A stretch of DNA of 60,982 nt, from the NCBI GenBank assembly GCA_023701245.1, contig JAMPXK010000010.1, forward strand, positions 1 through 60,982, in the 5' to 3' direction. Position numbers and translations under genes: made by a program. How positions within the stretch are numbered: position 1 is the first letter of the stretch; each line of letters opens with the position of its first letter. Shown here one piece after another: positions 1 to 60,982 of this stretch. A model generated the notes under the pieces. The model saw nothing but the letters and a program-made list of their open reading frames with translations. It did no database searches and was not told the origin of the DNA. The stretch is from Elusimicrobiales bacterium (GTDB lineage Bacteria; Elusimicrobiota; Elusimicrobia; Elusimicrobiales; UBA9959).

Positions 1-41
1 CATGCTGCAGACCTAACTCTCTAAAACACTGAGACCTTTAC

Positions 42-47
42 TATAAT
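42..47 (+). promoter_or_regulatory. -10 hexamer of the DUF2400 gene, probable leaderless start
   Basis: A perfect TATAAT lies six bases before the ATG at 54. No Shine-Dalgarno sequence separates them, so a transcript starting about seven bases after the hexamer would begin at or next to the start codon. I see no convincing -35. The same arrangement recurs at several other genes in this window. Confidence 0.55.
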
Positions 48-53
48 AACCCC

Positions 54-809
54 ATGCCGCCCACAAAAGCTTTTCTCGAAAAGACCTACCGGGAGATGAA
101 CCGGCCGGAATTCATACACCCGGACCCGCTGGAGTTCGTCTGGCGCTATAAAAGCGCCGCCGACCGCGAGGTCGCCGGGCTTATCGCCGCCTGCCTGGCG
201 TACGGCAACGTGACACAGATACTCAAGAGCGTGGAAAAAGTGCTGGCGCCGATGGGACCGTCTCCAGCTGCCTGGCTGAAGAAGACCCCCCCGCCGGAGA
301 TAAAGAGAGCGCTGGGAAAGTTCAAACACCGCTTTACCACCGGCGCGGAGATGGCCGTTTTCCTGCTGAACATAAAGCGCGCGATAGACGAATATGGCTC
401 GCTTGAGAAACTTTTCCTTAAAGGCTATGACGCCAAAGAACCGACCGTAGAGCAGGCGCTCTACCGTTTTATCGACACCTTCAACACGCAGGCATGTGCG
501 CCCACACTTACGCCGTGCACAGAGCTCAAAAGCTCCTTCAAGCGCGTAAACCTGTTCCTGCGCTGGATGGTGCGCAGGGACGCCGTGGACCCGGGGGTCT
601 GGACCGGGGTTCCCCCCTCCAAGCTCCTCATCCCGCTGGACACGCATATGCGCCAGGTTTCCATGAGCATGGGAATAACCCGGCGCAAGGATACTTCCAT
701 GAAGACCGCCGTGGAGATAACAGCTTTCTTCAGCCGCGTAGCTCCGGCCGACCCCGTAAAATACGATTTCGCCCTTACCCGGGCGGGGATCAGGGGAAAC
801 AACACCTGA
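54..809 (+). CDS. DUF2400 / TIGR02757 family protein
   Basis: This 251-aa protein matches the TIGR02757 (DUF2400) family, which is widespread in Bacteroidetes, Chlorobi and related anaerobes and has no established function. Family hallmarks are the N-terminal PDPLEFVWRY stretch, the following EVAGLIAACLAYGNV block, and the C-terminal LLIPLDTHM and DPVKYDFAL segments. It looks soluble, with no signal peptide or membrane segment. The ATG at 54 is chosen because a TATAAT box sits just upstream. It is a single-gene unit; the next operon has its own promoter at about 823. The family call is firm, the role unknown. Confidence 0.85.
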   Translation: MPPTKAFLEKTYREMNRPEFIHPDPLEFVWRYKSAADREVAGLIAACLAYGNVTQILKSVEKVLAPMGPSPAAWLKKTPPPEIKRALGKFKHRFTTGAEMAVFLLNIKRAIDEYGSLEKLFLKGYDAKEPTVEQALYRFIDTFNTQACAPTLTPCTELKSSFKRVNLFLRWMVRRDAVDPGVWTGVPPSKLLIPLDTHMRQVSMSMGITRRKDTSMKTAVEITAFFSRVAPADPVKYDFALTRAGIRGNNT

Positions 810-822
810 TTAAGTGCTAAAA

Positions 823-883
823 TATAGTCACTCTCTGTTACTGCTGGTGGGGGCCGGCAGCGGCTCACATATATCTCAGGAGG
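823..883 (+). promoter_or_regulatory. Promoter and ribosome binding site of the oxygen-defence operon
   Basis: A TATAGT hexamer (823-828) inside an AT-rich patch just after the upstream stop codon is the likely -10. It is followed by a leader of about 55 bases ending in a strong AGGAGG (878-883), six bases before the rubrerythrin ATG. No PerR-like or other palindromic operator is obvious. Confidence 0.5.
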
Positions 884-889
884 ATCACG

Positions 890-1462
890 ATGAATCTTAA
901 AGGTTCCAAGACCGAAAAGAATCTGCTCGCCGCTTTTGCCGGCGAATCCCAGGCGCGCAACCGCTACAGCTACTTCGCCGGCGCCGCGAAGAAAGAAGGC
1001 TACGTGCAGATAGCCAAGGCCTTTGAAGAGACGGCCGACCAGGAAAAAGAGCACGCCAAGCGCTTCTTCAAGTTCCTCGAGGGCGGCGACCTCTCCATTA
1101 CCGCCACCTTCCCCGCCGGCGTCATCGGCACCACCGCCGCCAACCTCAAGGCCGCGGCCGACGGCGAGAACCACGAGTGGGGCAGCATGTACCCCGATTT
1201 CGCCAAAATAGCGCGCGAAGAGGGTTTCGAACCGGTAGCCAAGACCTTCGACTCCGTCTCCGTGGCGGAAAAGTACCATGAGACCCGCTACCGCGGCTTC
1301 CTAAAGAACCTCGAAGAAGGCAAAGTCTTCAAAAAGGACAAAAAGACCGCCTGGCGCTGCATCAACTGCGGCTACACCCACGAGGGCGAGACGGCCCCGG
1401 AGAACTGCCCGGCCTGCGCCCACCCCAAGGCGTATTTCGAAGTGCTGGCCCAGAACTGGTAA
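890..1462 (+). CDS. rbr: Rubrerythrin
   Basis: Rubrerythrin is a cytoplasmic non-haem di-iron peroxidase that reduces hydrogen peroxide with electrons from rubredoxin. The 190-aa protein has the usual two parts. A ferritin-like four-helix domain (about residues 1-145) carries the di-iron ligands, including GESQARNRY and a later EKYHETRYR helix. The C-terminal rubredoxin domain has a CINCGY pair and a CPAC pair. Length is typical. It is first in an operon with thiol peroxidase, desulfoferrodoxin and rubredoxin, a classic anaerobe defence set. The start is fixed by AGGAGG six bases upstream. Confidence 0.95.
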   Translation: MNLKGSKTEKNLLAAFAGESQARNRYSYFAGAAKKEGYVQIAKAFEETADQEKEHAKRFFKFLEGGDLSITATFPAGVIGTTAANLKAAADGENHEWGSMYPDFAKIAREEGFEPVAKTFDSVSVAEKYHETRYRGFLKNLEEGKVFKKDKKTAWRCINCGYTHEGETAPENCPACAHPKAYFEVLAQNW

Positions 1463-1469
1463 AGGACTT

Positions 1470-2018
1470 ATGGACGAGAATATCAACGAAGAAGTAAAGA
1501 AAGAAGCCGTAAAGCGCACCGTGACCATGCAGGGCCGCCCGATGGTCCTGGCCGGGGATGAAATAAAGCCCGGCATGCCCGCCCCCGACTTCAAGGTGAC
1601 GGACAACGACATGCTGCCCATGAAGTTCTCTCGCACCTACGGCGGCAAAGTGGCCGTGGTAGTAGCCGTGCCCTCCCTGGACACCCCTGTCTGCGACCTG
1701 GAGACCCGCCGCTTCAACAAGGAAGCCGAGGCCCTGGGCCCCGACGTGGGCGTGCTGGTGGTCAGCATGGACCTGCCTTTCGCCCAGCGGCGCTGGTGCG
1801 GGGCGGCCGGCGTAAAGGCCGTACGCACCTTCTCCGATTACCAGAAGGCGGATTTCGGCAAGGCCTGGGGCGTCCTGATAAAGGACCTGCGCCTGCTGGC
1901 CCGCGCCGTGTTCATAGTGGACAAGGACGGCATAGTGAAATACGTGCAGCTGGTACCGGAAGTCACCAAGGAACCCAACTACGACGAAGTCCTGACCGCG
2001 CTGCGCGCGCTGGTCTGA
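1470..2018 (+). CDS. tpx: Thiol peroxidase (Tpx-type peroxiredoxin)
   Basis: An atypical 2-Cys peroxiredoxin that reduces H2O2 and organic peroxides, normally using thioredoxin. The 182-aa sequence has the peroxidatic-cysteine motif PSLDTPVCDLETRRFN and a resolving cysteine in RRWCGAAG, the spacing expected of Tpx rather than AhpC or BCP. Compared with common Tpx proteins (about 165-170 aa) it has a short charged N-terminal extension (MDENINEEVKKEAVKR). It starts seven bases after the rubrerythrin stop, so translation is probably coupled. Confidence 0.93.
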   Translation: MDENINEEVKKEAVKRTVTMQGRPMVLAGDEIKPGMPAPDFKVTDNDMLPMKFSRTYGGKVAVVVAVPSLDTPVCDLETRRFNKEAEALGPDVGVLVVSMDLPFAQRRWCGAAGVKAVRTFSDYQKADFGKAWGVLIKDLRLLARAVFIVDKDGIVKYVQLVPEVTKEPNYDEVLTALRALV

Positions 2019-2042
2019 TCCGTACGCTCAAGGAGACATAAA

Positions 2043-2423
2043 ATGGCTGAAAAAAGAGAAGTTTACAAGTGCGAAGCCTGCGGCAATATCGTGGAAGTCC
2101 TGCACGGCGGGCCCGGCGTGCTGGTCTGCTGCGGTTCGGACATGAAGGTCATGTTCGAGAACACCGTGGACGCGTCCAAGGAAAAGCATGTTCCGGTCAT
2201 AGAAAAGACCGAAAAGGGCGTGAAGATAAAGGTAGGCGCTGTCCCCCACCCGATGGAGGAGAAGCATTTCATAGAGTGGATAGAGCTGGTAGCCGACGGC
2301 AAGGTCTTCCGGCAGTACCTGGCCCCCGGCCAGGCGGCCGAGGCGACCTTCTGCCTCTGTTTCCAGCCCAAGACCATCGAGGCGCGGGAATACTGCAACC
2401 TGCACGGCCTCTGGAAGGCATAA
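2043..2423 (+). CDS. dfx: Desulfoferrodoxin (2Fe superoxide reductase)
   Basis: Superoxide reductase reduces superoxide to H2O2 without releasing oxygen, taking electrons from rubredoxin. The 126-aa protein has both domains of the 2Fe class. The N-terminal desulforedoxin-like domain has cysteines in KCEACG and CCGS. The C-terminal catalytic domain has the histidine ligands ([20 protein letters not shown]) and the terminal CNLHGLW Cys/His pair. A good Shine-Dalgarno sequence (AAGGAG) precedes the ATG. Next to rubrerythrin, Tpx and rubredoxin it completes a superoxide-to-water pathway. Confidence 0.95.
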
Positions 2424-2436
2424 CCCAGGAGAACAC

Positions 2437-2598
2437 ATGAAAAAATACGTCTGCAAACTTTGCGGCTACATCTACGATCCCGCCGTGGGCGACCCCGACA
2501 ACGGCGTCCCCCCCGGTACGCCCTGGGAAAAAGTCCCCGAGGCCTGGGTCTGCCCCGTCTGCGGCGCCGGCAAGGAAGAGTTCGAAGTCGAGAGCTGA
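2437..2598 (+). CDS. Rubredoxin (53 aa)
   Basis: A small one-iron electron carrier, below common ORF length cut-offs. The translation begins [20 protein letters not shown] and ends with [19 protein letters not shown]. It has the two CxxCG knuckles that bind Fe(SCys)4 and the usual rubredoxin length. AGGAGA precedes the ATG, 13 bases after the desulfoferrodoxin stop. As the last gene of the defence operon it most likely delivers electrons to desulfoferrodoxin and rubrerythrin. A strong terminator follows at once. Confidence 0.96.
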
Positions 2599-2618
2599 AC
2601 GCGGTCTTTTAAAAAAGA

Positions 2619-2646
2619 ACGGCCGGGGAAACCCGGCCGTTTTTTT
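2619..2646 (+). terminator. Rho-independent terminator of the oxygen-defence operon
   Basis: A perfect 9-bp stem, ACGGCCGGG (2619-2627) with CCCGGCCGT (2632-2640), has a GAAA loop and a run of seven T. It lies 20 bases after the rubredoxin stop. Confidence 0.93.
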
Positions 2647-2675
2647 GCCTCCGCCCCGCGCCCGGGACAATTTGG

Positions 2676-2681
2676 TATAGT
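2676..2681 (+). promoter_or_regulatory. -10 hexamer of the small membrane protein gene
   Basis: TATAGT sits seven bases before the ATG at 2689, with no Shine-Dalgarno sequence between them. This suggests a leaderless or nearly leaderless message. Confidence 0.45.
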
Positions 2682-2688
2682 TCTGGTT

Positions 2689-2910
2689 ATGGAACCGGTT
2701 ACGAATTGGCGGGCTTTCCTGGTGGGCGTGGCGGCGGTGGCCGCCTCAGGCGTCTACCTCGCCAGGATGCTGATCCGCATGCATGACCGCAGCGGCGGGG
2801 ACGGCGACTCCGACGGCCGGCTGCTGCTGGACTTCTGCGTGATAGCCGGCCTGCTCCTGCTCACCATCCGGGAATTCAAAGTGGCCTTCCTGGCCGGTCT
2901 CTACCCCTGA
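2689..2910 (+). CDS. Small two-helix membrane protein, unknown function
   Basis: I do not recognise this 73-aa protein. It has two hydrophobic segments (about residues 9-27 and 47-66) separated by a short polar loop rich in Asp and Gly (HDRSGGDGDSDGR), as in small helical-hairpin membrane proteins. A -10-like TATAGT immediately upstream supports a real gene. It is convergent with the glycosyltransferase gene, and the two 3' ends overlap by 10 bp, so no terminator separates them. It could still be a chance ORF. Confidence 0.5.
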   Translation: MEPVTNWRAFLVGVAAVAASGVYLARMLIRMHDRSGGDGDSDGRLLLDFCVIAGLLLLTIREFKVAFLAGLYP

Positions 2911-4628
2911 GGCACGGCGGCGGCCCTGCCGTAAAGGCAGTCCGCCTCGGCGTTGCGTCCTTCCCGGTCGAACAGCTCCGCCAGTTTTTCAAGGCCTTGC
3001 CTGTCTTTCGACAGATCATAGATAAAGATAGAATACCCGGCCGTAAAAACGGGTTTTCTCTCCTTGAGCCAGGCGAAAGTCTGCTTATCCGGGTAGTACG
3101 TGCCCTGCAGATTGGTGGCGGAAACGGCCAGCAGGGTCTCCTTCATGGCGCAGACCTCCGCGCCCTTGCCCTCCAGCTCCACGTTGGAAACTATCCCCAG
3201 CGGCACGTAATCTATCTTGTAACTTTCGGGGCGCGCCACCCCGAAGTAGGAAAGTATCACCGGCGGATCCCCCCTCCCTCCGAGATACCGCGCCACGCCG
3301 GGCAGGTCCTGCCCCCAATCCAGGTTGGAATCCACGAAATATTTATACCCGCCGGCGGGACCGCCGGCCAGCTCGTTGAAATACGCCAGGTAGAAAGGCT
3401 GCGCGCGCAGGACTGACGCCGCGGTGAGCGCCAGCAGCCCGGCCGCCGCCCAGGCGCCTTTCCTGACCTCCAGCAGCCTCGCGAGGGCCAGGCCCGCCAG
3501 CACCGCCAGGAAGGGCATCACCGGCATGATGTGCCGGTAGCCTATCTGGACCTTGGCGGTGAGAGAGACCGCGAAGTAGACCGCCGGCGGCAGCAGCAGC
3601 CACAGGTAATCCTTGCGGAAATTCTTTACGGCCAGCCAGACGCCGGCCAGCGCGCCCAGCAGGACCAGCAGGGGCGTCTTCAGCGCCAGGGCGGCGGGGA
3701 AGTACCACCAGACCCCTTCCAGCGTATAGCGCCCCATGGCGAACGAAGACCGCCCTTTGTCCAGGCGGCTGAGCGTTTCGGAAAGGCCGTCGAAATAAAG
3801 CCCGATATCGAATTTATAGACCACCAGCACCGTCAGCAGACAGACGCAGAAATAGAGGGCGATGTAGCCGAGCAGACCCGAAAGCTTGAGCCGGGGCCAG
3901 CGCAGGTTGTCGCCTATCCAGAACGCGGCCACCAGCGGCGGCACAATGAACATGCTGAACTTGGACGCCAGCGCCAGCCCGGCTACCAGGCCGGCCAGGG
4001 CAGCCCGGACAGCCAGGGCCCAGCCGTCCAGCCAGGCCTGCTTTTTCCCGCCGCGGCCCGCCACCTCCACCGGCTTGAGCGCGGTGAAGGTCCAGGCCAG
4101 CACGAAAGCACCGAAATAAAAGACCGCCGCGGCGGCGTCGGTGGTGATCAGCGCGTCGTTGGAGATGAATACCGGCATAAGCGCGAAAACGGCCAGGGCC
4201 AGCCACGCCGCCGCCGGCGACTCGAGGCGCGAGGCGAACAGCCAGATGAACCAGGCCAGCAGGGCGGTCCAAACCAGGAAGGTGAACCGCCTGGCGGTAT
4301 TGAGCAGGCGCTCCGGGGAGACCGAGTTCTGGTAGAGGAACAGGTCCCCGTAATGGTAGGGCATGCGGCCCGCGAAGTACGGGTGGCCCGTAAAGGCCTG
4401 CGGTCCCAGGGCGAGCAGCGGCAGGGCCGAGAGCATTTCGGAGAGCGGCGGGTGGTCCATGATGTTCATGACGTAGCGCCCTGTGGCCAGGTAGGAGTAG
4501 CCGCTGGAGAGGTGGACCGTTTCGTCGTAAGTGGGGGCCGCGGAACGGATAAAGGAGAGCCCGGCCAGCAGGTGGAAGAGCAGCCCCGCCAGCGCCAGGG
4601 TACGCGCGATGCCGTATTTGCGGTCCAT
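2901..4628 (-). CDS. ArnT/PMT-like membrane glycosyltransferase (GT39/GT83 type)
   Basis: A 575-aa polytopic membrane protein resembling the dolichyl/polyprenyl-phosphate-sugar glycosyltransferases (PMT_2, ArnT-like). These enzymes move a sugar from a lipid carrier to a protein or lipid outside the cytoplasmic membrane. The first extracytoplasmic loop has the expected acidic motif (APTYDETVHLSSGY) followed by MDHPPLSEM. About ten hydrophobic segments follow, then a soluble C-terminal region of about 170 aa. I chose the ATG at 4628 over a TTG at 4649 because a TATCAT box (4641-4646) overlaps the longer version. Acceptor and sugar cannot be read from the sequence. Confidence 0.75.
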   Translation of the reverse strand: MDRKYGIARTLALAGLLFHLLAGLSFIRSAAPTYDETVHLSSGYSYLATGRYVMNIMDHPPLSEMLSALPLLALGPQAFTGHPYFAGRMPYHYGDLFLYQNSVSPERLLNTARRFTFLVWTALLAWFIWLFASRLESPAAAWLALAVFALMPVFISNDALITTDAAAAVFYFGAFVLAWTFTALKPVEVAGRGGKKQAWLDGWALAVRAALAGLVAGLALASKFSMFIVPPLVAAFWIGDNLRWPRLKLSGLLGYIALYFCVCLLTVLVVYKFDIGLYFDGLSETLSRLDKGRSSFAMGRYTLEGVWWYFPAALALKTPLLVLLGALAGVWLAVKNFRKDYLWLLLPPAVYFAVSLTAKVQIGYRHIMPVMPFLAVLAGLALARLLEVRKGAWAAAGLLALTAASVLRAQPFYLAYFNELAGGPAGGYKYFVDSNLDWGQDLPGVARYLGGRGDPPVILSYFGVARPESYKIDYVPLGIVSNVELEGKGAEVCAMKETLLAVSATNLQGTYYPDKQTFAWLKERKPVFTAGYSIFIYDLSKDRQGLEKLAELFDREGRNAEADCLYGRAAAVPQG

Positions 4629-4713
4629 AAAGATACGGATATGATACAAAAAAATCCCGCTCCGCCCCGGCGGGGTATTAGAGGACGTTCTATTTTTGAT
4701 AAAATATCCTTAT
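4629..4713. promoter_or_regulatory. Divergent promoter region, glycosyltransferase / rhodanese
   Basis: This 85-base divergent spacer holds a minus-strand TATCAT (4641-4646), 12 bases before the glycosyltransferase ATG, and a plus-strand TAAAAT (4700-4705), eight bases before the rhodanese ATG. Neither gene has a clear Shine-Dalgarno sequence, so both may be leaderless. Between the boxes lies GC-rich sequence with no evident operator. Confidence 0.45.
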
Positions 4714-5202
4714 ATGAAGATCATCCTGGTAGCAACACTGCTCATATTCGCCGCCGCGGGGGCTTACGCTTTCGACCTGGCCGGCCTTTTTTCCGGCTGC
4801 TGCGGGGCCGCCTCCCTAAAGGACCTGGCCGCGCCGGCCCCGGCCGCCCCCGAAGCCCTGCCCAAGCCGGGCAACTGCGATTTCCCCGTCAACATAAAGC
4901 CCGAGGAAGCCCGCTATTTCATAGAAGCGAAAAAACCGGTGGTCATAGACATCCGCACCGCCGAGGAGCACGCCGCCGGCTACATCGCCCCCACGCATAT
5001 GGTGCTGGACTACTACGCGCCCGACTTCAAGGCGCAACTTGAGAAGCTGGACAAGAACGCCAAGTACCTGCTCTATTGCCGCAGCGGCCGCCGCACCGGC
5101 GCCGCGCTGCTGATCATGAAGGACCTGGGCTTTACCGACATCCACGACATCGCCGGCGGCATCACCGCCTGGCAGGCCGCCGGCCTGCCCGTGGTAAAGT
5201 AA
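4714..5202 (+). CDS. Exported single-domain rhodanese
   Basis: A 162-aa protein with an N-terminal signal peptide (MKIILVATLLIFAAAGAYAF), a Pro/Ala-rich linker that includes a CC pair, and one rhodanese domain (about residues 68-160). The active-site loop is CRSGRR, with the cysteine needed for persulfide chemistry, and the domain ends with the usual GGITAWQAAGLPV. It probably handles sulfane sulfur or thiol redox in the periplasm. The ATG at 4714 is preferred to the TTG at 4696 because it gives a clean signal peptide and sits just after a -10-like box. Substrate unknown. Confidence 0.85.
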   Translation: MKIILVATLLIFAAAGAYAFDLAGLFSGCCGAASLKDLAAPAPAAPEALPKPGNCDFPVNIKPEEARYFIEAKKPVVIDIRTAEEHAAGYIAPTHMVLDYYAPDFKAQLEKLDKNAKYLLYCRSGRRTGAALLIMKDLGFTDIHDIAGGITAWQAAGLPVVK

Positions 5203-5220
5203 AAGAACGCCTACCAATGA

Positions 5221-5246
5221 AAAAGCCCGCCTAGGCGGGCTTTTTT
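5221..5246. terminator. Bidirectional terminator
   Basis: A near-perfect palindrome, AAAAGCCCGCC TA GGCGGGCTTTTTT, lies between the convergent rhodanese and permease genes. A-tract and T-tract flank the stem, so it can end transcription from both sides. Confidence 0.92.
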
Positions 5247-5262
5247 CATGCGACGACGGGCG

Positions 5263-6555
5263 CTACTCGTAGCGCAGCGCCTCCACCGGGTCCAGCTTGG
5301 AGGCCTGGTAAGCCGGGTAGAGCGAGGCCAGAAAACCCGTCAGCACGGCCACGAAGATGGCGGCGAAAGGCATCCACCACTGCAGCAGCATCATCTCCGT
5401 GTCCCCCTTCGACGCGAGGTACTGTATCCCGGCCATCCCCAGCAGGATGCCCGCCACACCCCCGAAAAACCCGATAAGCATGGCTTCGATTATGAACTGC
5501 CCCATGATATCCCCGCGGGTGGCGCCGATGGCTCGCCGGATGCCTATCTCCTTTATCCGGGAATAGATCGTGGCCAGCGTCACGTTCATAATGCCTATGC
5601 CGCCGGCCAGGATGGCGATGGCGCCGATGATAAGGACGGTGTACATGTCGCGCTGCTTGTCGGCCAGCCGCTCTTTTATTATCTCGCGGTAGTCCTTGAT
5701 CTCGAAGCGGATGCGCCCCCCGTGGCGGGCGGTTATCAGCTTCTCGATCTTGCGCTTATAGGCGTTGATGGTGGCCTCTTTGCCGGTATCGATAGTGATA
5801 TCGTCCACCCCGCCGGAACTCCACGCCCAGCCGTTAAGGAACCGCTGGGAAGTGGTGATAGGGACCAGCAGGGAAGGGTCCCAGTTGCTGACGCCCATGA
5901 AATATTTAGGGTTCTTCTCCGCCGGGGGTTCCTGCAGTATCCCCACCACGGTATAGAGGTTGTTACCCAGCTTTATGGTCTGGCCCAGCATGTCGTTGTG
6001 CTTGATATAGTCCTGGAATTTGTCCCGCCAGCCGTAGAACTTATACCACTTGGGCTTCTTCATCCAGCCGCCGTCCTCTATGATCACGCAGACCCGCGCG
6101 TAAGTATCAAGGTCGTGCTGGTTGAGGAAACGCCCCTTCACTTTGTAGACCCAGCCGCGGCGCTTCCACTCCGGAGTGATCCCCTCGGCCACTTTCTCGT
6201 CGTTCAGAGCGCCGTGGGAGACCTCCACCCATTTCTTTAGCCCCGGCGACACCATGTACAGTTCCGGGAATTCCCGGCGCACCGCCATGGCGTCCTCCAG
6301 GGTGATGACCGCTTTGGCCTCTTTGGCGTCCATCGCGCTTTCGGAATTGCCGCCGCGCTTCATCGCCACCGTCATCCGGCCGGGGCCGGCCACTTCCAGG
6401 GCCTTTTTGCTGCGGGAACTCATGGCGTAGATCAGGGTAAGGCTGTACATGATGGAGATGACGCCTATGGAGATGGAAAAGAACGTAAGGAAGGAACGCA
6501 TCTTGTGGCTGAAGATCTCCAGCGTGCCGGTGCGGACCGCCTCTGAAAGCCTCAT
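5263..6555 (-). CDS. MacB-type ABC transporter permease (FtsX family)
   Basis: A 430-aa permease of the MacB/FtsX class. It has one N-terminal membrane helix (about residues 20-45), a large periplasmic domain of about 230 residues (MacB_PCD), then three C-terminal helices with the family signature IYSRIKEIGIRRAIGATRGDI and the ending YPAYQASKLDPVEALRYE. Such permeases act as mechanotransmission devices driving TolC-dependent export from the periplasm rather than carrying substrate across the inner membrane. The ATPase is a separate, 4-bp-overlapping gene, unlike fused E. coli MacB. It is last in the operon tolC-macA-ATPase-permease. The exported substrate is unknown. Confidence 0.9.
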   Translation of the reverse strand: MRLSEAVRTGTLEIFSHKMRSFLTFFSISIGVISIMYSLTLIYAMSSRSKKALEVAGPGRMTVAMKRGGNSESAMDAKEAKAVITLEDAMAVRREFPELYMVSPGLKKWVEVSHGALNDEKVAEGITPEWKRRGWVYKVKGRFLNQHDLDTYARVCVIIEDGGWMKKPKWYKFYGWRDKFQDYIKHNDMLGQTIKLGNNLYTVVGILQEPPAEKNPKYFMGVSNWDPSLLVPITTSQRFLNGWAWSSGGVDDITIDTGKEATINAYKRKIEKLITARHGGRIRFEIKDYREIIKERLADKQRDMYTVLIIGAIAILAGGIGIMNVTLATIYSRIKEIGIRRAIGATRGDIMGQFIIEAMLIGFFGGVAGILLGMAGIQYLASKGDTEMMLLQWWMPFAAIFVAVLTGFLASLYPAYQASKLDPVEALRYE

Positions 6556-7217
6556 TCCTCTATCCTCCCGTCGCGCACCCGGATGGTCCGCGAAGCCGCC
6601 CGGGCCAGGGCCTGGTCGTGCGTGACCATGATGATGGTAAGCCCGCCGGCGTTGAGGGACCGCAGCAGGTCCATCACCTCCATGCCGGTCCGGGAATCCA
6701 GGTTGCCGGTGGGCTCGTCGGCCAGGAGCAGGCGGGGGTCGTTGGCGAGCGCCCTGGCTATGCCCACGCGCTGGCGTTCTCCGCCGGAAAGTTCCAGCGG
6801 GGTATTGTCCTGTTTCCCCCTCAGCCCCACTTTCTCCAGCAGGGCAAGGGCCCGCGCGGCGGCCTCTTCTTTCTCGACGCCCAGGTAAAGCATGGGCAGG
6901 CAGACGTTCTCCAGCGAGGAGAAGCGCGGCAGGAGATTGAAGGACTGGAAAACGAAGCCCACCGCCTCCAGGCGCAGGCGCGACCGCTCCGGGTCGCCGA
7001 AAGAACTGACGTCCCGCCCTTCGAAATAGTAGCGCCCCCCGCCCGGGTTATCGAGCAGGCCCAGGATATTGAGCAGCGTGGATTTGCCGCAGCCGGAGGG
7101 CCCCGTAACGGCCGCGAACTCACCCCTGCCGATATTCAGCTGTATCCCCTTAAGGGCCTGGAAACCCTGGCCTTTCCGGAGAGGGTAGGTCTTTTCCAGG
7201 TTTTCGCACTTTATCAT
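6552..7217 (-). CDS. ABC transporter ATPase (MacB/LolD type)
   Basis: A 221-aa cytoplasmic ATPase that powers the adjacent permease. It shows Walker A (GPSGCGKST), a Q-loop (FVFQSFNLLPRFSS), the ABC signature (ELSGGERQRVGIARAL), Walker B (LLLADEPTGNLD) and the switch histidine (MVTHDQ). The NLLPRFSSLENV stretch and the signature place it in the MacB/LolD subfamily. It overlaps the permease by 4 bp and starts 17 bases after the adaptor gene. Confidence 0.95.
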   Translation of the reverse strand: MIKCENLEKTYPLRKGQGFQALKGIQLNIGRGEFAAVTGPSGCGKSTLLNILGLLDNPGGGRYYFEGRDVSSFGDPERSRLRLEAVGFVFQSFNLLPRFSSLENVCLPMLYLGVEKEEAAARALALLEKVGLRGKQDNTPLELSGGERQRVGIARALANDPRLLLADEPTGNLDSRTGMEVMDLLRSLNAGGLTIIMVTHDQALARAASRTIRVRDGRIEE

Positions 7218-7234
7218 CTTTAAGAGCCCGCCTG

Positions 7235-8218
7235 TCAGGAACCGCTGCCCGACGCCTTGGCTTCGGCTCCGGCCGCCGGGGCGGTTTCGTCGAGATTCAG
7301 CGGCCTGTCCGTATACACGGTGGCCCCCTCGGAGAGGCCGCCGAGGATCTCCACTTCCGTCTCGTTGCGCAGGCCTACGCGCAGGTCGGTGCGTACCGGC
7401 CTGGCCTTGGGTCTTTCCAGGTAGGCGAACTTGCGGCCGCGCTCTTCGAACAGGCCGGCCACCGGCAGCTTCAGGACGTTCTTGCGCGCTTCCATCACCG
7501 TCTCGATGCGGGCCGTCATGCCGGGCCGCACCCGGGGGCTTTTCTGGTCGATATCCGCTTCCACCCGGAAACTTTTTACGCCGCTGCGCTCGTCCTTTTC
7601 CGCTTTCGGGGCTATCATCCCGATGCGCCCGCTGAGCTGCAGCTCCGGCAGCGCGTCCACGGAAACCTCTACCGCCATCCCGCGTTTGAGCTTAAGCACT
7701 TCCATCTCGCTGACATTGAGCTTTACGGTCATCCGGGACAGGTCCGCCACCTGCATAAGGCAGGTGGCGTTGCCGTAATCCGCGGTGCCGGTAACCCGCT
7801 GCCCGATGCTCACTATACTGTCTTCCTGGTTGTAACCTGAGCCGGCGCAGCGCATCACGGTGCCGTCTATGGGGGCGCTGACGTCCACCGGCAGGAATTT
7901 ATCGGCGTCGCTCTGTCCCGGCTGCACCACCACCAGTTTCTGGCCGCGCAGTACCGCGTCGCCTTCCTTGACCAGCACTTCTTCTACGCGGCCGCCCACC
8001 TTGGCCATGACCTCCACCAGGTTCTTGGGCGCGATATCGCCGATATCCTGGAACTTGAGCTCGATGTCGCCCCTGGAAACGCTGACCTTGTCTATTTCGG
8101 CCTCGATATCCGAGGTCCCCTTGTAAAGCCGGTAGCCCCACCAGCCGCCACCGCCCAGCAGGCCGCAGGCGGCGGCGTAGATGGCTATCTTTAAAGCAGC
8201 GCTTTTAAGCTTTTTCAT
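7235..8218 (-). CDS. Periplasmic adaptor (membrane fusion protein, MacA-like)
   Basis: A 327-aa efflux adaptor joining the inner-membrane MacB-type permease to the TolC-like channel. It has an N-terminal membrane anchor (about residues 8-28), a biotinyl-lipoyl-like half motif (VEVMAKVGGRVEEVLVKEGD), a second half (VSAPIDGTVMRC), and beta-barrel and membrane-proximal domains (RVRPGMTARIETV). The coiled-coil hairpin between the lipoyl halves is very short, shorter than in E. coli MacA (371 aa). It lies between the tolC-like and ATPase genes with gaps of 9 and 17 bases. Confidence 0.9.
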   Translation of the reverse strand: MKKLKSAALKIAIYAAACGLLGGGGWWGYRLYKGTSDIEAEIDKVSVSRGDIELKFQDIGDIAPKNLVEVMAKVGGRVEEVLVKEGDAVLRGQKLVVVQPGQSDADKFLPVDVSAPIDGTVMRCAGSGYNQEDSIVSIGQRVTGTADYGNATCLMQVADLSRMTVKLNVSEMEVLKLKRGMAVEVSVDALPELQLSGRIGMIAPKAEKDERSGVKSFRVEADIDQKSPRVRPGMTARIETVMEARKNVLKLPVAGLFEERGRKFAYLERPKARPVRTDLRVGLRNETEVEILGGLSEGATVYTDRPLNLDETAPAAGAEAKASGSGS

Positions 8219-8227
8219 ATATCTCCG

Positions 8228-9511
8228 TTACCAGAGCTGCCGGCCCGCGGCCTTATCGTAACGGGCGCGGGCGAGCAGCAGGTCGTACAGGGCGTTGGCC
8301 AGTTCGCTCTGGGCCACCAGGTCGTCGTTCTGGGCGTCGGCCAGTTCCACTATGCCGGAGCGGCCTTCGCCGTAGCGGCTGTTGACTATCTCGAGGCTCT
8401 GCCGGGACACGCCGGCCTTAAGGCCGGAGACCTCGTAGCGTTTGACGGCCGTAAACAGCGCCAGGCGGGCCGAAAGGACCTCCCTGCGCACCTGCAGCTC
8501 CGCGTTGTAGAGGGCGCGGGACGCCCGGGCAGCGGCCGTTTCCGCCTCAAGCGACGCCTGTTTCTCGGAAAAAGTGCCCGCCCCGAGGGGCAGGGAAAGG
8601 CTCAGCATAAGGTAATAATTCGGGTTCACCGTGCCGGCGGCGGGCCGGCCCCAGGAACCGAGACCGCGCCTGTCGTAATAGGCGTCCGCCGACAGGTCGG
8701 GGAACCTGTCGAGCAGGGCTTTCCTGGCGGAAAGCCGCGCCCTGTCCAGCTCCAGCCTGTAAACCTTCAGTTCCGGCCGGTGCTCCAGCGCGTAGTCCAC
8801 GTCCCCGGTCCCGGCGACCGCGGCGGTGGAACCCGAGACCACATCGGCCAGCTCCGCCTCGGTCTCCGGCGGCAGGTAGACGGACAGGTTGAGGTCCATC
8901 ACCGCGTTGGTGTAGTCCTCCAGCGCCGAGGCTTCCGAAAGCTGCCCGGAGTGAACGCTGACTTCGCTCTTGAGCAGGTCGGCGTAACTCTTCATGCCTT
9001 CTTTATAGTACCGCAGCACTTTTTCGTACTGCGTCTGGTAGGACGCCAGGCTGTTGCGCACCACCTCCAGGAGCCGCCGTTTGCGCAGCACGCCGTAATA
9101 CGCCTGCATGGCGTCCAGGGCGGCCTGCTGGCGCTCCTGCCAGAGCCGGTACTCCCCGGCGCGGCTGGCGGCGCGGCTGGAAGCCAGGTCCAGTTTGTCC
9201 TTGAAATTATTGTAGAGGTTGAGCCGGGCCGTAACGCCCGCGGTGATATCGGAGCTGTAAAACCGCAGCCTGGGGGAATTATAGGCGGAGTAGGGAGAGG
9301 CGGAAGCCCCTACCGTCACCGCCGGCAGCCAGAAAGCGGCCAGGTCCGAAACGTAGCGCCCGCGCGCCGTCCCGGCGTCCTCCGCCGCCCGCTTTACGTC
9401 GTGGGACCCGCGCAGCACCTCGGCCTTGTAGGAGTCCAGCGTCCAGGCCGCGGCGGCCAGGCGCGCCGGCGCCGCAGCAAGCAGGAGAAAAGCAAGAAGT
9501 CCGCCCTTCAT
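8228..9511 (-). CDS. TolC-family outer membrane efflux channel
   Basis: A 427-aa outer membrane channel subunit and first gene of the efflux operon. It starts with a signal peptide (MKGGLLAFLLLAAAPARLAAAA), followed by two long helical repeats typical of OEP/TolC proteins. The second repeat ends in NSRYGEGRSGIVELADAQND, a common signature of this family. I chose the ATG at 9511 over an earlier in-frame codon at 9547 because it gives a clean signal peptide and follows a TATCAT box by eight bases. It probably forms the exit duct for the MacA/MacB-like proteins downstream. Confidence 0.9.
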   Translation of the reverse strand: MKGGLLAFLLLAAAPARLAAAAWTLDSYKAEVLRGSHDVKRAAEDAGTARGRYVSDLAAFWLPAVTVGASASPYSAYNSPRLRFYSSDITAGVTARLNLYNNFKDKLDLASSRAASRAGEYRLWQERQQAALDAMQAYYGVLRKRRLLEVVRNSLASYQTQYEKVLRYYKEGMKSYADLLKSEVSVHSGQLSEASALEDYTNAVMDLNLSVYLPPETEAELADVVSGSTAAVAGTGDVDYALEHRPELKVYRLELDRARLSARKALLDRFPDLSADAYYDRRGLGSWGRPAAGTVNPNYYLMLSLSLPLGAGTFSEKQASLEAETAAARASRALYNAELQVRREVLSARLALFTAVKRYEVSGLKAGVSRQSLEIVNSRYGEGRSGIVELADAQNDDLVAQSELANALYDLLLARARYDKAAGRQLW

Positions 9512-9519
9512 ATGCTGAT

Positions 9520-9525
9520 ATGATA
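9520..9525 (-). promoter_or_regulatory. -10 hexamer of the efflux operon
   Basis: TATCAT on the minus strand, within GTATCATAT, eight bases before the tolC-like ATG. The same GTATCATAT context is found before the glycosyltransferase gene (around 4641). No Shine-Dalgarno sequence fits between hexamer and start. Confidence 0.45.
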
Positions 9526-9560
9526 CAAAACAAAACGGCCGCGGCAACGGGGCGCCCGGG

Positions 9561-11009
9561 TCAGAACTTATGCCAGAGCATCTGCGTGGTCACATCATGG
9601 TGGAACAGCACTTCCGAGGTCTTTACGATGGTGCCCAGTTCCTTGGGACTGCGGTCGGCCGCGGCCTGCTTGTGCGCCGCGTACTTCTCGTGCGGGGCGG
9701 CCCCCATGAGCTTGCGCACGAAGTCGCTGCCGCGGAACAGGCGGAGGGCGTCGTAGATGTTGCCCGGCAGGAAGCGCACGCGGTCGCGCTTGCTTTCGTC
9801 CTTGGTCAGCGGCTCGCCGTCCAGGGCGGTGCGCACCAGGGCATAGAGGGCCAGGTAGGGATTGGCGTCAGGGGCCACCGAGCGGATCTCCAGGCGGGCG
9901 GACTTCTCGTTGCCCGCGGGGATGCGGATCATGGCGCCGCGGTCCACGGAAGAGACCTTTATCTGGTTGGGCGCCTCGAAATGCGGGTCCAGCCGGCGGT
10001 AGGCGTTCACGCTGGGGTTGAGTATCAGCGAGATCTCCTGCGCGTGGTTGAGGATGCGCGCCACCACGTCCCAGGCCGCCTTGGACAGCCCGTCCTCGCC
10101 TTTGGCGTCATGGAAGATGTTCTTCCCCCCTTTCGAGAACGACAGGTTCAGGTGCATGCCGCTGCCGTTCACGCCGGAAACGGGTTTGGGCAGGAAAGTG
10201 GCGGTCATGCCCATGTTGGCGGCCACCTGGCGGCAGACCAGCTTGTAGAGCTGCACCAGGTCGCAGGCCCGGACCACGTCGGCGTGGGAGAAGTTCAGTT
10301 CGAACTGGGACGGGGCCACCTCGGGATGGTCCTTTTCGTTGCGGAAACCCATGGCGCGCTGGGCCTCGGCCGCGGTATCTATGAACATCTTCAGCGGGGC
10401 CAGCGGCAGCGAGTGGAAATACCCGCCGCTGGAGATAAGTTCGAAGCCGGCACCCTCGTTGTAGGACTGCTCCGCGTTGAGCCCCCGCACCACGAAACCC
10501 TCCACCTCCGCCGCCACGTTGGCGGTCAGGCCGCGGGCCTTCTTCAGGTCGGCCGCCAGCGCCACCAGGCGCGCGCGGAAATCCGATTCGTAAGGAGTGC
10601 GGTCCCGGTTGAGCACCGTGCCGAACATGATCACCTTGCCGGGCCCGAACACGTCGGACGGCAGCCAGACGATACTGCCCCAGTCCACGGCCAGCCGCAG
10701 GTCGGACTCTTTCTGCGCGGAAAAGCCGCGTATGGAAGAGCCGTCGAAGGTGAGGTTGTCGTTGGACTCCAGGAAGAACTGCTTGTCATAGTCGAGCATG
10801 TGGAAGCGGCCTTCTATGTCGGTAAAACAGACGGTCACCGCTTTCAGGCGCTTTTCCCTGCGCAGGTATTCGCAGTATTTCTTCTCCAGCTGGGCAGGGG
10901 ACAGCGCCAGGGCCGCGGCGGCGGCTTCCAGGTTGAGCTTCTCCAGCTCGTCGTAGGGGATCTCCAGGAAATTTTTAAGGGGCGTGCCGCATTCAGGGAC
11001 TGTTTTCAT
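9561..11009 (-). CDS. glnA: Glutamine synthetase, type I
   Basis: Makes glutamine from glutamate, ammonia and ATP in the cytoplasm. The 482-aa protein shows the beta-grasp segment with FDGSSIRGF, the catalytic core (AEVEGFVV, NEGAGFE, HPEVAPSQFELNF, GVNGSGMHLNLSF) and SARLEIRSVAPDANPY. The C-terminal region lacks the NLYDLPP-type adenylylation tyrosine of enterobacterial GlnA, so AMP control is unlikely. The usual NRSAAIRIP is replaced by SVDRGAMIRIP. A well-formed sigma-70 promoter lies upstream. It is divergent from the molybdenum hydroxylase operon, consistent with capturing ammonia from N-heterocycle degradation, though this is inference. Confidence 0.93.
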   Translation of the reverse strand: MKTVPECGTPLKNFLEIPYDELEKLNLEAAAAALALSPAQLEKKYCEYLRREKRLKAVTVCFTDIEGRFHMLDYDKQFFLESNDNLTFDGSSIRGFSAQKESDLRLAVDWGSIVWLPSDVFGPGKVIMFGTVLNRDRTPYESDFRARLVALAADLKKARGLTANVAAEVEGFVVRGLNAEQSYNEGAGFELISSGGYFHSLPLAPLKMFIDTAAEAQRAMGFRNEKDHPEVAPSQFELNFSHADVVRACDLVQLYKLVCRQVAANMGMTATFLPKPVSGVNGSGMHLNLSFSKGGKNIFHDAKGEDGLSKAAWDVVARILNHAQEISLILNPSVNAYRRLDPHFEAPNQIKVSSVDRGAMIRIPAGNEKSARLEIRSVAPDANPYLALYALVRTALDGEPLTKDESKRDRVRFLPGNIYDALRLFRGSDFVRKLMGAAPHEKYAAHKQAAADRSPKELGTIVKTSEVLFHHDVTTQMLWHKF

Positions 11010-11051
11010 TTTATGGCCTCTTTTATGCTAGTTTTATTAAACACTACACTA

Positions 11052-11080
11052 AATATACGTGAATTTATTGTAAAAGTCAA
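11052..11080 (-). promoter_or_regulatory. Sigma-70 promoter of glnA
   Basis: On the minus strand TTGACT (11075-11080) and TATATT (11052-11057) are separated by exactly 17 bases. Transcription would start near 11045, giving a leader of about 36 bases before the ATG at 11009. This is the best-matching promoter in the window. Confidence 0.8.
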
Positions 11081-11157
11081 TACCTTAAAAAATTTCCCTT
11101 TTATCCGCCCGCGGCCGCCCTGCCCGCCACAAATAGAAGTGTATTCGGCAAAAATAG

Positions 11158-11163
11158 TATAGT
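11158..11163 (+). promoter_or_regulatory. -10 hexamer of the moeB-xdh operon
   Basis: TATAGT lies 19 bases before the moeB-like ATG. The remaining leader (GTAATAGATTTACCT) has no Shine-Dalgarno sequence. Between this hexamer and the glnA promoter is a GC-rich stretch with no clear operator. Confidence 0.45.
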
Positions 11164-11182
11164 TCCCGTAATAGATTTACCT

Positions 11183-11977
11183 ATGACCGCCGACATTTCC
11201 ACCCCCGAAAACGCACCGTCCGCCGCGCGCTACTCTCGGCACGCCAAACTTGCCCTCATAGGGCCGGCTGGCCAGGCGAAAATAGAGAAAAGCTCCATAT
11301 TGCTGATCGGCTGCGGCTCCCTGGGCTGCGCGCAGGCCGCTTTCCTGGCCCGCGCGGGAGTGGGCAGGTTGACCCTGGCCGACCGAGACACGGTGCAGGC
11401 CCCCAATATGGCCACCCAGCTGCTCTACGACGAGCGGGACCTGCGGGACCAGGCGCCCAAGGCCGAGGCCGCGGCGCGGCACTTACGGGCCATCAACTCC
11501 GGCATCGCCATAGAGCCGGTAGTCGCCGACATTACGGCGGCAAACATAGAGCCGCTGGTGAACAAGGCGGACCTGGTGCTGGACGCCACCGACAATTTCG
11601 AGACCCGGTTCCTTCTCAACGACGCGGCCGTGAAGGCCGGCAAGCCGTGGATCTACGGCGGCGTGCTGGGCACGGACGGCATGGTAATGGCGGTGAGCCC
11701 GGGGCAGGGGCCCTGCCTGCGCTGCCTGTTCGACCTGCCCGCCCCAGAAGACCGGCTGCCCCCGCCCGACGTGTTCGGCGTGCTGGCCACGGCCGCGGCC
11801 TGGGTGGCGGCGCTGCAGACCACGCAGGCGCTCAAGGCGCTGGCCGGCGGCAAGGCGGACTGGGGCCGCATGCACACCCTCGACATCTGGAACGGCTCCG
11901 TGACCACCGCGGAAGTGCCGCGCGACCCGGCCTGCCCCTGCTGCGGCCGGCGGGAATTCAGATTCCTGAAACCATAA
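11183..11977 (+). CDS. MoeB/ThiF-family adenylyltransferase (E1-like)
   Basis: A 264-aa E1-like enzyme that activates the C-terminal Gly-Gly of a ubiquitin-like sulfur carrier by adenylylation. It has the nucleotide-binding GCGSLGCAQAAFLARAGVG, the DRDTVQAPN segment, the substrate-loop DATDNFETR and a four-cysteine zinc site (CLRC and CPCC). The rhodanese domain of some MoeB proteins is absent. The MoaD-like Gly-Gly protein three genes downstream (15616-15858) is its natural partner. Operon position immediately before xdhA points to molybdopterin synthesis, but ThiF-type function cannot be excluded. Confidence 0.85.
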   Translation: MTADISTPENAPSAARYSRHAKLALIGPAGQAKIEKSSILLIGCGSLGCAQAAFLARAGVGRLTLADRDTVQAPNMATQLLYDERDLRDQAPKAEAAARHLRAINSGIAIEPVVADITAANIEPLVNKADLVLDATDNFETRFLLNDAAVKAGKPWIYGGVLGTDGMVMAVSPGQGPCLRCLFDLPAPEDRLPPPDVFGVLATAAAWVAALQTTQALKALAGGKADWGRMHTLDIWNGSVTTAEVPRDPACPCCGRREFRFLKP

Positions 11978-11981
11978 TTTC

Positions 11982-13376
11982 ATGACCAACCTGATACTCA
12001 ACGAGAAACCGATCCATACCGAAGAGAACCCCGGCCTTACGCTGCTGGAGTTCGTCAGGGACATCTCCTGCCTGTCCGGAACCAAGGACGCCTGCCGCGA
12101 GGGCGAATGCGGAGCCTGCACGGTGCTGGTGGGCTCGCGCCAAGCCGACGGCTCCGTGGCCTACAAGGCCTGCGCCTCCTGCCTGCTGCCGCTCGGCGAC
12201 ATAGACGGCTGCCATGTGGTGACCGTGGAAGGTCTGGGAGCCGAACCGCTTACCCTTGTACAGCGCCTGATAGTGGAGCACAGCGCCTCCCAATGCGGTT
12301 TCTGCACCCCCGGCATAGTGCTGTCGCTCACCGGCTTCGCCCTTGGCAGCGCCACCCTCTCCTACGAAGACGCGGTGAACGCGCTCGACGGCAATATCTG
12401 CCGCTGCACCGGCTACGCCTCCATACGCAACGCGGCCCGCGCGTTGTGCGAAGCGCTGGGCAAAATAGACAAGGCCCCCGGCAGGCGCCTGGAACAGTTG
12501 GTCGCCGCCGGAGTTCTCCCCCGGTATTTCCTTTCTATCCCCGGCCGCCTCGCAGGGCAGGTCGCACCCGCCGCCGGCGGCAAGACCGCCGTACTGGTGG
12601 CCGGCGGCACGGACCTGTTAGTGCAGAAGCCGGAGCAGCTGCTGGAGAGCGAACTCTGCTTCCTCTCACGCCGCCGCGACCTGGACTATGTGCGGGAGGA
12701 CAAAGGCCTGCTGCGCGTGGGCGGGGCCGTGACCATAGAGGATTTCCGCAATTCCGCCGCGGTACAGCGGCATTTCCCGGCGCTGACCGCCGACCTGCTG
12801 CTCCACTCCTCGGCCATACTGCGCAATAAGGCCACCCTGGCCGGCAATATAGTCAACGCCTCGCCTATTGGCGACGCCACCATAATCCTGCTGGCGCTGG
12901 GCGCGAACCTCACGATCACCGGCGAGAACGGCAAAAAACGCGAGATACCGCTGGACAAATTCTACCTTGGCTATAAAAAAACGGATCTAGCCTGCGGCGA
13001 GCTGGTAAGCGAGATCTCCTTCCCCCTTCCCCCTAAGGGTGCCCGCTACAATTTCGAGAAGGTGTCCAACCGCACCATCCTCGACATCGCCGCCGCGAAT
13101 TCGGCGCTGCTGCTGGCCGCAGGCCCCGACGGCGCCGTGACCGCCTTGCGCGTGTCGGCTGGCGGCGTAGGCCCCGTGCCCATGCTGCTGCCGGGGCTGG
13201 AGAAGCTCCACGGCCGCAAACCCGACGCCGCGTTCTTCCAGGACCTCGCCGCAGCGGCGCTGGCCGCTGCCAAGCCGATAGACGACATACGCGGCTCGGC
13301 CGAATACAAACGATTACTGCTGGGGCAGCTGATGCTCGCCCATGGCCGGGCCCTTGCCCCCGCGGAGGCCGCATGA
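11982..13376 (+). CDS. xdhA: Xanthine dehydrogenase Fe-S/FAD subunit
   Basis: The electron-transfer subunit of a purine hydroxylase, with the layout of Rhodobacter XdhA (about 460 aa; here 464). Residues 1-80 form a plant-type [2Fe-2S] domain (CREGECGACTV, then CASC). Residues 85-160 form the all-helical second [2Fe-2S] domain (QCGFCTPG and NICRCTGY). From about residue 200 there is an FAD domain (LVAGGTDLLVQKP, RNKATLAGNIVNASPIGD) and a CO-dehydrogenase flavoprotein C-terminus. It passes electrons from the Mo centre to NAD. It overlaps the Mo subunit by 4 bp. Confidence 0.93.
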   Translation: MTNLILNEKPIHTEENPGLTLLEFVRDISCLSGTKDACREGECGACTVLVGSRQADGSVAYKACASCLLPLGDIDGCHVVTVEGLGAEPLTLVQRLIVEHSASQCGFCTPGIVLSLTGFALGSATLSYEDAVNALDGNICRCTGYASIRNAARALCEALGKIDKAPGRRLEQLVAAGVLPRYFLSIPGRLAGQVAPAAGGKTAVLVAGGTDLLVQKPEQLLESELCFLSRRRDLDYVREDKGLLRVGGAVTIEDFRNSAAVQRHFPALTADLLLHSSAILRNKATLAGNIVNASPIGDATIILLALGANLTITGENGKKREIPLDKFYLGYKKTDLACGELVSEISFPLPPKGARYNFEKVSNRTILDIAAANSALLLAAGPDGAVTALRVSAGGVGPVPMLLPGLEKLHGRKPDAAFFQDLAAAALAAAKPIDDIRGSAEYKRLLLGQLMLAHGRALAPAEAA

Positions 13377-15619
13377 GGAACGACGATACGCTGATGCACG
13401 TGCGCGGCACGTCGCAGTTCGTGGACGATATCCCCGTGCCCGGCTGCCTGCACGCCGTACTCTTCACCTCGCCTGTGCCCAAAGGCCGTATACGCTCGCT
13501 GGACGTCTCCAAAGCTGCCGCTGCGCCCGGCGTGGCCGCCGTCTACACGCACAAGGACGTGCCCGGCCTCAACCAGGTAGGCCATGTTTTCAAAGACCAG
13601 CCGCTGCTGGCCGTGGACGCCGTGGAATACATAGGCCAGCCTATAGCGCTGGTAGTGGCGGACACCAGGCGCAACGCCAAGAGGGCACTTAAGCTCATAG
13701 CGGCCGACATAGAGAAACTGGAGCCCATGCTGGACCCGCGTGCGGCGGCCGCCGCCGGGCAGATACACGGCAAGAAGCGCGTGCAGATTCACGGCGACCC
13801 CGACGCCGCTTTCGCCAAATGCAAACATGTTTTCGAAGGCCGCCTCGCGAGCGGCCCGCAGGAACACTTCTATTTCGAAACCCAGCGCGCCCTGGCCGTG
13901 CCCGGCGAGCATGACACCATAAAAGTGTACGCCAGCGCCCAGTCGCCCGGAGCCTTCCACCATCACCTGGCCGAAGTGCTGAACATACCCATGCACAAGG
14001 TGGAGTTGGATATCCGCCGCCTGGGCGGCGGTTTCGGCGGCAAGGAATCCACCGCCGTGTGGATAGTGGCCCCGGCCATGGCGGCCTTCCTGCTCAAGCG
14101 CCCGGTCAAGCTCATGCTGGAGCGCAACGACGACATAGCCACCACCGGCAAGCGCCACGCCTACGAATACGACTACCGCCTGGGCCTGGACGCCGAGGGC
14201 AATATACTCGCCTACGACATAACCCTCTACCAGCAGGCCGGCGCCTGCACCGACATTTCCCTGGCCGTTCTGGGCCGCTCTTTCCTGCATGTCTGCGGTT
14301 CCTACCGCATTCCCAATATCCGCGTCACGGGCCTGAGCTGCCGCACCAATATTCCCCCGAACAACGCTTTCCGCGGCTTCGGCGTGCCGCAGGGCACTTT
14401 CGCCATAGAGGCGGCCCTCTCCGCCGCCGCCCACAAACTGGGGCTGGAGCCGGAGGCCCTGAAGAAGAAGAACCTGCTCAAGGACGGCGACACCCTGCCT
14501 TACGGGGTGACGCTCTCCGGCGTGAATTCCGCCCGCTGCTGGGAAACCTTGGACGCCAAGGCGCATATAGCCCGGCGCCGCGCCGCCGTGGCCGCCTATA
14601 ACAAGGCCCACAAGGATACCAAGAAGGGCCTGGCGGCGGTGCCGGTCTGCTTCGGCATCTCTTTCGCCCAGACCGCGCTCAACCAGGCGAGCTCTCTCGT
14701 GCACATCTACGTGGACGGCAGCGTGGCCGTGAGCACCGGCGCCGTGGAAATGGGCCAGGGCGTTAACGCCAAGATCCGTATAGTGGCGGCCCGCACGCTG
14801 GGCGTGCCGCTGGAGCGGGTGCGGGTGGACACCACCAATACCTCGCGCATACCCAACGCTTCCCCCACCTCGGCCAGCACCGGCGCGGACCTAAACGGCA
14901 TGGCCACCAAGTACGCCTGCGAGCGCCTGCGCGACCGCCTTATAGCTTTCGCGGCCGGCGTTCTCAAGGCCGACCTTGCCGCCGTTACCATTAAGGACGG
15001 CGAGGTACTGGTTTCCGGCAAACCCGCGGGCCTGGGCTGGAACAAGCTGGCCAAGGACGCCCAGTGGGCCCGGGTGGACCTGGGCGAGCACGCTTTCTAC
15101 GCCACGCCGAACCTGCATTATGACATGGAGAAGGAACAGGGCCGGCCTTTCGCTTATTACGCCTACGGCACCTCGCTTACCGAGGTGAAACTGGACTGCC
15201 TGCGAGGCACCTACACGCTGGAAGCGGTGGACGTGGTGCAGGACGTGGGCGAATCCCTGAGCCCGGCCATAGACCTGGGCCAGACCGAAGGCGCCGTGAT
15301 ACAGGGCATGGGCTGGGCTACGATGGAGCAGCTCCGCTACGCGCCCGACGGCCGCGTGCTTACCGGCGTGAGCGCCTACAAGGTGCCGGACATCAAGTTC
15401 CTGCCGGCGCATTTCGACGTGACCCTCCTTAAGGACTCGACGAATCCCTACGCCGTCTGCAATTCCAAGGCCGTGGGCGAGCCGCCCTTTGTGCACGGCA
15501 TAGGCGCCTATCTGGCCGTGGCCGACGCCCTGCGCGCCGCCCGCCCGGACAAGGAGCCGCCGATGCTGCCGCTCACCCCGGAAAAGGCCTTCATGCACCT
15601 GCACGGGGGCGAAAAGTGA
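13373..15619 (+). CDS. xdhB: Xanthine dehydrogenase molybdopterin-binding subunit
   Basis: The catalytic Mo subunit (748 aa), converting hypoxanthine/xanthine towards urate. The residues that define purine hydroxylases are present. They are Q190 (ASAQS, bovine Q767), E225 (GGGFGGKE, bovine E802), R302 (GRSF, bovine R880), F336 in FRGFG (bovine F914), the FGISF phenylalanine (bovine F1009) and base E703 (AVGEPPF, bovine E1261). Cofactor-binding motifs such as GAVEMGQGVNAK are also intact. E225 and R302 together argue for a genuine purine substrate rather than an aldehyde. It overlaps xdhA and the moaD-like gene by 4 bp each. Confidence 0.93.
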   Translation: MRNDDTLMHVRGTSQFVDDIPVPGCLHAVLFTSPVPKGRIRSLDVSKAAAAPGVAAVYTHKDVPGLNQVGHVFKDQPLLAVDAVEYIGQPIALVVADTRRNAKRALKLIAADIEKLEPMLDPRAAAAAGQIHGKKRVQIHGDPDAAFAKCKHVFEGRLASGPQEHFYFETQRALAVPGEHDTIKVYASAQSPGAFHHHLAEVLNIPMHKVELDIRRLGGGFGGKESTAVWIVAPAMAAFLLKRPVKLMLERNDDIATTGKRHAYEYDYRLGLDAEGNILAYDITLYQQAGACTDISLAVLGRSFLHVCGSYRIPNIRVTGLSCRTNIPPNNAFRGFGVPQGTFAIEAALSAAAHKLGLEPEALKKKNLLKDGDTLPYGVTLSGVNSARCWETLDAKAHIARRRAAVAAYNKAHKDTKKGLAAVPVCFGISFAQTALNQASSLVHIYVDGSVAVSTGAVEMGQGVNAKIRIVAARTLGVPLERVRVDTTNTSRIPNASPTSASTGADLNGMATKYACERLRDRLIAFAAGVLKADLAAVTIKDGEVLVSGKPAGLGWNKLAKDAQWARVDLGEHAFYATPNLHYDMEKEQGRPFAYYAYGTSLTEVKLDCLRGTYTLEAVDVVQDVGESLSPAIDLGQTEGAVIQGMGWATMEQLRYAPDGRVLTGVSAYKVPDIKFLPAHFDVTLLKDSTNPYAVCNSKAVGEPPFVHGIGAYLAVADALRAARPDKEPPMLPLTPEKAFMHLHGGEK

Positions 15620-15858
15620 AGAAGATCCAGGTGCGCTATTTCGCCCTGGTCGGCGAGCGCCGCGGCGTGCAGACCGAGCCCTACGAGACCGAGGCCGCCA
15701 CGGCCCGCCAGCTCCTGCACGAAATAGAGACCAACAAGCGCATCCCGCTCACCACCAATATCTCCAAGGCCATGGTCAACGGCAAATACGTGGAATGGGA
15801 CGAGCCCATAAACGACGGCGACCTGGTCACCCTGCTCTCCCCTTTCTCAGGCGGTTGA
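15616..15858 (+). CDS. MoaD/ThiS-like sulfur carrier
   Basis: An 80-aa beta-grasp protein ending in SPFSGG. The free C-terminal Gly-Gly is the feature adenylylated by MoeB-type enzymes and then thiocarboxylated. MoaD supplies the dithiolene sulfur of molybdopterin. Here the gene overlaps xdhB by 4 bp and shares the operon with a MoeB-like E1, so a dedicated molybdopterin-sulfur supply for the Mo hydroxylase is likely. No MoaE, the usual partner, is in the window. Confidence 0.85.
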   Translation: MKKIQVRYFALVGERRGVQTEPYETEAATARQLLHEIETNKRIPLTTNISKAMVNGKYVEWDEPINDGDLVTLLSPFSGG

Positions 15859-15903
15859 AGAGCTGACAAAGTTAGGCTGACGACGGCGGACAAGAGGTTT
15901 ACC

Positions 15904-17199
15904 ATGACTAAGCTGGCTATCATAGGTGCTGGATCTAGCTACACCCCCCTCCTTATCGACCATATTTTAAATTCAGGGCTGGACCAGGCGGTGTCCGAGA
16001 TCTCTCTGATGGACATAGACGCCGGGCGCCTGAAGGCCGTGCACGGTTTCACAAAGCGTTTGGCCGAAAAGTCCAAGTCAAAACTCACTATTAAGGCCAC
16101 GCTGAATCTTAACGAAGCCGTGAAAGGCGCCAAGATAGTGGTGCCGCAGATACGCGTGGGAATGATGGCCGCACGCCGTAAGGACGAGGAACTCGGCCGC
16201 CGGTACGGCATCATCGGCCAGGAAACCACCGGCGTAGGCGGTTTCTCCAAGGCCCTGCGCACCATACCGCAGATCCGCAAGATAGCCGACGCCCTACTGC
16301 GCTGCGGCGCCAAGGACCCCTGGCTGGTGAATTTCACCAACCCGGTGGGCATAGTCACCGAGGCGCTGGTGCGCTTCCACGATATCAGGGCCGTGGGCAT
16401 CTGCAACGGCTCGCTGACCATGCACAAGGGCGTGAGCGACCTGCTCGGCGCGCGCATGGAAGACACCGAGATAGATTATGTCGGGCCCAACCATTTCGCC
16501 TGGGTGCTGGACGTACGCCGTAAGGGCCGCTCCGTTCTCCCCGCGGTCATAAAGAAGATGATAGAGAAGGAAGGCCTGCCGACGGCGCTTAATATCACCA
16601 AGGTCAAAATGACGCCGGAGATAATGGCCCGCGCCAAGATCATCCCCACCGGCTACCACAAGTATTTCTTCCACGCCGGCGCGGTGGTGAAGGAAGACAA
16701 AACCACCCCGTCGCGCGCGGCCAAGGTAGCCGAGATAGAGCGGCGCATCTTCGCTGCCTACCGCTCACCGGCGGTCTCGGAGATCCCTGAGGCGGTAAAG
16801 GAACGCGGCGGCGCCTTCTACAATGTGGTCGCCTACGACGTTATCGCCTGCCTGCTGGGCCTGCAGAAGAAGCGCGTCACCGTGGCCGTGCCTAATAACG
16901 GCACCTACGACGGCTTTGAGAAAGACCATGTGCTGGAGATGCCCTGTATGATAGACAAGGGCGGTTATAAGCCGCTGAAGACGGCGCAGCTGCCGGTCTT
17001 CGCCAAGGGGCTGTCGCAGCGGATAAAGGCCTACGAGGCTCTTACCGCCGAGGCCGCCTGGAACTGCGACTTCGACCTGGCCTACCAGGCGCTGCTCTTG
17101 AACCCGCTCACGCCGGACGCGGACATCACTTTCCGCCTGCTCAAGGCGGTACTCGCCCAGAACCGGGACTTCCTGCCGCCTTACAAGGGGGCCAAGTGA
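15904..17199 (+). CDS. Glycoside hydrolase family 4 (6-phospho-glycosidase type)
   Basis: GH4 enzymes cleave (often 6-phosphorylated) glycosides by an unusual NAD+- and Mn2+-dependent redox-elimination mechanism. The 431-aa protein has the N-terminal NAD-binding IGAGSSYTPLLIDHIL, the QETTGVGGFSKALRTIP block, the metal-binding cysteine in GICNGS, the GPNHFAW motif and a metal-site histidine candidate in TGYHKYFF. GSSYTP is typical of the beta-glycosidase branch. AAGAGG precedes the ATG, 45 bases after the moaD-like gene. It overlaps the following sugar kinase by 4 bp, so both probably act on the same sugar. Confidence 0.88.
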   Translation: MTKLAIIGAGSSYTPLLIDHILNSGLDQAVSEISLMDIDAGRLKAVHGFTKRLAEKSKSKLTIKATLNLNEAVKGAKIVVPQIRVGMMAARRKDEELGRRYGIIGQETTGVGGFSKALRTIPQIRKIADALLRCGAKDPWLVNFTNPVGIVTEALVRFHDIRAVGICNGSLTMHKGVSDLLGARMEDTEIDYVGPNHFAWVLDVRRKGRSVLPAVIKKMIEKEGLPTALNITKVKMTPEIMARAKIIPTGYHKYFFHAGAVVKEDKTTPSRAAKVAEIERRIFAAYRSPAVSEIPEAVKERGGAFYNVVAYDVIACLLGLQKKRVTVAVPNNGTYDGFEKDHVLEMPCMIDKGGYKPLKTAQLPVFAKGLSQRIKAYEALTAEAAWNCDFDLAYQALLLNPLTPDADITFRLLKAVLAQNRDFLPPYKGAK

Positions 17200-18104
17200 A
17201 GTATTTCCTCGGCGTGGACAGCGGCGGCACCAAGATAGCCGTTGCCTTGCGCTCTGAAGCCGGGGTGGTGCGCGTGGCCCGTGTGCCGGGCGCCAACCTT
17301 GAGGTTAAGGGCACCAAGGCCGTTTACGCCCTCATAAAGCAGGGCGTGGACCAGCTCGCCCGCGGCAGGAAGATCGAACTGTCCGGCGCGCGCTTCTGCC
17401 TTTGCGGCATAGATTTCCCCCGCGACGCCGAGATGGTGGAGCCCTACTTCAGGGAGCGCCTTAAACGCGATTTCGGCTACTCCGGGCCCATGAGTTTCGA
17501 GAACGACGCCTTCGCGGCGCTGCGCGCCGGCACGGCGGCACGGCCGGGCTTCATAATCTCCCTCGGCACGGGCTTTACCATAGCTGGAATAGACGCGAAG
17601 GGCCGTAAGCGCCTGGTCTGCGATTACCAGGTAAGGAATCTGCTCATCACCATGACGCTCGGCCTCTCCAGCGCGGCGCACGGCCTGCTGCCGGGCAACA
17701 AGCCCTCACGCCTGCTCGCCGAGATAATGCGGCTAGCGCGTTGCCGGACGCCCTATGACCTGCTGGCCCGGCTTTGGGCCTGCGATTTCAGGCAGTACGC
17801 CCGGCACCTGCCGCAGGAGCTCAAGTTCAAGTTCGTGCCGCTGTTCTACAAGTATTACGCCACGGGCGACCCGCTGGCCGTCATGATACTGGGCGAATAT
17901 GTGGAAAGGATCGGCCGTGCCCTAGCCGCCCTCAAGAAATTCGCCGGGAGCGAAGGCACCGTGGTCTTCTCCGGCAGTTTCTTCACCAAGTACCCCAAGG
18001 AAAGCGCTTTCTTCAGACGGGAAATACTGCGCCGAGCCGGCTTCCGCCAGGCCCGCCAGGTAACCCTGAACCGCGAACCCGTCTACGGCGCCGTCCTCCC
18101 CTAG
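17196..18104 (+). CDS. BadF/N-acetylglucosamine-kinase-type sugar kinase
   Basis: A 302-aa ASKHA-fold kinase of the BadF/BadG/BcrA/BcrD family that includes eukaryotic-type N-acetylglucosamine kinase. Phosphate-1 motif GVDSGGTKIAVAL is at the N terminus. FENDAFAALRAG contains the likely catalytic aspartate. ISLGTGFTIAG is phosphate-2, and VVFSGSFFTK is the adenosine motif. There are no Fe-S cysteines as in the dehydratase activators, which supports a sugar kinase. The 4-bp overlap with the GH4 gene suggests uptake or salvage of a glycoside or amino sugar; the actual substrate is not evident. Confidence 0.8.
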   Translation: MKYFLGVDSGGTKIAVALRSEAGVVRVARVPGANLEVKGTKAVYALIKQGVDQLARGRKIELSGARFCLCGIDFPRDAEMVEPYFRERLKRDFGYSGPMSFENDAFAALRAGTAARPGFIISLGTGFTIAGIDAKGRKRLVCDYQVRNLLITMTLGLSSAAHGLLPGNKPSRLLAEIMRLARCRTPYDLLARLWACDFRQYARHLPQELKFKFVPLFYKYYATGDPLAVMILGEYVERIGRALAALKKFAGSEGTVVFSGSFFTKYPKESAFFRREILRRAGFRQARQVTLNREPVYGAVLP

Positions 18105-18138
18105 CCCAAAAGGTAGCTGCTGCCTTTTATTAACAGAA

Positions 18139-18194
18139 CCGCCGGGCTTCCCCGGCGGCTCCGTTATAAAGGTCAAAAGTAAAGACCTGACCCC
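18139..18194 (+). repeat. Composite hairpin repeat, copy 1
   Basis: Stem CCGCCGGG (18139-18146), CTTC loop and CCCGGCGG (18151-18158) is followed by TCCGTTATAA and a second inverted pair AGGTC...GACCT (18170-18188) ending in GACCCC. Copies 2 and 3 (22059-22139, 22800-22857) share this architecture in the same orientation. Copy 3 is almost identical. This copy follows the sugar kinase and probably also terminates transcription. Confidence 0.85.
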
Positions 18195-18270
18195 ATTAAC
18201 CTTCGGTCACCTTTTACCCTGATTGATGAAATGAAAAATGGTATTCTGTTTAAACCAAACTGGAGAAATA

Positions 18271-19023
18271 ATGAGAATATTATCCATAATTATTCTAGCG
18301 TCCGTCCTGTTCAATGCAAATGTTAGGGTTTCCGCGGCTGAAGACGGAGCCGGTTCGGCCTCTTTTGAACTCGATCTTGTTTCCAAATACGTTTGGCGGG
18401 GCATCCCCTTGTCCGTCAGTGAAGCCTACCAGCCATCCGGAACCTTCTCTAAGTACGGCTTCACAGGCAATATCTGGCTTAACTACAGCGTGGATAACCC
18501 CCGGGCGAACAGGTTAAGCGAGGTGGATTACACTTTAAGCTATGAGCGCGAGCTCCTCGGAGTATCGGTTTCTCCCGGCTTTGCCCTCTATACCTATTCC
18601 GATGCCGATACTTGCGGGGAAGGGTATCTTAAATTGTCTTACCCCGTAGCATTCTTAAAAGTTTTGACCAGTCACTATCTTTCCATGGTGAACGGCGATG
18701 CGGCCGGCGGCTATTACGGCGACGCCGGACTCGGCTATGAGAAGCAGTTTGCGAACGATTCCGTGTTGACCGGCTCGGCTCTTCTCGGGTGGGGGAACGC
18801 CAAATTCAACGCCTTTAATTACGGACAGGCCGGCCTGGGCGGACGGCTCAATGTATTGACCCTCGACGCCGCAATTTCGTTCACTCCCTTCAGCGGCGCC
18901 AGCGTAAGGCCGCACCTGACCTACTATTCCAACCTGCCAGAAGCGCTTCGCGGGCCTATTCGGACTTCGGGAGGGGCGCCTGCTTCTCTGGTTGCAGGCG
19001 TAGCCGCGGGTTATGAATTCTGA
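18271..19023 (+). CDS. Outer membrane beta-barrel protein (TorF-like putative porin)
   Basis: A 250-aa exported protein with a signal peptide (residues 1-21, MRILSIIILASVLFNANVRV) and alternating amphipathic strands ending in a terminal phenylalanine, as outer-membrane barrels do. The opening FELDLVSKYVWRG and the SEVDYTLSYERE segment are typical of the TorF family of putative porins. The ATG at 18271 is preferred over one at 18238 because TGGAGA precedes it and the signal peptide starts there. A TATTCT box lies at 18242-18247. It starts a less GC-rich island; the CHASE4 kinase follows 32 bases downstream and may be co-transcribed. Confidence 0.7.
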   Translation: MRILSIIILASVLFNANVRVSAAEDGAGSASFELDLVSKYVWRGIPLSVSEAYQPSGTFSKYGFTGNIWLNYSVDNPRANRLSEVDYTLSYERELLGVSVSPGFALYTYSDADTCGEGYLKLSYPVAFLKVLTSHYLSMVNGDAAGGYYGDAGLGYEKQFANDSVLTGSALLGWGNAKFNAFNYGQAGLGGRLNVLTLDAAISFTPFSGASVRPHLTYYSNLPEALRGPIRTSGGAPASLVAGVAAGYEF

Positions 19024-19055
19024 TTCCAGCTGGCGGTATTGTCTGCGAGCTTTGT

Positions 19056-21893
19056 ATGAAAAAAGAGCATAATAGCAAAACCACCTTCTGGCTTGTCGCC
19101 AGCCTGTGCATTCTTGTCGGCACCATCACCCTTATTTCATGGCTCACCGTTATGGGCGGTTTCAATGAACTTGAGGAAAGATTCGTCAGGAGCAATCTTT
19201 TGAGAGCGCAGGAAGTTCTGGAGGAGAAAAGCAGCAACATGTCCGTTAAGCTGGCGGACTGGGCCAAGTGGGATGATGTTTACGCCTTTGCCGCGAACAG
19301 GAACAGGGCGTTCATTGACGCTAACCTGATGCCGATAGCACTTGAAAATCTGCAGATCGACATGATGGCCTTCTTTGACACGCGCGGGGACGTCATTTAT
19401 TTCATGGATAACAGCCATGCGAGCGAAATGAGCCTCCGGGTGCCGGAAGACTTAAAAGAATACCTGGGCAAAGGGAGCGCTTTTCTTCAGCAGACAAAGG
19501 AGGACAGCGTCCTTTACGGGGTCGTTATGGCCCGGCGAGGCCCGGTCGCCATCGCCGCGCGGCCGATCCTCAAAACCAGCGGCAAAGGCCCCGCCCGCGG
19601 AACGATGGTGTTCGCCAGGCATATCGATGCGGCTGAACTAAAGCGCCTGAGCGGCATCATCAAAGTGCCCATGGACCTGAGACGGGCGGATGAAAGCGCT
19701 CCCCCTCCCGGTTTCGCCGAGGCCAGAAAAAAACTCTTTAACGGGGAAACGGCTGCAATAGAACCCCATGACTCCGGAGCTATTTCCGGGTATATGCTGC
19801 TAAAAGACGCTTTCGGGAAAGAGACCATGATCCTGACAGTGGAGATGCCCCGCGATATCTCGCAATTCGGACGCAAGACGCTGGGGTATTTTATTCTCGC
19901 GCTGCTCGCGGTAGGTTTTATTTTCGCGGCCGCAGTCTATTTCCCGCTGGATGCCGAAATTTCCGGAAGGCGCAAGGCGGAAGCGGGTTTGCGCGAGAGC
20001 GAGTCCCGGTTCCGCAGCTACTTCGAACTGCCCCTGCACGGAGTAGCCATCACCTCCCCGGATAAAGTCTGGCTCCAGGTCAACGACCGCATCTGCGAGA
20101 TCCTGTGCTATTCGCGCGAAGAATTGCTGCGCATGACCTGGGACGAATTGACGCACCCCGAGGATTTGGCCCAGGACCTGCAGCTATTTAAAAGCATTTT
20201 ATCCGGCCAGATAGACAAATATAGTCTTGAAAAACGTTTCGTCCGCAAAGACGGAGGTTTTGTCTGGACAGGGATAAAAGTCGGCTGCGTGCGGAAGCCG
20301 GACGGGAAAGTGGACTATATTGTTTGCGTGATAGAGGATATTACACTGCGCAAGCAGGCGGAGGCTGAGCGCGAGCGATTGACCGTAGCGATAGAGCAGG
20401 CGGGCGATGTGGTCATCATCACCGACCGCGCGGGAAAGATACAGTACGTGAACCCGGTCTTTGAGAAGCTCAGCGGCTATCAACGCTCAGAAGTTGTCGG
20501 CCAGGAGCCGCGCGTGATCTCCAGCGGCAGGCATACGGCGGAGTTTTATCAGACGCTGTGGAGAACCATCTCTTCCGGCAAGACCTGGAAAGGCCGTCTG
20601 GTCAACAAGAAAAAGGACGGGGCGTTATACACCGAGGAAGCGACGATCTCTCCCGTGCTGGACGCCGCCGGGACAATTACCAATTATGTGGCGGTAAAGA
20701 GGGATATTACGGAGCAGCTCCGCCTGGAAGCACAGGTGCGGCAGTCCCAGAAAATGGAAGCCGTCGGCTTGCTGGCCGGCGGGATCGCGCACGACTTCAA
20801 CAACATCCTCACGGCGATAAAAGGCTATACTGCCCTGGTAACCAGATCGCTGAAGCCTGAAGACCCGAGCCTGGCGGATATGAACGAGATCATGAATTCC
20901 GCGGAGCGGGCGGCGACGCTTACGCGCCAGCTTCTCGCCTTCGGGCGGAAGCAGATCCTGTCGCTTAAAGTCGTGGACCTGAACACGACGCTCGACGACA
21001 TGGCCAATATGCTCCGGCGCATTATCGGCGAAGAAATTTCGCTGTCCACAAAAATCTTTCCCGCGCCCTGTCTTGTCACCGTAGATAGAAGCCTGATGGA
21101 GCAGGTGATAGTTAATTTGGTGCTGAACGCGCGCGACGCCGTTTCGAAGAACGGCGGGATAGCGCTTGAAACGGAGATCCTGCGGCCTTCCGATGACTTC
21201 TTCGCCATTCGGCCCGAACTGGCGCGCGGCCGGATGGTCTGCCTCAGCGTGCGCGACAACGGCTGCGGGATCGACCCCGAAGAGCAGAAGCACTTGTTCC
21301 AGCCCTTTTATACCACCAAGGAACAGGGGAAAGGCACGGGGCTCGGACTTTCAATGGTTTACGGGACGGTAAAGCAAAGCGGCGGCGAGATAGAGGTAGT
21401 AAGCGCGGTAGGCAAAGGCAGCACCTTTAAACTGTATTTCCCGCTTGCCGCGGCGGGAGCCCCTGAGAGAGCGGCGGCAATTCCGGAAGAGGCGTACGAA
21501 CATGGCGCTGAGACAGTCCTTCTCGTCGATGACGACGAAACCCTCCGCCGTATGGGAGAACGGGTCTTGCGCGCGGGGGGCTATATAGTGCTAAGCGCCG
21601 CCGACGGCCCGTCCGCCATTGCGGCGGCGGAACGCCATGGCAAGCCGTTAGACCTGCTCATTACCGATGTCGTAATGCCGGGGATGAGCGGCCGGGAGCT
21701 TGGCCGGGAGCTGGAGCGCAGGCGGCTTGCGCTCAGAACGCTGTATATGTCAGGGTACGCGGATGAAGCCATCGTTAAGCACGGCGTGCTTGAGCCGGGC
21801 ATAGCGTTCATCTATAAACCATTCACGGTAGAGGCCTTTTCGGCCAAATTGCGCGAGGTGCTGGATGGCCCCGCCGACCAGGCAAAGGCGTAG
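19056..21893 (+). CDS. CHASE4-PAS-PAS hybrid sensor histidine kinase
   Basis: A 945-aa membrane sensor. The N-terminal helix (about residues 10-32) is followed by an extracytoplasmic CHASE4 domain with its hallmark WAKWDDVYAF, then a second helix (about 275-297). Two PAS domains follow (about 315-430 and 440-560), then HisKA with phospho-acceptor H579 (GIAHDFNN), an HATPase domain (NLVLNARDAV, DNGCGID, GTGLGLS) and a C-terminal receiver with D871 (LITDVVMPG). Because the receiver is attached, an unlinked output regulator or phosphotransfer protein is expected; none is adjacent. The ligand is unknown. The neighbouring porin-like gene is a possible target. Confidence 0.92.
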   Translation: MKKEHNSKTTFWLVASLCILVGTITLISWLTVMGGFNELEERFVRSNLLRAQEVLEEKSSNMSVKLADWAKWDDVYAFAANRNRAFIDANLMPIALENLQIDMMAFFDTRGDVIYFMDNSHASEMSLRVPEDLKEYLGKGSAFLQQTKEDSVLYGVVMARRGPVAIAARPILKTSGKGPARGTMVFARHIDAAELKRLSGIIKVPMDLRRADESAPPPGFAEARKKLFNGETAAIEPHDSGAISGYMLLKDAFGKETMILTVEMPRDISQFGRKTLGYFILALLAVGFIFAAAVYFPLDAEISGRRKAEAGLRESESRFRSYFELPLHGVAITSPDKVWLQVNDRICEILCYSREELLRMTWDELTHPEDLAQDLQLFKSILSGQIDKYSLEKRFVRKDGGFVWTGIKVGCVRKPDGKVDYIVCVIEDITLRKQAEAERERLTVAIEQAGDVVIITDRAGKIQYVNPVFEKLSGYQRSEVVGQEPRVISSGRHTAEFYQTLWRTISSGKTWKGRLVNKKKDGALYTEEATISPVLDAAGTITNYVAVKRDITEQLRLEAQVRQSQKMEAVGLLAGGIAHDFNNILTAIKGYTALVTRSLKPEDPSLADMNEIMNSAERAATLTRQLLAFGRKQILSLKVVDLNTTLDDMANMLRRIIGEEISLSTKIFPAPCLVTVDRSLMEQVIVNLVLNARDAVSKNGGIALETEILRPSDDFFAIRPELARGRMVCLSVRDNGCGIDPEEQKHLFQPFYTTKEQGKGTGLGLSMVYGTVKQSGGEIEVVSAVGKGSTFKLYFPLAAAGAPERAAAIPEEAYEHGAETVLLVDDDETLRRMGERVLRAGGYIVLSAADGPSAIAAAERHGKPLDLLITDVVMPGMSGRELGRELERRRLALRTLYMSGYADEAIVKHGVLEPGIAFIYKPFTVEAFSAKLREVLDGPADQAKA

Positions 21894-22019
21894 GAAGGCA
21901 TATCCTTCGCCGTACACAGACAGCAACGCCGCGCGTTTTTCAATTTTTTCTCGCGGTTTGTCGGCCGGCCGTCTGCCGGCGTGTTCCCCGCACCCTATCG
22001 TCTTTTAGAGCCATATCAA

Positions 22020-22041
22020 AATACAACAATTTTGTTGTATT
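22020..22041. repeat. Perfect AT-rich inverted repeat, possible operator
   Basis: AATACAACAA and TTGTTGTATT are perfect 10-bp inverted arms separated by TT, about 125 bases after the kinase stop and 18 bases before the composite repeat hairpin. Such a short-spaced AT-rich palindrome fits a dimeric repressor site, but it sits between two convergent genes with no promoter evident. It may instead be a remnant of an excised element. Confidence 0.5.
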
Positions 22042-22058
22042 CCTAAAAGCCCACAAAA

Positions 22059-22139
22059 AAAGAACCGCCGGGCTTCCCCGGCGGTTCTTTAGCGATCTGG
22101 CGAATCTCTAGTCCAGGTCGAAAGCAAAGACCTGACCCC
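22059..22139 (+). repeat. Composite hairpin repeat, copy 2, with bidirectional terminator
   Basis: A perfect 14-bp stem, AAAGAACCGCCGGG (22059-22072) with CCCGGCGGTTCTTT (22077-22090) around a CTTC loop, can terminate transcription both ways between the convergent kinase and the small secreted protein gene. A longer, diverged spacer leads to the second inverted pair AGGTC (22115-22119) / GACCT (22129-22133) and the common end GACCCC. The stop codon of the next gene begins three bases later. Confidence 0.85.
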
Positions 22140-22141
22140 GC

Positions 22142-22570
22142 TTACTGCAGGGTACAGACCACCGAGTCCTCACCTTTCAGGGGGCCGGCCGAGTAAGTGA
22201 GCTCCGCCCTCGTTCTCTTGCACACGGTAGTGCCGTCGCCGCAATCGATCCACTCGCCGGGATTCGGCAGGAGCAACGAGAAGCTGCCGCCGACCTCGTT
22301 AGTGCCCGTAAACAGCAAGCTTCCGCCGGGAGCGATATCCTGCTCGACAGAGAGGAAGTAAGCGGTAAAGGCCGAAGTGCTCTGCTGATCGGGACGGCTC
22401 AGCAAGTACAGGGTCTGTGAAAAACTGGAACCCTCGCCCCAGTAGGTGCTGCGGCCCTCCAACTTTATATACGGTCCGGTACAGGACCACGATGCGGCCT
22501 GGTCGGCGAACGCCGGCACGCACAGGCCAGCGCCTAATATTACCGCCGCTATGATCAGTTTTAGTTTCAT
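22142..22570 (-). CDS. Small secreted cysteine-containing protein, unknown
   Basis: I do not recognise this 142-aa protein. It has a clear signal peptide (MKLKLIIAAVILGAGLCVPA, cleavage probably after AFA) and a mature part of about 120 residues with four cysteines (SWSC, DCGDGTTVC, SVVC) that could form two disulfides. The rest is Ser/Thr/Gly-rich and looks beta-structured. The ATG at 22570 has a good GGAGA Shine-Dalgarno sequence and replaces a longer reading from 22624. It stands alone between composite repeat copies 2 and 3. Confidence 0.7.
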   Translation of the reverse strand: MKLKLIIAAVILGAGLCVPAFADQAASWSCTGPYIKLEGRSTYWGEGSSFSQTLYLLSRPDQQSTSAFTAYFLSVEQDIAPGGSLLFTGTNEVGGSFSLLLPNPGEWIDCGDGTTVCKRTRAELTYSAGPLKGEDSVVCTLQ

Positions 22571-22799
22571 GTTTGTCTCCTTTATTTGGCCGCGGTACCG
22601 GCAGCTGCCCGCCCGCGTTCCCATGCTTATATCCTAACAACCTGCGCCGCGCGGCGCATGAGGCGCAAGCACCTTTTTTCGGGACAACCGGCTTAGGATG
22701 GAGAGTTGAACTAAAACACGGATTTAGCGCTGGTCCCCAACGCTAGAAACTGCGGGAGGCCTAAGGTTTGTTAGCGCCAGCTCCCCGTGGCGACAAAAA

Positions 22800-22857
22800 A
22801 ACCGCCGGGTTTCCCCGGCGGTTCCGCTATAAAGGTCAAAAGTAAAGACCTGACCCC
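22800..22857 (+). repeat. Composite hairpin repeat, copy 3
   Basis: AACCGCCGGG (22800-22809) pairs with CCCGGCGGTT (22814-22823), followed by CCGCTATAA and AGGTC...GACCT ending in GACCCC. From the first stem to the end it differs from copy 1 at only a few positions. It lies just past the 3' end of the minus-strand lipoprotein gene. The preceding stretch 22571-22799 shows no gene; it holds only the leader of the small secreted protein and unstructured GC-rich sequence. Confidence 0.85.
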
Positions 22858-22866
22858 TTTCCCCCA

Positions 22867-23229
22867 TTAAGCGAATTCCACGGCAGCCAGGGAAAAGCCG
22901 GCCTTATTAAGCTCCTTTATCTTTTCCATCACTTTAGGGTTCGCAGAGCGTGTCGCATTACCGTCGATCTCTATGATTCTGACATCGTTCGCCTGAGCCC
23001 ACTCGAGAGCCTCCAGGACCTTTTTCGGAAAATCCCCTCCTACCATACGGACAACTATCTCCGCTTCCGATATATCCGGGCGGCTCTGTCGAAAACCAGA
23101 AATAAGCGCTTCTGTATTAGACTGTGAAGTCGATATAAGCATAACCTTTGGGGTCATACCCATCGGTTTATTGACTGACGCGCACCCCATAGTGACCGCG
23201 GCCAGGAGTATTAGGCATATTTGTTTCAT
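22867..23229 (-). CDS. Small predicted lipoprotein, unknown
   Basis: A 120-aa protein with a short signal sequence ending in a lipobox-like VTMGC, so it is probably a lipoprotein (mature part from Cys16). The remainder looks like a small alpha/beta fold (KVMLISTSQSNTEALISGF, AEIVVRMVGG, DVRIIEIDGN), with no motif I can assign. A minus-strand TATAGA box (23258-23263) and an AAAGGTGG ribosome site lie upstream. It sits at the right-hand end of the lower-GC island, next to repeat copy 3. Confidence 0.6.
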   Translation of the reverse strand: MKQICLILLAAVTMGCASVNKPMGMTPKVMLISTSQSNTEALISGFRQSRPDISEAEIVVRMVGGDFPKKVLEALEWAQANDVRIIEIDGNATRSANPKVMEKIKELNKAGFSLAAVEFA

Positions 23230-23310
23230 ATTCCACCTTTGTCAACTCATAAATTCTTCTATACAAGCATGTTACAAAATAACAGATTCACCAGACATCT
23301 CCAGCCAAAG

Positions 23311-23350
23311 AGAACCGCCGCGGCCCCTTTGAGGGGACCGCGGCGGTTCT
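23311..23350. terminator. Long hairpin terminator after the second Mo hydroxylase operon
   Basis: AGAACCGCCGCGG (23311-23323) pairs perfectly with CCGCGGCGGTTCT (23338-23350), extended inwards by CCCC/GGGG with one unpaired A. It lies 16 bases past the Mo-subunit stop. The T-run is good only on the plus strand (TTCTTTTT), so minus-strand termination may be partial. The outer stem sequence AGAACCGCC/GGCGGTTCT is shared with composite repeat copy 2. Confidence 0.75.
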
Positions 23351-23366
23351 TTTTACGAGTCGGCGC

Positions 23367-25706
23367 CTACTTCTTTACGGCTTTGATGGCGGCCAGGACT
23401 TTTTCCGGGGTGAACGGGAATTCGTTCAGGCGGGCACCGGTGGCGTTGTAGATGGCGTTGCCGATGGCGGGCGCGGGCCCGTTGATGCAGATCTCGGAAA
23501 CGCTCTTGGCGCCGAAGGGGCCGGTGTCCTCGTAGGAGGGCACGAGTATCGCCTTTATGGGCGGGCGGTCGCGCATGGAGTAGATGTGGTAGTCCGCGAA
23601 CGAGGCGTTCTGCATCTTGCCCTTCTCGTCGAACAGGTACTGCTCGGTGAGCGCGTAGCTGATGCCGTTGAGGGTGCCGCCCTCGGTCTGGCCCTCGCAG
23701 AGCGTGGGGTTGACCGCGGTGCCGCAGTCTATGGTCGAGACATAGTTGAGCACCTTCACAAAGCCCGTCAGCGTGTCCACTTCCACTTCCGCGAAATGTG
23801 CCGCGAAAGGCGGCGGGGATTTCTTGGTGATGTGGGACGCGGTGCCGATGATCTGGTATTGGTTCTTCTGGTACAGCGAATAGTTGGCTATGTCGCTGTA
23901 AGAGACCTTCTTGGAACCGTCGGCGTTGAGCACATGGGCGTCCTCGCAGTGGACTTCTTCCACTTTGAGGCCCAGCATCTCGGCGCCGGTGGCCAGTATC
24001 TGGCGCTTCGCGTCGGCGGCGGCCTTGCGCACCGCCTCACCCGACAGGTAGGTGGTGGAAGAGGCATAGGCGCCCACGTCGAAAGGCGTCATGTCCGTAT
24101 CCGACGAGTAGACTATCATCTTGTCGGTGGTGGTCTCCAGCTCTTCGGCCGCTATCTGGGCCAGCACCGTATCCGAGCCGGTGCCCAGGTCCGTGGCGCC
24201 CACATTGAGGTTGAAAGAGCCGTCCTCGTTGATCTTTATGGTGGCGGCGCCCATGTCTATGTCCGGGATGGACGAGCCCTGCATGAGGCAGCACATGCCT
24301 ATGCCACGGCGGTAGCGGCCGGTCTTCTTGCGCCAGTCCTGGCGACCCTCCCAGCCGGCGGCCTCCGCGCCCTGCACTATACACTCGGCCAGGGCATTGG
24401 AGCCCACGGTCATGGGCAGGCCCTCGCGGCCCTCGCCCAGCGCCTGGAAGATAGGCGAGCCTTCGCCGGGGCGGATGTGGTTGATCTGGCGGAACTTCAT
24501 GGGGTCCATGCCTATGGCCTCGGCCATGTGGTCCATCAGGGACTCGATGGCGAAGAAGGCCTGCGTGGCCCCGAAGCCGCGGTAAGCACCGCCGACGGGC
24601 AGGTTGGTGTAGTAGGACTTGCCGTCGAAGAGGATATTGTCGCAGTGGTACAGCGGCAGGGTCTTGCCGCCGGAGCACGACACCACGGTAAGGCCGTGGC
24701 CGCCGTAGGCGCCGGTATTATTGATGCACTCCAGGCCTATGGCGGTGATGGTGCCGTCCTTCTTTACACCGGTGCGCAGGCGGATGCGGAAGGGATGGCG
24801 CGTGCGGCCGGTGCGGAAGGTCTCCTCGCGGTCGAAGCGCCAGAGGCAGGGGCGGCCGGTGCGCAGGGCGAACATGGCCGTAACGTCTTCCAGAAGTATC
24901 TCCTGCTTGCAGCCGAAGCCGCCGCCGATGCGGGGCTTCACCACGCGGATCTTCTGCACGGGTATGCCCAGCGTGCGCGCCACTATGCGGCGGCAGTGGA
25001 AAGGCACCTGCGTGGAGGTGGTAATGAGGATGCGCCCGGCGGGGGTCATCTGCGCCATGGAGGTATAGGGCTCTATGGGGCAATGCTGGGCGTACGGGGT
25101 CTCGTACATCTCGTCGAAGGTAAAGTCGGCCTCGGCCATGCCTTTCTTGAAGCTGCCGGCCTCGCAGGCCACATGGGCCACCAGGTTCTTCTTGGGCTCG
25201 TAGACGATCGGGATCGGCACATGGGCCTCGGGCTCGTCGTGAATGACAGGCGCGCCCGGCGCCATGGCCTCGTCCAGCGTGAAAACGGGCTTAAGCACCT
25301 CGTATTCGACTTTTATAGCCTCGAGCGCGGCCAGGGCCTGCTCTTCGGTCTCGGCGGCCACGGCGGCCACGCGGTCGCCCACGAAGCGCACCTTATTGTC
25401 GAACATGAAAGTGTCGTAAGGAGACGGCTCAGGGAAACCCTGGCCGGCGGTGCAATGCACGATGCGCGGCACATTGCCGTGCCAGAGCACGCATTTTACG
25501 CCGGGCATCTTCTCCGCCTTGCTCACATCCATCTTCTTGATGCGGGCGTGGGCGTGCGGGCTCCAAAGCATCTTGATAACGAGCGCGTCCTTGGGCAGGA
25601 AGTCGGCCACATAGGAATCCTTGCCGAGCGCCAGCTGCATGGCGTCTATCTTGGTGACGGAAGTGTTGACCTGCTTGAGGTTCTTGGCGAGTTCGTGCCT
25701 TTTCAT
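23367..25706 (-). CDS. Molybdenum hydroxylase, Mo-binding subunit (xanthine dehydrogenase family, non-canonical active site)
   Basis: A 779-aa catalytic subunit of a second Mo hydroxylase. Cofactor motifs are present: TTSTQVP (the conserved Gln), RIGGGFGCKQE, GGAYRGFGATQ, GATDLGTGSDTV and a putative base Glu in AKSVSEICING. The position of bovine Glu802 is Gln268, and no arginine sits at the bovine Arg880 position (about 32 residues before AYRGFG the sequence reads SCSGGK). The substrate is therefore probably not xanthine bound as in XDH; another purine, another N-heterocycle or an aldehyde is possible. The ATG at 25706 overlaps the Fe-S gene by 4 bp; a longer upstream reading is rejected. 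Confidence 0.88.
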   Translation of the reverse strand: MKRHELAKNLKQVNTSVTKIDAMQLALGKDSYVADFLPKDALVIKMLWSPHAHARIKKMDVSKAEKMPGVKCVLWHGNVPRIVHCTAGQGFPEPSPYDTFMFDNKVRFVGDRVAAVAAETEEQALAALEAIKVEYEVLKPVFTLDEAMAPGAPVIHDEPEAHVPIPIVYEPKKNLVAHVACEAGSFKKGMAEADFTFDEMYETPYAQHCPIEPYTSMAQMTPAGRILITTSTQVPFHCRRIVARTLGIPVQKIRVVKPRIGGGFGCKQEILLEDVTAMFALRTGRPCLWRFDREETFRTGRTRHPFRIRLRTGVKKDGTITAIGLECINNTGAYGGHGLTVVSCSGGKTLPLYHCDNILFDGKSYYTNLPVGGAYRGFGATQAFFAIESLMDHMAEAIGMDPMKFRQINHIRPGEGSPIFQALGEGREGLPMTVGSNALAECIVQGAEAAGWEGRQDWRKKTGRYRRGIGMCCLMQGSSIPDIDMGAATIKINEDGSFNLNVGATDLGTGSDTVLAQIAAEELETTTDKMIVYSSDTDMTPFDVGAYASSTTYLSGEAVRKAAADAKRQILATGAEMLGLKVEEVHCEDAHVLNADGSKKVSYSDIANYSLYQKNQYQIIGTASHITKKSPPPFAAHFAEVEVDTLTGFVKVLNYVSTIDCGTAVNPTLCEGQTEGGTLNGISYALTEQYLFDEKGKMQNASFADYHIYSMRDRPPIKAILVPSYEDTGPFGAKSVSEICINGPAPAIGNAIYNATGARLNEFPFTPEKVLAAIKAVKK

Positions 25707-26218
25707 TTCTTCCCCCCTTTGGCGGAGGCTTTCTTTTTTGGCTCGGCGGCGGCGCGGTCGAGCGTCTTGCGCAAGGCCACCCAGATCTTCTCGTAGCCGG
25801 TGCAGCGGCAGAGATTGCCGTCCATGTATTCCTTGGCCGTCTCGTCGGAAATGTCCTTCTCGGCCTCCATCAGGGCGGTGGCGCTCATGATGATGCCGGG
25901 GATGCAGTAGCCGCATTGCACGGCGCCGGCGGCCACCAGCTCCTGCTGTATCGGGGCCGGCTTGTCGTAGGTGCCCATGCTCTCGATGGTGCGCACCTTG
26001 CGCCCTTCGGCCTGCATGGCGTAGAGCAGGCAGGCGTACACCGCGCGCCCGTCCATGATGACGGTGCAGGCGCCGCAGGTGCCCTGGCCGCAGCCGTACT
26101 TGGTACCCTTATAGCCCTCGCGGCGCAGCAGGTCCAGCAGTTTCTCGTCGGGGCGGGTGGCGAAGGTTTTCTTTTCGCCGTTAAGCGTGAAGGAAACGGA
26201 GCAGGTATGGGTCTTCAT
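25703..26218 (-). CDS. Molybdenum hydroxylase, [2Fe-2S] subunit
   Basis: A 171-aa iron-sulfur subunit with the two expected domains. The plant-type cluster has CGQGTCGACTV and the later ACLLYA cysteine. The helical domain has QCGYCIPG and NLCRCTGYEKIW. A Lys-rich tail (AAEPKKKASAKGGKK) extends beyond the usual end. It passes electrons from the Mo site to the FAD subunit. The gene order FAD, Fe-S, Mo with abutting or overlapping ends is typical of three-subunit hydroxylases. Confidence 0.93.
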   Translation of the reverse strand: MKTHTCSVSFTLNGEKKTFATRPDEKLLDLLRREGYKGTKYGCGQGTCGACTVIMDGRAVYACLLYAMQAEGRKVRTIESMGTYDKPAPIQQELVAAGAVQCGYCIPGIIMSATALMEAEKDISDETAKEYMDGNLCRCTGYEKIWVALRKTLDRAAAEPKKKASAKGGKK

Positions 26219-27064
26219 TTAGGCGGTCCTCCCGCGGGCGAACTCGGCCGCCCTTTCGAGGGCGTCCACTATGGAAACTTCGGCGAGGTTGGCGACATAT
26301 TCCGCGCTCATGCCTTCCTGTTTGCACCACTTGGCGTCGTTATTGGCCAGCGAGGCGGCGGCGCGGAAGGTCTCGGCGGCGGGAGCCTTGCCGACCAGCG
26401 CGGCTTCCACGGCGCGCAGGCGCTTGGGGAAGGGGATGGCGGAGCCGGCGGCCACGCGGGCGGACTTGATGACCCCGCCGTCTAGTTCCAGCAGGGCGGC
26501 TATGGTGACCATGGAGAAAGCGGCGGCATTGCGGGCGGCCTTCACGGAACCGAAGCCGTGATGGGCCTTTAGCACCGGTATTTTCACTGCGGCGAGCAGG
26601 TCCCCGCCGCGGAACAGACGGGCCGGCTGCGAGGAGAAATATTCGTCGGCGCCCATCTCCTTGGTCTTGCCCGAGTAGATGACCATTTTGGCGTCCATGG
26701 CGAGCAGCACCACGGGCAGGTCCGCCCAGGGGAAGACGCGGCAGATATTGCCGCCGATGGTGGAGACGTTGCGGATCTGGTGGGTGGAGATGCGCCGGCA
26801 GATCTCGTGCATGGCCCAGCGGGGGCCGCGGTAGCGCTGTATGTCGGACAGCGGCGTGGCCGCGCCTATCTCGAAATAATTGCCCTTCTGGCGTATATAG
26901 GAAAGGCCGAGCCGCGTAACGTCCACGGCGGAGACGGGGGTTTTGCCGGGCATGAAATGCAGGGCGGTGCCGCCGGCCAGGGGCATGCCCTTGGGCCCGA
27001 GTTTGCGCAGGCTGGCGCGCGCTTGCGCGAGGCTCTCGGGACGGATGAATTCACATAGCTTCAT
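26219..27064 (-). CDS. Molybdenum hydroxylase, FAD-binding subunit
   Basis: A 281-aa flavoprotein subunit (CO-dehydrogenase flavoprotein fold). Near the N terminus is PLAGGTALHFMPGK, then HQIRNVSTIGGNICRVFPWADLP, the usual FAD-binding segments, and a C-terminal domain beginning near GFGSVKAARN. It receives electrons from the [2Fe-2S] subunit and probably reduces NAD or another carrier. It is first in the three-gene operon, with AGGACC upstream of the ATG and an AT-rich minus-strand TATATC/TATATT promoter-like patch in 27085-27115. Confidence 0.9.
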   Translation of the reverse strand: MKLCEFIRPESLAQARASLRKLGPKGMPLAGGTALHFMPGKTPVSAVDVTRLGLSYIRQKGNYFEIGAATPLSDIQRYRGPRWAMHEICRRISTHQIRNVSTIGGNICRVFPWADLPVVLLAMDAKMVIYSGKTKEMGADEYFSSQPARLFRGGDLLAAVKIPVLKAHHGFGSVKAARNAAAFSMVTIAALLELDGGVIKSARVAAGSAIPFPKRLRAVEAALVGKAPAAETFRAAASLANNDAKWCKQEGMSAEYVANLAEVSIVDALERAAEFARGRTA

Positions 27065-27134
27065 AAGCGGTCCTTTGGGACTAGATATAAAATGCTACGT
27101 GAAAATATAGCAGATTAAGCGCGGCCTATAAAGA

Positions 27135-27168
27135 CCGCCCCCCGCCGGACAAGGTCCTGCGGGGGCGG
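27135..27168 (-). terminator. Hairpin after the TldD-like gene pair
   Basis: CCGCCCCCCGC pairs with GCGGGGGCGG with one bulged C, about 20 bases past the stop of the downstream TldD-like gene. On the minus strand it is followed by TCTTTATA, a weak T-tract. A factor-independent terminator is plausible but not strong. Confidence 0.55.
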
Positions 27169-27189
27169 CGTTCGCGTGCCTGGCGCGGG

Positions 27190-28896
27190 TTACTTCGCGA
27201 AGTACGGATGCGGCAGGTAAGGCTGCCGGTCCGGCTTGGCCTCGGTAGGCTTCAGCTCCATCTCCTGCACCAGCAGCGCGTCCGGCGCCACTATGGACGC
27301 CGGCACGAAGCCGCGGTTGTAGTAGAACGGCCCGGGCTGGAAATAGTTATACACCTGGTCCTTGTCCGAAACCAGCATGATATCGCGCAGGGCCCGGAAA
27401 GTGACCCCCGCCCAGTCGGAACCGCCTATGACCTTCTCGGAACCGTCCTTGACGCTGACCCGGTAGGCCAGCACGGGCCCGGCCAGCAGGGCGTCGGACT
27501 TCCTGGAGGCCTCGCCGTCCACCCGGCGCACGATAACGGCGTAATCCAGGCCGCTGTCCGCCGCGGCCGCCAGGAGCTTTTTCTTAAGCTCCGCCTGCGG
27601 AACGCGCTTTTCCGGTTTGGACGTGAAGAAGACGTTGCCGGGGCGCGGCGTGGCGAACTCGGTAACGAAGCCGCGGCCGTGCCCGTTGGAGGCGCGGAAT
27701 TCCTTGACGGGGGCGCGGCCCATGTAGAAATTGACCAGTTTCCCTTCCTTGACGAGCTGCAGGGGAACGGGGATCACTCCCTCGTTGTCTATGGGGTAGC
27801 CGCCGATAAGGCCGGTCCCGCCGAAAGACTCCCGGGAAGGGTCGTCGGAAACGTCCATGAACGCCGGGAGCACGCGCATCCCCAGTTTCTTGGTAAGTTC
27901 CCCGGCGTTGATGTAATACTTCATCCAGTCTTCCTGGTCGGCCCAGGGCTGGCGGGCGAAGGAGATATTTCCCACGAACAGCTGGTTAAGGAACTCGGCG
28001 GCGGCCTGGCCTTCGAAAAGCACCGGCCCCAGGTAGACCTCGGCCGGCGAGGGCTCCGCCAGGTCGCTCATCTCCCGCGCAAAAACTTCCGTCTCCGCAG
28101 CCAGGGCCTCATAGGACGGGACCTCCTGCAGGGAACGCCAGGCCAGCGCCTTCTCGTCGGAAAGTTTCAGCCCGGTCTTGTCCTGGATGGAGGCGCGGAT
28201 CTCGAGGTTGACCTTATCCCACCAGTAGCGGTAAGAGGTGCCCTCGCTGTTGACGAAGCGCACCACGCGCGGAGTGTAGGTAAAGCGCACCTGCGACCAC
28301 TGCACCTTGGGGTATTTACGGAAGATGGCGGACAAATCCTTCACGTGCGCGCGCCAGGCCGCCGTGTCCAGCGCGGGAACGACCTTCCTGTCTCCGAAAT
28401 AGGATTCCTGCCCGGCCGGGGCCAGATCTCCGTACAGTTCGGTGATGTTCTTCTTCTTCTGATAGGCCTTTTTCTGGGAATGCTTCTCCAGGGCCTTCTT
28501 GTAGACGTCGTCCGTCATGGACCAGAGGGAGAACCGGATGGCGTCGTAGCCGTCCTCCTCGTTAAGCAGGAGGTTGGCCGGCTCGAAACCGTTGAAGTCC
28601 TGTCCCACGTACCAGGAATTGTCCAAAGCCGGGGTTCCCACGCGCAATTCCGCCGCGGCATGCCGGGCGGCGTTGAAGGAATCCTCTTTGAGCGCCCCGA
28701 AAACCGCCGAGAGGGCGGTTTCGGAGGAGTCGAGCACGTAATACGAAACGAAGTATGGTTTATCCAGGCTATCCATCTTCAGCCGCGAGATCGTCCGCTT
28801 CATTTCGTCGGTCATGGCTTTCAGCACGGCGTCTTCGGCGCAAAAAGCTGGAGCGGCGGCCAGGGCCAGAGCGAGGGTCAAAAGGGCACGTTTCAT
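27190..28896 (-). CDS. Exported TldD/PmbA-family protein lacking the zinc motif
   Basis: A 568-aa protein with a signal peptide (MKRALLTLALALAAAPAFCA) and the TldD/PmbA fold. It resembles its neighbour, with shared blocks such as RFVNSEGTSYRYWW and FYMGRAPVKEFRASNGHGRG. Where the neighbour has the HExxxH zinc motif this protein reads EGQAAAEFLNQLF, so it should not bind zinc catalytically. That mirrors the cytoplasmic TldD/TldE pair, in which TldE is the non-catalytic partner. A secreted heterodimeric peptidase with the upstream gene product is the likely arrangement. Substrate unknown; cleavage of modified peptides is known for TldD/E. Confidence 0.82.
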   Translation of the reverse strand: MKRALLTLALALAAAPAFCAEDAVLKAMTDEMKRTISRLKMDSLDKPYFVSYYVLDSSETALSAVFGALKEDSFNAARHAAAELRVGTPALDNSWYVGQDFNGFEPANLLLNEEDGYDAIRFSLWSMTDDVYKKALEKHSQKKAYQKKKNITELYGDLAPAGQESYFGDRKVVPALDTAAWRAHVKDLSAIFRKYPKVQWSQVRFTYTPRVVRFVNSEGTSYRYWWDKVNLEIRASIQDKTGLKLSDEKALAWRSLQEVPSYEALAAETEVFAREMSDLAEPSPAEVYLGPVLFEGQAAAEFLNQLFVGNISFARQPWADQEDWMKYYINAGELTKKLGMRVLPAFMDVSDDPSRESFGGTGLIGGYPIDNEGVIPVPLQLVKEGKLVNFYMGRAPVKEFRASNGHGRGFVTEFATPRPGNVFFTSKPEKRVPQAELKKKLLAAAADSGLDYAVIVRRVDGEASRKSDALLAGPVLAYRVSVKDGSEKVIGGSDWAGVTFRALRDIMLVSDKDQVYNYFQPGPFYYNRGFVPASIVAPDALLVQEMELKPTEAKPDRQPYLPHPYFAK

Positions 28897-28897
28897 G

Positions 28898-30589
28898 TTA
28901 TTTCCCCTCCTTATCGGTGAACGGCGGTTTAAGGACCGGCGGCCTGGCGTTGGACTTCTGCACCTTTTCCGTCTCCATTTCGGAGAACAGTAGGCTGGGC
29001 GAAACGGCGGAGACCGGGACCCAGCCGGATTCGGCGCCGCAGCTGCCGTTGAAAACCCCGGGGTCGTCGCCGGTGACCAGGATGCGGGAGAAAGTCTGCA
29101 GCGGGGTGCCTATCAGGTTAAGCCCGCGCACGGGCTCGTCGGGGCGGCCGTCGGTGTAGACTTTGTAGCCCATGGTGACGTTGACGGAGAAGCTCTGCGG
29201 CAGGTAGCGGTCGGTGATGGTGAAGCCGCCGGCGATATCGCTGACCACCAGCCCGTAGGGCTTCTTGGCCTTGCGCGCCTCTTCTATCAGCCTGGCGCGC
29301 AATTGCTTGTACGGCAGGGTATTGGAGGACACGGCTATAAGGTTGCCCATGCGCGCCACTGCCCCGCGCCCTTCGGAACGCCGGCCGTGGCCGTTGGAAG
29401 CGGAAAAATCCTTGATAGGGGAACGGCCCATGAGGAAACCTTTGAGTATCCCGTTCTCCACCAGCACGGCCTTCTGGGCCGGCACGGCCTCGTCGTCGTA
29501 GCGGTAGAAGCCCCGCAGGAACTGCCTGCCGTGGCGGTACTGGGTGGGGTCGTCGTAGACGCTGAGGAAATCCGGCATGATGGGCTGCCCCACCTTCTTG
29601 GCGAAGGTCTGGCCGGACTCCTCGCTTTTCTGGCGGTGGCCTTCCAGCCGGTGGCCCAGGATCTCGTGAAAGAACACGCCCGCGGCGCGGCTTTCCACTA
29701 TGACGGGGCCGCTATAAGGCTGCTCCGGGGGCACCAGGCGCTGCGCCCTGAGTTCTGCTATGGAGGTGTCGATATCGCGCGCTATCTCCTCTTCGCCGGG
29801 CAGGTCGGCGGTGCCGTCCGAGTCGTAGATCTTGAGCCGGGAGAGGTCCATGCCGTCCGCGGTGCGGGTGTAGAGGGAATACATCAGGCGCACATAGGTG
29901 TTGCCGGTCACTATGGAGGTCCCCTCCGAATTCACCATGTAGCGGTTGACCGTATCCGCGGCCAGCCGCACGTCGGCGTCGAAGATGAAGTCGTAGGGCT
30001 TGAACTTTTCCGAAAGCCTGCGGACCAGGGCGCGGAATTTTTCCTTGTCCACTTCGGGGAAAGCCGCCTTCTCGTAGAACACCTGGGGGACGCCGGGGGT
30101 GAAGTCGTCGGACTTGTCCTCTTCCTCGGCGGTAACGCTCTTGTTCATCTTTACTTTGGAGTACTGGTCCAGGGCGGCCTTATAGGCGTTATCGGTAAGG
30201 TTCCAGAGCTCCGCGCGGAGCGCGTCCTGATCATCCTCCACCGGGAGGGCCGCGGCCTGCTGCTGCTTGGAGTTGTAGGCCCCGCCGCCTTTCATCTCAT
30301 GGGTGTTGTCCAGGGAAGGGGCGCCTATCCGGGCGTCCACGTCCAGGAAGCGGGAGCGGCGGAAATCGTCGTTATAGAGGGCGCCGGCCTGGGCGGAAAC
30401 GCTGTAGGAGGTCTTATCGTAAGCTTCGTAGCCCAGGTAATAGAGCGGCGCGGCCTCTGCGGAGCCCAGGGCCTTTACCGAGCGGGCCAGTTCGGTCTTC
30501 ATGGCGTCCAGCAGCGGGTCGGCCGGGGGCTGCTGCGAGCGGGCAACGGCGGGCAGGGCGAGCAGAAGTACGGCGAGCAGCTTTTTCAT
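28898..30589 (-). CDS. Exported TldD-family zinc metallopeptidase
   Basis: A 563-aa protein with a signal peptide (MKKLLAVLLLALPAVARS) and the TldD/PmbA fold. The zinc site is intact: H308-E309 and H313 in HEILGHRLEGHR, preceded by GPVIVESRAAGVFF. Other family blocks are MVNSEGTSIVTG and SPIKDFSASNGHGRR. Classical TldD is cytoplasmic and about 480 aa. Here an N-terminal domain of about 90-180 residues and the signal peptide are extra. It lies one base upstream of the zinc-less paralogue, so the two are surely co-transcribed. Confidence 0.87.
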   Translation of the reverse strand: MKKLLAVLLLALPAVARSQQPPADPLLDAMKTELARSVKALGSAEAAPLYYLGYEAYDKTSYSVSAQAGALYNDDFRRSRFLDVDARIGAPSLDNTHEMKGGGAYNSKQQQAAALPVEDDQDALRAELWNLTDNAYKAALDQYSKVKMNKSVTAEEEDKSDDFTPGVPQVFYEKAAFPEVDKEKFRALVRRLSEKFKPYDFIFDADVRLAADTVNRYMVNSEGTSIVTGNTYVRLMYSLYTRTADGMDLSRLKIYDSDGTADLPGEEEIARDIDTSIAELRAQRLVPPEQPYSGPVIVESRAAGVFFHEILGHRLEGHRQKSEESGQTFAKKVGQPIMPDFLSVYDDPTQYRHGRQFLRGFYRYDDEAVPAQKAVLVENGILKGFLMGRSPIKDFSASNGHGRRSEGRGAVARMGNLIAVSSNTLPYKQLRARLIEEARKAKKPYGLVVSDIAGGFTITDRYLPQSFSVNVTMGYKVYTDGRPDEPVRGLNLIGTPLQTFSRILVTGDDPGVFNGSCGAESGWVPVSAVSPSLLFSEMETEKVQKSNARPPVLKPPFTDKEGK

Positions 30590-30629
30590 GGTTATTCTCC
30601 GGTTAGGGGACCAGTGTCTATAAAGCGAA

Positions 30630-30655
30630 GAGCGGGAGCATGAGGGCTCCCGCTC
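30630..30655 (-). terminator. Hairpin between the FlgO/barrel gene and the TldD-like pair
   Basis: A perfect 10-bp stem, GAGCGGGAGC (30630-30639) with GCTCCCGCTC (30646-30655), lies 20 bases past the FlgO/barrel stop. The minus-strand T-tract (TTCGCTTTATAG) is poor, so it may act as an attenuating hairpin or partial terminator. Confidence 0.55.
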
Positions 30656-30674
30656 CGTGACCGCGCGGGCCGGT

Positions 30675-31970
30675 TTAGAACGTGAAGCCCATGCCGATAA
30701 GGAACTTCGCGCCGCTCAGGGTGATGCGGTCGTCTTCCCCCGCTATGCCGCGGTCGAAGGTCATGGTGTTGAGTTCGTAGCGGAACTCGGTCACGATCTG
30801 GGTATTGGACCCGGCCTTTATGCGCATGCCTATCGGGATCCTGAACATCAGGCCCACGCCGAAGTCGTCGCCGGGCCGGGACATGACCGTGGAATTGGAG
30901 AGGCCCTTGGTGTAAGGCAGTTCGATGGAATTCAGCGACAGGCCAAGGCCCATGCCGATATACGGGTCCACCTTCTTGCCGGCGTGGCGGATCAGCAGGT
31001 CGCCGCTGATGCCGAAGGTCTTTACGGTGGCGTAGTCGTTGGAGCTGAAGGTGACGTTGCCGGCCGAAGCGCCGTTAAGCGTCCAGGCCGCCGTCTGCGC
31101 CTTCACGTTGCGCTTCTCGAAGGAGAGTTCCAGGTCGCCGCCCAGGGCGCGCTTGCCGAACCCGCCCACGCGGAAGGCGATGGGGCCGAACCCCTCCGTG
31201 GCCAGCTTGTCGAATTTTACGCTGCGGTAGTTCACGCCGCCGATGGGGAAGGACGGGACCTTTATGCCGATATCGTTGTTGACCAGGTAGTCGTTGCTGA
31301 TGGTGATATTGCTGGCGGTATTGGTGTACTCCAGGCTCATACTGGGAGCGCCGAAACCCATGAACACGTCGAAGAAGCCGTACTCGTTCTCGCCGCGGAC
31401 GTAGGGGCGGGCCTGGGCCGCGGGGGCGGGCGCCTGGTAGGGCTGCTGGTAGGCCTGGGGCTCCGGCTTGGGGGCCGCGGAAGCGTCGCCTATCCAGTTC
31501 TTATCCACCGCCACCTGCGAGGCGCCTATGGCCTGGGCGGTCTCGGTCTTGATCAGGCGGGCGTTCACTTCTATCTGCCCGGCGGAAGTCTCCACGATGG
31601 TGCCGGTGATAATGGCTTCCACACCGAGCACCTTGCCCAGCTGCTGGGCGCTGGAAGCGTCTATCATCCCGGAGTTCTGCAGCTTCAGTTCGGTCATGAC
31701 CTTGTCGAGCACGGAGCGTTCGATGATCTCGAACTTGTGCATGTTGATCATCTTTATGGTCAGGCGTTCGGAGATCACCGAGCCGTCCTTGCTGGCTCCG
31801 GTGCGGCCGTCGGCGTAGGAGAAGGGGATGATGGCGATCTTCTTGCCCTGGACGGCGGTGCCGGCCTCGGTCAGTTCCCTGGCGAGCTGGCCGTACATGT
31901 CTTCGGCGCGGGCCCCGGTGGCGCACACCAGCAGCAGCGCGCAGGACAGAATTTTAGTGATGTTTTTCAT
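30675..31970 (-). CDS. FlgO/CsgG-like domain fused to an outer membrane beta-barrel
   Basis: A 431-aa exported protein (signal peptide MKNITKILSCALLLVCATGA). Residues about 25-155 resemble the FlgO/CsgG N-terminal fold (KKIAIIPFSYADGRTG, ERLTIKMINMHKFEIIERSVLDKVM, LGVEAIITGTI). A Pro/Gln/Ala linker (PKPEPQAYQQPYQAPAPA) follows. From about residue 200 the sequence is a transmembrane barrel of alternating strands ending in a terminal FLIGMGFTF. This combination is unusual; these domains normally occur in separate proteins. An AT-rich minus-strand promoter region with TATAAC near 32047 and an AGAGGGGA ribosome site precede it. Function unknown. Confidence 0.75.
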   Translation of the reverse strand: MKNITKILSCALLLVCATGARAEDMYGQLARELTEAGTAVQGKKIAIIPFSYADGRTGASKDGSVISERLTIKMINMHKFEIIERSVLDKVMTELKLQNSGMIDASSAQQLGKVLGVEAIITGTIVETSAGQIEVNARLIKTETAQAIGASQVAVDKNWIGDASAAPKPEPQAYQQPYQAPAPAAQARPYVRGENEYGFFDVFMGFGAPSMSLEYTNTASNITISNDYLVNNDIGIKVPSFPIGGVNYRSVKFDKLATEGFGPIAFRVGGFGKRALGGDLELSFEKRNVKAQTAAWTLNGASAGNVTFSSNDYATVKTFGISGDLLIRHAGKKVDPYIGMGLGLSLNSIELPYTKGLSNSTVMSRPGDDFGVGLMFRIPIGMRIKAGSNTQIVTEFRYELNTMTFDRGIAGEDDRITLSGAKFLIGMGFTF

Positions 31971-32079
31971 GCGTTAATCCCCTCTAACCTTGATCTCTTC
32001 AAAAATCGTGCACGGTAACGGCAAAAGCCTTACTCTGATGTAGAAGTTATATCATATTCGGGTTTATCAGCGGTAGTGG

Positions 32080-32103
32080 CCCCGGGCCGCAGTTAGCCCG
32101 GGG
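32080..32103 (-). terminator. Hairpin after xdhC
   Basis: CCCCGGGC (32080-32087) pairs with GCCCGGGG (32096-32103), 9 bases past the xdhC stop on the minus strand. There is no good T-tract downstream, so factor-independent termination is uncertain. Confidence 0.5.
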
Positions 32104-32112
32104 AGCTTCCCG

Positions 32113-32913
32113 TCAGCGCAGGCGCATATGCCCGGCGTCGCGCTTGTAATGGAACTTGATGATCTCGGCAAGTATTGAAACGGCTATCTCCCCCGGAGCC
32201 TTCCCACCCAGGTTCAGGCCGACAGGCGAGTGGACCCTGGGGTCTTTCAGCGGAAAAAGCTTCTTCTTGCCCAGCAGGCGGAAGATCTCCCCCACCTTGT
32301 CCTTGCTGCCTATCATCCCGATATAGGCGGCCTTCGTGCGCAGCAGGGCCTCCAGGCACTCCCGGTCCAGCGCGTGGCCGCGGGTAACTATAACGGCATA
32401 AGTGTCCGCGTCCACGCCGGCCTTGGCCACGGCCTTGTGGGGAGCCTCGTTGATTATATCCAGCGCCCCGGGGAATCTTTCGGGATTGGCGAATTCCGCC
32501 CTGTCGTCGGCCACCAGGAAGGGATAGCCGGCCAGGCGGCAGGCTTCGGCTATCTTGACACCCACGTGGCCGCCGCCCAATATCAGCACCTTGAAAGGGT
32601 TCTTGTAAACGTCTATAAAGACTTCCATCTTCCCCATGCAGATCATGCCGGTATTGCCTTTGGGCTTGAGTTCGAAAGAGAACTTGCCGCCTTCGCCGGC
32701 CTTCACGCACTCTACGGCCTTCTTTATCACCAGGGCTTCCACGGTGCCGCCGCCCACGGTGCCCTCTATGGCGCCGTCGGCGTAGACCAGCATCCGGGCG
32801 CCGGCGTCGCGCGGGGTCGAGCCGCCCGCTTCTATAACGGTGACGAAGGCCGCGGCGCGGCCGGCGTCTATGGCTTCGGCGAGGAGTTTTATGATGTTCT
32901 TCTGGTCTTTCAT
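32113..32913 (-). CDS. xdhC: XdhC-family molybdenum cofactor insertion/sulfuration protein
   Basis: XdhC binds molybdenum cofactor, promotes its sulfuration and inserts it into xanthine dehydrogenase-type enzymes. The 266-aa protein has the N-terminal XdhC/CoxI domain (GGSTPRDAGARMLVYADG, EGTVGGGTVEA) and the C-terminal Rossmann domain (LILGGGHVGVKIAEACRLAG, YIGMIGSKDKV). It is last in the operon headed by 8-oxoguanine deaminase and containing mocA. Two Mo hydroxylases in the window (11982-15619 and 23367-27064) are the obvious clients. Confidence 0.92.
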   Translation of the reverse strand: MKDQKNIIKLLAEAIDAGRAAAFVTVIEAGGSTPRDAGARMLVYADGAIEGTVGGGTVEALVIKKAVECVKAGEGGKFSFELKPKGNTGMICMGKMEVFIDVYKNPFKVLILGGGHVGVKIAEACRLAGYPFLVADDRAEFANPERFPGALDIINEAPHKAVAKAGVDADTYAVIVTRGHALDRECLEALLRTKAAYIGMIGSKDKVGEIFRLLGKKKLFPLKDPRVHSPVGLNLGGKAPGEIAVSILAEIIKFHYKRDAGHMRLR

Positions 32914-32933
32914 AGGGGTATTTTACCAACTCT

Positions 32934-34469
32934 TTACGCCAGTTTATAGATCTCCACCGTCTCGCTCTTGCCTTTCAGCGAGGCTTTGCCCAGCGGCGTG
33001 AATTCCAGGCCGGAGAGCTTCGGGCGGGCGCGCTCCAGCGCCGGGCCGCTGATAAGTATGTCCGTGTCGAAATCCTTGGTCTTGGATTCCAGGCGCGAGG
33101 CGATATTGACGGTATCGCCGATAAAGGTATATTCCAGCCGGGCCGCGGTCCCTATATTCCCGGCCACCAGCTTGCCGGCGTGAATGCCTATGCCGAAGTC
33201 CACCCGCCCCGGCGCCTTGCCCGAGGCGTTGAACGCCTCCAGGCCCTTGCGCATGGCCACCGCGGCGCGCACGGCGTCGGCGGCGTAATCCGTGGACCCC
33301 AGCAGCGGGGTATAGATGGCCATCACCGCGTCGCCTATGAACTTGTTGATGACGCCGTTATTGGCCGTAATAGGCGGGGTGATGAAGTGGAAATAATCGT
33401 TGAGGAACCCGATGAGCATGGAGGCGCTCATCTTTTCGGAAAGCGGGGTGAAGTTGCGGATGTCGCAGAACATCACGGCCGCCTCCATGTCCTCGCCGCC
33501 CAGGTTCACCTTCTTGTTCTTGATGAGTTCCCGCGCTATCTCTATGGACAGGTATTTGCCGAAAGTGTCCTGCAGCTCCTCGCGCTCCCTCAGGCCCTCC
33601 ACCATCTCGTTAAAACCGGCCTTAAGGTGCGCGATCTCGTCGGCAAAGAAGATATGGGTCTTCACGAACTCACCCCCCGCCACGCGGCGCATCTTGCCGA
33701 TGAGGCCGTTGAGCGGCACCTGAATGCCGTTATAGACCGTGCTAACCCCGGTCAGCAGCAGCACGCCGCAGAGGAACAACATGAGCCCGAAATCCCCGGC
33801 GAAGGTATCCCACGGCACCCGGTTAAGAAAGAGCAGGTAGATCAGGGCGAACGGGATTATGGCGAAACCGATGATGAGCGAGGAGATCTTGATGTAGATC
33901 GGGATGGAGAACCCTGGCCGCAGCCTGGACAATTCCTCCGGCGAGTAAAGACTGACGATGAGTTTTTTCTGCTTCGAAAGATGCGCGTCTATGTGCGCGA
34001 TAAGAAGGGCAGCCTGGCCGGCGAACGCGACGCCGGACGCCGCCCAGACCTGCCACGGCAGGATGCCGAACAGCATTACTGGCACGGCCAGAGCCAGCCC
34101 CTGCGAGATGACCAGCAGCAGGAAGGCGTCGCGGTAGATATTCCCCAACCGCGCGCGGATCTTGGCCTTTAGAGCCTCGTCGGGTTTGCGGACGTACATG
34201 TAGGCGGGCCTTGCCCATATGTAGACGAGCAGGATCATAACTATGAAAGGCAGGCCGATATTGATCCCCTGATGCCGGGCCCCGGTCATGATATTCAGCG
34301 AGCCGCCGCCGATGTCCGGATTGCCGGCCAGGGCGACCATGGTTACACGGTAAAAGGAAGAGTAGATGAACCCGAGGAATAGCGGGATGGTAAGGAGGTT
34401 GAAGAACTCCCTCAGCTGTTTTTTCCTCGCCGCTTTCTCGGGATCGCCGAACAATACGATATCTTTCAT
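32934..34469 (-). CDS. Membrane-bound class III adenylate/guanylate cyclase with HAMP-like linker
   Basis: A 511-aa cyclase, probably making cAMP. About six membrane helices (residues 20-245) lead into a HAMP-like linker (IQVPLNGLIGKMRRVAGGEF) and a C-terminal class III catalytic domain (about 320-511). Visible catalytic residues are the metal-binding aspartates (FCDIRNFTPLSEKMS and NKFIGDAVMAIY), the lysine in NKFIGD, and D, N and R in TFIGDTVNIASRLE, so it should be active and adenylate-specific. It overlaps the transporter gene by 4 bp inside the purine/Mo-cofactor operon, an unusual place for a cyclase. Confidence 0.88.
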   Translation of the reverse strand: MKDIVLFGDPEKAARKKQLREFFNLLTIPLFLGFIYSSFYRVTMVALAGNPDIGGGSLNIMTGARHQGINIGLPFIVMILLVYIWARPAYMYVRKPDEALKAKIRARLGNIYRDAFLLLVISQGLALAVPVMLFGILPWQVWAASGVAFAGQAALLIAHIDAHLSKQKKLIVSLYSPEELSRLRPGFSIPIYIKISSLIIGFAIIPFALIYLLFLNRVPWDTFAGDFGLMLFLCGVLLLTGVSTVYNGIQVPLNGLIGKMRRVAGGEFVKTHIFFADEIAHLKAGFNEMVEGLREREELQDTFGKYLSIEIARELIKNKKVNLGGEDMEAAVMFCDIRNFTPLSEKMSASMLIGFLNDYFHFITPPITANNGVINKFIGDAVMAIYTPLLGSTDYAADAVRAAVAMRKGLEAFNASGKAPGRVDFGIGIHAGKLVAGNIGTAARLEYTFIGDTVNIASRLESKTKDFDTDILISGPALERARPKLSGLEFTPLGKASLKGKSETVEIYKLA

Positions 34470-35704
34470 GTGTACCTCAGAAAAACCCAGTATATTATGG
34501 CATTTATGAAAGTGAGCGGTACCCCGACGCGGGCGAACTCCAGGAAGGTAATGGTGGCGCCGGAGCGCTTCTCCGCGGTCTGGATGATGATAACGTTGCT
34601 GGCGGCCCCGAGGATGAACAGGTTCCCGGCGAAAGTGGAAGCGGCGGCCAGCGCCATCAGTTCAGGCGTGCCGGCCCCTGCGTGCTGGAGCATGGGCAGG
34701 TACAGCGCCACCAGCGGCACATTGGAAATAAGCTGGCTGAGCAGCACGCTTACGGTCATTATAGGGCCAAGGCCGGTAATGTCCGCCCCCGAACCGGCGA
34801 TCAGCCCCTGGAAAAAGCCCGTGTCCCAGACGGCGCGCATCAGCACGAACATGCCGGCGAAGAAAGCCAGCGTACTCCAGTCCACCCGGCGGACCAGCTC
34901 TAACCGGCGCGGGCTCAGCAGCAGCCCCGGCGCGGCGGCCGCGAGGGCGATCCAGGTAAGGCGGAAATCCCAGGCGGGGTTCAGCGAGACCAGCAGCACC
35001 TTGGCGGCTATGGCCGCCCCAAGCGCTCCGGCGGTGACCTTGGCCAGGCGCGCGAGGGCCGCGTCGCGTACCGGTTCCTGGGAATGCCTCAATTCCGTCT
35101 TCCGGAATTCCGCCCGGTAGAAATGCCTTACCAGCAGGAAAACCGCGCCCAGGTTCAGGAGCGTGGGCAGGGCCAGGTATTTCAGGAAGGTCAGGAAAGG
35201 CGCGGCCACCTCCCCCTTCACCGCCACCAGCAGGTTCTGGGGATTGCCTATAGGGCTCATGACGCTGCCCGTGGTGATGGAGAAGGCCAGCGCCAGCAGA
35301 AGTGCCTTGGGCGGGATGGAATGCTTGCGCGCCAGCAGCAGCGCCACCGGCGTGCCGGCTATGGCCAGCGTGTCGTTCATCAGCAGGGCAGAAGCGAGCC
35401 CCATGAAGAAGACCAGCGTCAGCAGCAGCCCCTCCTCGGTGCGCGCCCGCTTGAAGACCTCGAATTCCGCGTGGGCCAGCCAGCCGCTCAGCTCCAGCGT
35501 CTGCCCGGCGGCGAACATGCCGAAGAGAAAGACCATGACGTCCCAGTCTACGGCGGCCGCGGCGGCGGCGGGGCTTATGCCGCCGGCCAGCAGCACGGCC
35601 GCCGCCCCGGCGCACATCACCTGCCAGATCCCGAAACGGAACCTGCCCGCCTGCCGCACGGCGATCAGCAGGAAGACGGCCGCGAGTACCGCCAGGGGGA
35701 ACAT
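34466..35704 (-). CDS. ArsB/NhaD-type ion transporter (12 predicted helices)
   Basis: A 412-aa polytopic membrane protein of the ion transporter superfamily that holds ArsB, NhaD and SLC13 carriers. Family features include the MVFLFGMFAAGQTLELSGW block, the re-entrant-loop LLMNDTLAIAGTP, SPIGNPQNLLVAVKG (NPQN motif) and the second-half counterpart LSQLISNVPLVALYLP followed by AGNLFILGAASNVIIIQ. No arsenic genes are nearby. Its place between mocA and a cyclase in the purine operon makes uptake or efflux of an organic anion or oxyanion (for example molybdate-related or a purine product) thinkable, but substrate cannot be assigned. Confidence 0.8.
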   Translation of the reverse strand: MFPLAVLAAVFLLIAVRQAGRFRFGIWQVMCAGAAAVLLAGGISPAAAAAAVDWDVMVFLFGMFAAGQTLELSGWLAHAEFEVFKRARTEEGLLLTLVFFMGLASALLMNDTLAIAGTPVALLLARKHSIPPKALLLALAFSITTGSVMSPIGNPQNLLVAVKGEVAAPFLTFLKYLALPTLLNLGAVFLLVRHFYRAEFRKTELRHSQEPVRDAALARLAKVTAGALGAAIAAKVLLVSLNPAWDFRLTWIALAAAAPGLLLSPRRLELVRRVDWSTLAFFAGMFVLMRAVWDTGFFQGLIAGSGADITGLGPIMTVSVLLSQLISNVPLVALYLPMLQHAGAGTPELMALAAASTFAGNLFILGAASNVIIIQTAEKRSGATITFLEFARVGVPLTFINAIIYWVFLRYT

Positions 35705-36303
35705 CAGCCCGCCTTTACCAGCGCGTCGTAATCTTCGGGCGTGTCGAAATCCCTGATGATCCCGGGATCGCTCACTTCAAGGTCGGTTATCTTAACAGAG
35801 GAATGGTGGGTGACCCAGTGCAGGCCCTTGTCTGGCGGGGCCTCGAAGCAAAGTGCCCGGTAGGCGCCCGGGATGAGTACGGGGTGACCGCGCTTGAGGC
35901 GGGCGTCGGCGGCCCTGTACGTGCGCGGGATGACCAGCGATCCCTTGGCCGAGCGCCAGCAGTCTATAACTTTGACATACGTCTCCGCCTGGATGGTAGG
36001 CTGGTCGGCCAGGCAGACCAGGTAGCCTTCGGCCGGCGCCGCTGCGTCCAGCCCCGCGCGCAGCGAGGAAAGCTGCCCGTGTTCGGGGTGGGGATTGACG
36101 GTCACTTTTTCCCCGGCAGGCTGCCAGGCCGCGAGGATCTCCGCCGAAGCCCGCCCCAGCACCACCACCCTGTCCTCCACGCCGGCCTTGCGCAGCGCGG
36201 CGCAGACGTGCTCTATGAAGGGCCGGCCGCGCCACTGAAGCAGGACTTTGGGCCTGCCCATCCTGGAAGATTCCCCGGCGGCGAGCACTATGGCGGAAAG
36301 CAT
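35704..36303 (-). CDS. mocA: MocA-like molybdenum cofactor nucleotidyltransferase
   Basis: MocA transfers CMP onto molybdenum cofactor (MobA would use GMP), making the dinucleotide form used by many bacterial xanthine dehydrogenase-family enzymes. The 199-aa protein has the GT-A-like N-terminal signature AIVLAAGESSRMGRPKVLLQWRG, the LVCLADQPTI motif typical of MocA, and the RGHPVLIP segment. The ATG at 36303 is chosen; an upstream reading to 36570 runs into the phosphofructokinase gene. It sits 11 bases after pfk and overlaps the transporter by one base. Confidence 0.9.
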   Translation of the reverse strand: MLSAIVLAAGESSRMGRPKVLLQWRGRPFIEHVCAALRKAGVEDRVVVLGRASAEILAAWQPAGEKVTVNPHPEHGQLSSLRAGLDAAAPAEGYLVCLADQPTIQAETYVKVIDCWRSAKGSLVIPRTYRAADARLKRGHPVLIPGAYRALCFEAPPDKGLHWVTHHSSVKITDLEVSDPGIIRDFDTPEDYDALVKAG

Positions 36304-36314
36304 GCCGGTCGCCT

Positions 36315-37424
36315 TCAATCCCCGAAGGAAATGCCCAGGCTGCGCGCGGTAAGGATGGAATCGCAGTTGAGCGGGACGGTCTTCAGGCGCTGGGTAGCCT
36401 GGGCCAGCGGCACGTAGCGTACCCTGGGCGGGTCCAGCGCCACCATTACGCCGCTGCGGCCCTCGTCCAGCGCCCGCACGGCGGCCGCGCCGAAGCGCAG
36501 GGAAATAAGGCGGTCGAAAGTGGTGGGGCTGCCGCCGCGCAGCAGGTGTCCCAGCACGACGGTGCGGCATTCCCGCCCGGTCAGTTCCTGCAGTTCTTTG
36601 GCCACGCGCTCGCCGCAGCCGCCCAGTTTCTCCTGCCGGCCCAGCTCTTTGCTGACCACGCAGACGCCGCCGCCCTTGGGCCTGGCGCCCTCGGCCACTA
36701 CCACTATGGCGAAATACTTATTGCGCTTCTCCAGCGCCTTCATGGCCGCCGCTACCTTGCGGATATCGTAGGGGATCTCGGGGATCAGGATGGCGTCGGC
36801 CGTGCCGGAGATGCCCGTATTGAGCGCTATCCACCCGGCGTAGCGCCCCATCACCTCTATGACCATTATCCTGCGGTGGGCCTCGGCGGTGGAGTGCAGC
36901 CGGTCCAGGCATTCCGTAGCGAAGGAAACCGCGGTGTCGAAACCGAAAGTGGCCACAGTGCCTTTGAGGTCGTTATCGATGGTCTTGGGCACGCCTATCA
37001 CGCGCAGGCCTCTTTGCGCCAGGAGGTTGGCTATCCCCAGCGAGCCGTCGCCGCCCAGCGCCACCAGCGCGTCTATCCCGTTGCGCTTGAAGGCGGCCAC
37101 CAGCTCGCCGGTACGGTCCTTTTCATACCAGCGGCCGTCAGGGCCCAGCGTCGGGTATTTGGCGGGGTTGCCCTTGTTGGTGGTGCCCAGGATGGTCCCG
37201 CCCAGGTGCGTGATGCCGCGCACCCGGCCGCGGGTCAGCGGCAGCAGGCCGCCCTCGGGATACTCGCCCGGCATCAGCAGGCCGTTGTAGCCGTCGCGTA
37301 TGCCCACCACCTCCCAGCCCTTGTTCAGGGCCGCGATGACCACCGACCTTATGACGGCGTTCAGCCCCGGGGCGTCCCCGCCCCCGGTGTTTATGGCGAT
37401 CTTTCTTATCCTGGCTTTCGGCAT
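36315..37424 (-). CDS. 6-phosphofructokinase, group III type
   Basis: Phosphorylates fructose 6-phosphate in glycolysis. The 369-aa protein has the PFK motifs NTGGGDAPGLNAVI, GGTILGTTNKG, GGDGSLG, PKTIDND, MGRYAGWIAL and LGHLLRGGSPTTFDR. The donor-specificity positions are mixed. GGDGS has Gly at E. coli position 104, as in ATP enzymes. PKTIDND has Lys at position 124, as in PPi-dependent and group III enzymes. ATP is the more likely donor, but pyrophosphate is not excluded. Its place inside a purine-catabolic operon is unexpected; gaps to neighbours are only 11-12 bases. Confidence 0.9.
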   Translation of the reverse strand: MPKARIRKIAINTGGGDAPGLNAVIRSVVIAALNKGWEVVGIRDGYNGLLMPGEYPEGGLLPLTRGRVRGITHLGGTILGTTNKGNPAKYPTLGPDGRWYEKDRTGELVAAFKRNGIDALVALGGDGSLGIANLLAQRGLRVIGVPKTIDNDLKGTVATFGFDTAVSFATECLDRLHSTAEAHRRIMVIEVMGRYAGWIALNTGISGTADAILIPEIPYDIRKVAAAMKALEKRNKYFAIVVVAEGARPKGGGVCVVSKELGRQEKLGGCGERVAKELQELTGRECRTVVLGHLLRGGSPTTFDRLISLRFGAAAVRALDEGRSGVMVALDPPRVRYVPLAQATQRLKTVPLNCDSILTARSLGISFGD

Positions 37425-37436
37425 AGTCCCCCCTCG

Positions 37437-38813
37437 TCAGATCCCCGCTTTCCTGTAGAGCGAAGCCGCGGCCTTGTTGGCGCGCCGCGCCAGTTCGAAT
37501 TCATCCACCTGCGTCAGGCGCCCGTCGCGGACCACCACCTTGCCGTTCACGACGGTATACTTGGTGCGGTGGGAGGCGCCGCAGAACAGCAGCGAGGCCA
37601 GCGGGTCGGACTTGGAGCCGGCGAAATCCAGCCCGCTCACGTCGAAGATGGCCAGGTCGGCGGCCTTGCCGGGTTCGATGGAACCGATATCGCGGCGCCC
37701 GAGCACCGCGGCGCCGCCGCGGGTGGCGAGCCGGAAGGCCTCCCGCGCGGGCATGGCTTTCACGCCGGTGCCTACGCGGTGCACCAGCATGCACTGCCGC
37801 ACCTCGCCCAGCATGTCGCAGGAATCGTTGGAGGCGGAGCCGTCCACGCCCAGACCTACCGGCACTTTATGCCTGAGGAACATGGGCACCGGGGCGATGC
37901 CGGAACCCAGCCGCAGGTTGGAGCAGGGGCAATGGGCCACGCCGGTATGCGTGCGCCCCATCTTTTTAGCCTCGGCCTCGTTGATATAGACGCAGTGGGC
38001 GAACCAGGCGTTGCCTTCCTCCACCCAGCCCACGGACTCCATGTATTCCAGCGGGCGCATTTTAAAGAGTTTTTTGCAGAAGGCTTCCTCGTCCCTGGTC
38101 TCGGCCAGGTGGGTGTGCATGCGCACGTCCCACTTCTTGGCCATCTCCGCCGTGAGCTTCAGCAGTTCCGTGGTGACGGAGAACGGCGAGCAGGGCGCCA
38201 TGGCCACGTGCGTCATGGCGAACTTCTCCCGGCCGTGGAACTTGTTGATGAGGCGCTCGCAGTCCTTGAGGATAAAGTCCTCTTTCTGCACGACGGAATC
38301 CGGCGGCAGGCCGCCCTTGCTGCGGCCGCGCGACATGGAACCGCGGGTGGCCGTGAAGCGCATGCCCACGGCGCGCGCGGCCTCTATCTGCGTGTCTATG
38401 AAGAACCCGCTGTTCTTCTTCGGGAACAGGTAGAGGTGGTCGGAACTGGTGGTGCAGCCCGTAAGCAGCAGTTCGCCCAGGCCCGCCTGCGTGCTGGCGT
38501 AAATAGCCTCGGGGTTCACGTGCTTCCAGATGTCGTAGAGATAGACCAGCCAGTCGAAGAGCTCCGCGTCCTGCACCTTGGGCAGGTTGCGGGTCAGGGT
38601 CTGGTACAGGTGGTGATGGGTGTTCACGAAGCCGGGCAGGACCACGCAGCCCTTGGCGTCCAGGACGGAATCGGCCTTGACCCTGAGGCCTTTGCCGACC
38701 TTCTTTATTTCCGCGCCCTCGATATAAACGTCGCCGCCGCTGATCTCGCGGCCGGCGTCATCCATGGTCGCCAGCACCAGGGCGTTCTTTACCAAAAGGG
38801 TCTTGGGCTTCAT
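37437..38813 (-). CDS. 8-oxoguanine deaminase (amidohydrolase family)
   Basis: Deaminates 8-oxoguanine to urate. The 458-aa protein belongs to the cog0402 amidohydrolases. Metal ligands are visible in GFVNTHHHLYQTLTRN, HTHLAET and WFAHCVYIN, and the catalytic Asp is in GLGVDGSASNDSCDMLGEVRQCM, a block characteristic of 8-oxoguanine deaminases. The TTSSDHLYLFP segment also matches. The related hydroxyatrazine hydrolases are the main alternative. It is the first gene of the six-gene minus-strand operon and is divergent from the DPD-like flavoprotein and SsnA, which makes a purine role convincing. Confidence 0.85.
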   Translation of the reverse strand: MKPKTLLVKNALVLATMDDAGREISGGDVYIEGAEIKKVGKGLRVKADSVLDAKGCVVLPGFVNTHHHLYQTLTRNLPKVQDAELFDWLVYLYDIWKHVNPEAIYASTQAGLGELLLTGCTTSSDHLYLFPKKNSGFFIDTQIEAARAVGMRFTATRGSMSRGRSKGGLPPDSVVQKEDFILKDCERLINKFHGREKFAMTHVAMAPCSPFSVTTELLKLTAEMAKKWDVRMHTHLAETRDEEAFCKKLFKMRPLEYMESVGWVEEGNAWFAHCVYINEAEAKKMGRTHTGVAHCPCSNLRLGSGIAPVPMFLRHKVPVGLGVDGSASNDSCDMLGEVRQCMLVHRVGTGVKAMPAREAFRLATRGGAAVLGRRDIGSIEPGKAADLAIFDVSGLDFAGSKSDPLASLLFCGASHRTKYTVVNGKVVVRDGRLTQVDEFELARRANKAAASLYRKAGI

Positions 38814-38848
38814 AGCGTCTCCGTTGATGAGGTTCTTCAGTTAAAAAT

Positions 38849-38870
38849 ATTATAGTAAAATAAATTTTAC
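38849..38870. promoter_or_regulatory. Overlapping divergent promoters and palindromic operator candidate of the purine operons
   Basis: In the 87-base divergent spacer a minus-strand TATAAT (38849-38854) and a plus-strand TATAGT (38851-38856) overlap. Immediately beside them is a perfect inverted repeat, GTAAAAT (38855-38861), AA, ATTTTAC (38864-38870). It would cover the plus-strand transcription start and lie upstream of the minus-strand -10, so one bound regulator could control both operons. Clear -35 hexamers are not visible, which suggests activator dependence. Confidence 0.65.
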
Positions 38871-38900
38871 CGGAACCGAGTCCGTTATCTGGAGAACCAC

Positions 38901-41351
38901 ATGAAGAAGATCACTTTCCTCACCGACGCCCAGCTCAAGACCGAGGCCGAACGCTGCCTGTACTGCGAGGACAAGCCCTGCCAGAAAGCCTGCCCGGCCG
39001 ACTGCTCCCCGGCGGACTTCATAATGGCCGTGCGCCAGATGGCGGACTCCGATTTCAAGCGCTCGGCCGCGCTGATCATGGGGCACAACACCTTCGGCGG
39101 CGTCTGCGGCGCGGTCTGCCCCGACTGGTTCTGCGTGAAGGCCTGCTCCCGCAAGCTCTTCGACAATCCCATCCAGATCCCCGCGGTGCAGGCCGCCGTG
39201 GTGCAGAAAGCCAAGGAACTGGGCGTCATGCCGAAGTTCAGGCAGGCCAGGCCCAACGGCAAAAAAGTGGCCGTAATAGGCGGGGGCCCAGCCGGCTTCT
39301 CGGCCGCGGGCACGCTGGCCCAGCTCGGCTACAAGGTGGACGTGTTCGAGAAGGACAAGAAGGCCGGCGGCGCCTGCAACCTCATCCCGGACGCCCGCTT
39401 TCCCAAAGAAGTGCTGAAGACCGAAATAGAGTGGGTGAAAGGCCTCGGCGACATAACCGTCAAGACCGGCGCCGGCGTCAAAGACCCCGCCTCGCTGCTC
39501 AAGAAATACGATTCCGTCATCGTCACCGCCGGGGTGGAAGAGCAGCTCAAGCTCGGGATAGAGAACGAGACCCTGGGCGTGGAAGGCCTGGAGTACCTGC
39601 GCAATACCGGCCGGTACAAGGTGAAGGGCAAGAACGTGGCCGTGATAGGCGGCGGCGCGGTGGCGGCCGACTGCGCCATGAAGGCGCTCACGCTGGGCGC
39701 GGCCCGGGCGGAGATCTTCACGCGCAAGAATATCGGCGACATCCAGCTGCCGGAGCACGAACTGCGCGATATCCTGAAGGCCGGCATCAACATCAACGGC
39801 CGCTCGCGCATCACCGGCATACTGAAGGGCGGCGGCATAAGGATCGTCCGCCTCGACGACAAGTCCCGGGACGTCCCCGGCACCGAACAGGTCCGCACGG
39901 ACATCCAGTTCACCGTGCTGGCCATCAAGAACATCCCGGTCTTTACGGACAAGAAACAGAAGGGCGTCTTCCTGGCCGGCGACTGCCGCAACGGCGCGGC
40001 CACCGTGGTGGAGGGCACCGCCTCCGCCAAGAACGCCGCGCTGGAAGCCCACGCCTTCATGCAGGGCAAAAAGGCGCCCGCCATCCCGGACAACAAGAAA
40101 AGCCATGTAGTCCTGGCCGGCCGCGACCTCACGCCCGTGGACCTGACCACGGACTTCTTCGGGCGCAAGCTCAAGTCCCCGTTCATAATCTCCGCCTCCC
40201 CCCACTCCGACGGTTACGAGCAGGTGAAAGCCGCCTACGAGGCCGGCTGGCCCGGCGTGGTGATGAAGACCGCTTTCGACGGGCTGCATATCCACATCCC
40301 CTCCGAATACATGGTGACCTTCAACGAGAGCACCTACGGCAATTCCGACAATGTGAGCGGCCACCCGCTGGACCGCGTCTGCAAAGAAGTGGCCCGCCTG
40401 GTGAAGGAATACCCGGACCGCCTCACCGCGGCCTCCACCGGCGGACCGGTGACCGGCGACGACGAGTTCGACCGGAAAGGCTGGCAGTCCAATACGCTGA
40501 AGCTGGAGAAGGCCGGCGCGATGGCCATAGAATACTCGCTGTCCTGCCCGCAGGGCGGCGACGGCACCAAGGGCGACATCGTTTCCCAGGACCCGGAGCT
40601 CGCGGCCAAGATCATAGGCTGGGTGATGGAAGTTTCGGACCCCGAAGTGCCGAAACTGTTCAAGCTGACCGGCGCCGTCACCTCCATCTGGCAGGTGGTC
40701 AACGCTATAAAGCAGGTCTACGCGAAATACCCGCACAAGAAGGCCGGCATAACCCTGGCCAACTCTTTCCCCGCGCTGGCTTTCCGCCCGCGCATGAGCG
40801 GCAAAGGCAAATGGGAAGAAGGCATGATAGTGGGCATGAGCGGCGAGGGCGTGGCCCCCATCAGCAACCTCACCATAGCCAAGGCAGTAAATCTCGGCGT
40901 GCCGATCTCAGGCAACGGCGGGCCCATGGACTACAAGGCCGCGGCGCATTTCCTGGCGCTGGGCGCCAAGTCCGTGCAGTTCTGCACCATAGTGATGAAG
41001 TACGGCTTCGGCGTAATCGGCGAACTGGAGAGCGGCCTCAGCCACATGCTGGAAGAGAAAGGTTACAAGTCGGTGGAAGAGTTCATAGGCTGCGCCCTGC
41101 CCGGCCCCGTCACCAACTTCCCCGACCTCACCCCGGTAAAGAACATTCCCTCGGTAGAAGCCGCCCTCTGCCGCCATTGCGGCAACTGCGAGCGCTGCGG
41201 TTATCTCGCAGTGAAACTCGACGGCCAGAAGGTGCCGCAGTTCGACGCTTCCAAATGCATAGGCTGCTCGCTCTGCGTGAAGAAGTGCTTCTCCGGCGCG
41301 CTCAAGATGCGCAAGCGCACCTCCGCGGAACTCAAGGTCTGCCCCGACTAA
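38901..41351 (+). CDS. Compact dihydropyrimidine-dehydrogenase-like Fe-S flavoprotein (PreT-PreA fusion type)
   Basis: An 816-aa fusion with DPD domain order. It has N-terminal twin [4Fe-4S] cysteines (RCLYCEDKPCQKACPADC and CGAVCPDWFCVKAC), an FAD site (GGGPAGFSAAGTLAQLGY), a NAD(P)H site (GGGAVAADCAM), a DHOD-like FMN barrel (from about residue 420; SGNGGPMDYKAA), and C-terminal ferredoxin cysteines (LCRHCGNCERC, CIGCSLCVKKC). The DPD active-site loop LSCPHG...GLACGQDPE reads LSCPQGGDGTKGDIVSQDPE here. The catalytic Cys is replaced by V561, with S562 beside it. It is about 200 aa shorter than mammalian DPD. Flanking aminohydrolases suggest reduction of a purine-derived ring or electron bifurcation rather than uracil reduction. 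TGGAG precedes the ATG. Confidence 0.85.
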   Translation: MKKITFLTDAQLKTEAERCLYCEDKPCQKACPADCSPADFIMAVRQMADSDFKRSAALIMGHNTFGGVCGAVCPDWFCVKACSRKLFDNPIQIPAVQAAVVQKAKELGVMPKFRQARPNGKKVAVIGGGPAGFSAAGTLAQLGYKVDVFEKDKKAGGACNLIPDARFPKEVLKTEIEWVKGLGDITVKTGAGVKDPASLLKKYDSVIVTAGVEEQLKLGIENETLGVEGLEYLRNTGRYKVKGKNVAVIGGGAVAADCAMKALTLGAARAEIFTRKNIGDIQLPEHELRDILKAGININGRSRITGILKGGGIRIVRLDDKSRDVPGTEQVRTDIQFTVLAIKNIPVFTDKKQKGVFLAGDCRNGAATVVEGTASAKNAALEAHAFMQGKKAPAIPDNKKSHVVLAGRDLTPVDLTTDFFGRKLKSPFIISASPHSDGYEQVKAAYEAGWPGVVMKTAFDGLHIHIPSEYMVTFNESTYGNSDNVSGHPLDRVCKEVARLVKEYPDRLTAASTGGPVTGDDEFDRKGWQSNTLKLEKAGAMAIEYSLSCPQGGDGTKGDIVSQDPELAAKIIGWVMEVSDPEVPKLFKLTGAVTSIWQVVNAIKQVYAKYPHKKAGITLANSFPALAFRPRMSGKGKWEEGMIVGMSGEGVAPISNLTIAKAVNLGVPISGNGGPMDYKAAAHFLALGAKSVQFCTIVMKYGFGVIGELESGLSHMLEEKGYKSVEEFIGCALPGPVTNFPDLTPVKNIPSVEAALCRHCGNCERCGYLAVKLDGQKVPQFDASKCIGCSLCVKKCFSGALKMRKRTSAELKVCPD

Positions 41352-41354
41352 ACC

Positions 41355-42680
41355 ATGAAGAAAACCATACTTATCAAGAACGGCATTATAGCCACGCTCG
41401 GCGAAAAGAACAAGGTCCTGGCCGGGCACGCGCTGCTTATAGAGGACGGGCTGATAAAGAAGATCGGCCCGCAGAAGAACTTCAAGGGTAAATACTCCAA
41501 GGTCCTGGACGCCGCCGGTAAACTGGTGCTGCCCGGTTTCATAAACGCGCACATGCACTTTTACAGCACCTTCGCGCGCGGCCTGGGCAAGGCCGACCCC
41601 TCCCGGAACTTCGTGGAGATCCTCAACAACCTCTGGTGGCGCCTGGATAAAAAGCTTACCAACGCCGACTCCTACTACAGCGCCGTCATCCCGCTCATCA
41701 ACGCCATCCGCAAAGGCACCACCACGCTCATAGACCACCACGCGAGCCCCTTCGCCATCACCGGCTCCCTCGCGGCCGTGGAGAAGGCCGTGCGCGAGAC
41801 CGGCCTGCGCGCCTGCCTGTGCTACGAGGTCTCCGACCGCGACGGCAAGGAGAAAGCGAAGGAGGGCCTGGACGAGAACACCGCCTTCCTGGCCAACGCG
41901 GCCGCCGCCGGCGATAACGTGATAAAGGCCATGTTCGGCCTGCACGCCTCCTTTACCCTCTCCGACGAAACGCTGGAAGAGGCGGCTTACCGCGGCCACA
42001 AGCTGGGCGCGGGCTTCCATATCCACACCGCCGAATCGCAGGCGGACCAGCTGCACTGCGAATCCCATCACAAGATCCGCGTGGTAGAGCGCCTGCGCGA
42101 CTACGGCATCCTGGGGCGCAAGTCCATCGCCGCCCATTGCGTGCACGTCTCGGAGAAGGAACTCGATATCCTCCGGGAAACCGGCACCGCCGTGGTCCAC
42201 AACCCGCAGTCCAACGCCAACAACTCCGTCGGCATCGCCGACATCACCGCCATGACGCAGAAGGGCGTACTGGTGGGCCTGGGCACCGACGCCATGACGG
42301 TGAATATGCTGGAGGAGGTCCGCTGCGCCCTCTGGCTGCAGCACCTCAAGCGCGACCCGTCGCAGGGCTTCATGGAGGCCGCCAACGCGCTGCTGGTGAA
42401 CAACGCCAAAATAGCCAACCGCTATTTCAAAGGCCTGGGAGAGCTGAAGGAAGGCTTCGCGGCGGATATCGCCATAATGGATTATCTCCCCCCCACGCCC
42501 ATGGACGCGGCCAACTTCGCGGGGCATTTGATCTTCGGCATCAGCCAGAGCGCCGTGGATACCACCATAGCCGCGGGCCGGGTGCTTATGGAAGGCAAAA
42601 AGCTCAAGCTGGATATCGACGAGGAAGAAGTCTCGCGCAAGTCCGCCGAACTGGCCAAAAAGTTATGGAGCCGCTTCTGA
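41355..42680 (+). CDS. ssnA: SsnA-type aminohydrolase
   Basis: A 441-aa cog0402 amidohydrolase matching E. coli SsnA in length and in blocks such as GFINAHMHFYSTFARGL, NNLWWRLDKKL, TTLIDHHASPFAITGSL, HIHTAES, AAHCVHVSEKEL and the catalytic GLGTDAMTVNMLEE. ssnA is conserved in anaerobic purine-degradation clusters beside ygfK and xanthine dehydrogenase genes. The exact substrate is not settled, but a deamination or ring-opening step is expected. It starts three bases after the DPD-like gene, so the two are co-transcribed and probably act in one pathway. Confidence 0.9.
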   Translation: MKKTILIKNGIIATLGEKNKVLAGHALLIEDGLIKKIGPQKNFKGKYSKVLDAAGKLVLPGFINAHMHFYSTFARGLGKADPSRNFVEILNNLWWRLDKKLTNADSYYSAVIPLINAIRKGTTTLIDHHASPFAITGSLAAVEKAVRETGLRACLCYEVSDRDGKEKAKEGLDENTAFLANAAAAGDNVIKAMFGLHASFTLSDETLEEAAYRGHKLGAGFHIHTAESQADQLHCESHHKIRVVERLRDYGILGRKSIAAHCVHVSEKELDILRETGTAVVHNPQSNANNSVGIADITAMTQKGVLVGLGTDAMTVNMLEEVRCALWLQHLKRDPSQGFMEAANALLVNNAKIANRYFKGLGELKEGFAADIAIMDYLPPTPMDAANFAGHLIFGISQSAVDTTIAAGRVLMEGKKLKLDIDEEEVSRKSAELAKKLWSRF

Positions 42681-42699
42681 GCGCTCCCCGCCCGCGGGG

Positions 42700-42730
42700 A
42701 ATAAGCCGGCCGCTGGCCGGCTTATTTTTT
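42700..42730 (+). terminator. Rho-independent terminator after ssnA
   Basis: A perfect 12-bp stem, AATAAGCCGGCC (42700-42711) with GGCCGGCTTATT (42715-42726), has a GCT loop and T-run to 42730. It lies 19 bases after the ssnA stop. The remaining 135 bases before the aconitase gene hold an ACGGCC/GGCCGT inverted repeat near 42751-42770 and an AT-rich GAAAATATACG promoter-like patch near 42797. Confidence 0.95.
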
Positions 42731-42865
42731 CGCTTCGCCGTTAATCATTAACGGCCGGCCTGACGGCCGTCAAGTGCAAAAGTGCTCCAGATTTGAGAAA
42801 ATATACGTAGCCCGGCACACCCGGCCGGAAAGCGGCTTTTGTGAAGACTTCCAAGGAGCTCTATC

Positions 42866-44791
42866 ATGGCGCAAAACATCGTTGAGAAGATACTTACCTC
42901 CCATCTTAAAGAAGGCGAATTCGTAAAAGGCCAGGAGATCGGCATCCGCATAGACCAGACCCTGACCCAGGACGCTACCGGCACCATGGCCTACCTGCAG
43001 TTCGAGGCTATGGGCCTTAAAGAAATAAAGACCGATCTTTCCGTTTCCTACGTCGACCACAACACCGTGCAGGTAGGCTTCGAGAACGCCGACGACCACC
43101 GTTATCTGCGCACCGTCGCGGCGCGCTACGGCGTGGTGTTCTCCCGCCCCGGCAACGGCATCTGCCACCAGGTGCACCTCGAACGCTTCGGCAAGCCCGG
43201 CACCACGCTGCTCGGCTCCGACTCCCACACCCCCACCGGCGGCGGCATAGGCCAGGTGGCCATAGGCGCCGGCGGCCTGGACGTGGCCGTGGCCATGGGC
43301 GGCGGGCTCTTCTACACGGCCTGCCCCAAAGTTTACCTGGTCCACCTTACCGGGGAACTGAAGCCCTGGGTCACCGCCAAAGACGTCGTCCTTAAGATGC
43401 TAGAGATCCTGACCACCAAGGGCAACGTGGGCGTGATGCTGGAGTACGGCGGTCCCGGCGTTAAGACGCTCTCCGTGCCGCAGCGCGCCACCATAGCCAA
43501 CATGGGCGCCGAGATGGGCGTGACCTGCTCGGTGTTCCCCTCCGACTCCGTGACGAAGAAGTTCATGAAGGCCCAGGACCGCGAGGCCGACTGGAAAGAA
43601 CTCAAGGCCGACGAAGGCGCGCATTACGACCGCGTCATCGAGCTGGACCTGTGCGATCTGGAACCGCTGGCCGCCGCGCCCCACAGCCCCGGCAATATCA
43701 AGAAGATAGCGGACCTCGCCGGCACCGTGGTGGACCAGGTCTGCATCGGCTCCTGCACCAATTCCTCCTACCGCGACATGATGACGGTGGCCGCCATCCT
43801 TAAAGGCCATACCGTAATGCCCGGCGTTACGCTGGGCATAGCGCCCGGCTCACGCCAGGTGCTGCAGATGCTGGCCCGCAACGGCGCGCTGGCCGACATG
43901 ATAGGCGCCGGTGCCCGCATCCTCGAAAGCGCCTGCGGCTTCTGCATAGGCAACCACTTCTCCCCCAAGAGCGGCGGTGTTTCCCTGCGTACCTCCAACC
44001 GCAATTTCGAGGCCCGCAGCGGCACCGCGGACGCGCAGGTGTACCTGGTGAGCCCAGAAGTGGCCGCGCTGGCCGCTATCACCGGCAAGTTCACCGATCC
44101 CCGCAAGTCCCACCTGAAATACCCGGAGATCCACGAACCCCACGAGTTCCTGGCCGACGACACCATGTTCATAAAACCGACCGCGGCGTTGAAGAAGACC
44201 GAGGTGTTCCGCGGACCGAATATCGGCGAGCCGCCCAAGAACGACCGCATGCCCGAGGCCCTCAACGGCGAGGTGATGATCCACGTGGGCGACAAGATCA
44301 CCACCGACCACATCATGCCGGCCGGCGCGCGGCTGAAGTACCGCTCCAACGTGCCCAAGTACGCGCAGTTCGTGTTCGAGAACTTAGACAAGACCTTCCC
44401 GGACCGCTGTCTGAAGAGCAAGTCGCACAATATCATTGTGGCTGGCGAATCCTACGGCCAGGGCTCGAGCCGCGAGCACGCGGCCATGTGCCCCATGTAC
44501 CTGGGCGTCAAAGCGGTAATAGCCAAGTCGTTCGAGCGCATCCACGCGGCCAACCTCATCAACTTCGGCATCGCGCCGCTGACGTTCAAGAACCCGGCCG
44601 ACTACGCGGGTCTCCAGAAAGGCGACAAGCTGACCTGCGCGGTCTGGCACGACGCCTTCCTGAACGGCCGGCCGGTCGTGATCCGCAACGAGCGCACCGG
44701 GGCCGACATCGAATGCGTCTGCAATCTCTCGGAGCGCCAGCGGGGCATACTCGCCGCGGGCGGCCTGCTGAACCACACTACCGGTAAATAA
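42866..44791 (+). CDS. Aconitate hydratase
   Basis: Interconverts citrate and isocitrate through cis-aconitate using a [4Fe-4S] cluster. The 641-aa protein has the family signatures GSDSHTPTGGGIGQVAIGAG, the cluster cysteines in CIGSCTNSSYRDM and SACGFCIGN, and the swivel-domain GESYGQGSSREHAA. It is shorter than AcnA (about 890 aa) and belongs to the compact aconitase branch near homoaconitase. Citrate use is supported by the adjacent ATP-citrate lyase genes (12-base gap). AAGGAG lies eight bases before the ATG. Confidence 0.92.
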   Translation: MAQNIVEKILTSHLKEGEFVKGQEIGIRIDQTLTQDATGTMAYLQFEAMGLKEIKTDLSVSYVDHNTVQVGFENADDHRYLRTVAARYGVVFSRPGNGICHQVHLERFGKPGTTLLGSDSHTPTGGGIGQVAIGAGGLDVAVAMGGGLFYTACPKVYLVHLTGELKPWVTAKDVVLKMLEILTTKGNVGVMLEYGGPGVKTLSVPQRATIANMGAEMGVTCSVFPSDSVTKKFMKAQDREADWKELKADEGAHYDRVIELDLCDLEPLAAAPHSPGNIKKIADLAGTVVDQVCIGSCTNSSYRDMMTVAAILKGHTVMPGVTLGIAPGSRQVLQMLARNGALADMIGAGARILESACGFCIGNHFSPKSGGVSLRTSNRNFEARSGTADAQVYLVSPEVAALAAITGKFTDPRKSHLKYPEIHEPHEFLADDTMFIKPTAALKKTEVFRGPNIGEPPKNDRMPEALNGEVMIHVGDKITTDHIMPAGARLKYRSNVPKYAQFVFENLDKTFPDRCLKSKSHNIIVAGESYGQGSSREHAAMCPMYLGVKAVIAKSFERIHAANLINFGIAPLTFKNPADYAGLQKGDKLTCAVWHDAFLNGRPVVIRNERTGADIECVCNLSERQRGILAAGGLLNHTTGK

Positions 44792-44803
44792 AGGACCCTA
44801 ACC

Positions 44804-46120
44804 ATGGCACAAAGAGGCATCAGGGAATACGAAGGCAAAAAGATACTCTTCGACGGGCTGGCGCAGACCATCCCGTCGTTCAGGGGCAAGTCGGCCAAGC
44901 TGGCGCTCGTGACGCCCGGCACCGACCCCAAGAAGCTGGCCAAGGAGCAGCCCTGGCTGCTGAAAGAAAAGCTGGTGGCCAAGCCCGACCAGCTGTTCGG
45001 CAAGCGCGGCAAGCACGGCCTGCTGTGCCTGAACAAGGACTTCAAGGCGACCTGGGACTGGATAGCCGAGCGCATGAACAAGACCGTCACGGTGGGCAAG
45101 ACCACCGGCGAGCTGCACACGTTCATGATAGAGCCGTTCACGCCGCACTCCGAGCAGTCCGAAGAGTGCTACGTGGCCATCAAGGCCTTCCGCGACCACG
45201 ACACGATATATCTCTCCAACAAGGGCGGCATCTACGTGGAGGAGAACTGGGAAAAGGTGAAAGAGACCAATGTCCCGGTGCTCTCGCGCATAGAGGACGT
45301 AAAGCTTAACATGCCGGAGTTCGGCAAGCGGAAAGGCCAGATCGAGGAGTTCGTAAGGGCGCTGTACAAGGTATACGCCGAGGGCCACTTCACCTACCTG
45401 GAGATCAACCCCTTCACCTTCCACGGAGACGAGATAGTGCCGCTCGACCTGGTGGCGAGGGTGGACGACACCGCGGCCTTCGAGTGCACCAAGGTCTGGG
45501 GCGACCTGGAGTTCCCCTCCTCGTTCGGCCAGAAGCTCACCAAGGAAGAGGAGTTCATCCGCAAGATAGACGAGGGCACGGGTGCCAGCCTCAAGCTCAC
45601 CATGCTCAACCCCGACGGCCGCGTGTGGAACATGGTGGCCGGCGGCGGCGCCTCGGTGATCTACGCCGACACCGTCTGCGACCTGGGTTTCTCCAAGGAG
45701 CTCGCCAACTACGGCGAGTATTCCGGCGACCCCTCGGCCGAGGACACCTACCAGTACGCGAAGACCATCCTGGACCTGATGACGCGCAAGAAGGACCCGC
45801 GCGGCAAGGTGCTCATCATCGGCGGCGGCATCGCCAACTTCACCGACGTGGCCAAGACCTTCAAGGGCATCATCAAGGCCCTCACCGAGTACAAGCAGAA
45901 ACTCGTGGACGGCAAGGTGAAGATCTACGTGCGCCGCGGCGGCCCCAACTACAAGGAAGGCCTCGCCAACATGCGCAAGCTGGGCGAGACCCTGGGCGTG
46001 CCGATAGAAGTATACGGCCCCGAGACCCACATGACCGCCGTGGTCTCCATGGCGCTCAAGCCGGCGGCCAAGGCGGCCGCCCCGGCCTGCAAGCCCGCCA
46101 AGACCGGAGGTAAGAAATAA
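44804..46120 (+). CDS. aclB: ATP-citrate lyase, ATP-grasp (small) subunit
   Basis: With the next gene, cleaves citrate with ATP and CoA to acetyl-CoA, oxaloacetate, ADP and phosphate. The 438-aa protein matches the N-terminal half of eukaryotic ACLY and the small subunit of Chlorobium-type ACL. It has an ATP-grasp part (YLEINPFTFHGDEIVPLDLVARVDD, GVNWTR-like GRVWNMVAGGGASVIYAD) and a citrate-binding Rossmann part (KVLIIGGGIANFTDVAKTFKG, IYVRRGGPNYKEG, ETHMTAVVSMAL). A Lys/Ala-rich tail extends it beyond the usual 398 aa. The stop overlaps the next start. Confidence 0.92.
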   Translation: MAQRGIREYEGKKILFDGLAQTIPSFRGKSAKLALVTPGTDPKKLAKEQPWLLKEKLVAKPDQLFGKRGKHGLLCLNKDFKATWDWIAERMNKTVTVGKTTGELHTFMIEPFTPHSEQSEECYVAIKAFRDHDTIYLSNKGGIYVEENWEKVKETNVPVLSRIEDVKLNMPEFGKRKGQIEEFVRALYKVYAEGHFTYLEINPFTFHGDEIVPLDLVARVDDTAAFECTKVWGDLEFPSSFGQKLTKEEEFIRKIDEGTGASLKLTMLNPDGRVWNMVAGGGASVIYADTVCDLGFSKELANYGEYSGDPSAEDTYQYAKTILDLMTRKKDPRGKVLIIGGGIANFTDVAKTFKGIIKALTEYKQKLVDGKVKIYVRRGGPNYKEGLANMRKLGETLGVPIEVYGPETHMTAVVSMALKPAAKAAAPACKPAKTGGKK

Positions 46121-47949
46121 TGAAACCCGAGCTTTTCACCAAAGACACCACCGCGATAGTTTACGGCTACCACGTCAACGCCATCCAGCGCATGCTGGAC
46201 TTCGACTTCGCCTGCGGCCGCAAGGTCCCCTCGGTAGCCGCCATAGTGAACCCCGGCAGCGAGGGCGTGCATAAGGTCTTCTTCGGCAAGGGCGAAACCC
46301 TGCTGCCGATCTACAAGAACTTCGAGGCCGCCGCCGCCAAGCACCCGAAGGCCGACGTAGTGGTTAACTTCGCCTCCTACCGCTCCGCTTTCGAGAGCTC
46401 CATGGAAGCTCTCAACCACCCCAATATCCGCACCGTCTGCGTGATAGCCGAAGGCGTGCCGGAGCGCCGCGCGAGGATCCTCGCCGCCACCGCCGCCAAG
46501 CTCGACAAGATGGTCATAGGCCCCGCCACCGTGGGCGGCATCAAGGCCGGCTGCTTCAAGATCGCCAACACCGCCGGCACCTACGAGAACATCGTGGAGT
46601 CCAAGCTGCACCGGCCTGGCTCCGTCGGGTTCGTGTCCAAGTCGGGCGGCCTGTCGAACGAGTGCTATAACATCATAGCGCGCAACACCGACGGCCTCTA
46701 CGAGGGCATCGCCATAGGCGGCGACGCCTACCCCGGTTCTACGCTGCTCGAGCATATCCTGCGCTACGAGGCCATCCCGGCCGTGAAGATGATAGTGGCG
46801 CTGGGCGAGATCGGCGGTACCGAGGAGCTGCGAATCGTCGAGGCCCTCAAGGCCAAAAAGATCACCAAGCCCCTCGTCATCTGGGTGACCGGCACCTGCT
46901 CCAAGATGTTCCCCGCGGGCGTGCAGTTCGGCCACGCGGGCGCCAAGGCCGGCTCCGACCTGGAGACCGCCGACGCCAAGAACGCGGCGCTCAAGGCCGC
47001 GGGCGCGGTAGTGCCGGATTCCTTCGACGACTACGGCGTGAAGGTGAACGAGACTTACCTGAAGCTGGTGAAGAAGGGCGTCATCAAGCCCGCCGCGGAC
47101 ATTGCCGCCCCGGCCCTGCCGCTGGACTTCGCGCAGGCGATGAAAGAGGGCAAGATCCGCAAGGCCACCACCTTCATTAACACCATCTCCAACGAGAAGA
47201 AGGAAGAGCTGGAATACCTGAACATCCCTATCTCCAAGGTGCTCGAGAAGGAACTCGGCATCGGCGGTGTGATAGGCTTGCTCTGGTTCAAGCGCGAACT
47301 GCCGGACTACGGCCGCAAGTTCCTCGAGACCGCGCTGATCCTCACCGCCGACCACGGCCCCGCCGTGAGCGGCGCCCATAACGCCATAGTGGCGGCCAGG
47401 GCCGGCAAGGACATCATCTCCTCGCTGGTCTCGGGCCTGCTCACCATCGGCCCGCGCTTCGGCGGCGCCATAGACGGCGCGGCGCAGGAATTCAAGCGCG
47501 CCTTCGACAAGGGGCTCACCCCGGAGCAGTTCATCACCGAGATGAAGAAGAAGGGCACCCCCATCCCCGGTATCGGTCACAAGGTAAAGAGCGTGACCAA
47601 CCCGGATATGCGCGTGACCCAGATGAAGGCCTTCTGCAAGAAGAACTTCAAGAGCACGCCGCTCTTGGACTACGCGCTGGAAGTAGAACAGCTTACCACC
47701 GCCAAGAAGGGCAACCTCATCCTCAACGTCGACGGCTGCATCGGCATAGCCTTCGTGGACATGCTGCACAGCACCGGCGCGTTCAGCAAGGACGAGATCG
47801 ACAACATCGTGAAGATGGGCTGCCTCAACGCCCTGTTCGTGGTGGCGCGCTCCATCGGCATCTTCGGGCACATCTTCGACCAGAAGCGCCTGAAGCAGCC
47901 GCTGTACCGCACCCCGTACGACGAGATAGCCTACATGACGGACCTGTAG
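46120..47949 (+). CDS. aclA: ATP-citrate lyase, CoA-ligase/citrate-synthase-fold (large) subunit
   Basis: The 609-aa large subunit. The N-terminal half is the succinyl-CoA-synthetase-alpha-like module with the phospho-histidine H272 in QFGHAGA, preceded by GFVSKSGGLSNECYN. The C-terminal third is the citrate-synthase-like module with its catalytic residues in TADHGPAVSGAHN, GIGHKVKSVTNPD and NVDGCIG. Length is typical of Chlorobium AclA (about 610 aa). Presence of both subunits and aconitase indicates reversible TCA capacity or citrate cleavage for acetyl-CoA. The other rTCA marker enzymes are not in the window. Confidence 0.93.
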   Translation: MKPELFTKDTTAIVYGYHVNAIQRMLDFDFACGRKVPSVAAIVNPGSEGVHKVFFGKGETLLPIYKNFEAAAAKHPKADVVVNFASYRSAFESSMEALNHPNIRTVCVIAEGVPERRARILAATAAKLDKMVIGPATVGGIKAGCFKIANTAGTYENIVESKLHRPGSVGFVSKSGGLSNECYNIIARNTDGLYEGIAIGGDAYPGSTLLEHILRYEAIPAVKMIVALGEIGGTEELRIVEALKAKKITKPLVIWVTGTCSKMFPAGVQFGHAGAKAGSDLETADAKNAALKAAGAVVPDSFDDYGVKVNETYLKLVKKGVIKPAADIAAPALPLDFAQAMKEGKIRKATTFINTISNEKKEELEYLNIPISKVLEKELGIGGVIGLLWFKRELPDYGRKFLETALILTADHGPAVSGAHNAIVAARAGKDIISSLVSGLLTIGPRFGGAIDGAAQEFKRAFDKGLTPEQFITEMKKKGTPIPGIGHKVKSVTNPDMRVTQMKAFCKKNFKSTPLLDYALEVEQLTTAKKGNLILNVDGCIGIAFVDMLHSTGAFSKDEIDNIVKMGCLNALFVVARSIGIFGHIFDQKRLKQPLYRTPYDEIAYMTDL

Positions 47950-47966
47950 ATGGCAGGGGAGCGCGC

Positions 47967-49379
47967 GTGAGCCCGCTTAACCTCCGCAGGAGCGCTGCCG
48001 CGTGCCTCTCCCTGCTGCTTGGGCTGGCCGTCCTGGAACTCACTTTAAGGGCGGCCGGCTGGCTGTTAGTCGCGGCGCAGGCGTGGCAGAATCCCTCCCC
48101 CTCCCCGCTGGACAGGACCGAGTTCCGCATCGTCACCCTGGGCGAGTCCACCACGGCCCAGTTCTGGTCCGGCGGCAGGGACGTCTCCTGGCCTGGCCTG
48201 CTTGAGCGCTACCTGAACGAAGCGGGCCTGGGCCGCAACTTCAAAGTCATCAACCTGGCCAAAGGCGGGGTTTCCAGTTTTTTCCTCGCGGAAGAGTTCG
48301 AACTTAACGCCGGGCGCCTGCGCCCGCACGCCGTAATCTCCATGATGGGGGTCAATGACTGGATCCCGTACGAATACCTGCGCGCGCCAGGCGCAGGCTC
48401 CCTGCGCACGGTAAAAGCCGCCGTATGGCTTTACCGCGCCGCAGCCGGGCGTCTGCGCGCCGGCAAGCCACGGCTGCTGGACGCGGCCGCGGAAGCCAGG
48501 ATAGAGGCTGGCGTAAGGGCCGCCCTGCCGCAAGCGGCACGGCTGGCCTCCGTTCCGCGCCTGGGGGCCGACGCCGCAAAAAGAGCCCTGGAGCTCGCCC
48601 GCCAGGAGGGAGCAAACGGCTGGCATACGCTGTACTGCGCCTCCAAGCTGCTGCTTTACGCCTCAGGGACCGCCTCCGGAGACATAAAAAAAAGCCTGGC
48701 TGCCGGGGCCTTCGACCTGGCCGCCCTGGCGGTAGAACAGAATCCGGCGCATCCCGCCTTGAGCCGCCAGCTGGCGGACGCCGCCAACCTCCTGCCGGAG
48801 AAGCGCGGCCGCACCCGGGAACTGCTGCTCTTTGCCATACGCTCCGGGATGCAGCCGGACCAGAACCTGCTGACCTACCTGCTGGTCCTGGACGTCAGCG
48901 ACGAGCCCGAGGTGGCCGCCATGCTGGCCGCCCGCGGGATGACGGTAAAAAAGGACGGCAACCAGTACCAGGGGACCATGGCGGCTTACCGCCGGCTGGC
49001 GGCCGCGGCCAGGCGCAGCGGCTGCGCCTACCTGGCCATGCAGTATCCGACCGGCAAGACCGCGGCGCTGCGCAACCTGTTCGCCGCGGCGCCCAAGCCT
49101 TACGGCGAACCGTTCTCCAGGACCATCTACGAGGCGCCCGCCGAAGCCCCCCTACTGCCGGAATACGAGGGGATAATTTTTATCAGCAACGAGAATTTCA
49201 GCGAACTGGCCGGCCGGCCCTCTTCGCCTTCCTACAGGGAATATTTCACGGATAATTTCGCGGGACAGGTAGGCGGCCGCTTCGGCCATACCACCACCAA
49301 AGGCCACGCGCTGATCGCGAGGAACGCGGCAAACGCCATAATAGCCCACTGGCCGCAGCTGGCGCGCGGCGCGCGCTGA
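47967..49379 (+). CDS. Membrane-anchored SGNH/GDSL-type hydrolase with helical insertion
   Basis: A 470-aa protein with an N-terminal membrane anchor (about residues 9-40) and an SGNH-hydrolase fold outside the membrane. Block I Ser is in LGESTTAQ, the oxyanion Gly in LAKGGVSS, the block III Asn in MGVNDW, and a block V His in TTTKGHALIA. Between blocks III and V there is a long Ala/Leu-rich helical insertion (about residues 145-330), resembling tetratricopeptide-like helices. It probably removes or adds acyl groups on envelope glycans. The GTG at 47967 has AGGGGAG upstream, 17 bases after aclA. Confidence 0.72.
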   Translation: MSPLNLRRSAAACLSLLLGLAVLELTLRAAGWLLVAAQAWQNPSPSPLDRTEFRIVTLGESTTAQFWSGGRDVSWPGLLERYLNEAGLGRNFKVINLAKGGVSSFFLAEEFELNAGRLRPHAVISMMGVNDWIPYEYLRAPGAGSLRTVKAAVWLYRAAAGRLRAGKPRLLDAAAEARIEAGVRAALPQAARLASVPRLGADAAKRALELARQEGANGWHTLYCASKLLLYASGTASGDIKKSLAAGAFDLAALAVEQNPAHPALSRQLADAANLLPEKRGRTRELLLFAIRSGMQPDQNLLTYLLVLDVSDEPEVAAMLAARGMTVKKDGNQYQGTMAAYRRLAAAARRSGCAYLAMQYPTGKTAALRNLFAAAPKPYGEPFSRTIYEAPAEAPLLPEYEGIIFISNENFSELAGRPSSPSYREYFTDNFAGQVGGRFGHTTTKGHALIARNAANAIIAHWPQLARGAR

Positions 49380-49394
49380 GCCGCCGGCCGCGAA

Positions 49395-50393
49395 CTAAAA
49401 AGTCTGGGTCACTTTATTGAGCCCTTTGGGATTGTCGGGGTTGAGGCCTTTGGCGAGCGCCAGGCGCAGGGCCAGGCGCTTCATGCGGATGTCGACGGGA
49501 AGGCAGCTGAACGGGAATTTGAGCGCGCCGGGGCGGACGATGTGGTACGGGGTGCCGCGCTGCGCCAGGGCCGCCTTCACTTTAAGCATATCCTCGGGCA
49601 GCCGGCTCGACGGGGTAAAAAGAAAGACCAGGTCCCTGGATGTATACGCCCCCACCGGCCCATGCAGGAACTCCGCGGCCGAATAGCCCAGCGCGTGGGC
49701 CTTGGCCATCTCCCTGAACTTCAGGGCCGAATCCTCGGCGACGGCGTTGAAAGGACCGCGCCCCACGAAACCCAGCATATTGGCCTTCAGGATCCTGCGC
49801 ACCAGCGCTTCGCCGCCGTAATTTTCGGCGGCGGCCTTGCGGGCGGCGGCCACGGCGGCTTTGAAGTCCCCAGGGCGGAAACAGCCGCTCCAGGCCTGGG
49901 CCGCCCATAGCACCGCCCAGAGCTGCAGTTCAAAACTCTTAGTGGCGGCTACCGGCAGCTCCCGGGAATTAGAAAGCAGGATGTGCCGGCCGGCCAGGCG
50001 GGCCAGGGGGTTGTTCTTAAGGTCGGCCTCGTTGGTCACGGCCACGCCCCTGGCTCCCCAGGACAGGAGCCGCTCCAGGCAGGCCACGATGTCCTGGCTG
50101 CGCCCCGACTGGGAAAAGGCCCAGACGGCCTGCCCCTTGAAATTCAGCGGCCTCCTGGCCTCGAAGATGGAATGGGGATGGATGAAATTGGTGATGGTCC
50201 CGGCGTACCCCTCCCAGATGTACTTGGCGAACAAGGTGGCGGTGCCGGAAGACCCCCGGCCCACCAGGTAAACCGTCTTCTCCGCGGACCGGGCTGCGAG
50301 CTTCTTTATTTCCCCCGCCCTGGAGGAGAACTTCTCCAGCAGTTCCGGGATCTCGGCGATGTCCTTGTAAGTGAGCGTGTCTTTTATCTTCAT
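49395..50393 (-). CDS. Double-SIS-domain sugar isomerase/deaminase
   Basis: A 332-aa protein of two SIS domains like the C-terminal half of GlmS and AgaS/FrlB-type enzymes, which isomerise or deaminate amino- or amine-linked hexose phosphates. Visible features are VGRGSSGTATLFAKY, AFSQSGRSQDIVACL, REMAKAHALGYSAAEFLHGPVG and the C-terminal GLNPDNPKGLNKVTQTF, typical of AgaS/FrlB-like proteins. The glutaminase domain of GlmS is missing, so it cannot use glutamine itself. It overlaps the HAD gene by 4 bp at the end of the hut region. Confidence 0.8.
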   Translation of the reverse strand: MKIKDTLTYKDIAEIPELLEKFSSRAGEIKKLAARSAEKTVYLVGRGSSGTATLFAKYIWEGYAGTITNFIHPHSIFEARRPLNFKGQAVWAFSQSGRSQDIVACLERLLSWGARGVAVTNEADLKNNPLARLAGRHILLSNSRELPVAATKSFELQLWAVLWAAQAWSGCFRPGDFKAAVAAARKAAAENYGGEALVRRILKANMLGFVGRGPFNAVAEDSALKFREMAKAHALGYSAAEFLHGPVGAYTSRDLVFLFTPSSRLPEDMLKVKAALAQRGTPYHIVRPGALKFPFSCLPVDIRMKRLALRLALAKGLNPDNPKGLNKVTQTF

Positions 50394-51231
50394 TTTCCGG
50401 CGGCCTTCTTTTTGGCTTCACGCAGCTTGCTGATGCCAAGTTCTATGTCGCGCAGGTCCATTCCGGTACGGCCGTAATGGGCGTGCTCTATGGGGGAATC
50501 GGGGCAGATATAGGTGCCGCGGCGCACGCCGCGCGGGTCCCGCGCCAGCCCCAGCCAGATAAGCCAGGGTTTTAGGTCGGAGAAATCTTTGGCCAGCAGC
50601 TCCGGGCTGGAACGCATGATGGCGGCCTTGTCGCCGAAGCCGTCCAGCACCACGCCGCTGTGATAGCCGGCCTCCTTGGCCGCCTCCACATCGCGGTGCG
50701 TGTCGCCTATCACAAAAACGTCGCCCTCCCTGATGACCGCTTTGGAAAGTTTGGCCGCGCGCCGGACCGCCTTGCGGAGCACCACGCTGCGGTGGTGGGA
50801 ATCGCAGCCGTAGCCGCCGAACGCGAAATAGCGGGCCAGGCCGGATGGTTCCAGTTTTATGAAAGCGCCGTCCTTGAGGTTGCCGGTCCCGAGGCCCACC
50901 AGGACGTCCTTGCGGGCGCACAAACCGGCCACGAACTTCTCCACGCCCTTCACCTTGAAATATTTTTTCGCCCTTACCGAGGCCAAAACCTCGGCCGGCA
51001 GGCGCTCCACGTATTTACGCGTCAGGACGGAGAGTTCCTTTTTGGTCGGCTTTCGCCCGGCCCCGGCCCTGAAGGCGTTCTCGAAGTTGGCCTTGTCGGT
51101 GGCGCCCTGCAGCTGCACCGAAGCGCAGGCATCCTTATGGCCGGTCATGGCCTCGACGGCGCGGTTAAGCGCGCGGGCGCCGGCCCCGCCGGCCTTGATC
51201 AGGGTCCCGTCTATGTCGAACAGGACGACCT

Positions 51232-51235
<4 letters not shown>
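50390..51235 (-). CDS. HAD-family phosphohydrolase with C-terminal extension
   Basis: A 281-aa HAD phosphatase with the nucleophile motif DIDGTLIK, a helical cap (about residues 20-95), the Ser/Thr-type GLGTGN motif and the metal-binding GDTHRDVEAAKEAG. About 70 residues follow the HAD core (SDLKPWLIWLGL onwards), including RGTYICPDSPIEHAHYGRTGMDLRDIE, which I do not recognise. It overlaps the SIS gene and hutI by 4 bp each. A sugar phosphate is the natural guess given the SIS neighbour. Confidence 0.82.
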
Positions 51236-52499
<1,264 letters not shown>

Positions 52500-52500
<1 letters not shown>

Positions 52501-52997
52501 CAGCGGAAGTTTTCGAACTGCAGGCTCAGGCCGTAATCCCCGGAGCGCAGCAGGCTCATCACGTTCTGCAGTTCGTCCTTCGACTTGGAAGTGACGCGCA
52601 GGGTATCGCCCTGTATGGAAACGTTGGCCTTCAGCTTCTGGTCCTTGATGGTCCGTATCATCTCCTTGGCCTTCTCCTGGGGTATGCCCTGCTGCACCTT
52701 CACCGCCATCTTGGCCGTGCCGCCCAGGGCGCTCTCCACCTTCTGCCCCTCGAAATTCTTCACCGGCAGGCCGCGCTTGGAGATCTTGGTCAGGAGCACG
52801 TCGTAAAGCGCCTTCACCTTGTAGTCGTCGGAAGACTGCAGCATTATGGTATTGGCCTTCTTGTCGAAGTTTATCTCGGATCCGGAATCCTTGAAGTCGT
52901 AGCGGTTAATCACTTCCTTCATGGCGATGGCGATCGCCTCGTCCACCACCGTATATTCCACTTTGGAAACCACGTCGAAGCTGAAGTCAGAAGCCAT
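52500..52997 (-). CDS. yajQ: YajQ family nucleotide-binding protein
   Basis: A 165-aa protein of the UPF0234/YajQ family, starting [20 protein letters not shown] and containing YDFKDSGSEI, VKNFEGQKVE and the C-terminal RVTSKSKDELQNVM. Two RRM-like ferredoxin folds are typical. Members bind nucleic acid or nucleotides, and a Xanthomonas homologue binds cyclic di-GMP. It overlaps hutI and the lipoprotein gene by one base each, so it is translated from the hut transcript although no link to histidine degradation is known. Confidence 0.93.
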
Positions 52998-53616
52998 TAT
53001 TTTTCTCCCTTGCCCTTTTGCAGGGTCTCTTTTATGGACTCGGCCATGGCGGCCAGCGCCTTATTTACGGAATCGGCGTCGTAGTCCTTTTCCACGGAAC
53101 TGCTCAGCAGGATCCTGCCGGTGGTCACATCCACGAACTTCACGGTAAGCCCGCTGAAAATGGTATTGGTCTCCACCCTGACCTGGCCGGGCACCTGTTT
53201 GACGCCAGGCTGCGGCCTGCGGCCGGGGCGCGCCGGCATGGGCGGCGCCTTTACCGCGGGCGTGACGGTGCGGACGTTCTCCCTGCGCACCCTGTAGGAA
53301 CCGGTGACCACCGCGCGCACGCCGGCCAGTTTGCCGACCTGCGCCAGTTCCTCGGGGGCCATCGCCCCGGAAAGCGCGGCCTTCTGCTCGCCCAGCACCT
53401 TTTCCAGCTGCGCCCGTTCCATCACCTCGAACCCGGCGTCCATCAGGTAAGTGGTAAAGGCTTCGGCCAGCGACAAACCCGTCTCCTCATCCCGTCCGCT
53501 GAACGGCATCACGGCCACCCGGCCGGCGGGATCGAAGTCTCCCCGCACCGCGGTCCGGACCTTGGCGCCGCAGGCGGCGAGCGCCGCCGCGGCGAGTACC
53601 GTCAGCAAGAGGCGTT

Positions 53617-53620
<4 letters not shown>
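52997..53620 (-). CDS. FlgO/CsgG-like lipoprotein
   Basis: A 207-aa predicted lipoprotein ([20 protein letters not shown], lipobox LAAC) with the FlgO/CsgG-like fold. Visible blocks are [49 protein letters not shown] and [22 protein letters not shown] Pro/Arg-rich insertion ([15 protein letters not shown]) splits the domain. It resembles the N-terminal domain of the barrel fusion at 30675-31970, so the genome carries at least two members. It overlaps hutU by 4 bp and yajQ by one base. Confidence 0.8.
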
Positions 53621-55275
<1,655 letters not shown>

Positions 55276-55297
55276 CTGACTTCCTCCTTAAACCCGT

Positions 55298-56815
55298 TCA
55301 GGGCAGAAAATAACCGGTCAGCATGGCGTCGGCCACGGCCTCGATGCGCTCTGAGAAGACCTCGTCGCCCTTGAAGGCGGGCGAGATCTTCCGGAGGGCG
55401 GCCACGGCGCTCTCTATGCGGCGGCTGGACTTCAGCGGGCGGTGGAATTCCACCCCCTCGGCCGCGGCGATCAGCTCTATGGCGTAGATGCGGGCCGTAT
55501 TGCGCACCACGGTCTTCAGTTTCAGCGCGGCGTTCATGCCCATGCTGACGAAATCCTCTTTGTTCGCGGAAGTGGAGATAGAATCGGCGCTGGCCGGGTG
55601 GCTCAGCACCTTGTTCTCGTTGCAGAGCGCGGCCGCGGTCACGTGCGCGATCATGAAGCCGGATTCCAGCCCCGGGTTGCGCGCCAGGAAGGGCGGCAAA
55701 ACCTTGAAGTCGCTCACCAGCTGCGCTATGCGGCGCTCGGAAATATTGCCGAGGGCCGTGATGGCGATAGCGGCGAAGTCGGCGGCGAAAGCCACCGCCT
55801 GCCCGTGGAAATTCCCGCCCGAAAGGACCTCTATGCCGCCGGGGCCCTTGCCCGGCACCACCAGCGGGTTGTCGGTGACGCTGGCGAACTCGGTCTCGAA
55901 AACTCCGAGCGCGTACTCTATGGCGTCGCTGGCGGCGCCCATGGCCTGCGGCATGCAGCGCAGGGAATACGGGTCCTGCACCCTTTTGTCCGAAGATTTA
56001 TGGGAAGCGCGGATCTGGCTGCCCTTGAGCAGGGCGAGCAGCATGGCCGCCACGTCCCGCTGGCCCAGGTGCGGCTTGAGCGCGTGGATGCGGGGGTCGA
56101 AAGCCACGGGGGTGCCTTTGAGCGCTTCCAGGCTCATCGCCCCCGTCAGCACGGCGGCGGAGAACAGGTTCATCGCCTCGAAGAGCGCCAGCCCGCCGAC
56201 GGCTTTCATGGCCTGCGTGCCGTTTATCAGGGCAAGCCCTTCCTTTTCGGCGAGCTCTATGGGCTTTATGCCGGCCTTCTTCAGGACGGCGGGCGCCGGG
56301 CGCCAGGAACTCTCTCCGCGGAACTTGGCGTAGCCCTCGCCTATCAGCACCAGGGCCATATGCGCGGAAGGGGCGAGGTCGCCGCTGGCGCCCACGGACC
56401 CCTTGGAAGGGATAAAAGGGATCACGCCCTTGTTCACCAGGTCGGCAAGGCGCTTCACCAGCACCGGCCGCACACCGGAATTGCCCATGGCCAGCTCGTT
56501 GGCCCGGGCGAAGGTCAGCGCCGCGGCTTCGGCGTCCTCCAGCGGCTCGCCCACGCCGCAGGCGTGGCTGCGGATCAGGTTGACCTGGAGGGCCTTGAGG
56601 TTCTCGCGCGACACGCGCTGGCTGGCCAGTTCGCCGAACCCGGTGTTGATGCCGTACATGACGCGGTCCTGCGCCAGGAGGGCCTCCAGTTTGGCGCGGC
56701 GGCCGGCTATGAGCTTCAGGGCCTTAGGCGGGATGAGAAGGCGCCTGAAGCCGTAGGCGACCTCTGCGAAATCCACTATATCCGGGGTGGAACCAAGCAG
56801 GAACGGCTTTGTCAT
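55298..56815 (-). CDS. hutH: Histidine ammonia-lyase
   Basis: First step of histidine degradation, giving urocanate and ammonia. The 505-aa protein carries the MIO-forming A143-S144-G145 in GSVGASGDLAPSAHM, as well as MYGINTGFGELA, NLIRSHACGVGEPL, SLRCMPQAMGAASDAIEYA and SGGNFHGQAVAFAADF. Length is typical. Its start overlaps the stop of the DnaQ-like gene by 4 bp, so there is no separate promoter immediately upstream; the hut genes appear to be read from a longer transcript. Confidence 0.97.
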   Translation of the reverse strand: MTKPFLLGSTPDIVDFAEVAYGFRRLLIPPKALKLIAGRRAKLEALLAQDRVMYGINTGFGELASQRVSRENLKALQVNLIRSHACGVGEPLEDAEAAALTFARANELAMGNSGVRPVLVKRLADLVNKGVIPFIPSKGSVGASGDLAPSAHMALVLIGEGYAKFRGESSWRPAPAVLKKAGIKPIELAEKEGLALINGTQAMKAVGGLALFEAMNLFSAAVLTGAMSLEALKGTPVAFDPRIHALKPHLGQRDVAAMLLALLKGSQIRASHKSSDKRVQDPYSLRCMPQAMGAASDAIEYALGVFETEFASVTDNPLVVPGKGPGGIEVLSGGNFHGQAVAFAADFAAIAITALGNISERRIAQLVSDFKVLPPFLARNPGLESGFMIAHVTAAALCNENKVLSHPASADSISTSANKEDFVSMGMNAALKLKTVVRNTARIYAIELIAAAEGVEFHRPLKSSRRIESAVAALRKISPAFKGDEVFSERIEAVADAMLTGYFLP

Positions 56816-57405
56816 GATGTTTTTCCTCCGCTCTTCTTAATAAGGTCAGCCACGGTGACCGCGCCGGCGGCGCGGAAAGCCGTTATGAAATGGTCGAAGA
56901 TCTTGCGCGTCATCTCCACGTCGCCCAGGGCGCGGTGCCAGTTCTCGTTGGAGATGTTCAGTTCCTGGGCTATCTTTCCCAGGCGGTTGCTCTGGAACTT
57001 CCAGTTGCGCCTGGCCAACGCCAGGGTATCGAGGACCGGCAGGGCGGGGAACTTTAAACCGACTCTCGAGAACTCCATGCCGAGGAAACCGATGTCGAAC
57101 TCCGCGTTATGGGCCACCACCACGGACCCTTCCAGGGCGGCCAGCAGCCTGGGGGCCACCCCCCCGAAGGCAGGGCGCTCCCGCACCATGTCGTCGGTAA
57201 TGCCGTGTATCCGGGAAACCTCCGCGGGTATCGGCTGCCCGGGGTTCACGAGTTCGGCCAGGGTGCCCAGGCGGTCGGCGCCGCGGAAACTGATGGCCGC
57301 CACCTCGCAGACCCGCGCGGTCCGGGGCGACAGGCCGGTGGTCTCCACGTCTATGAACGTGAAGACGGCCTCCTCGATGCGCTGTTTTTCTATGGTCTCG
57401 ATCAT
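56812..57405 (-). CDS. DnaQ-like 3'-5' exonuclease (DEDDh)
   Basis: A 197-aa exonuclease of the DNA polymerase III epsilon fold. The DEDDh residues are visible as FTFIDVETTGLSP (ExoI), VAHNAEFDIGFL (ExoII) and HRALGDVEMTRKIF (ExoIII with His and Asp). There is no polymerase or UvrC domain. It could be the proofreading subunit, but many genomes have several such proteins and the setting between a DUF3307 gene and hutH gives no help. Confidence 0.88.
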   Translation of the reverse strand: MIETIEKQRIEEAVFTFIDVETTGLSPRTARVCEVAAISFRGADRLGTLAELVNPGQPIPAEVSRIHGITDDMVRERPAFGGVAPRLLAALEGSVVVAHNAEFDIGFLGMEFSRVGLKFPALPVLDTLALARRNWKFQSNRLGKIAQELNISNENWHRALGDVEMTRKIFDHFITAFRAAGAVTVADLIKKSGGKTS

Positions 57406-57412
57406 GCCCGCC

Positions 57413-58126
57413 TTACAGGGAACCGTAATAGATGTACCTGGTCCAGACGCCCAGCACGACGGTCAGCCCCACGCTCAGCAGGACGTTGGCCAGGGACAGG
57501 TCGATGATGCGCTTTTTGCGCACGTAGAAGATCTGGAACACCCAGGCGGCCGCGAAAGGCAGCCACCAGTACCCGCTCACGAAGAAAAAGGCCCAGAGCA
57601 CTACCCGCTCGAAGATCAGGAAATACTTCTCGTCGAAACGGGGAAAGCCCTTGCCGAAGAAGTCCTTCTCCACGAAGTAGATGAGCACCGTGGTGAAATG
57701 CGCCACCAGAACCAGCATGCAGGCTATGCCCACCCACTTTTCCGCCAGGAGCATGTTCCTGTCGGGGATGGCTATGGGAGAGATCATGAACAGCACGTAG
57801 ATATGGAGCGCCTGGTCGATGAGGAAGCTCACCGTCCCGTCCCGGTACCCGAGCTTTTTCATGCTGTAGACGCGCAGTTCGTCCACCAGGAAGTGGAACA
57901 CGAACATGATCGCCAGCGCCCACCAGCCGTTTATCCCGGCGGGGCCTATCTGCACCCACACCTGGCCGAGGTATGGCCACAGCAGCGCCACCGACACCGC
58001 GAAGTGGGTCAGGCAGTGCAGCAGCATGCCCCAGGCGCTCTCGCGCTTCAGGCGGTTCACTATGTCCAGCTGCAGCGTAAAGTCGGCCAGCAGGTGGGCG
58101 AGCAGGAGTCTCCAGAATATGATCAT
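57413..58126 (-). CDS. DUF3307 family membrane protein
   Basis: A 237-aa membrane protein with about six hydrophobic segments. The start MIIFWRLLLAHLLADFTLQLD and the later HFLVDELRVYSMKKLG followed by FLIDQALHIYVLFMI are characteristic of DUF3307, a family with conserved His/Asp residues inside helices. Function is unknown. Family members elsewhere often sit next to SatD-like or regulatory genes. Here the gene abuts the CHASE2 cyclase without a gap. Confidence 0.82.
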   Translation of the reverse strand: MIIFWRLLLAHLLADFTLQLDIVNRLKRESAWGMLLHCLTHFAVSVALLWPYLGQVWVQIGPAGINGWWALAIMFVFHFLVDELRVYSMKKLGYRDGTVSFLIDQALHIYVLFMISPIAIPDRNMLLAEKWVGIACMLVLVAHFTTVLIYFVEKDFFGKGFPRFDEKYFLIFERVVLWAFFFVSGYWWLPFAAAWVFQIFYVRKKRIIDLSLANVLLSVGLTVVLGVWTRYIYYGSL

Positions 58127-60295
58127 TTAGCCCTTTGACGTGATATTGAAGGACCCGTTCCAGTCCTTCGGCGGTTCCTTGGCGTACTGCGCGGCCGTTT
58201 CCAGGTAGAACTGGGAGGGCCCGTCGCCGGGGAGGACCTCCAGCGCCGCCTTGAAGTCCTTTACGGAGTCGGCGTACTTGCCGGCGAAGAACTTGGCCTG
58301 GCCCGCGTTGAAGCGTTCGAGCATCTTCAGCACTTCCGGCGCGGCCTCGCCTTTGCGGGCGAACGGCTCGTAAACCTTCACCGGGATGGCCTTGCCCACC
58401 ACCAGGACGCTGCCGAGATAGCGGTGGTCGAAGAGGTCCTTCAGGTCCCCGAAGGTGGCCTCGCTGGTCATGATCCGTGAATGGAAGAACTTGTTGGCGC
58501 CCTCCAGGCGCGACGCCAGGTTGACGGAGTCTCCCATCACGGTGTAGGAGAGGCGTGTCTTGGACCCCATGTTGCCCACCACCATCGGGCCGGAGTTTAC
58601 GCCCACGCGGCAGGCCGGCTTTATGGTGAACTGGGTAAGCGCCTTGTTGAGGCGCGCCATCTCCACCTGGCAGTCCACAGCCGCCATGACCCCAAGTTTG
58701 CGGTGGTCCGCCTGGTCCAGCGGGGCGTTCCAGAACGCCACTATGCAGTCGCCGATGTACTTGTCCACCGTCCCGTCGTGCTTGAGGATGATCTCTGTAA
58801 AGGCCGACAGGTACTCGTTGAGCATGGAGGTCAGCTCTTCGGGGGTCAGCTTCTCGGACATGGTGGTGAACCCGGCCAGGTCCAGGAAGAAAGCCGTCAT
58901 GTCGCGCTTTTCGCCGCCGAGGGACAGCTTGGAGGGGTCCTTGGTGATCAGGTCCACGACCTTGGGCGACAGGTACTGCCCGAAGGTGTTCTTGATCCAG
59001 CGCTTCTCCCGGCCCTCTACCAGCGCCTTGTGCACCGCCACGAAGACGAATGGGAAGAGCACGGCCACGGCTATATGGGCGAACATGAAGTTGTAGACGC
59101 GGTGGAGCAGGTAATAGTCCAGCAGGACCGCCAGCACCACGATAAACGCCACGACCGAGGAAATGAGGGTGACCGAGTATTTCCGCAGGTAAATGGGCAG
59201 CCAGATGAGCAGCAGCACGAAAAAAGCCACCATCCAGGCGTTTATAGGCCTGAGGAAATCCTGGTTAAGCATGTTGTCCAGGACGTTGGCGTGCACCTCC
59301 ACGCCGGGCATGTTGGGCATGAAAGGCGACGGGTAATGGTCGTAGGCCCCGATGGCCGTGGACCCCACGAAAACGATGGCGCCCTTCAGGGCCTTCCGCT
59401 CGTCCTCCGAAAGTTTGCCCTGGATTATATCCAGGACCGAGACCCAGCGGTAGACCGAGAACTCGGTAAGGTTCTCCTTGGACCACCCGGGATGGGATTT
59501 CCTGACCACGGGGTAACGGAAGTTGAGCGAGTAGGGTTCGGTCCCGAAACGCGCCCAGACTTCCGGCAGGGCCGTGGAGAAATAGATGGAGTACGCGGCC
59601 GGGGAAAGTCCGGCCAGGTTGATGCCGGCATAGGCCTTGGCGTCTCTCCCCACGTCGGGGGTATTGGCGTCCTGGTAGAGCCCGTCCGGATCGAAGAGAA
59701 AAACGTTGCGGACCTTGTTGTCGGGGCTCAGGCCCTTGTCCATGTTGGGGATGGCCACTATCCTGCTGGCCGCGCCGAGGCCCTTGATCGGCAGCTGGAA
59801 GGTTTTGTTCCAGCGGTCGTACGCCATGGAACTGACGACGTTGCCGGCCCGTTTCACCGCCCGGATGTATTCCGCGTCGCTTTCCGGGTGGGACCTGTCG
59901 GGGTCCACCGTGAACACGTCCATGATTATGACCTTGGCGCCGAGCCGGTTAAGGTTCTCTATCATGGCCCCGTAGTACTTGCGCTGGAAGGGGTACCCCA
60001 GGTTGTTGAGCGTGTGGTTGTCTATGGCGGCTATCACTATGCGCGGGTCGCCGGGCTTGTTGATCAGGCTGCCGAAAGAATAAGTGAAAGGGTTCTTGTC
60101 CTCCTTGCCGCTGAACAGCGCGTAGACGAGCAGCGGGGAATTGACGCGGAAATCCGACCAGGCCTCGTTAAGGGACCTCAGGAAGCCGCCCCTCGGCATG
60201 AAGGATTCGAAAGCCATGCCGAACATCATCAGGATGGAAAGCGACACCCCGAACAGGTAGATCACTTTTTTATTTTCGTGCGATTTTTTATTCAT
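58127..60295 (-). CDS. CHASE2-domain adenylate cyclase
   Basis: A 722-aa membrane cyclase. One helix (about residues 13-30) precedes an extracytoplasmic CHASE2 domain (about 40-360: IVIAAIDNHTLNNLG, VIIMDVFTVDPD, GAIVFVGSTAIGAYD). Three membrane helices (about 370-450) and a class III catalytic domain (about 480-620) follow. Metal aspartates are in FFLDLAGFTTMSE and DKYIGDCIVAFW, the lysine in DKYIGD, and D/N/R in MGDSVNLASRLEG, so it should make cAMP. A tail with TPR-like helices (FNAGQAKFFAGKYADSVKDFKAALEVLPGD) ends the protein. It lies 58 bases after a histidine kinase gene; that gap holds only a small CCGGC/GCCGG hairpin. Confidence 0.92.
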   Translation of the reverse strand: MNKKSHENKKVIYLFGVSLSILMMFGMAFESFMPRGGFLRSLNEAWSDFRVNSPLLVYALFSGKEDKNPFTYSFGSLINKPGDPRIVIAAIDNHTLNNLGYPFQRKYYGAMIENLNRLGAKVIIMDVFTVDPDRSHPESDAEYIRAVKRAGNVVSSMAYDRWNKTFQLPIKGLGAASRIVAIPNMDKGLSPDNKVRNVFLFDPDGLYQDANTPDVGRDAKAYAGINLAGLSPAAYSIYFSTALPEVWARFGTEPYSLNFRYPVVRKSHPGWSKENLTEFSVYRWVSVLDIIQGKLSEDERKALKGAIVFVGSTAIGAYDHYPSPFMPNMPGVEVHANVLDNMLNQDFLRPINAWMVAFFVLLLIWLPIYLRKYSVTLISSVVAFIVVLAVLLDYYLLHRVYNFMFAHIAVAVLFPFVFVAVHKALVEGREKRWIKNTFGQYLSPKVVDLITKDPSKLSLGGEKRDMTAFFLDLAGFTTMSEKLTPEELTSMLNEYLSAFTEIILKHDGTVDKYIGDCIVAFWNAPLDQADHRKLGVMAAVDCQVEMARLNKALTQFTIKPACRVGVNSGPMVVGNMGSKTRLSYTVMGDSVNLASRLEGANKFFHSRIMTSEATFGDLKDLFDHRYLGSVLVVGKAIPVKVYEPFARKGEAAPEVLKMLERFNAGQAKFFAGKYADSVKDFKAALEVLPGDGPSQFYLETAAQYAKEPPKDWNGSFNITSKG

Positions 60296-60353
60296 TTGAG
60301 CTGTTCTCCCCTGACACCCCTGCTCCTCCGCCTCCGGCTCCGCCGGCGCGGGG

Positions 60354-60982
60354 CTATTCCTTCACTTTCAAGAGCACATTAAAAACGGCCCCGCCGCCCG
60401 CGCGGTTTTCCGCCCAGATGCGGCCGCCGTGAAGTTCCACTATCTTGCGCGCTATCGCCAGCCCCAGGCCGAAACCGCTGGCGTCATCCGCCGCCTTGAG
60501 CCGCTTGTACTTCTCGAAAACGGCCTCCAACTGGCCTTCCGGTATCCCGGGCCCGCTGTCGCCGACCGAAAAAACCACGTTAGCCCCGTCAGCCTTGACG
60601 GAGGCCGTGACCGCGCCCCCCTCCGGGGTGAATTTCCAGGCGTTGGAAAGCAGGTTCTCCATGACCCGCAGCAGGAGCGAGGAATCCGCGGAGAGCTGCG
60701 CCTGCCCGGCGCCCGCCGTTTCCACGGTAAAAGAGATCTTCTTTTCCTGAAAGAGCGCCTTGAACCCCTCCGCGGCCGAAGAGAGGAACCCGGCGGCCGA
60801 AAGCCCGCGGATATCCGGCTTCAGCTGGCCGGCCTCCATGCGGGAGATATCCAGGATATTTTCAAGCAGCTTGAAGAGCCGGTCGCTGGAGTCCTTCACG
60901 TTCCTGACATAGCCGGCCTGTTTGGCTTCCGGGGAGAATTCCTTCTCCAGCAGTTTAATGTAGCCCTGCATGGTGAGCAGCG
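60354..60982 (-). CDS. Sensor histidine kinase, C-terminal part (cut by window edge)
   Basis: The 5' end lies beyond the window; the frame is open to the edge (LLTMQGYIKLLEKEF reads through 60982). Present are the second helix of the HisKA domain (LFKLLENILDISRMEAGQL) and the complete ATPase domain: N-box NLLSNAWKFTPEG, G1 SVGDSGPGIPEG, F-box FEKYKRLK and G2 GFGLGLAIARKI, ending HGGRIWAENRAGGGAVFNVLL. The phosphorylated histidine should be just outside. No receiver domain follows. It probably shares a transcript with the CHASE2 cyclase. Confidence 0.9.
   Translation of the reverse strand, partial: LLTMQGYIKLLEKEFSPEAKQAGYVRNVKDSSDRLFKLLENILDISRMEAGQLKPDIRGLSAAGFLSSAAEGFKALFQEKKISFTVETAGAGQAQLSADSSLLLRVMENLLSNAWKFTPEGGAVTASVKADGANVVFSVGDSGPGIPEGQLEAVFEKYKRLKAADDASGFGLGLAIARKIVELHGGRIWAENRAGGGAVFNVLLKVKE

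Follow-up and report, generated by a model that had tools for sequence, protein, structure and literature searches.

A fused DPD-like reductase encoded beside ssnA in Elusimicrobiota, probably a one-chain yanthine reductase of the reductive urate pathway

Described yanthine reductases and the fused protein of the window

In the reductive urate pathway set out by Li et al. (2025, PMC12507026) and taken up in a commentary by Percudani (2025, PMC12990295), XdhD of E. coli and C. difficile converts urate to yanthine (2,8-dioxopurine), which YgfK or, in C. difficile, UacX turns into ureidomethyl-hydantoin together with SsnA; HyuA, YgeW or UacY, YgeY and YgeX act thereafter. The same account describes UacX as a DPD homologue without an FAD domain whose electron donor is probably ferredoxin, and reports SsnA in Elusimicrobiota. 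Barba et al. (2013, PMC4016543) had delineated an uncharacterised DPD-related clade, dehydrogenase X1, encoded beside hyuA, ygeW, ygeY, ssnA and xdhABC; as described there, the clade branches before PreA/PydA and carries no assigned function.

We analysed a 60,982-nucleotide stretch of an Elusimicrobiales genome (the window), which encodes a fused DPD-like reductase, here called UacX-long (Table 1). Judged from its domains, from the catalytic residues it retains and from the genes linked to its own (ssnA, one of xdhD type and others of the pathway), the protein is most probably an NAD(P)H-dependent yanthine reductase, a one-chain form of the UacX type acting in the reductive, oxygen-independent urate pathway. 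The UacX-type designation follows the published description of C. difficile UacX rather than a sequence comparison with it. As described, UacX shares with the window protein a DPD-related DHO_dh barrel that takes the place of YgfK in an ssnA cluster (PMC12507026), and both the DPD-type barrel and the linkage to ssnA were found in the window family; UacX is reported without an FAD domain, however, whereas the window protein carries Fer4_20 and Pyr_redox_2 in one chain. X1, likewise compared by its description, shares the hyuA/ygeW/ygeY/ssnA/xdh context seen at locus L198 and others, and the window family likely corresponds to that clade, although the description of X1 mentions no fused FAD/NAD(P)H module (PMC4016543).

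E. coli YgfK, an NAD(P)H-dependent yanthine reductase, resembles UacX-long in its FAD and Fe-S modules and in the position of its gene beside ssnA, but its barrel appears to belong to a family of its own and precedes the GltD-like part. Mammalian DPD and bacterial PreT-PreA share module order, fold and catalytic cysteine with the window protein, yet act on pyrimidines and differ from the window family at two pocket positions. The reaction class has been known since 2025; new are the single-chain architecture with its link to NAD(P)H and the range of bacteria that have it. No description of the one-chain form was found among the titles and abstracts listed by searches of the open-access literature, and the word 'fused' is absent from the main text of PMC12507026.

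Table 1. Features of the window discussed in the text, with the profile matches behind each assignment.
Feature	Coordinates	Strand	Evidence
Xanthine dehydrogenase small subunit (Fe-S + FAD)	11982..13376	+	TIGR02963 308.3 bits, under cut-off 467
Xanthine dehydrogenase molybdopterin subunit	13373..15619	+	TIGR02965 755.7 bits, under cut-off 849.5; without XdhD Glu insert
XdhD-type molybdenum subunit, predicted urate-to-yanthine reductase	23367..25916	-	TIGR03313 690.1 bits, cut-off 1101.9
[2Fe-2S] subunit of XdhD-type enzyme	25703..26218	-	Fer2, Fer2_2
FAD subunit of XdhD-type enzyme	26219..27064	-	FAD_binding_5, CO_deh_flav_C
XdhC-type maturation factor for molybdenum hydroxylases	32113..32913	-	XdhC_C, XdhC_CoxI
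MocA-like molybdenum cofactor cytidylyltransferase	35704..36570	-	TIGR03310 138.5 bits, under cut-off 186.45
8-Oxoguanine deaminase, divergent neighbour	37437..38813	-	NF006055 644.4 bits (cut-off 532)
Fused DPD-like reductase (UacX-long)	38901..41351	+	816-aa ATG ORF; Pfam, alignment, AlphaFold2, Foldseek
ssnA, ring-opening aminohydrolase of reductive urate pathway	41355..42680	+	TIGR03314 504.3 bits (cut-off 455.5); NF005540 539.1 (cut-off 444)

Fold, catalytic cysteine and substrate pocket

Pfam domains fall in the order of DPD, namely Fer4_20 (residues 7-106), Pyr_redox_2 (121-363), DHO_dh (415-717) and Fer4 (779-802), giving an N-terminal Fe-S module, FAD, NAD(P)H, an FMN barrel with Cys549 and a C-terminal ferredoxin. 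The earlier note had credited the protein with all DPD cofactor modules at about 200 residues fewer than the mammalian enzyme, and both statements hold, pig DPD with 1025 residues being 209 longer. All 57 family sequences compared, the window's included, share sixteen Fe-S cysteines in the terminal modules (C19, C22, C27, C31, C69, C73, C78 and C82; C757, C760, C763, C766, C786, C789, C792 and C796) as well as Gln97. Gln97 aligns by phmmer with Gln156 of pig DPD, which we take to be an Fe-S cluster ligand.

The AlphaFold2 model, built from 57 family sequences, reached a mean pLDDT of 88.6 and a pTM of 0.87, with values below 50 over three or more residues only at 552-554, in the loop after the catalytic cysteine. 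Foldseek searches against the PDB returned pig DPD for all of the top 39 matches (TMq 0.81-0.83, 22-23% identity), and at ranks 40-47 the FAD module resembled Nfn/Xfn subunits. Profile searches matched 72 NCBIfam models, none of the 25 best at or above its cut-off: the PreA model NF006183 gave 207.4 bits against a cut-off of 335, and the YgfK model TIGR03315 gave 132.5 against 835.3, with its best stretch confined to the GltD-like part. This part (profile positions 442-722) aligns with window residues 22-298, ahead of the barrel, so that the reversal of module order relative to YgfK that the earlier note had pointed out is borne out. Between the YgfK barrel and the window-family barrel, hhalign found a weak match (probability 2.6%, E 0.018, 89 columns).

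The same note had held that the DPD catalytic cysteine is missing, on the ground that the DPD loop GLACGQDPE reads GDIVSQDPE here, with V561 and S562. The loop was read correctly, but its cysteine is DPD C684, a different residue from the C671 replaced in mutant entries: in phmmer alignments wild-type pig DPD (1gt8) reads NLSCPHG, 1h7x NLSAPHG and 7m31 NLSSPHG, and the PDB titles of the latter two name the mutants C671A and C671S. C671 aligns with Cys549 of the window protein, within EYSLSCPQG. We aligned pig DPD with nine PreA-type barrels and 34 barrels of the family, among them that of the window protein. The C671 column holds Cys in 34/34 family and 9/9 PreA-type barrels, and the C684 column holds Val throughout the family and Val or Ile in all nine PreA-type barrels, E. 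coli PreA included. The claim of a missing cysteine fails because the alignment places a conserved Cys at the C671 position, the very outcome named beforehand as speaking against it; by this alignment, the catalytic cysteine of DPD is retained as Cys549.

The counterparts of DPD K574, N609, S670, C671 and N736 are likewise identical in all 34 family barrels, window included. These invariant positions bear on the proposal that the protein is mainly an electron carrier among NAD(P)H, ferredoxin and molybdenum hydroxylases, with a barrel that has no substrate. Six predicted redox centres and the likeness of the FAD module to Nfn/Xfn subunits fit such a role, but conservation is higher in the barrel than in the N-terminal module (57-74% against 36-57% identity in tblastn comparisons of relatives with the window protein) and the compared catalytic residues do not vary, which makes it very improbable. 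The suggestion in the earlier note of mere electron routing from the molybdenum hydroxylases is thus unsupported, since the compared FMN-site residues are kept invariant.

Two positions depart from DPD: E611 corresponds to Asp483 and N668 to Ser546, with D and S in 34/34 family barrels and E and N in 8/9 PreA-type barrels. We take E611 and N668 to be pyrimidine-contact residues, and the smaller side chains of Asp483 and Ser546 would suit a two-ring substrate. We give this little weight because the stand-alone barrel of locus L217, which has PreT-like and transketolase neighbours and no ssnA in 19.8 kb, carries the same pair; the pair was accordingly rejected as proof of a purine substrate and is, against a yanthine-reductase reading, no purine mark on its own. 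In the barrel tree, unrooted, with long branches and built from sequences other than UacX and X1, a branch with 100/100 support sets the 34 family barrels apart from pig DPD and the nine PreA-type barrels.

A true dihydropyrimidine dehydrogenase acting on uracil and thymine, in one chain as in animals and with incidental purine neighbours, would account for the whole-chain DPD fold and for the retention of the catalytic Cys, K574, N609 and N736. It is nevertheless quite unlikely, given the PreA score under its cut-off, the D/S pair at positions that are E/N in nearly all PreA-type barrels, and ssnA as the usual neighbour. At least two genomes, moreover, contain a separate preT-preA pair besides the fusion, L197 at the same locus and G244 (locus L107), and because of these pairs the fusion is probably not the pyrimidine reductase there.

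Pathway genes and proposed reaction

The position of the gene next to ssnA and divergent from an 8-oxoguanine deaminase gene, as first noted from the sequence, stands, with both neighbours above their NCBIfam cut-offs. The ssnA gene starts 3 bp past the stop codon of the fusion, on the same strand, and the deaminase gene, whose product would deliver urate, lies 87 bp upstream. The best NCBIfam match of the XdhD-type molybdenum subunit is TIGR03313, under its cut-off, and the XdhA model NF043082 scores nearly equally (680.5 against a cut-off of 780); as the XdhA profile begins at residue 84, the real start of this reading frame is probably some 80 codons inside. The start of the MocA-like gene is likewise probably near 36306, the profile matching from residue 92. 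The XdhD-type subunit contains a GEG motif within ALGEGREG, whose Glu aligns with E. coli XdhD E606, a residue that may orient urate as suggested by Li et al. (2025, PMC12507026). This Glu insert is absent from E. coli XdhA and from the second molybdenum subunit of the window, whose enzyme (11982-15619) resembles an ordinary xanthine dehydrogenase and would make urate from xanthine.

At relatives' loci we read 35 molybdenum subunits from ORFs of at least 600 aa. Only 11 of them carry the XdhD Glu motif, an observation against a yanthine reductase, and 24 do not, including that of L198, the fullest cluster. Together with the 8-oxoguanine deaminase and the ordinary xanthine dehydrogenase in the same window, these 24 subunits would fit an enzyme that reduces a different purine (urate, xanthine or 8-oxoguanine), the XdhD step being skipped or reordered. 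Such an enzyme is unlikely in view of the XdhD-type subunits with the Glu motif in the window and at 11 relatives' loci, and, as published, the XdhD proteins of C. difficile and E. coli share just 25.6% identity and SsnA was assayed on the product of yanthine reduction (PMC12507026).

Elsewhere in the window's own genome, on other contigs, we found candidates for YgeW (636.5 bits, cut-off 500), YgeY (574.5 bits, cut-off 321.5) and the D-hydantoinase HyuA (369.6 bits, just under the cut-off of 393.25). YgeX was not found in this genome, which is 92.8% complete (best 38 bits against a cut-off of 532.25). The missing YgeX, the HyuA score under its cut-off and the placement of the YgeW, YgeY and HyuA candidates on other contigs speak against the yanthine-reductase reading.

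When DPD reduces uracil, C6 receives the hydride and C5 the proton. By analogy with this reaction we infer which ring carbons take up the atoms in UacX-long; its substrate, its electron route and its choice of NADH or NADPH are inferred as well. NAD(P)H would reduce the FAD, electrons would run from there to the barrel FMN by way of the Fe-S clusters at both ends of the chain, and the FMN would pass a hydride to purine C6, the carbon already stripped of its oxygen by the XdhD-type enzyme, while Cys549 would protonate C5. SsnA would then hydrolyse the dihydro product, drawing an unfavourable reduction forward, and a hydride at C6 with a proton at C5 would yield the carbons of ureidomethyl-hydantoin after SsnA.

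Relatives and distribution

Across 294 genomes of the phylum, SsnA (counted over its profile cut-off) occurred in 61 and the DPD-like protein (E 1e-60 or better) in 66, with both in 60; the Fisher value of p = 2e-54 overstates this co-occurrence because the genomes are related. SsnA without the DPD-like protein was seen in one genome, G145. The converse held for six of the 66 genomes, two of which (G016 and G232) have a strong SsnA match under the cut-off, and these six, like the six of 22 described below, weigh against a yanthine reductase. Within the genus, the DPD-like protein is present in 23 of the 24 other genomes at E 7.8e-257 or better, in some of them in pieces, and in the 24th (G011) 46 residues of it remain where a contig ends; in another family of the order, none of the 16 genomes reached 1e-60.

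A YgfK search of the 294 genomes identified at least 11 (G068, G112, G134, G145, G184, G199, G207, G235, G240, G269 and G282; weaker cases are possible) with matches starting in the N-terminal barrel. The DPD-like protein was found in none of these 11, among them G145, whereas all have an SsnA-profile match of 232-474 bits, over the cut-off only in G145. The pattern looks like the replacement of one yanthine reductase by another. Along with the SsnA co-occurrence, the XdhD-type enzyme and the published pathway (PMC12507026), this apparent replacement favours the view in the earlier note of a functional analogue of YgfK that acts on a purine-derived ring.

A scan of genome contigs returned 293 relatives, of which we examined the best 80 loci; these are not independent, some coming from genomes that supplied queries (L126 is 100% identical to the first query row), and a single genome accounts for both L148 and L157. 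All 80 contain SLSCPQGG and, within one ORF with the barrel, at least part of the N-terminal module, a count that is valid for the best-scoring relatives only, since the other 213 were not kept and a bias to close kin is possible. Any stretch of that module sufficed for scoring a fusion; nine loci are cut by a contig end so that they open within the gene, and in L158 the beginning of the N-terminal module lies in another frame. The relatives' phyla include Elusimicrobiota, Chloroflexota, Cloacimonadota, Acidobacteriota, Ignavibacteriota, Bacteroidota, Myxococcota, Planctomycetota, Armatimonadota, Spirochaetota and Verrucomicrobiota.

The flanking DNA examined contained ssnA at 58 of the 80 loci, directly downstream on the same strand at 53. 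Mapping of this neighbourhood, as proposed in the earlier note, upheld the linkage: of 72 loci with at least 1.5 kb of DNA on the downstream side, 51 have ssnA directly after the fusion. Among the 22 genomes without ssnA at the locus, 16 encode SsnA over the cut-off elsewhere and six do not, one of the six having no SsnA match at all. At L198, the gene order within 14 kb is fusion-ssnA-ygeY-hyuA-xdhA-xdhC-ygeW. A YgeX-like gene follows the fusion in L206 (363.2 bits) and ssnA in L207 (205.8 bits, cut by the contig end), both under the cut-off of 532.25.

By their labels, 18 of the 80 loci belong to Chloroflexi, Chloroflexota, Anaerolinea or its kin, or Aquidulcis. In 16 of the 18 the fusion is accompanied by ssnA in the flanking DNA, contrary to the absence of YgfK and UacX reported for Chloroflexota in the published survey (PMC12507026). 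In the phylum of the L128 genome, the family barrel occurs in 7 of 149 genomes at 688-795 bits; the next best matches reach at most 221 bits and are of PreA type where read.

We consider it likely that there is a third yanthine reductase architecture, in which a single chain joins a UacX-type barrel to an FAD/NAD(P)H module, and that with it the reductive urate pathway extends to many phyla of environmental bacteria, Chloroflexota included. If so, reductive anaerobic urate breakdown would not be mainly a gut trait but one spread through groundwater and sediment bacteria, and biochemical work and the engineering of urate-lowering strains would gain in the fused protein an enzyme driven by NAD(P)H, as an alternative to UacX, which presumably runs on ferredoxin. 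The retained cysteine in an altered pocket offers a direct way to ask what turns a pyrimidine reductase into a purine reductase.

Scans of viral contigs with the barrel and with SsnA found no relative. Among the matches listed, the plasmid scan gave PreA-type proteins, at 27-32% identity to the window protein (at most 31.7%), and the phage scan gave four, one PreA-like at 31.7% and three weak; UacX was seen in none of the plasmid, phage and viral-contig scans. A Pusillibacter plasmid with preA, amidohydrolase and carbamoyltransferase genes was set aside, as it proved to carry a hyuA-like gene and gave no ssnA match.

Barrel type and electron module probably vary independently of each other. 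The UacX-long-type barrel occurs without the NAD(P)H subdomain in two members of 711-712 aa, and at five of six loci (L230-L235) blastp matched no GltD-like FAD module in the ORFs, 669-774 aa long, that encode the YgfK-type barrel.

Family members lacking the NAD(P)H-binding subdomain

Two members of the DPD-like fusion family, L214 (genome G310) and L215 (genome G309), are shorter proteins of 711-712 aa in which the FAD part and the barrel are kept and the NAD(P)H-binding subdomain is absent; their electrons may be supplied by a different donor. The stretches read around both loci gave no match to ssnA. An SsnA over the cut-off is encoded elsewhere in G310, away from the L214 stretch, and G309 yielded only weak or partial SsnA matches.

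Barrels encoded outside the fusion

A PreA-like barrel occurs as a separate protein at L217/L223 (contig G319:C22) and carries the same two pocket changes as the fusion family (DPD E611 to D and N668 to S). Its neighbours are genes for a PreT-like protein and a transketolase in two parts, and the 19.8 kb of DNA at this locus contains no ssnA. In the unrooted tree, as drawn, the barrel forms the earliest branch on the PreA side.

At five further loci (L231-L235), ORFs of 669-774 aa encode a YgfK-type barrel but no GltD-like FAD module. Their host genomes, which belong to the window's phylum, contain an SsnA-like gene and lack the DPD-like fusion.

Other genes of the window

Additional window genes
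Feature	Position	Strand
Two adjacent ORFs with TldD/PmbA C-terminal domains, adjoining the XdhD-type operon	27190-30589	-
Adenylate/guanylate cyclase	32934-34469	-
Aconitase, then two-part ATP-citrate lyase, immediately downstream of ssnA	42866-47949	+
Amidohydrolase, urocanase, aromatic amino acid (histidine) lyase	51232-56815	-
Adenylate/guanylate cyclase	58127-60295	-

The urocanase-containing group is apparently a histidine breakdown set. One of the two cyclases matches HAMP weakly, with a score under the gathering threshold, and the other carries CHASE2.

Follow-up and report, generated by a model that had tools for sequence, protein, structure and literature searches.

The reductive breakdown of uric acid was worked out in 2025: the molybdenum hydroxylase XdhD converts urate to yanthine (2,8-dioxopurine), YgfK or UacX reduces this purine, SsnA opens the ring, and HyuA, YgeW or UacY, YgeY and YgeX then follow (PMC12507026). 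Two kinds of reductase were assayed in that study for the dearomatising step, YgfK from E. coli and UacX from C. difficile, each of which converts yanthine together with SsnA, the SsnA products being ureidomethylhydantoin and 5-ureidodihydrouracil (PMC12507026). UacX is defined in that study as an FMN and ferredoxin protein without an FAD domain, and its SsnA network already takes in Elusimicrobiota; the step that fixes the stereocentre is listed as unresolved in a commentary (PMC12990295). The related chemistry of pyrimidine reduction is known from pig DPD, where the proton-donating cysteine is C671 (PMC8097209), and where 5-fluorouracil is contacted by N609 (N1 and O2), T737 (O2), N736 (N3 and O4) and by N668 and S670 (both O4) (PMC10970046). 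A fused reductase serving the uric acid pathway is not described in the available sections of PMC12507026 (in the main text of which 'fused' occurs 0 times), PMC12990295, PMC8097209, PMC3674756, PMC10970046 and PMC7332683, and we found no report in the literature of an activity for the fused clade presented here.

We analysed a stretch of 60,982 nucleotides from an Elusimicrobiales bacterium (contig JAMPXK010000010.1; hereafter the window), in which one reading frame, P0001, judged by its sequence and surroundings, very probably encodes a self-contained DPD-like reductase of a urate-derived purine (Table 1). Pfam assigned Fer4_20 to residues 7-106, Pyr_redox_2 to 121-363, DHO_dh to 415-717 and Fer4 to 779-802, corresponding to an N-terminal Fe-S module (~7-106), an FAD/NAD(P)H module (~115-400), an FMN barrel (~410-735) and a C-terminal ferredoxin (~750-806). 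The AlphaFold2 model, built from 50 sequences (P0001 and 49 relatives), had a pLDDT of 89 and a pTM of 0.89, and its top PDB match was pig DPD (1h7w_A) over the whole chain (E 6.9e-57, 22% identity, TM 0.82 when normalised to the length of the query). Pfam, the model and the DPD match together bear out a preliminary description of this DNA, according to which all DPD modules are present in a protein about 200 aa shorter than mammalian DPD (816 aa against 1025 aa in pig). Gln97 pairs with a Gln of pig GGLQQ, at a position that we take to be an Fe-S cluster ligand of DPD, and is Gln in all 50 sequences; the N- and C-terminal cysteines of the fused family are likewise invariant wherever those parts are present. 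At what are presumably the NADPH-phosphate-binding residues of DPD, P0001 has R275-K276, and the same positions read L-E in 27 of the 50 sequences. Among the matches listed (25 of 72 families), P0001 exceeded no curated NCBIfam cut-off: it scored 207.4 bits against the PreA model NF006183 (cut-off 335) and 132.5 bits against the YgfK model TIGR03315 (cut-off 835.3), the best stretch of the latter being model positions 442-722, in the GltD-like part.

The ssnA neighbour and the divergent 8-oxoguanine deaminase named in the preliminary description both score above their cut-offs. The window also holds genes for molybdenum hydroxylases and their maturation, each assigned from a match that scored under the curated cut-off. 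Its XdhD-like protein has an LGEG segment with Glu606, a residue tied by modelling to yanthine formation (PMC12507026); two XDH rows without LGEG also carry E in the Glu606 column, so we relied on the segment and not on the column alone. Similarity to XdhD starts at residue 79 of this reading frame, and its true start therefore probably lies near 25706. The xanthine-dehydrogenase-like pair at the other end of the table is perhaps the ordinary xanthine-oxidising enzyme.

Table 1. Features of the window in and around the P0001 gene
Feature	Position	Strand	Evidence and remarks
DPD-architecture reductase P0001	38901..41351	+	816-aa ORF; Pfam, AlphaFold2 and PDB match
Active-site segment S546-L-S-C549-P-Q-G-G-D554	40536..40562	+	Ser546 for pig Asn668; Cys549 equals pig Cys671
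ssnA aminohydrolase	41355..42680	+	3 bp after the reductase; NF005540 539 bits (cut-off 444), TIGR03314 504 bits (cut-off 455.5)
8-oxoguanine deaminase, divergent neighbour	37437..38813	-	NF006055 644 bits (cut-off 532)
MocA-like molybdenum cofactor cytidylyltransferase	35704..36570	-	138.5 bits, below the cut-off of 186.45
XdhC-type maturation factor	32113..32913	-	36% identity to E. coli YqeB; below curated cut-offs
FAD-binding subunit, YgfM-like	26219..27064	-	28% identity with E. coli YgfM (194 aa aligned); XdhB almost equally similar
XdhD-like Mo hydroxylase large subunit	23367..25916	-	42% identity to E. coli XdhD; below curated cut-offs
Xanthine-dehydrogenase-like small and Mo subunits, two ORFs	11982..15619	+	Below curated cut-offs; without LGEG

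The preliminary description had placed the proton-donating cysteine of DPD in the pig loop GLACGQ and concluded from the corresponding loop of P0001, GDIVSQDPE, that the catalytic residue was missing. This loop, with V561 and S562, is present as stated, but the proton donor lies elsewhere. The mutant structures 1h7x (C671A) and 7m31 (C671S) place the substitution in LNLS-[A/S]-PHG and thereby identify C671 as the cysteine of LNLSCPHG. P0001 aligns LSCPQG with this motif, and C549 falls at the C671 position; all 81 proteins compared, P0001 together with the 80 best of 297 relatives, have Cys there. By this alignment, P0001 retains the DPD catalytic cysteine as C549. The comparison of the residues around the Cys loop with DPD and PreA, which the preliminary description had itself proposed as a check, thus puts a conserved cysteine at the active base and overturns its claim. 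At the Cys position of pig GLACGQ, V, T, I or S is found in 11 of 11 PreA proteins and Cys in none of the 11. Residues 550-555 of the P0001 model, directly after C549, have pLDDT values below 50.

The substrate pocket differs from that of DPD at one ligand. The pig N668 position is occupied by Ser546 or its equivalent in 81/81 proteins of this same set versus Asn in 11/11 PreA, and Asn is also found there in one class 1B dihydroorotate dehydrogenase. N481 (pig N609), N621 (N736) and S548 (S670) are kept in the fused family, and residue 622 (T737) is a Ser in 57 of the 81 and a Thr in the other 24. The fused family therefore departs, at N668, from the full pyrimidine ligand set N609/N668/N736/T737. 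With like ring numbering, uracil O4 would fall at N9 of yanthine, so that the changed ligand would face the part of the molecule that only yanthine has. A whole-length DPD fold in which the catalytic Cys and the N609, N736 and T737 equivalents are retained is what an ordinary DPD of the PydA/PreTA type would present, acting on uracil or thymine and lying near purine genes by chance or through shared nitrogen control. We consider this unlikely: the invariant Ser opposite the Asn of PreA argues against it, as do the PreA model score (207 bits, below 335) and the position of the family in the tree described below.

To place the family, we built a tree from 33 FMN-part sequences comprising fused, PreA, UacX and PyrD rows. 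The 20 fused proteins formed one clade with support of 100/100, separate from the 11 PreA rows and from UacX and PyrD. The only UacX included, from Cetobacterium somerae, was identified by gene context (its cluster includes ssnA, dpaL, ygeY and a gene for a D-aminoacylase); its branch and that of PyrD are long, and the placement of both is unsure. This UacX is 26-31% identical to the 11 PreA proteins and 32% to the one PyrD, against 20-23% for the 20 fused rows. We had also considered P0001 as a UacX orthologue with an extra N-terminal half, and dropped this idea with UacX nearer to PreA and PyrD than to the fused rows, its unsure place in the tree notwithstanding. The N-terminal domain of YgfK aligned with the FMN part at an hhalign probability of 4%, so YgfK cannot be placed in the residue comparison. 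In sequence terms, the fused family is its own clade, apart from PreA, UacX and YgfK, the placement of the last two being limited by a long branch and an unalignable domain, respectively.

In a survey of 294 genomes of Elusimicrobiota, in which proteins with 55% identity or more were counted as orthologues, 66 genomes had an orthologue of P0001, 61 had SsnA over the cut-off and 60 had both; the corresponding Fisher value of 2e-54 ignores kinship and is not counted here as evidence. Six genomes had the orthologue without SsnA over the cut-off (G016, G164, G178, G238, G276 and G292); in three or more of them ssnA is split or a contig end is nearby. G154 alone has SsnA but no orthologue, and it encodes a YgfK-N-type protein. 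We additionally surveyed 80 genome_contigs loci, the best 80 of 297 relatives, of which 56 were grouped as Elusimicrobiota (including six records titled only 'bacterium', with identity of 88% or more) and 24 as others. A full-length fused protein is encoded at 76 of the 80 loci, and at the other four the gene is disrupted or truncated at the end of a contig. The 24 other loci are titled KSB1, Ignavibacteria, Bacteroidota, Verrucomicrobia (with Opitutaceae), Planctomycetota, Holophagaceae, Eisenbacteria, Bdellovibrionales, Deltaproteobacteria, Bacillota and Chloroflexi, two being only 'bacterium'; since all 80 are titled MAG, misbinning is possible and phylum labels may be wrong.

The fused gene is closely linked to ssnA: 70 of the 80 loci (51/56 Elusimicrobiota and 19/24 others) have ssnA no more than 3 kb away, and 65 have it within 500 bp. 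At eight of the ten loci without a nearby ssnA, the sequence ends less than 2 kb from the gene on one side or both, and the genome of L189 has ssnA on another contig. This linkage argues further against an ordinary DPD, and the purine connection drawn in the preliminary description is upheld by it. Eight of the 80 loci, all outside Elusimicrobiota, combine ssnA with three or more members of the set ygeY, ygeW, hyuA and PLP enzyme gene (L164, L173, L178, L180, L185, L191, L192 and L197), and seven of these also carry xdh genes, the exception being L192, a short locus. At L185, SsnA (509 bits, cut-off 455.5), YgeY (535, cut-off 321.5) and YgeW (596, cut-off 500) all exceed their cut-offs; the PLP enzyme there resembles threonine synthase, and the candidate for HyuA, a relative of dihydropyrimidinase, scores under the cut-off.

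Within Elusimicrobiota, the fused gene is mostly accompanied by ssnA alone. Flanks of up to 10 kb showed no ygeY, ygeW, hyuA or PLP enzyme gene at any of the 56 Elusimicrobiota loci. The window's own genome has YgeW and YgeY over their cut-offs and a HyuA homologue (38%) on three other contigs (C59, C62 and C20, respectively), and YgeW and YgeY exceed their cut-offs in 10 and 19 of 20 chosen phylum genomes, 18 of which carry the fused gene. None of these 20 has a YgeX over the cut-off. In operons of other phyla a threonine-synthase-like PLP enzyme stands in the YgeX place; the Elusimicrobiota copy in L117 passes a threonine synthase model and may be just threonine synthase, so that the end of the pathway is not established. 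HyuA is a pyrimidine enzyme as well, which weighs against a role in urate breakdown, and hyuA adjoins the fused gene, directly upstream, in L065 and L070, as would suit a uracil or thymine reductase. PreA genes 46-48% identical to that of E. coli nevertheless occur beside the orthologue in G006, G033 and G250, as PreT-PreA pairs with ELNFSCPHM, and in G086, where PreA lies ~7 kb from a hyuA homologue; the fused gene is therefore not the sole uracil candidate of these four genomes. The window's genome (G000) gave no separate PreA-like match, so that redundancy speaks against a pyrimidine role in those four genomes but not in this one.

The fused reductase appears, from gene context, to take the YgfK/UacX slot beside ssnA. 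Outside Elusimicrobiota, 13 genomes carrying the fused gene (representing 13 of the 24 loci there) contained no YgfK over the cut-off, the TIGR03315 matches listed for them being to the GltD-like part only; of the 294 phylum genomes, one (G088) did contain it. Partial TIGR03315 matches cover either ~1-454, the N-terminal part, or ~440-890, the GltD-like part, in agreement with the reversed domain order of YgfK pointed out in the preliminary description. Ten genomes match the N-terminal part only, and ssnA there, where seen, is mostly a paralogue ~35% identical to that of the window; L184 and L188 likewise have YgfK-N-type genes close to the fused one. With G088 and these YgfK-N genes, we dropped a strict mutual exclusion of YgfK and the fused gene within the phylum and claim exclusion only for the 13 genomes. 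In another group of 149 genomes, 18 had SsnA over the cut-off; of 16 ssnA regions from this group, five contained YgfK and none contained the fused gene or UacX, indicating that ssnA also pairs with other partners. Gene context supports the view, already put forward in the preliminary description, of a functional counterpart of YgfK that is tied to ssnA and the molybdenum hydroxylases and probably reduces a purine ring. Its proposal of independent assembly fits relative to YgfK but finds no support relative to the DPD/PydA lineage, the layout being simply that of DPD.

From the architecture, the kept catalytic cysteine, the change from Asn668 to Ser546 and the gene context, all of which are seen directly, we think it likely that P0001 is an NAD(P)H-dependent yanthine reductase of the reductive uric acid pathway, acting together with SsnA and perhaps by DPD chemistry. 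The substrate, the electron donor and the positions that receive proton and hydride are inferred, these positions by analogy with DPD. An XdhD-type molybdenum hydroxylase would take the 6-oxo group off urate to give yanthine, and P0001 would pass electrons from NAD(P)H through FAD, the [4Fe-4S] clusters and FMN to the pyrimidine ring of yanthine. Hydride would go to C6 and a proton from Cys549 to C5, yielding 5,6-dihydroyanthine, whose hydrolysis by SsnA would draw the unfavourable reduction forward. SsnA would attack the amidine C4, forming one tetrahedral intermediate that could lose either N3 or N9 and so account for both reported SsnA products. In Cetobacterium UacX, a Ser aligned at the Asn668 position stands beside a gap of ~12 residues that removes the SCP loop; a reductase of a type shown to act on yanthine thus seems independent of the cysteine, which weakens the case for protonation of C5 by C549.

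Two other activities were weighed against yanthine reduction. P0001 could act on another purine ring (xanthine, urate, an 8-oxopurine or hypoxanthine), with SsnA working on the product, as the second xanthine-dehydrogenase-like pair and the 8-oxoguanine deaminase of the window might suggest; we hold this to be very unlikely, since the XdhD-like Glu606 protein of the window and the YgeY/YgeW/HyuA gene sets fit the yanthine route, and 6-oxopurines would have no C6-H matching uracil C6. Extremely unlikely, in our assessment, is an NAD(P)H:acceptor electron carrier that feeds or drains the molybdenum hydroxylases: xdh genes are often close (the best match is W_xdhMo1 in 18 and W_xdhD in 9 of the 80 loci), but a shuttle would not need the substrate pocket, which including its Cys loop is invariant, and the window already has a YgfM-like FAD subunit. 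The related suggestion in the preliminary description, that the protein routes electrons from the molybdenum hydroxylases, found no support, as P0001 has its own FAD/NAD(P)H module.

Yanthine reduction by P0001 leads to a more specific proposal, to which we give an even chance: that the substitution of Ser for Asn668, the one pyrimidine side-chain ligand replaced, signals the change of substrate from pyrimidine to purine; that Cys549 sets the C5 stereocentre; and that the family is a separate single-chain class of yanthine reductase reusing the Cys-acid, hydride-to-C6 chemistry of DPD, beyond YgfK, UacX and a putative F420 type, in MAGs of about a dozen phylum labels. If true, it would represent a further self-powered solution to the dearomatising step in many environmental anaerobes and would link purine breakdown to the chemistry of DPD, a drug target. 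The residue at the third position ahead of the catalytic Cys, Asn or Ser, would then serve as a one-residue marker of uracil versus putative yanthine reductases. With the acid Cys kept in the fused family and its loop absent from UacX, a comparison of the two would bear on the step that fixes the stereocentre (PMC12990295).

The proposed function was largely anticipated by the 2025 work, and the PF01180 neighbourhood count of PMC12507026 may well cover fused proteins as UacX (P0001 passes PF01180); what appears new, at the level of sequence, is a single-chain DPD-like clade distinct from UacX and YgfK. Like P0001, YgfK of E. coli occupies the slot beside ssnA and has its own NAD(P)H/FAD/Fe-S module, but its modules are reversed and it comprises 1032 aa. 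Cetobacterium UacX shares with P0001 the FMN barrel, the C-terminal ferredoxin, the ssnA-cluster slot and the Ser at the Asn668 position, yet it is without the Fe-S/FAD/NAD(P)H half and the SCP loop with its Cys, is 23% identical and groups with PreA/PyrD on a long branch. PreT and PreA of E. coli have the same modules on two chains, with Cys137 of PreA equivalent to Cys549, whereas PreA (30% identity) has Asn134 where the fused family has Ser; no PreT- or PreA-like second gene was labelled in any of the 80 loci. Mammalian DPD (PydA; 1h7w) has the same five-domain order in one chain, with C671 matching C549, N609 and N736 kept and T737 as S or T. P0001 differs from it in being 209 aa shorter, in the changes from Asn668 to Ser546 and from Glu611 to Asp483, in a short insert near residues 514-520, and in a gene context of uric acid, not pyrimidine, metabolism.

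In the fused reductase, the DPD-architecture protein encoded beside ssnA, an inserted segment of about 30-35 aa separates the flavin reductase half from the FMN half at loci L135 and L146 and on contigs G006:C11 and G017:C79. At L137 in genome G016, ssnA seems to be split into two pieces, as if interrupted, and the adjoining reductase gene is intact. At L079 in genome G178, xdh-like genes surround the reductase gene, with three different Mo-subunit ORFs lying within 13.8 kb. Some of the ssnA stretches fetched from another group of genomes (L226, L230-L234 and L236-L239) showed no YgfK, no UacX and no fused reductase.

Within the urate gene sets, a threonine-synthase-like PLP enzyme stands where YgeX (diaminopropionate ammonia-lyase) would be, and genes similar to the one in L185 were present in L164, L173, L180, L191, L192 and L197. 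Elsewhere in the window, genes that apparently make up a set for histidine degradation lie near the purine genes. No curated model passed for the ORF pair following aconitase; the second ORF is related to succinate-CoA ligase alpha, and the pair resembles a two-subunit ATP-citrate lyase.

Coordinates of features in the window and in fetched loci
Feature	Location	Strand
xdh-like genes around reductase gene	L079:215-13781	
Two-piece ssnA	L137:11456-12840	
Threonine-synthase-like PLP gene	L185:6440-7579	
Threonine-synthase-like PLP gene	L117:16081-17319	
Aconitase, then two ORFs	window 42866-47949	+
Imidazolonepropionase, urocanase, aromatic amino acid lyase	window 51232-56815	-

In addition, YgfK-like ORFs of about 630-770 aa, with an N-terminal domain of the YgfK type, were observed in L104-L109, L111-L113, L184 and L188. 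Both proteins scanned (from L104 and L106) had ferredoxin-type matches and lacked the GltD-like module. In L106, L107, L109 and L111, the YgfK-like ORF is located near an xdh gene and an SsnA paralogue sharing approximately 35% identity with the SsnA of the window. Together, the ORF with the YgfK-type N-terminal domain, the SsnA paralogue and xdh possibly constitute another purine-type reductase system.
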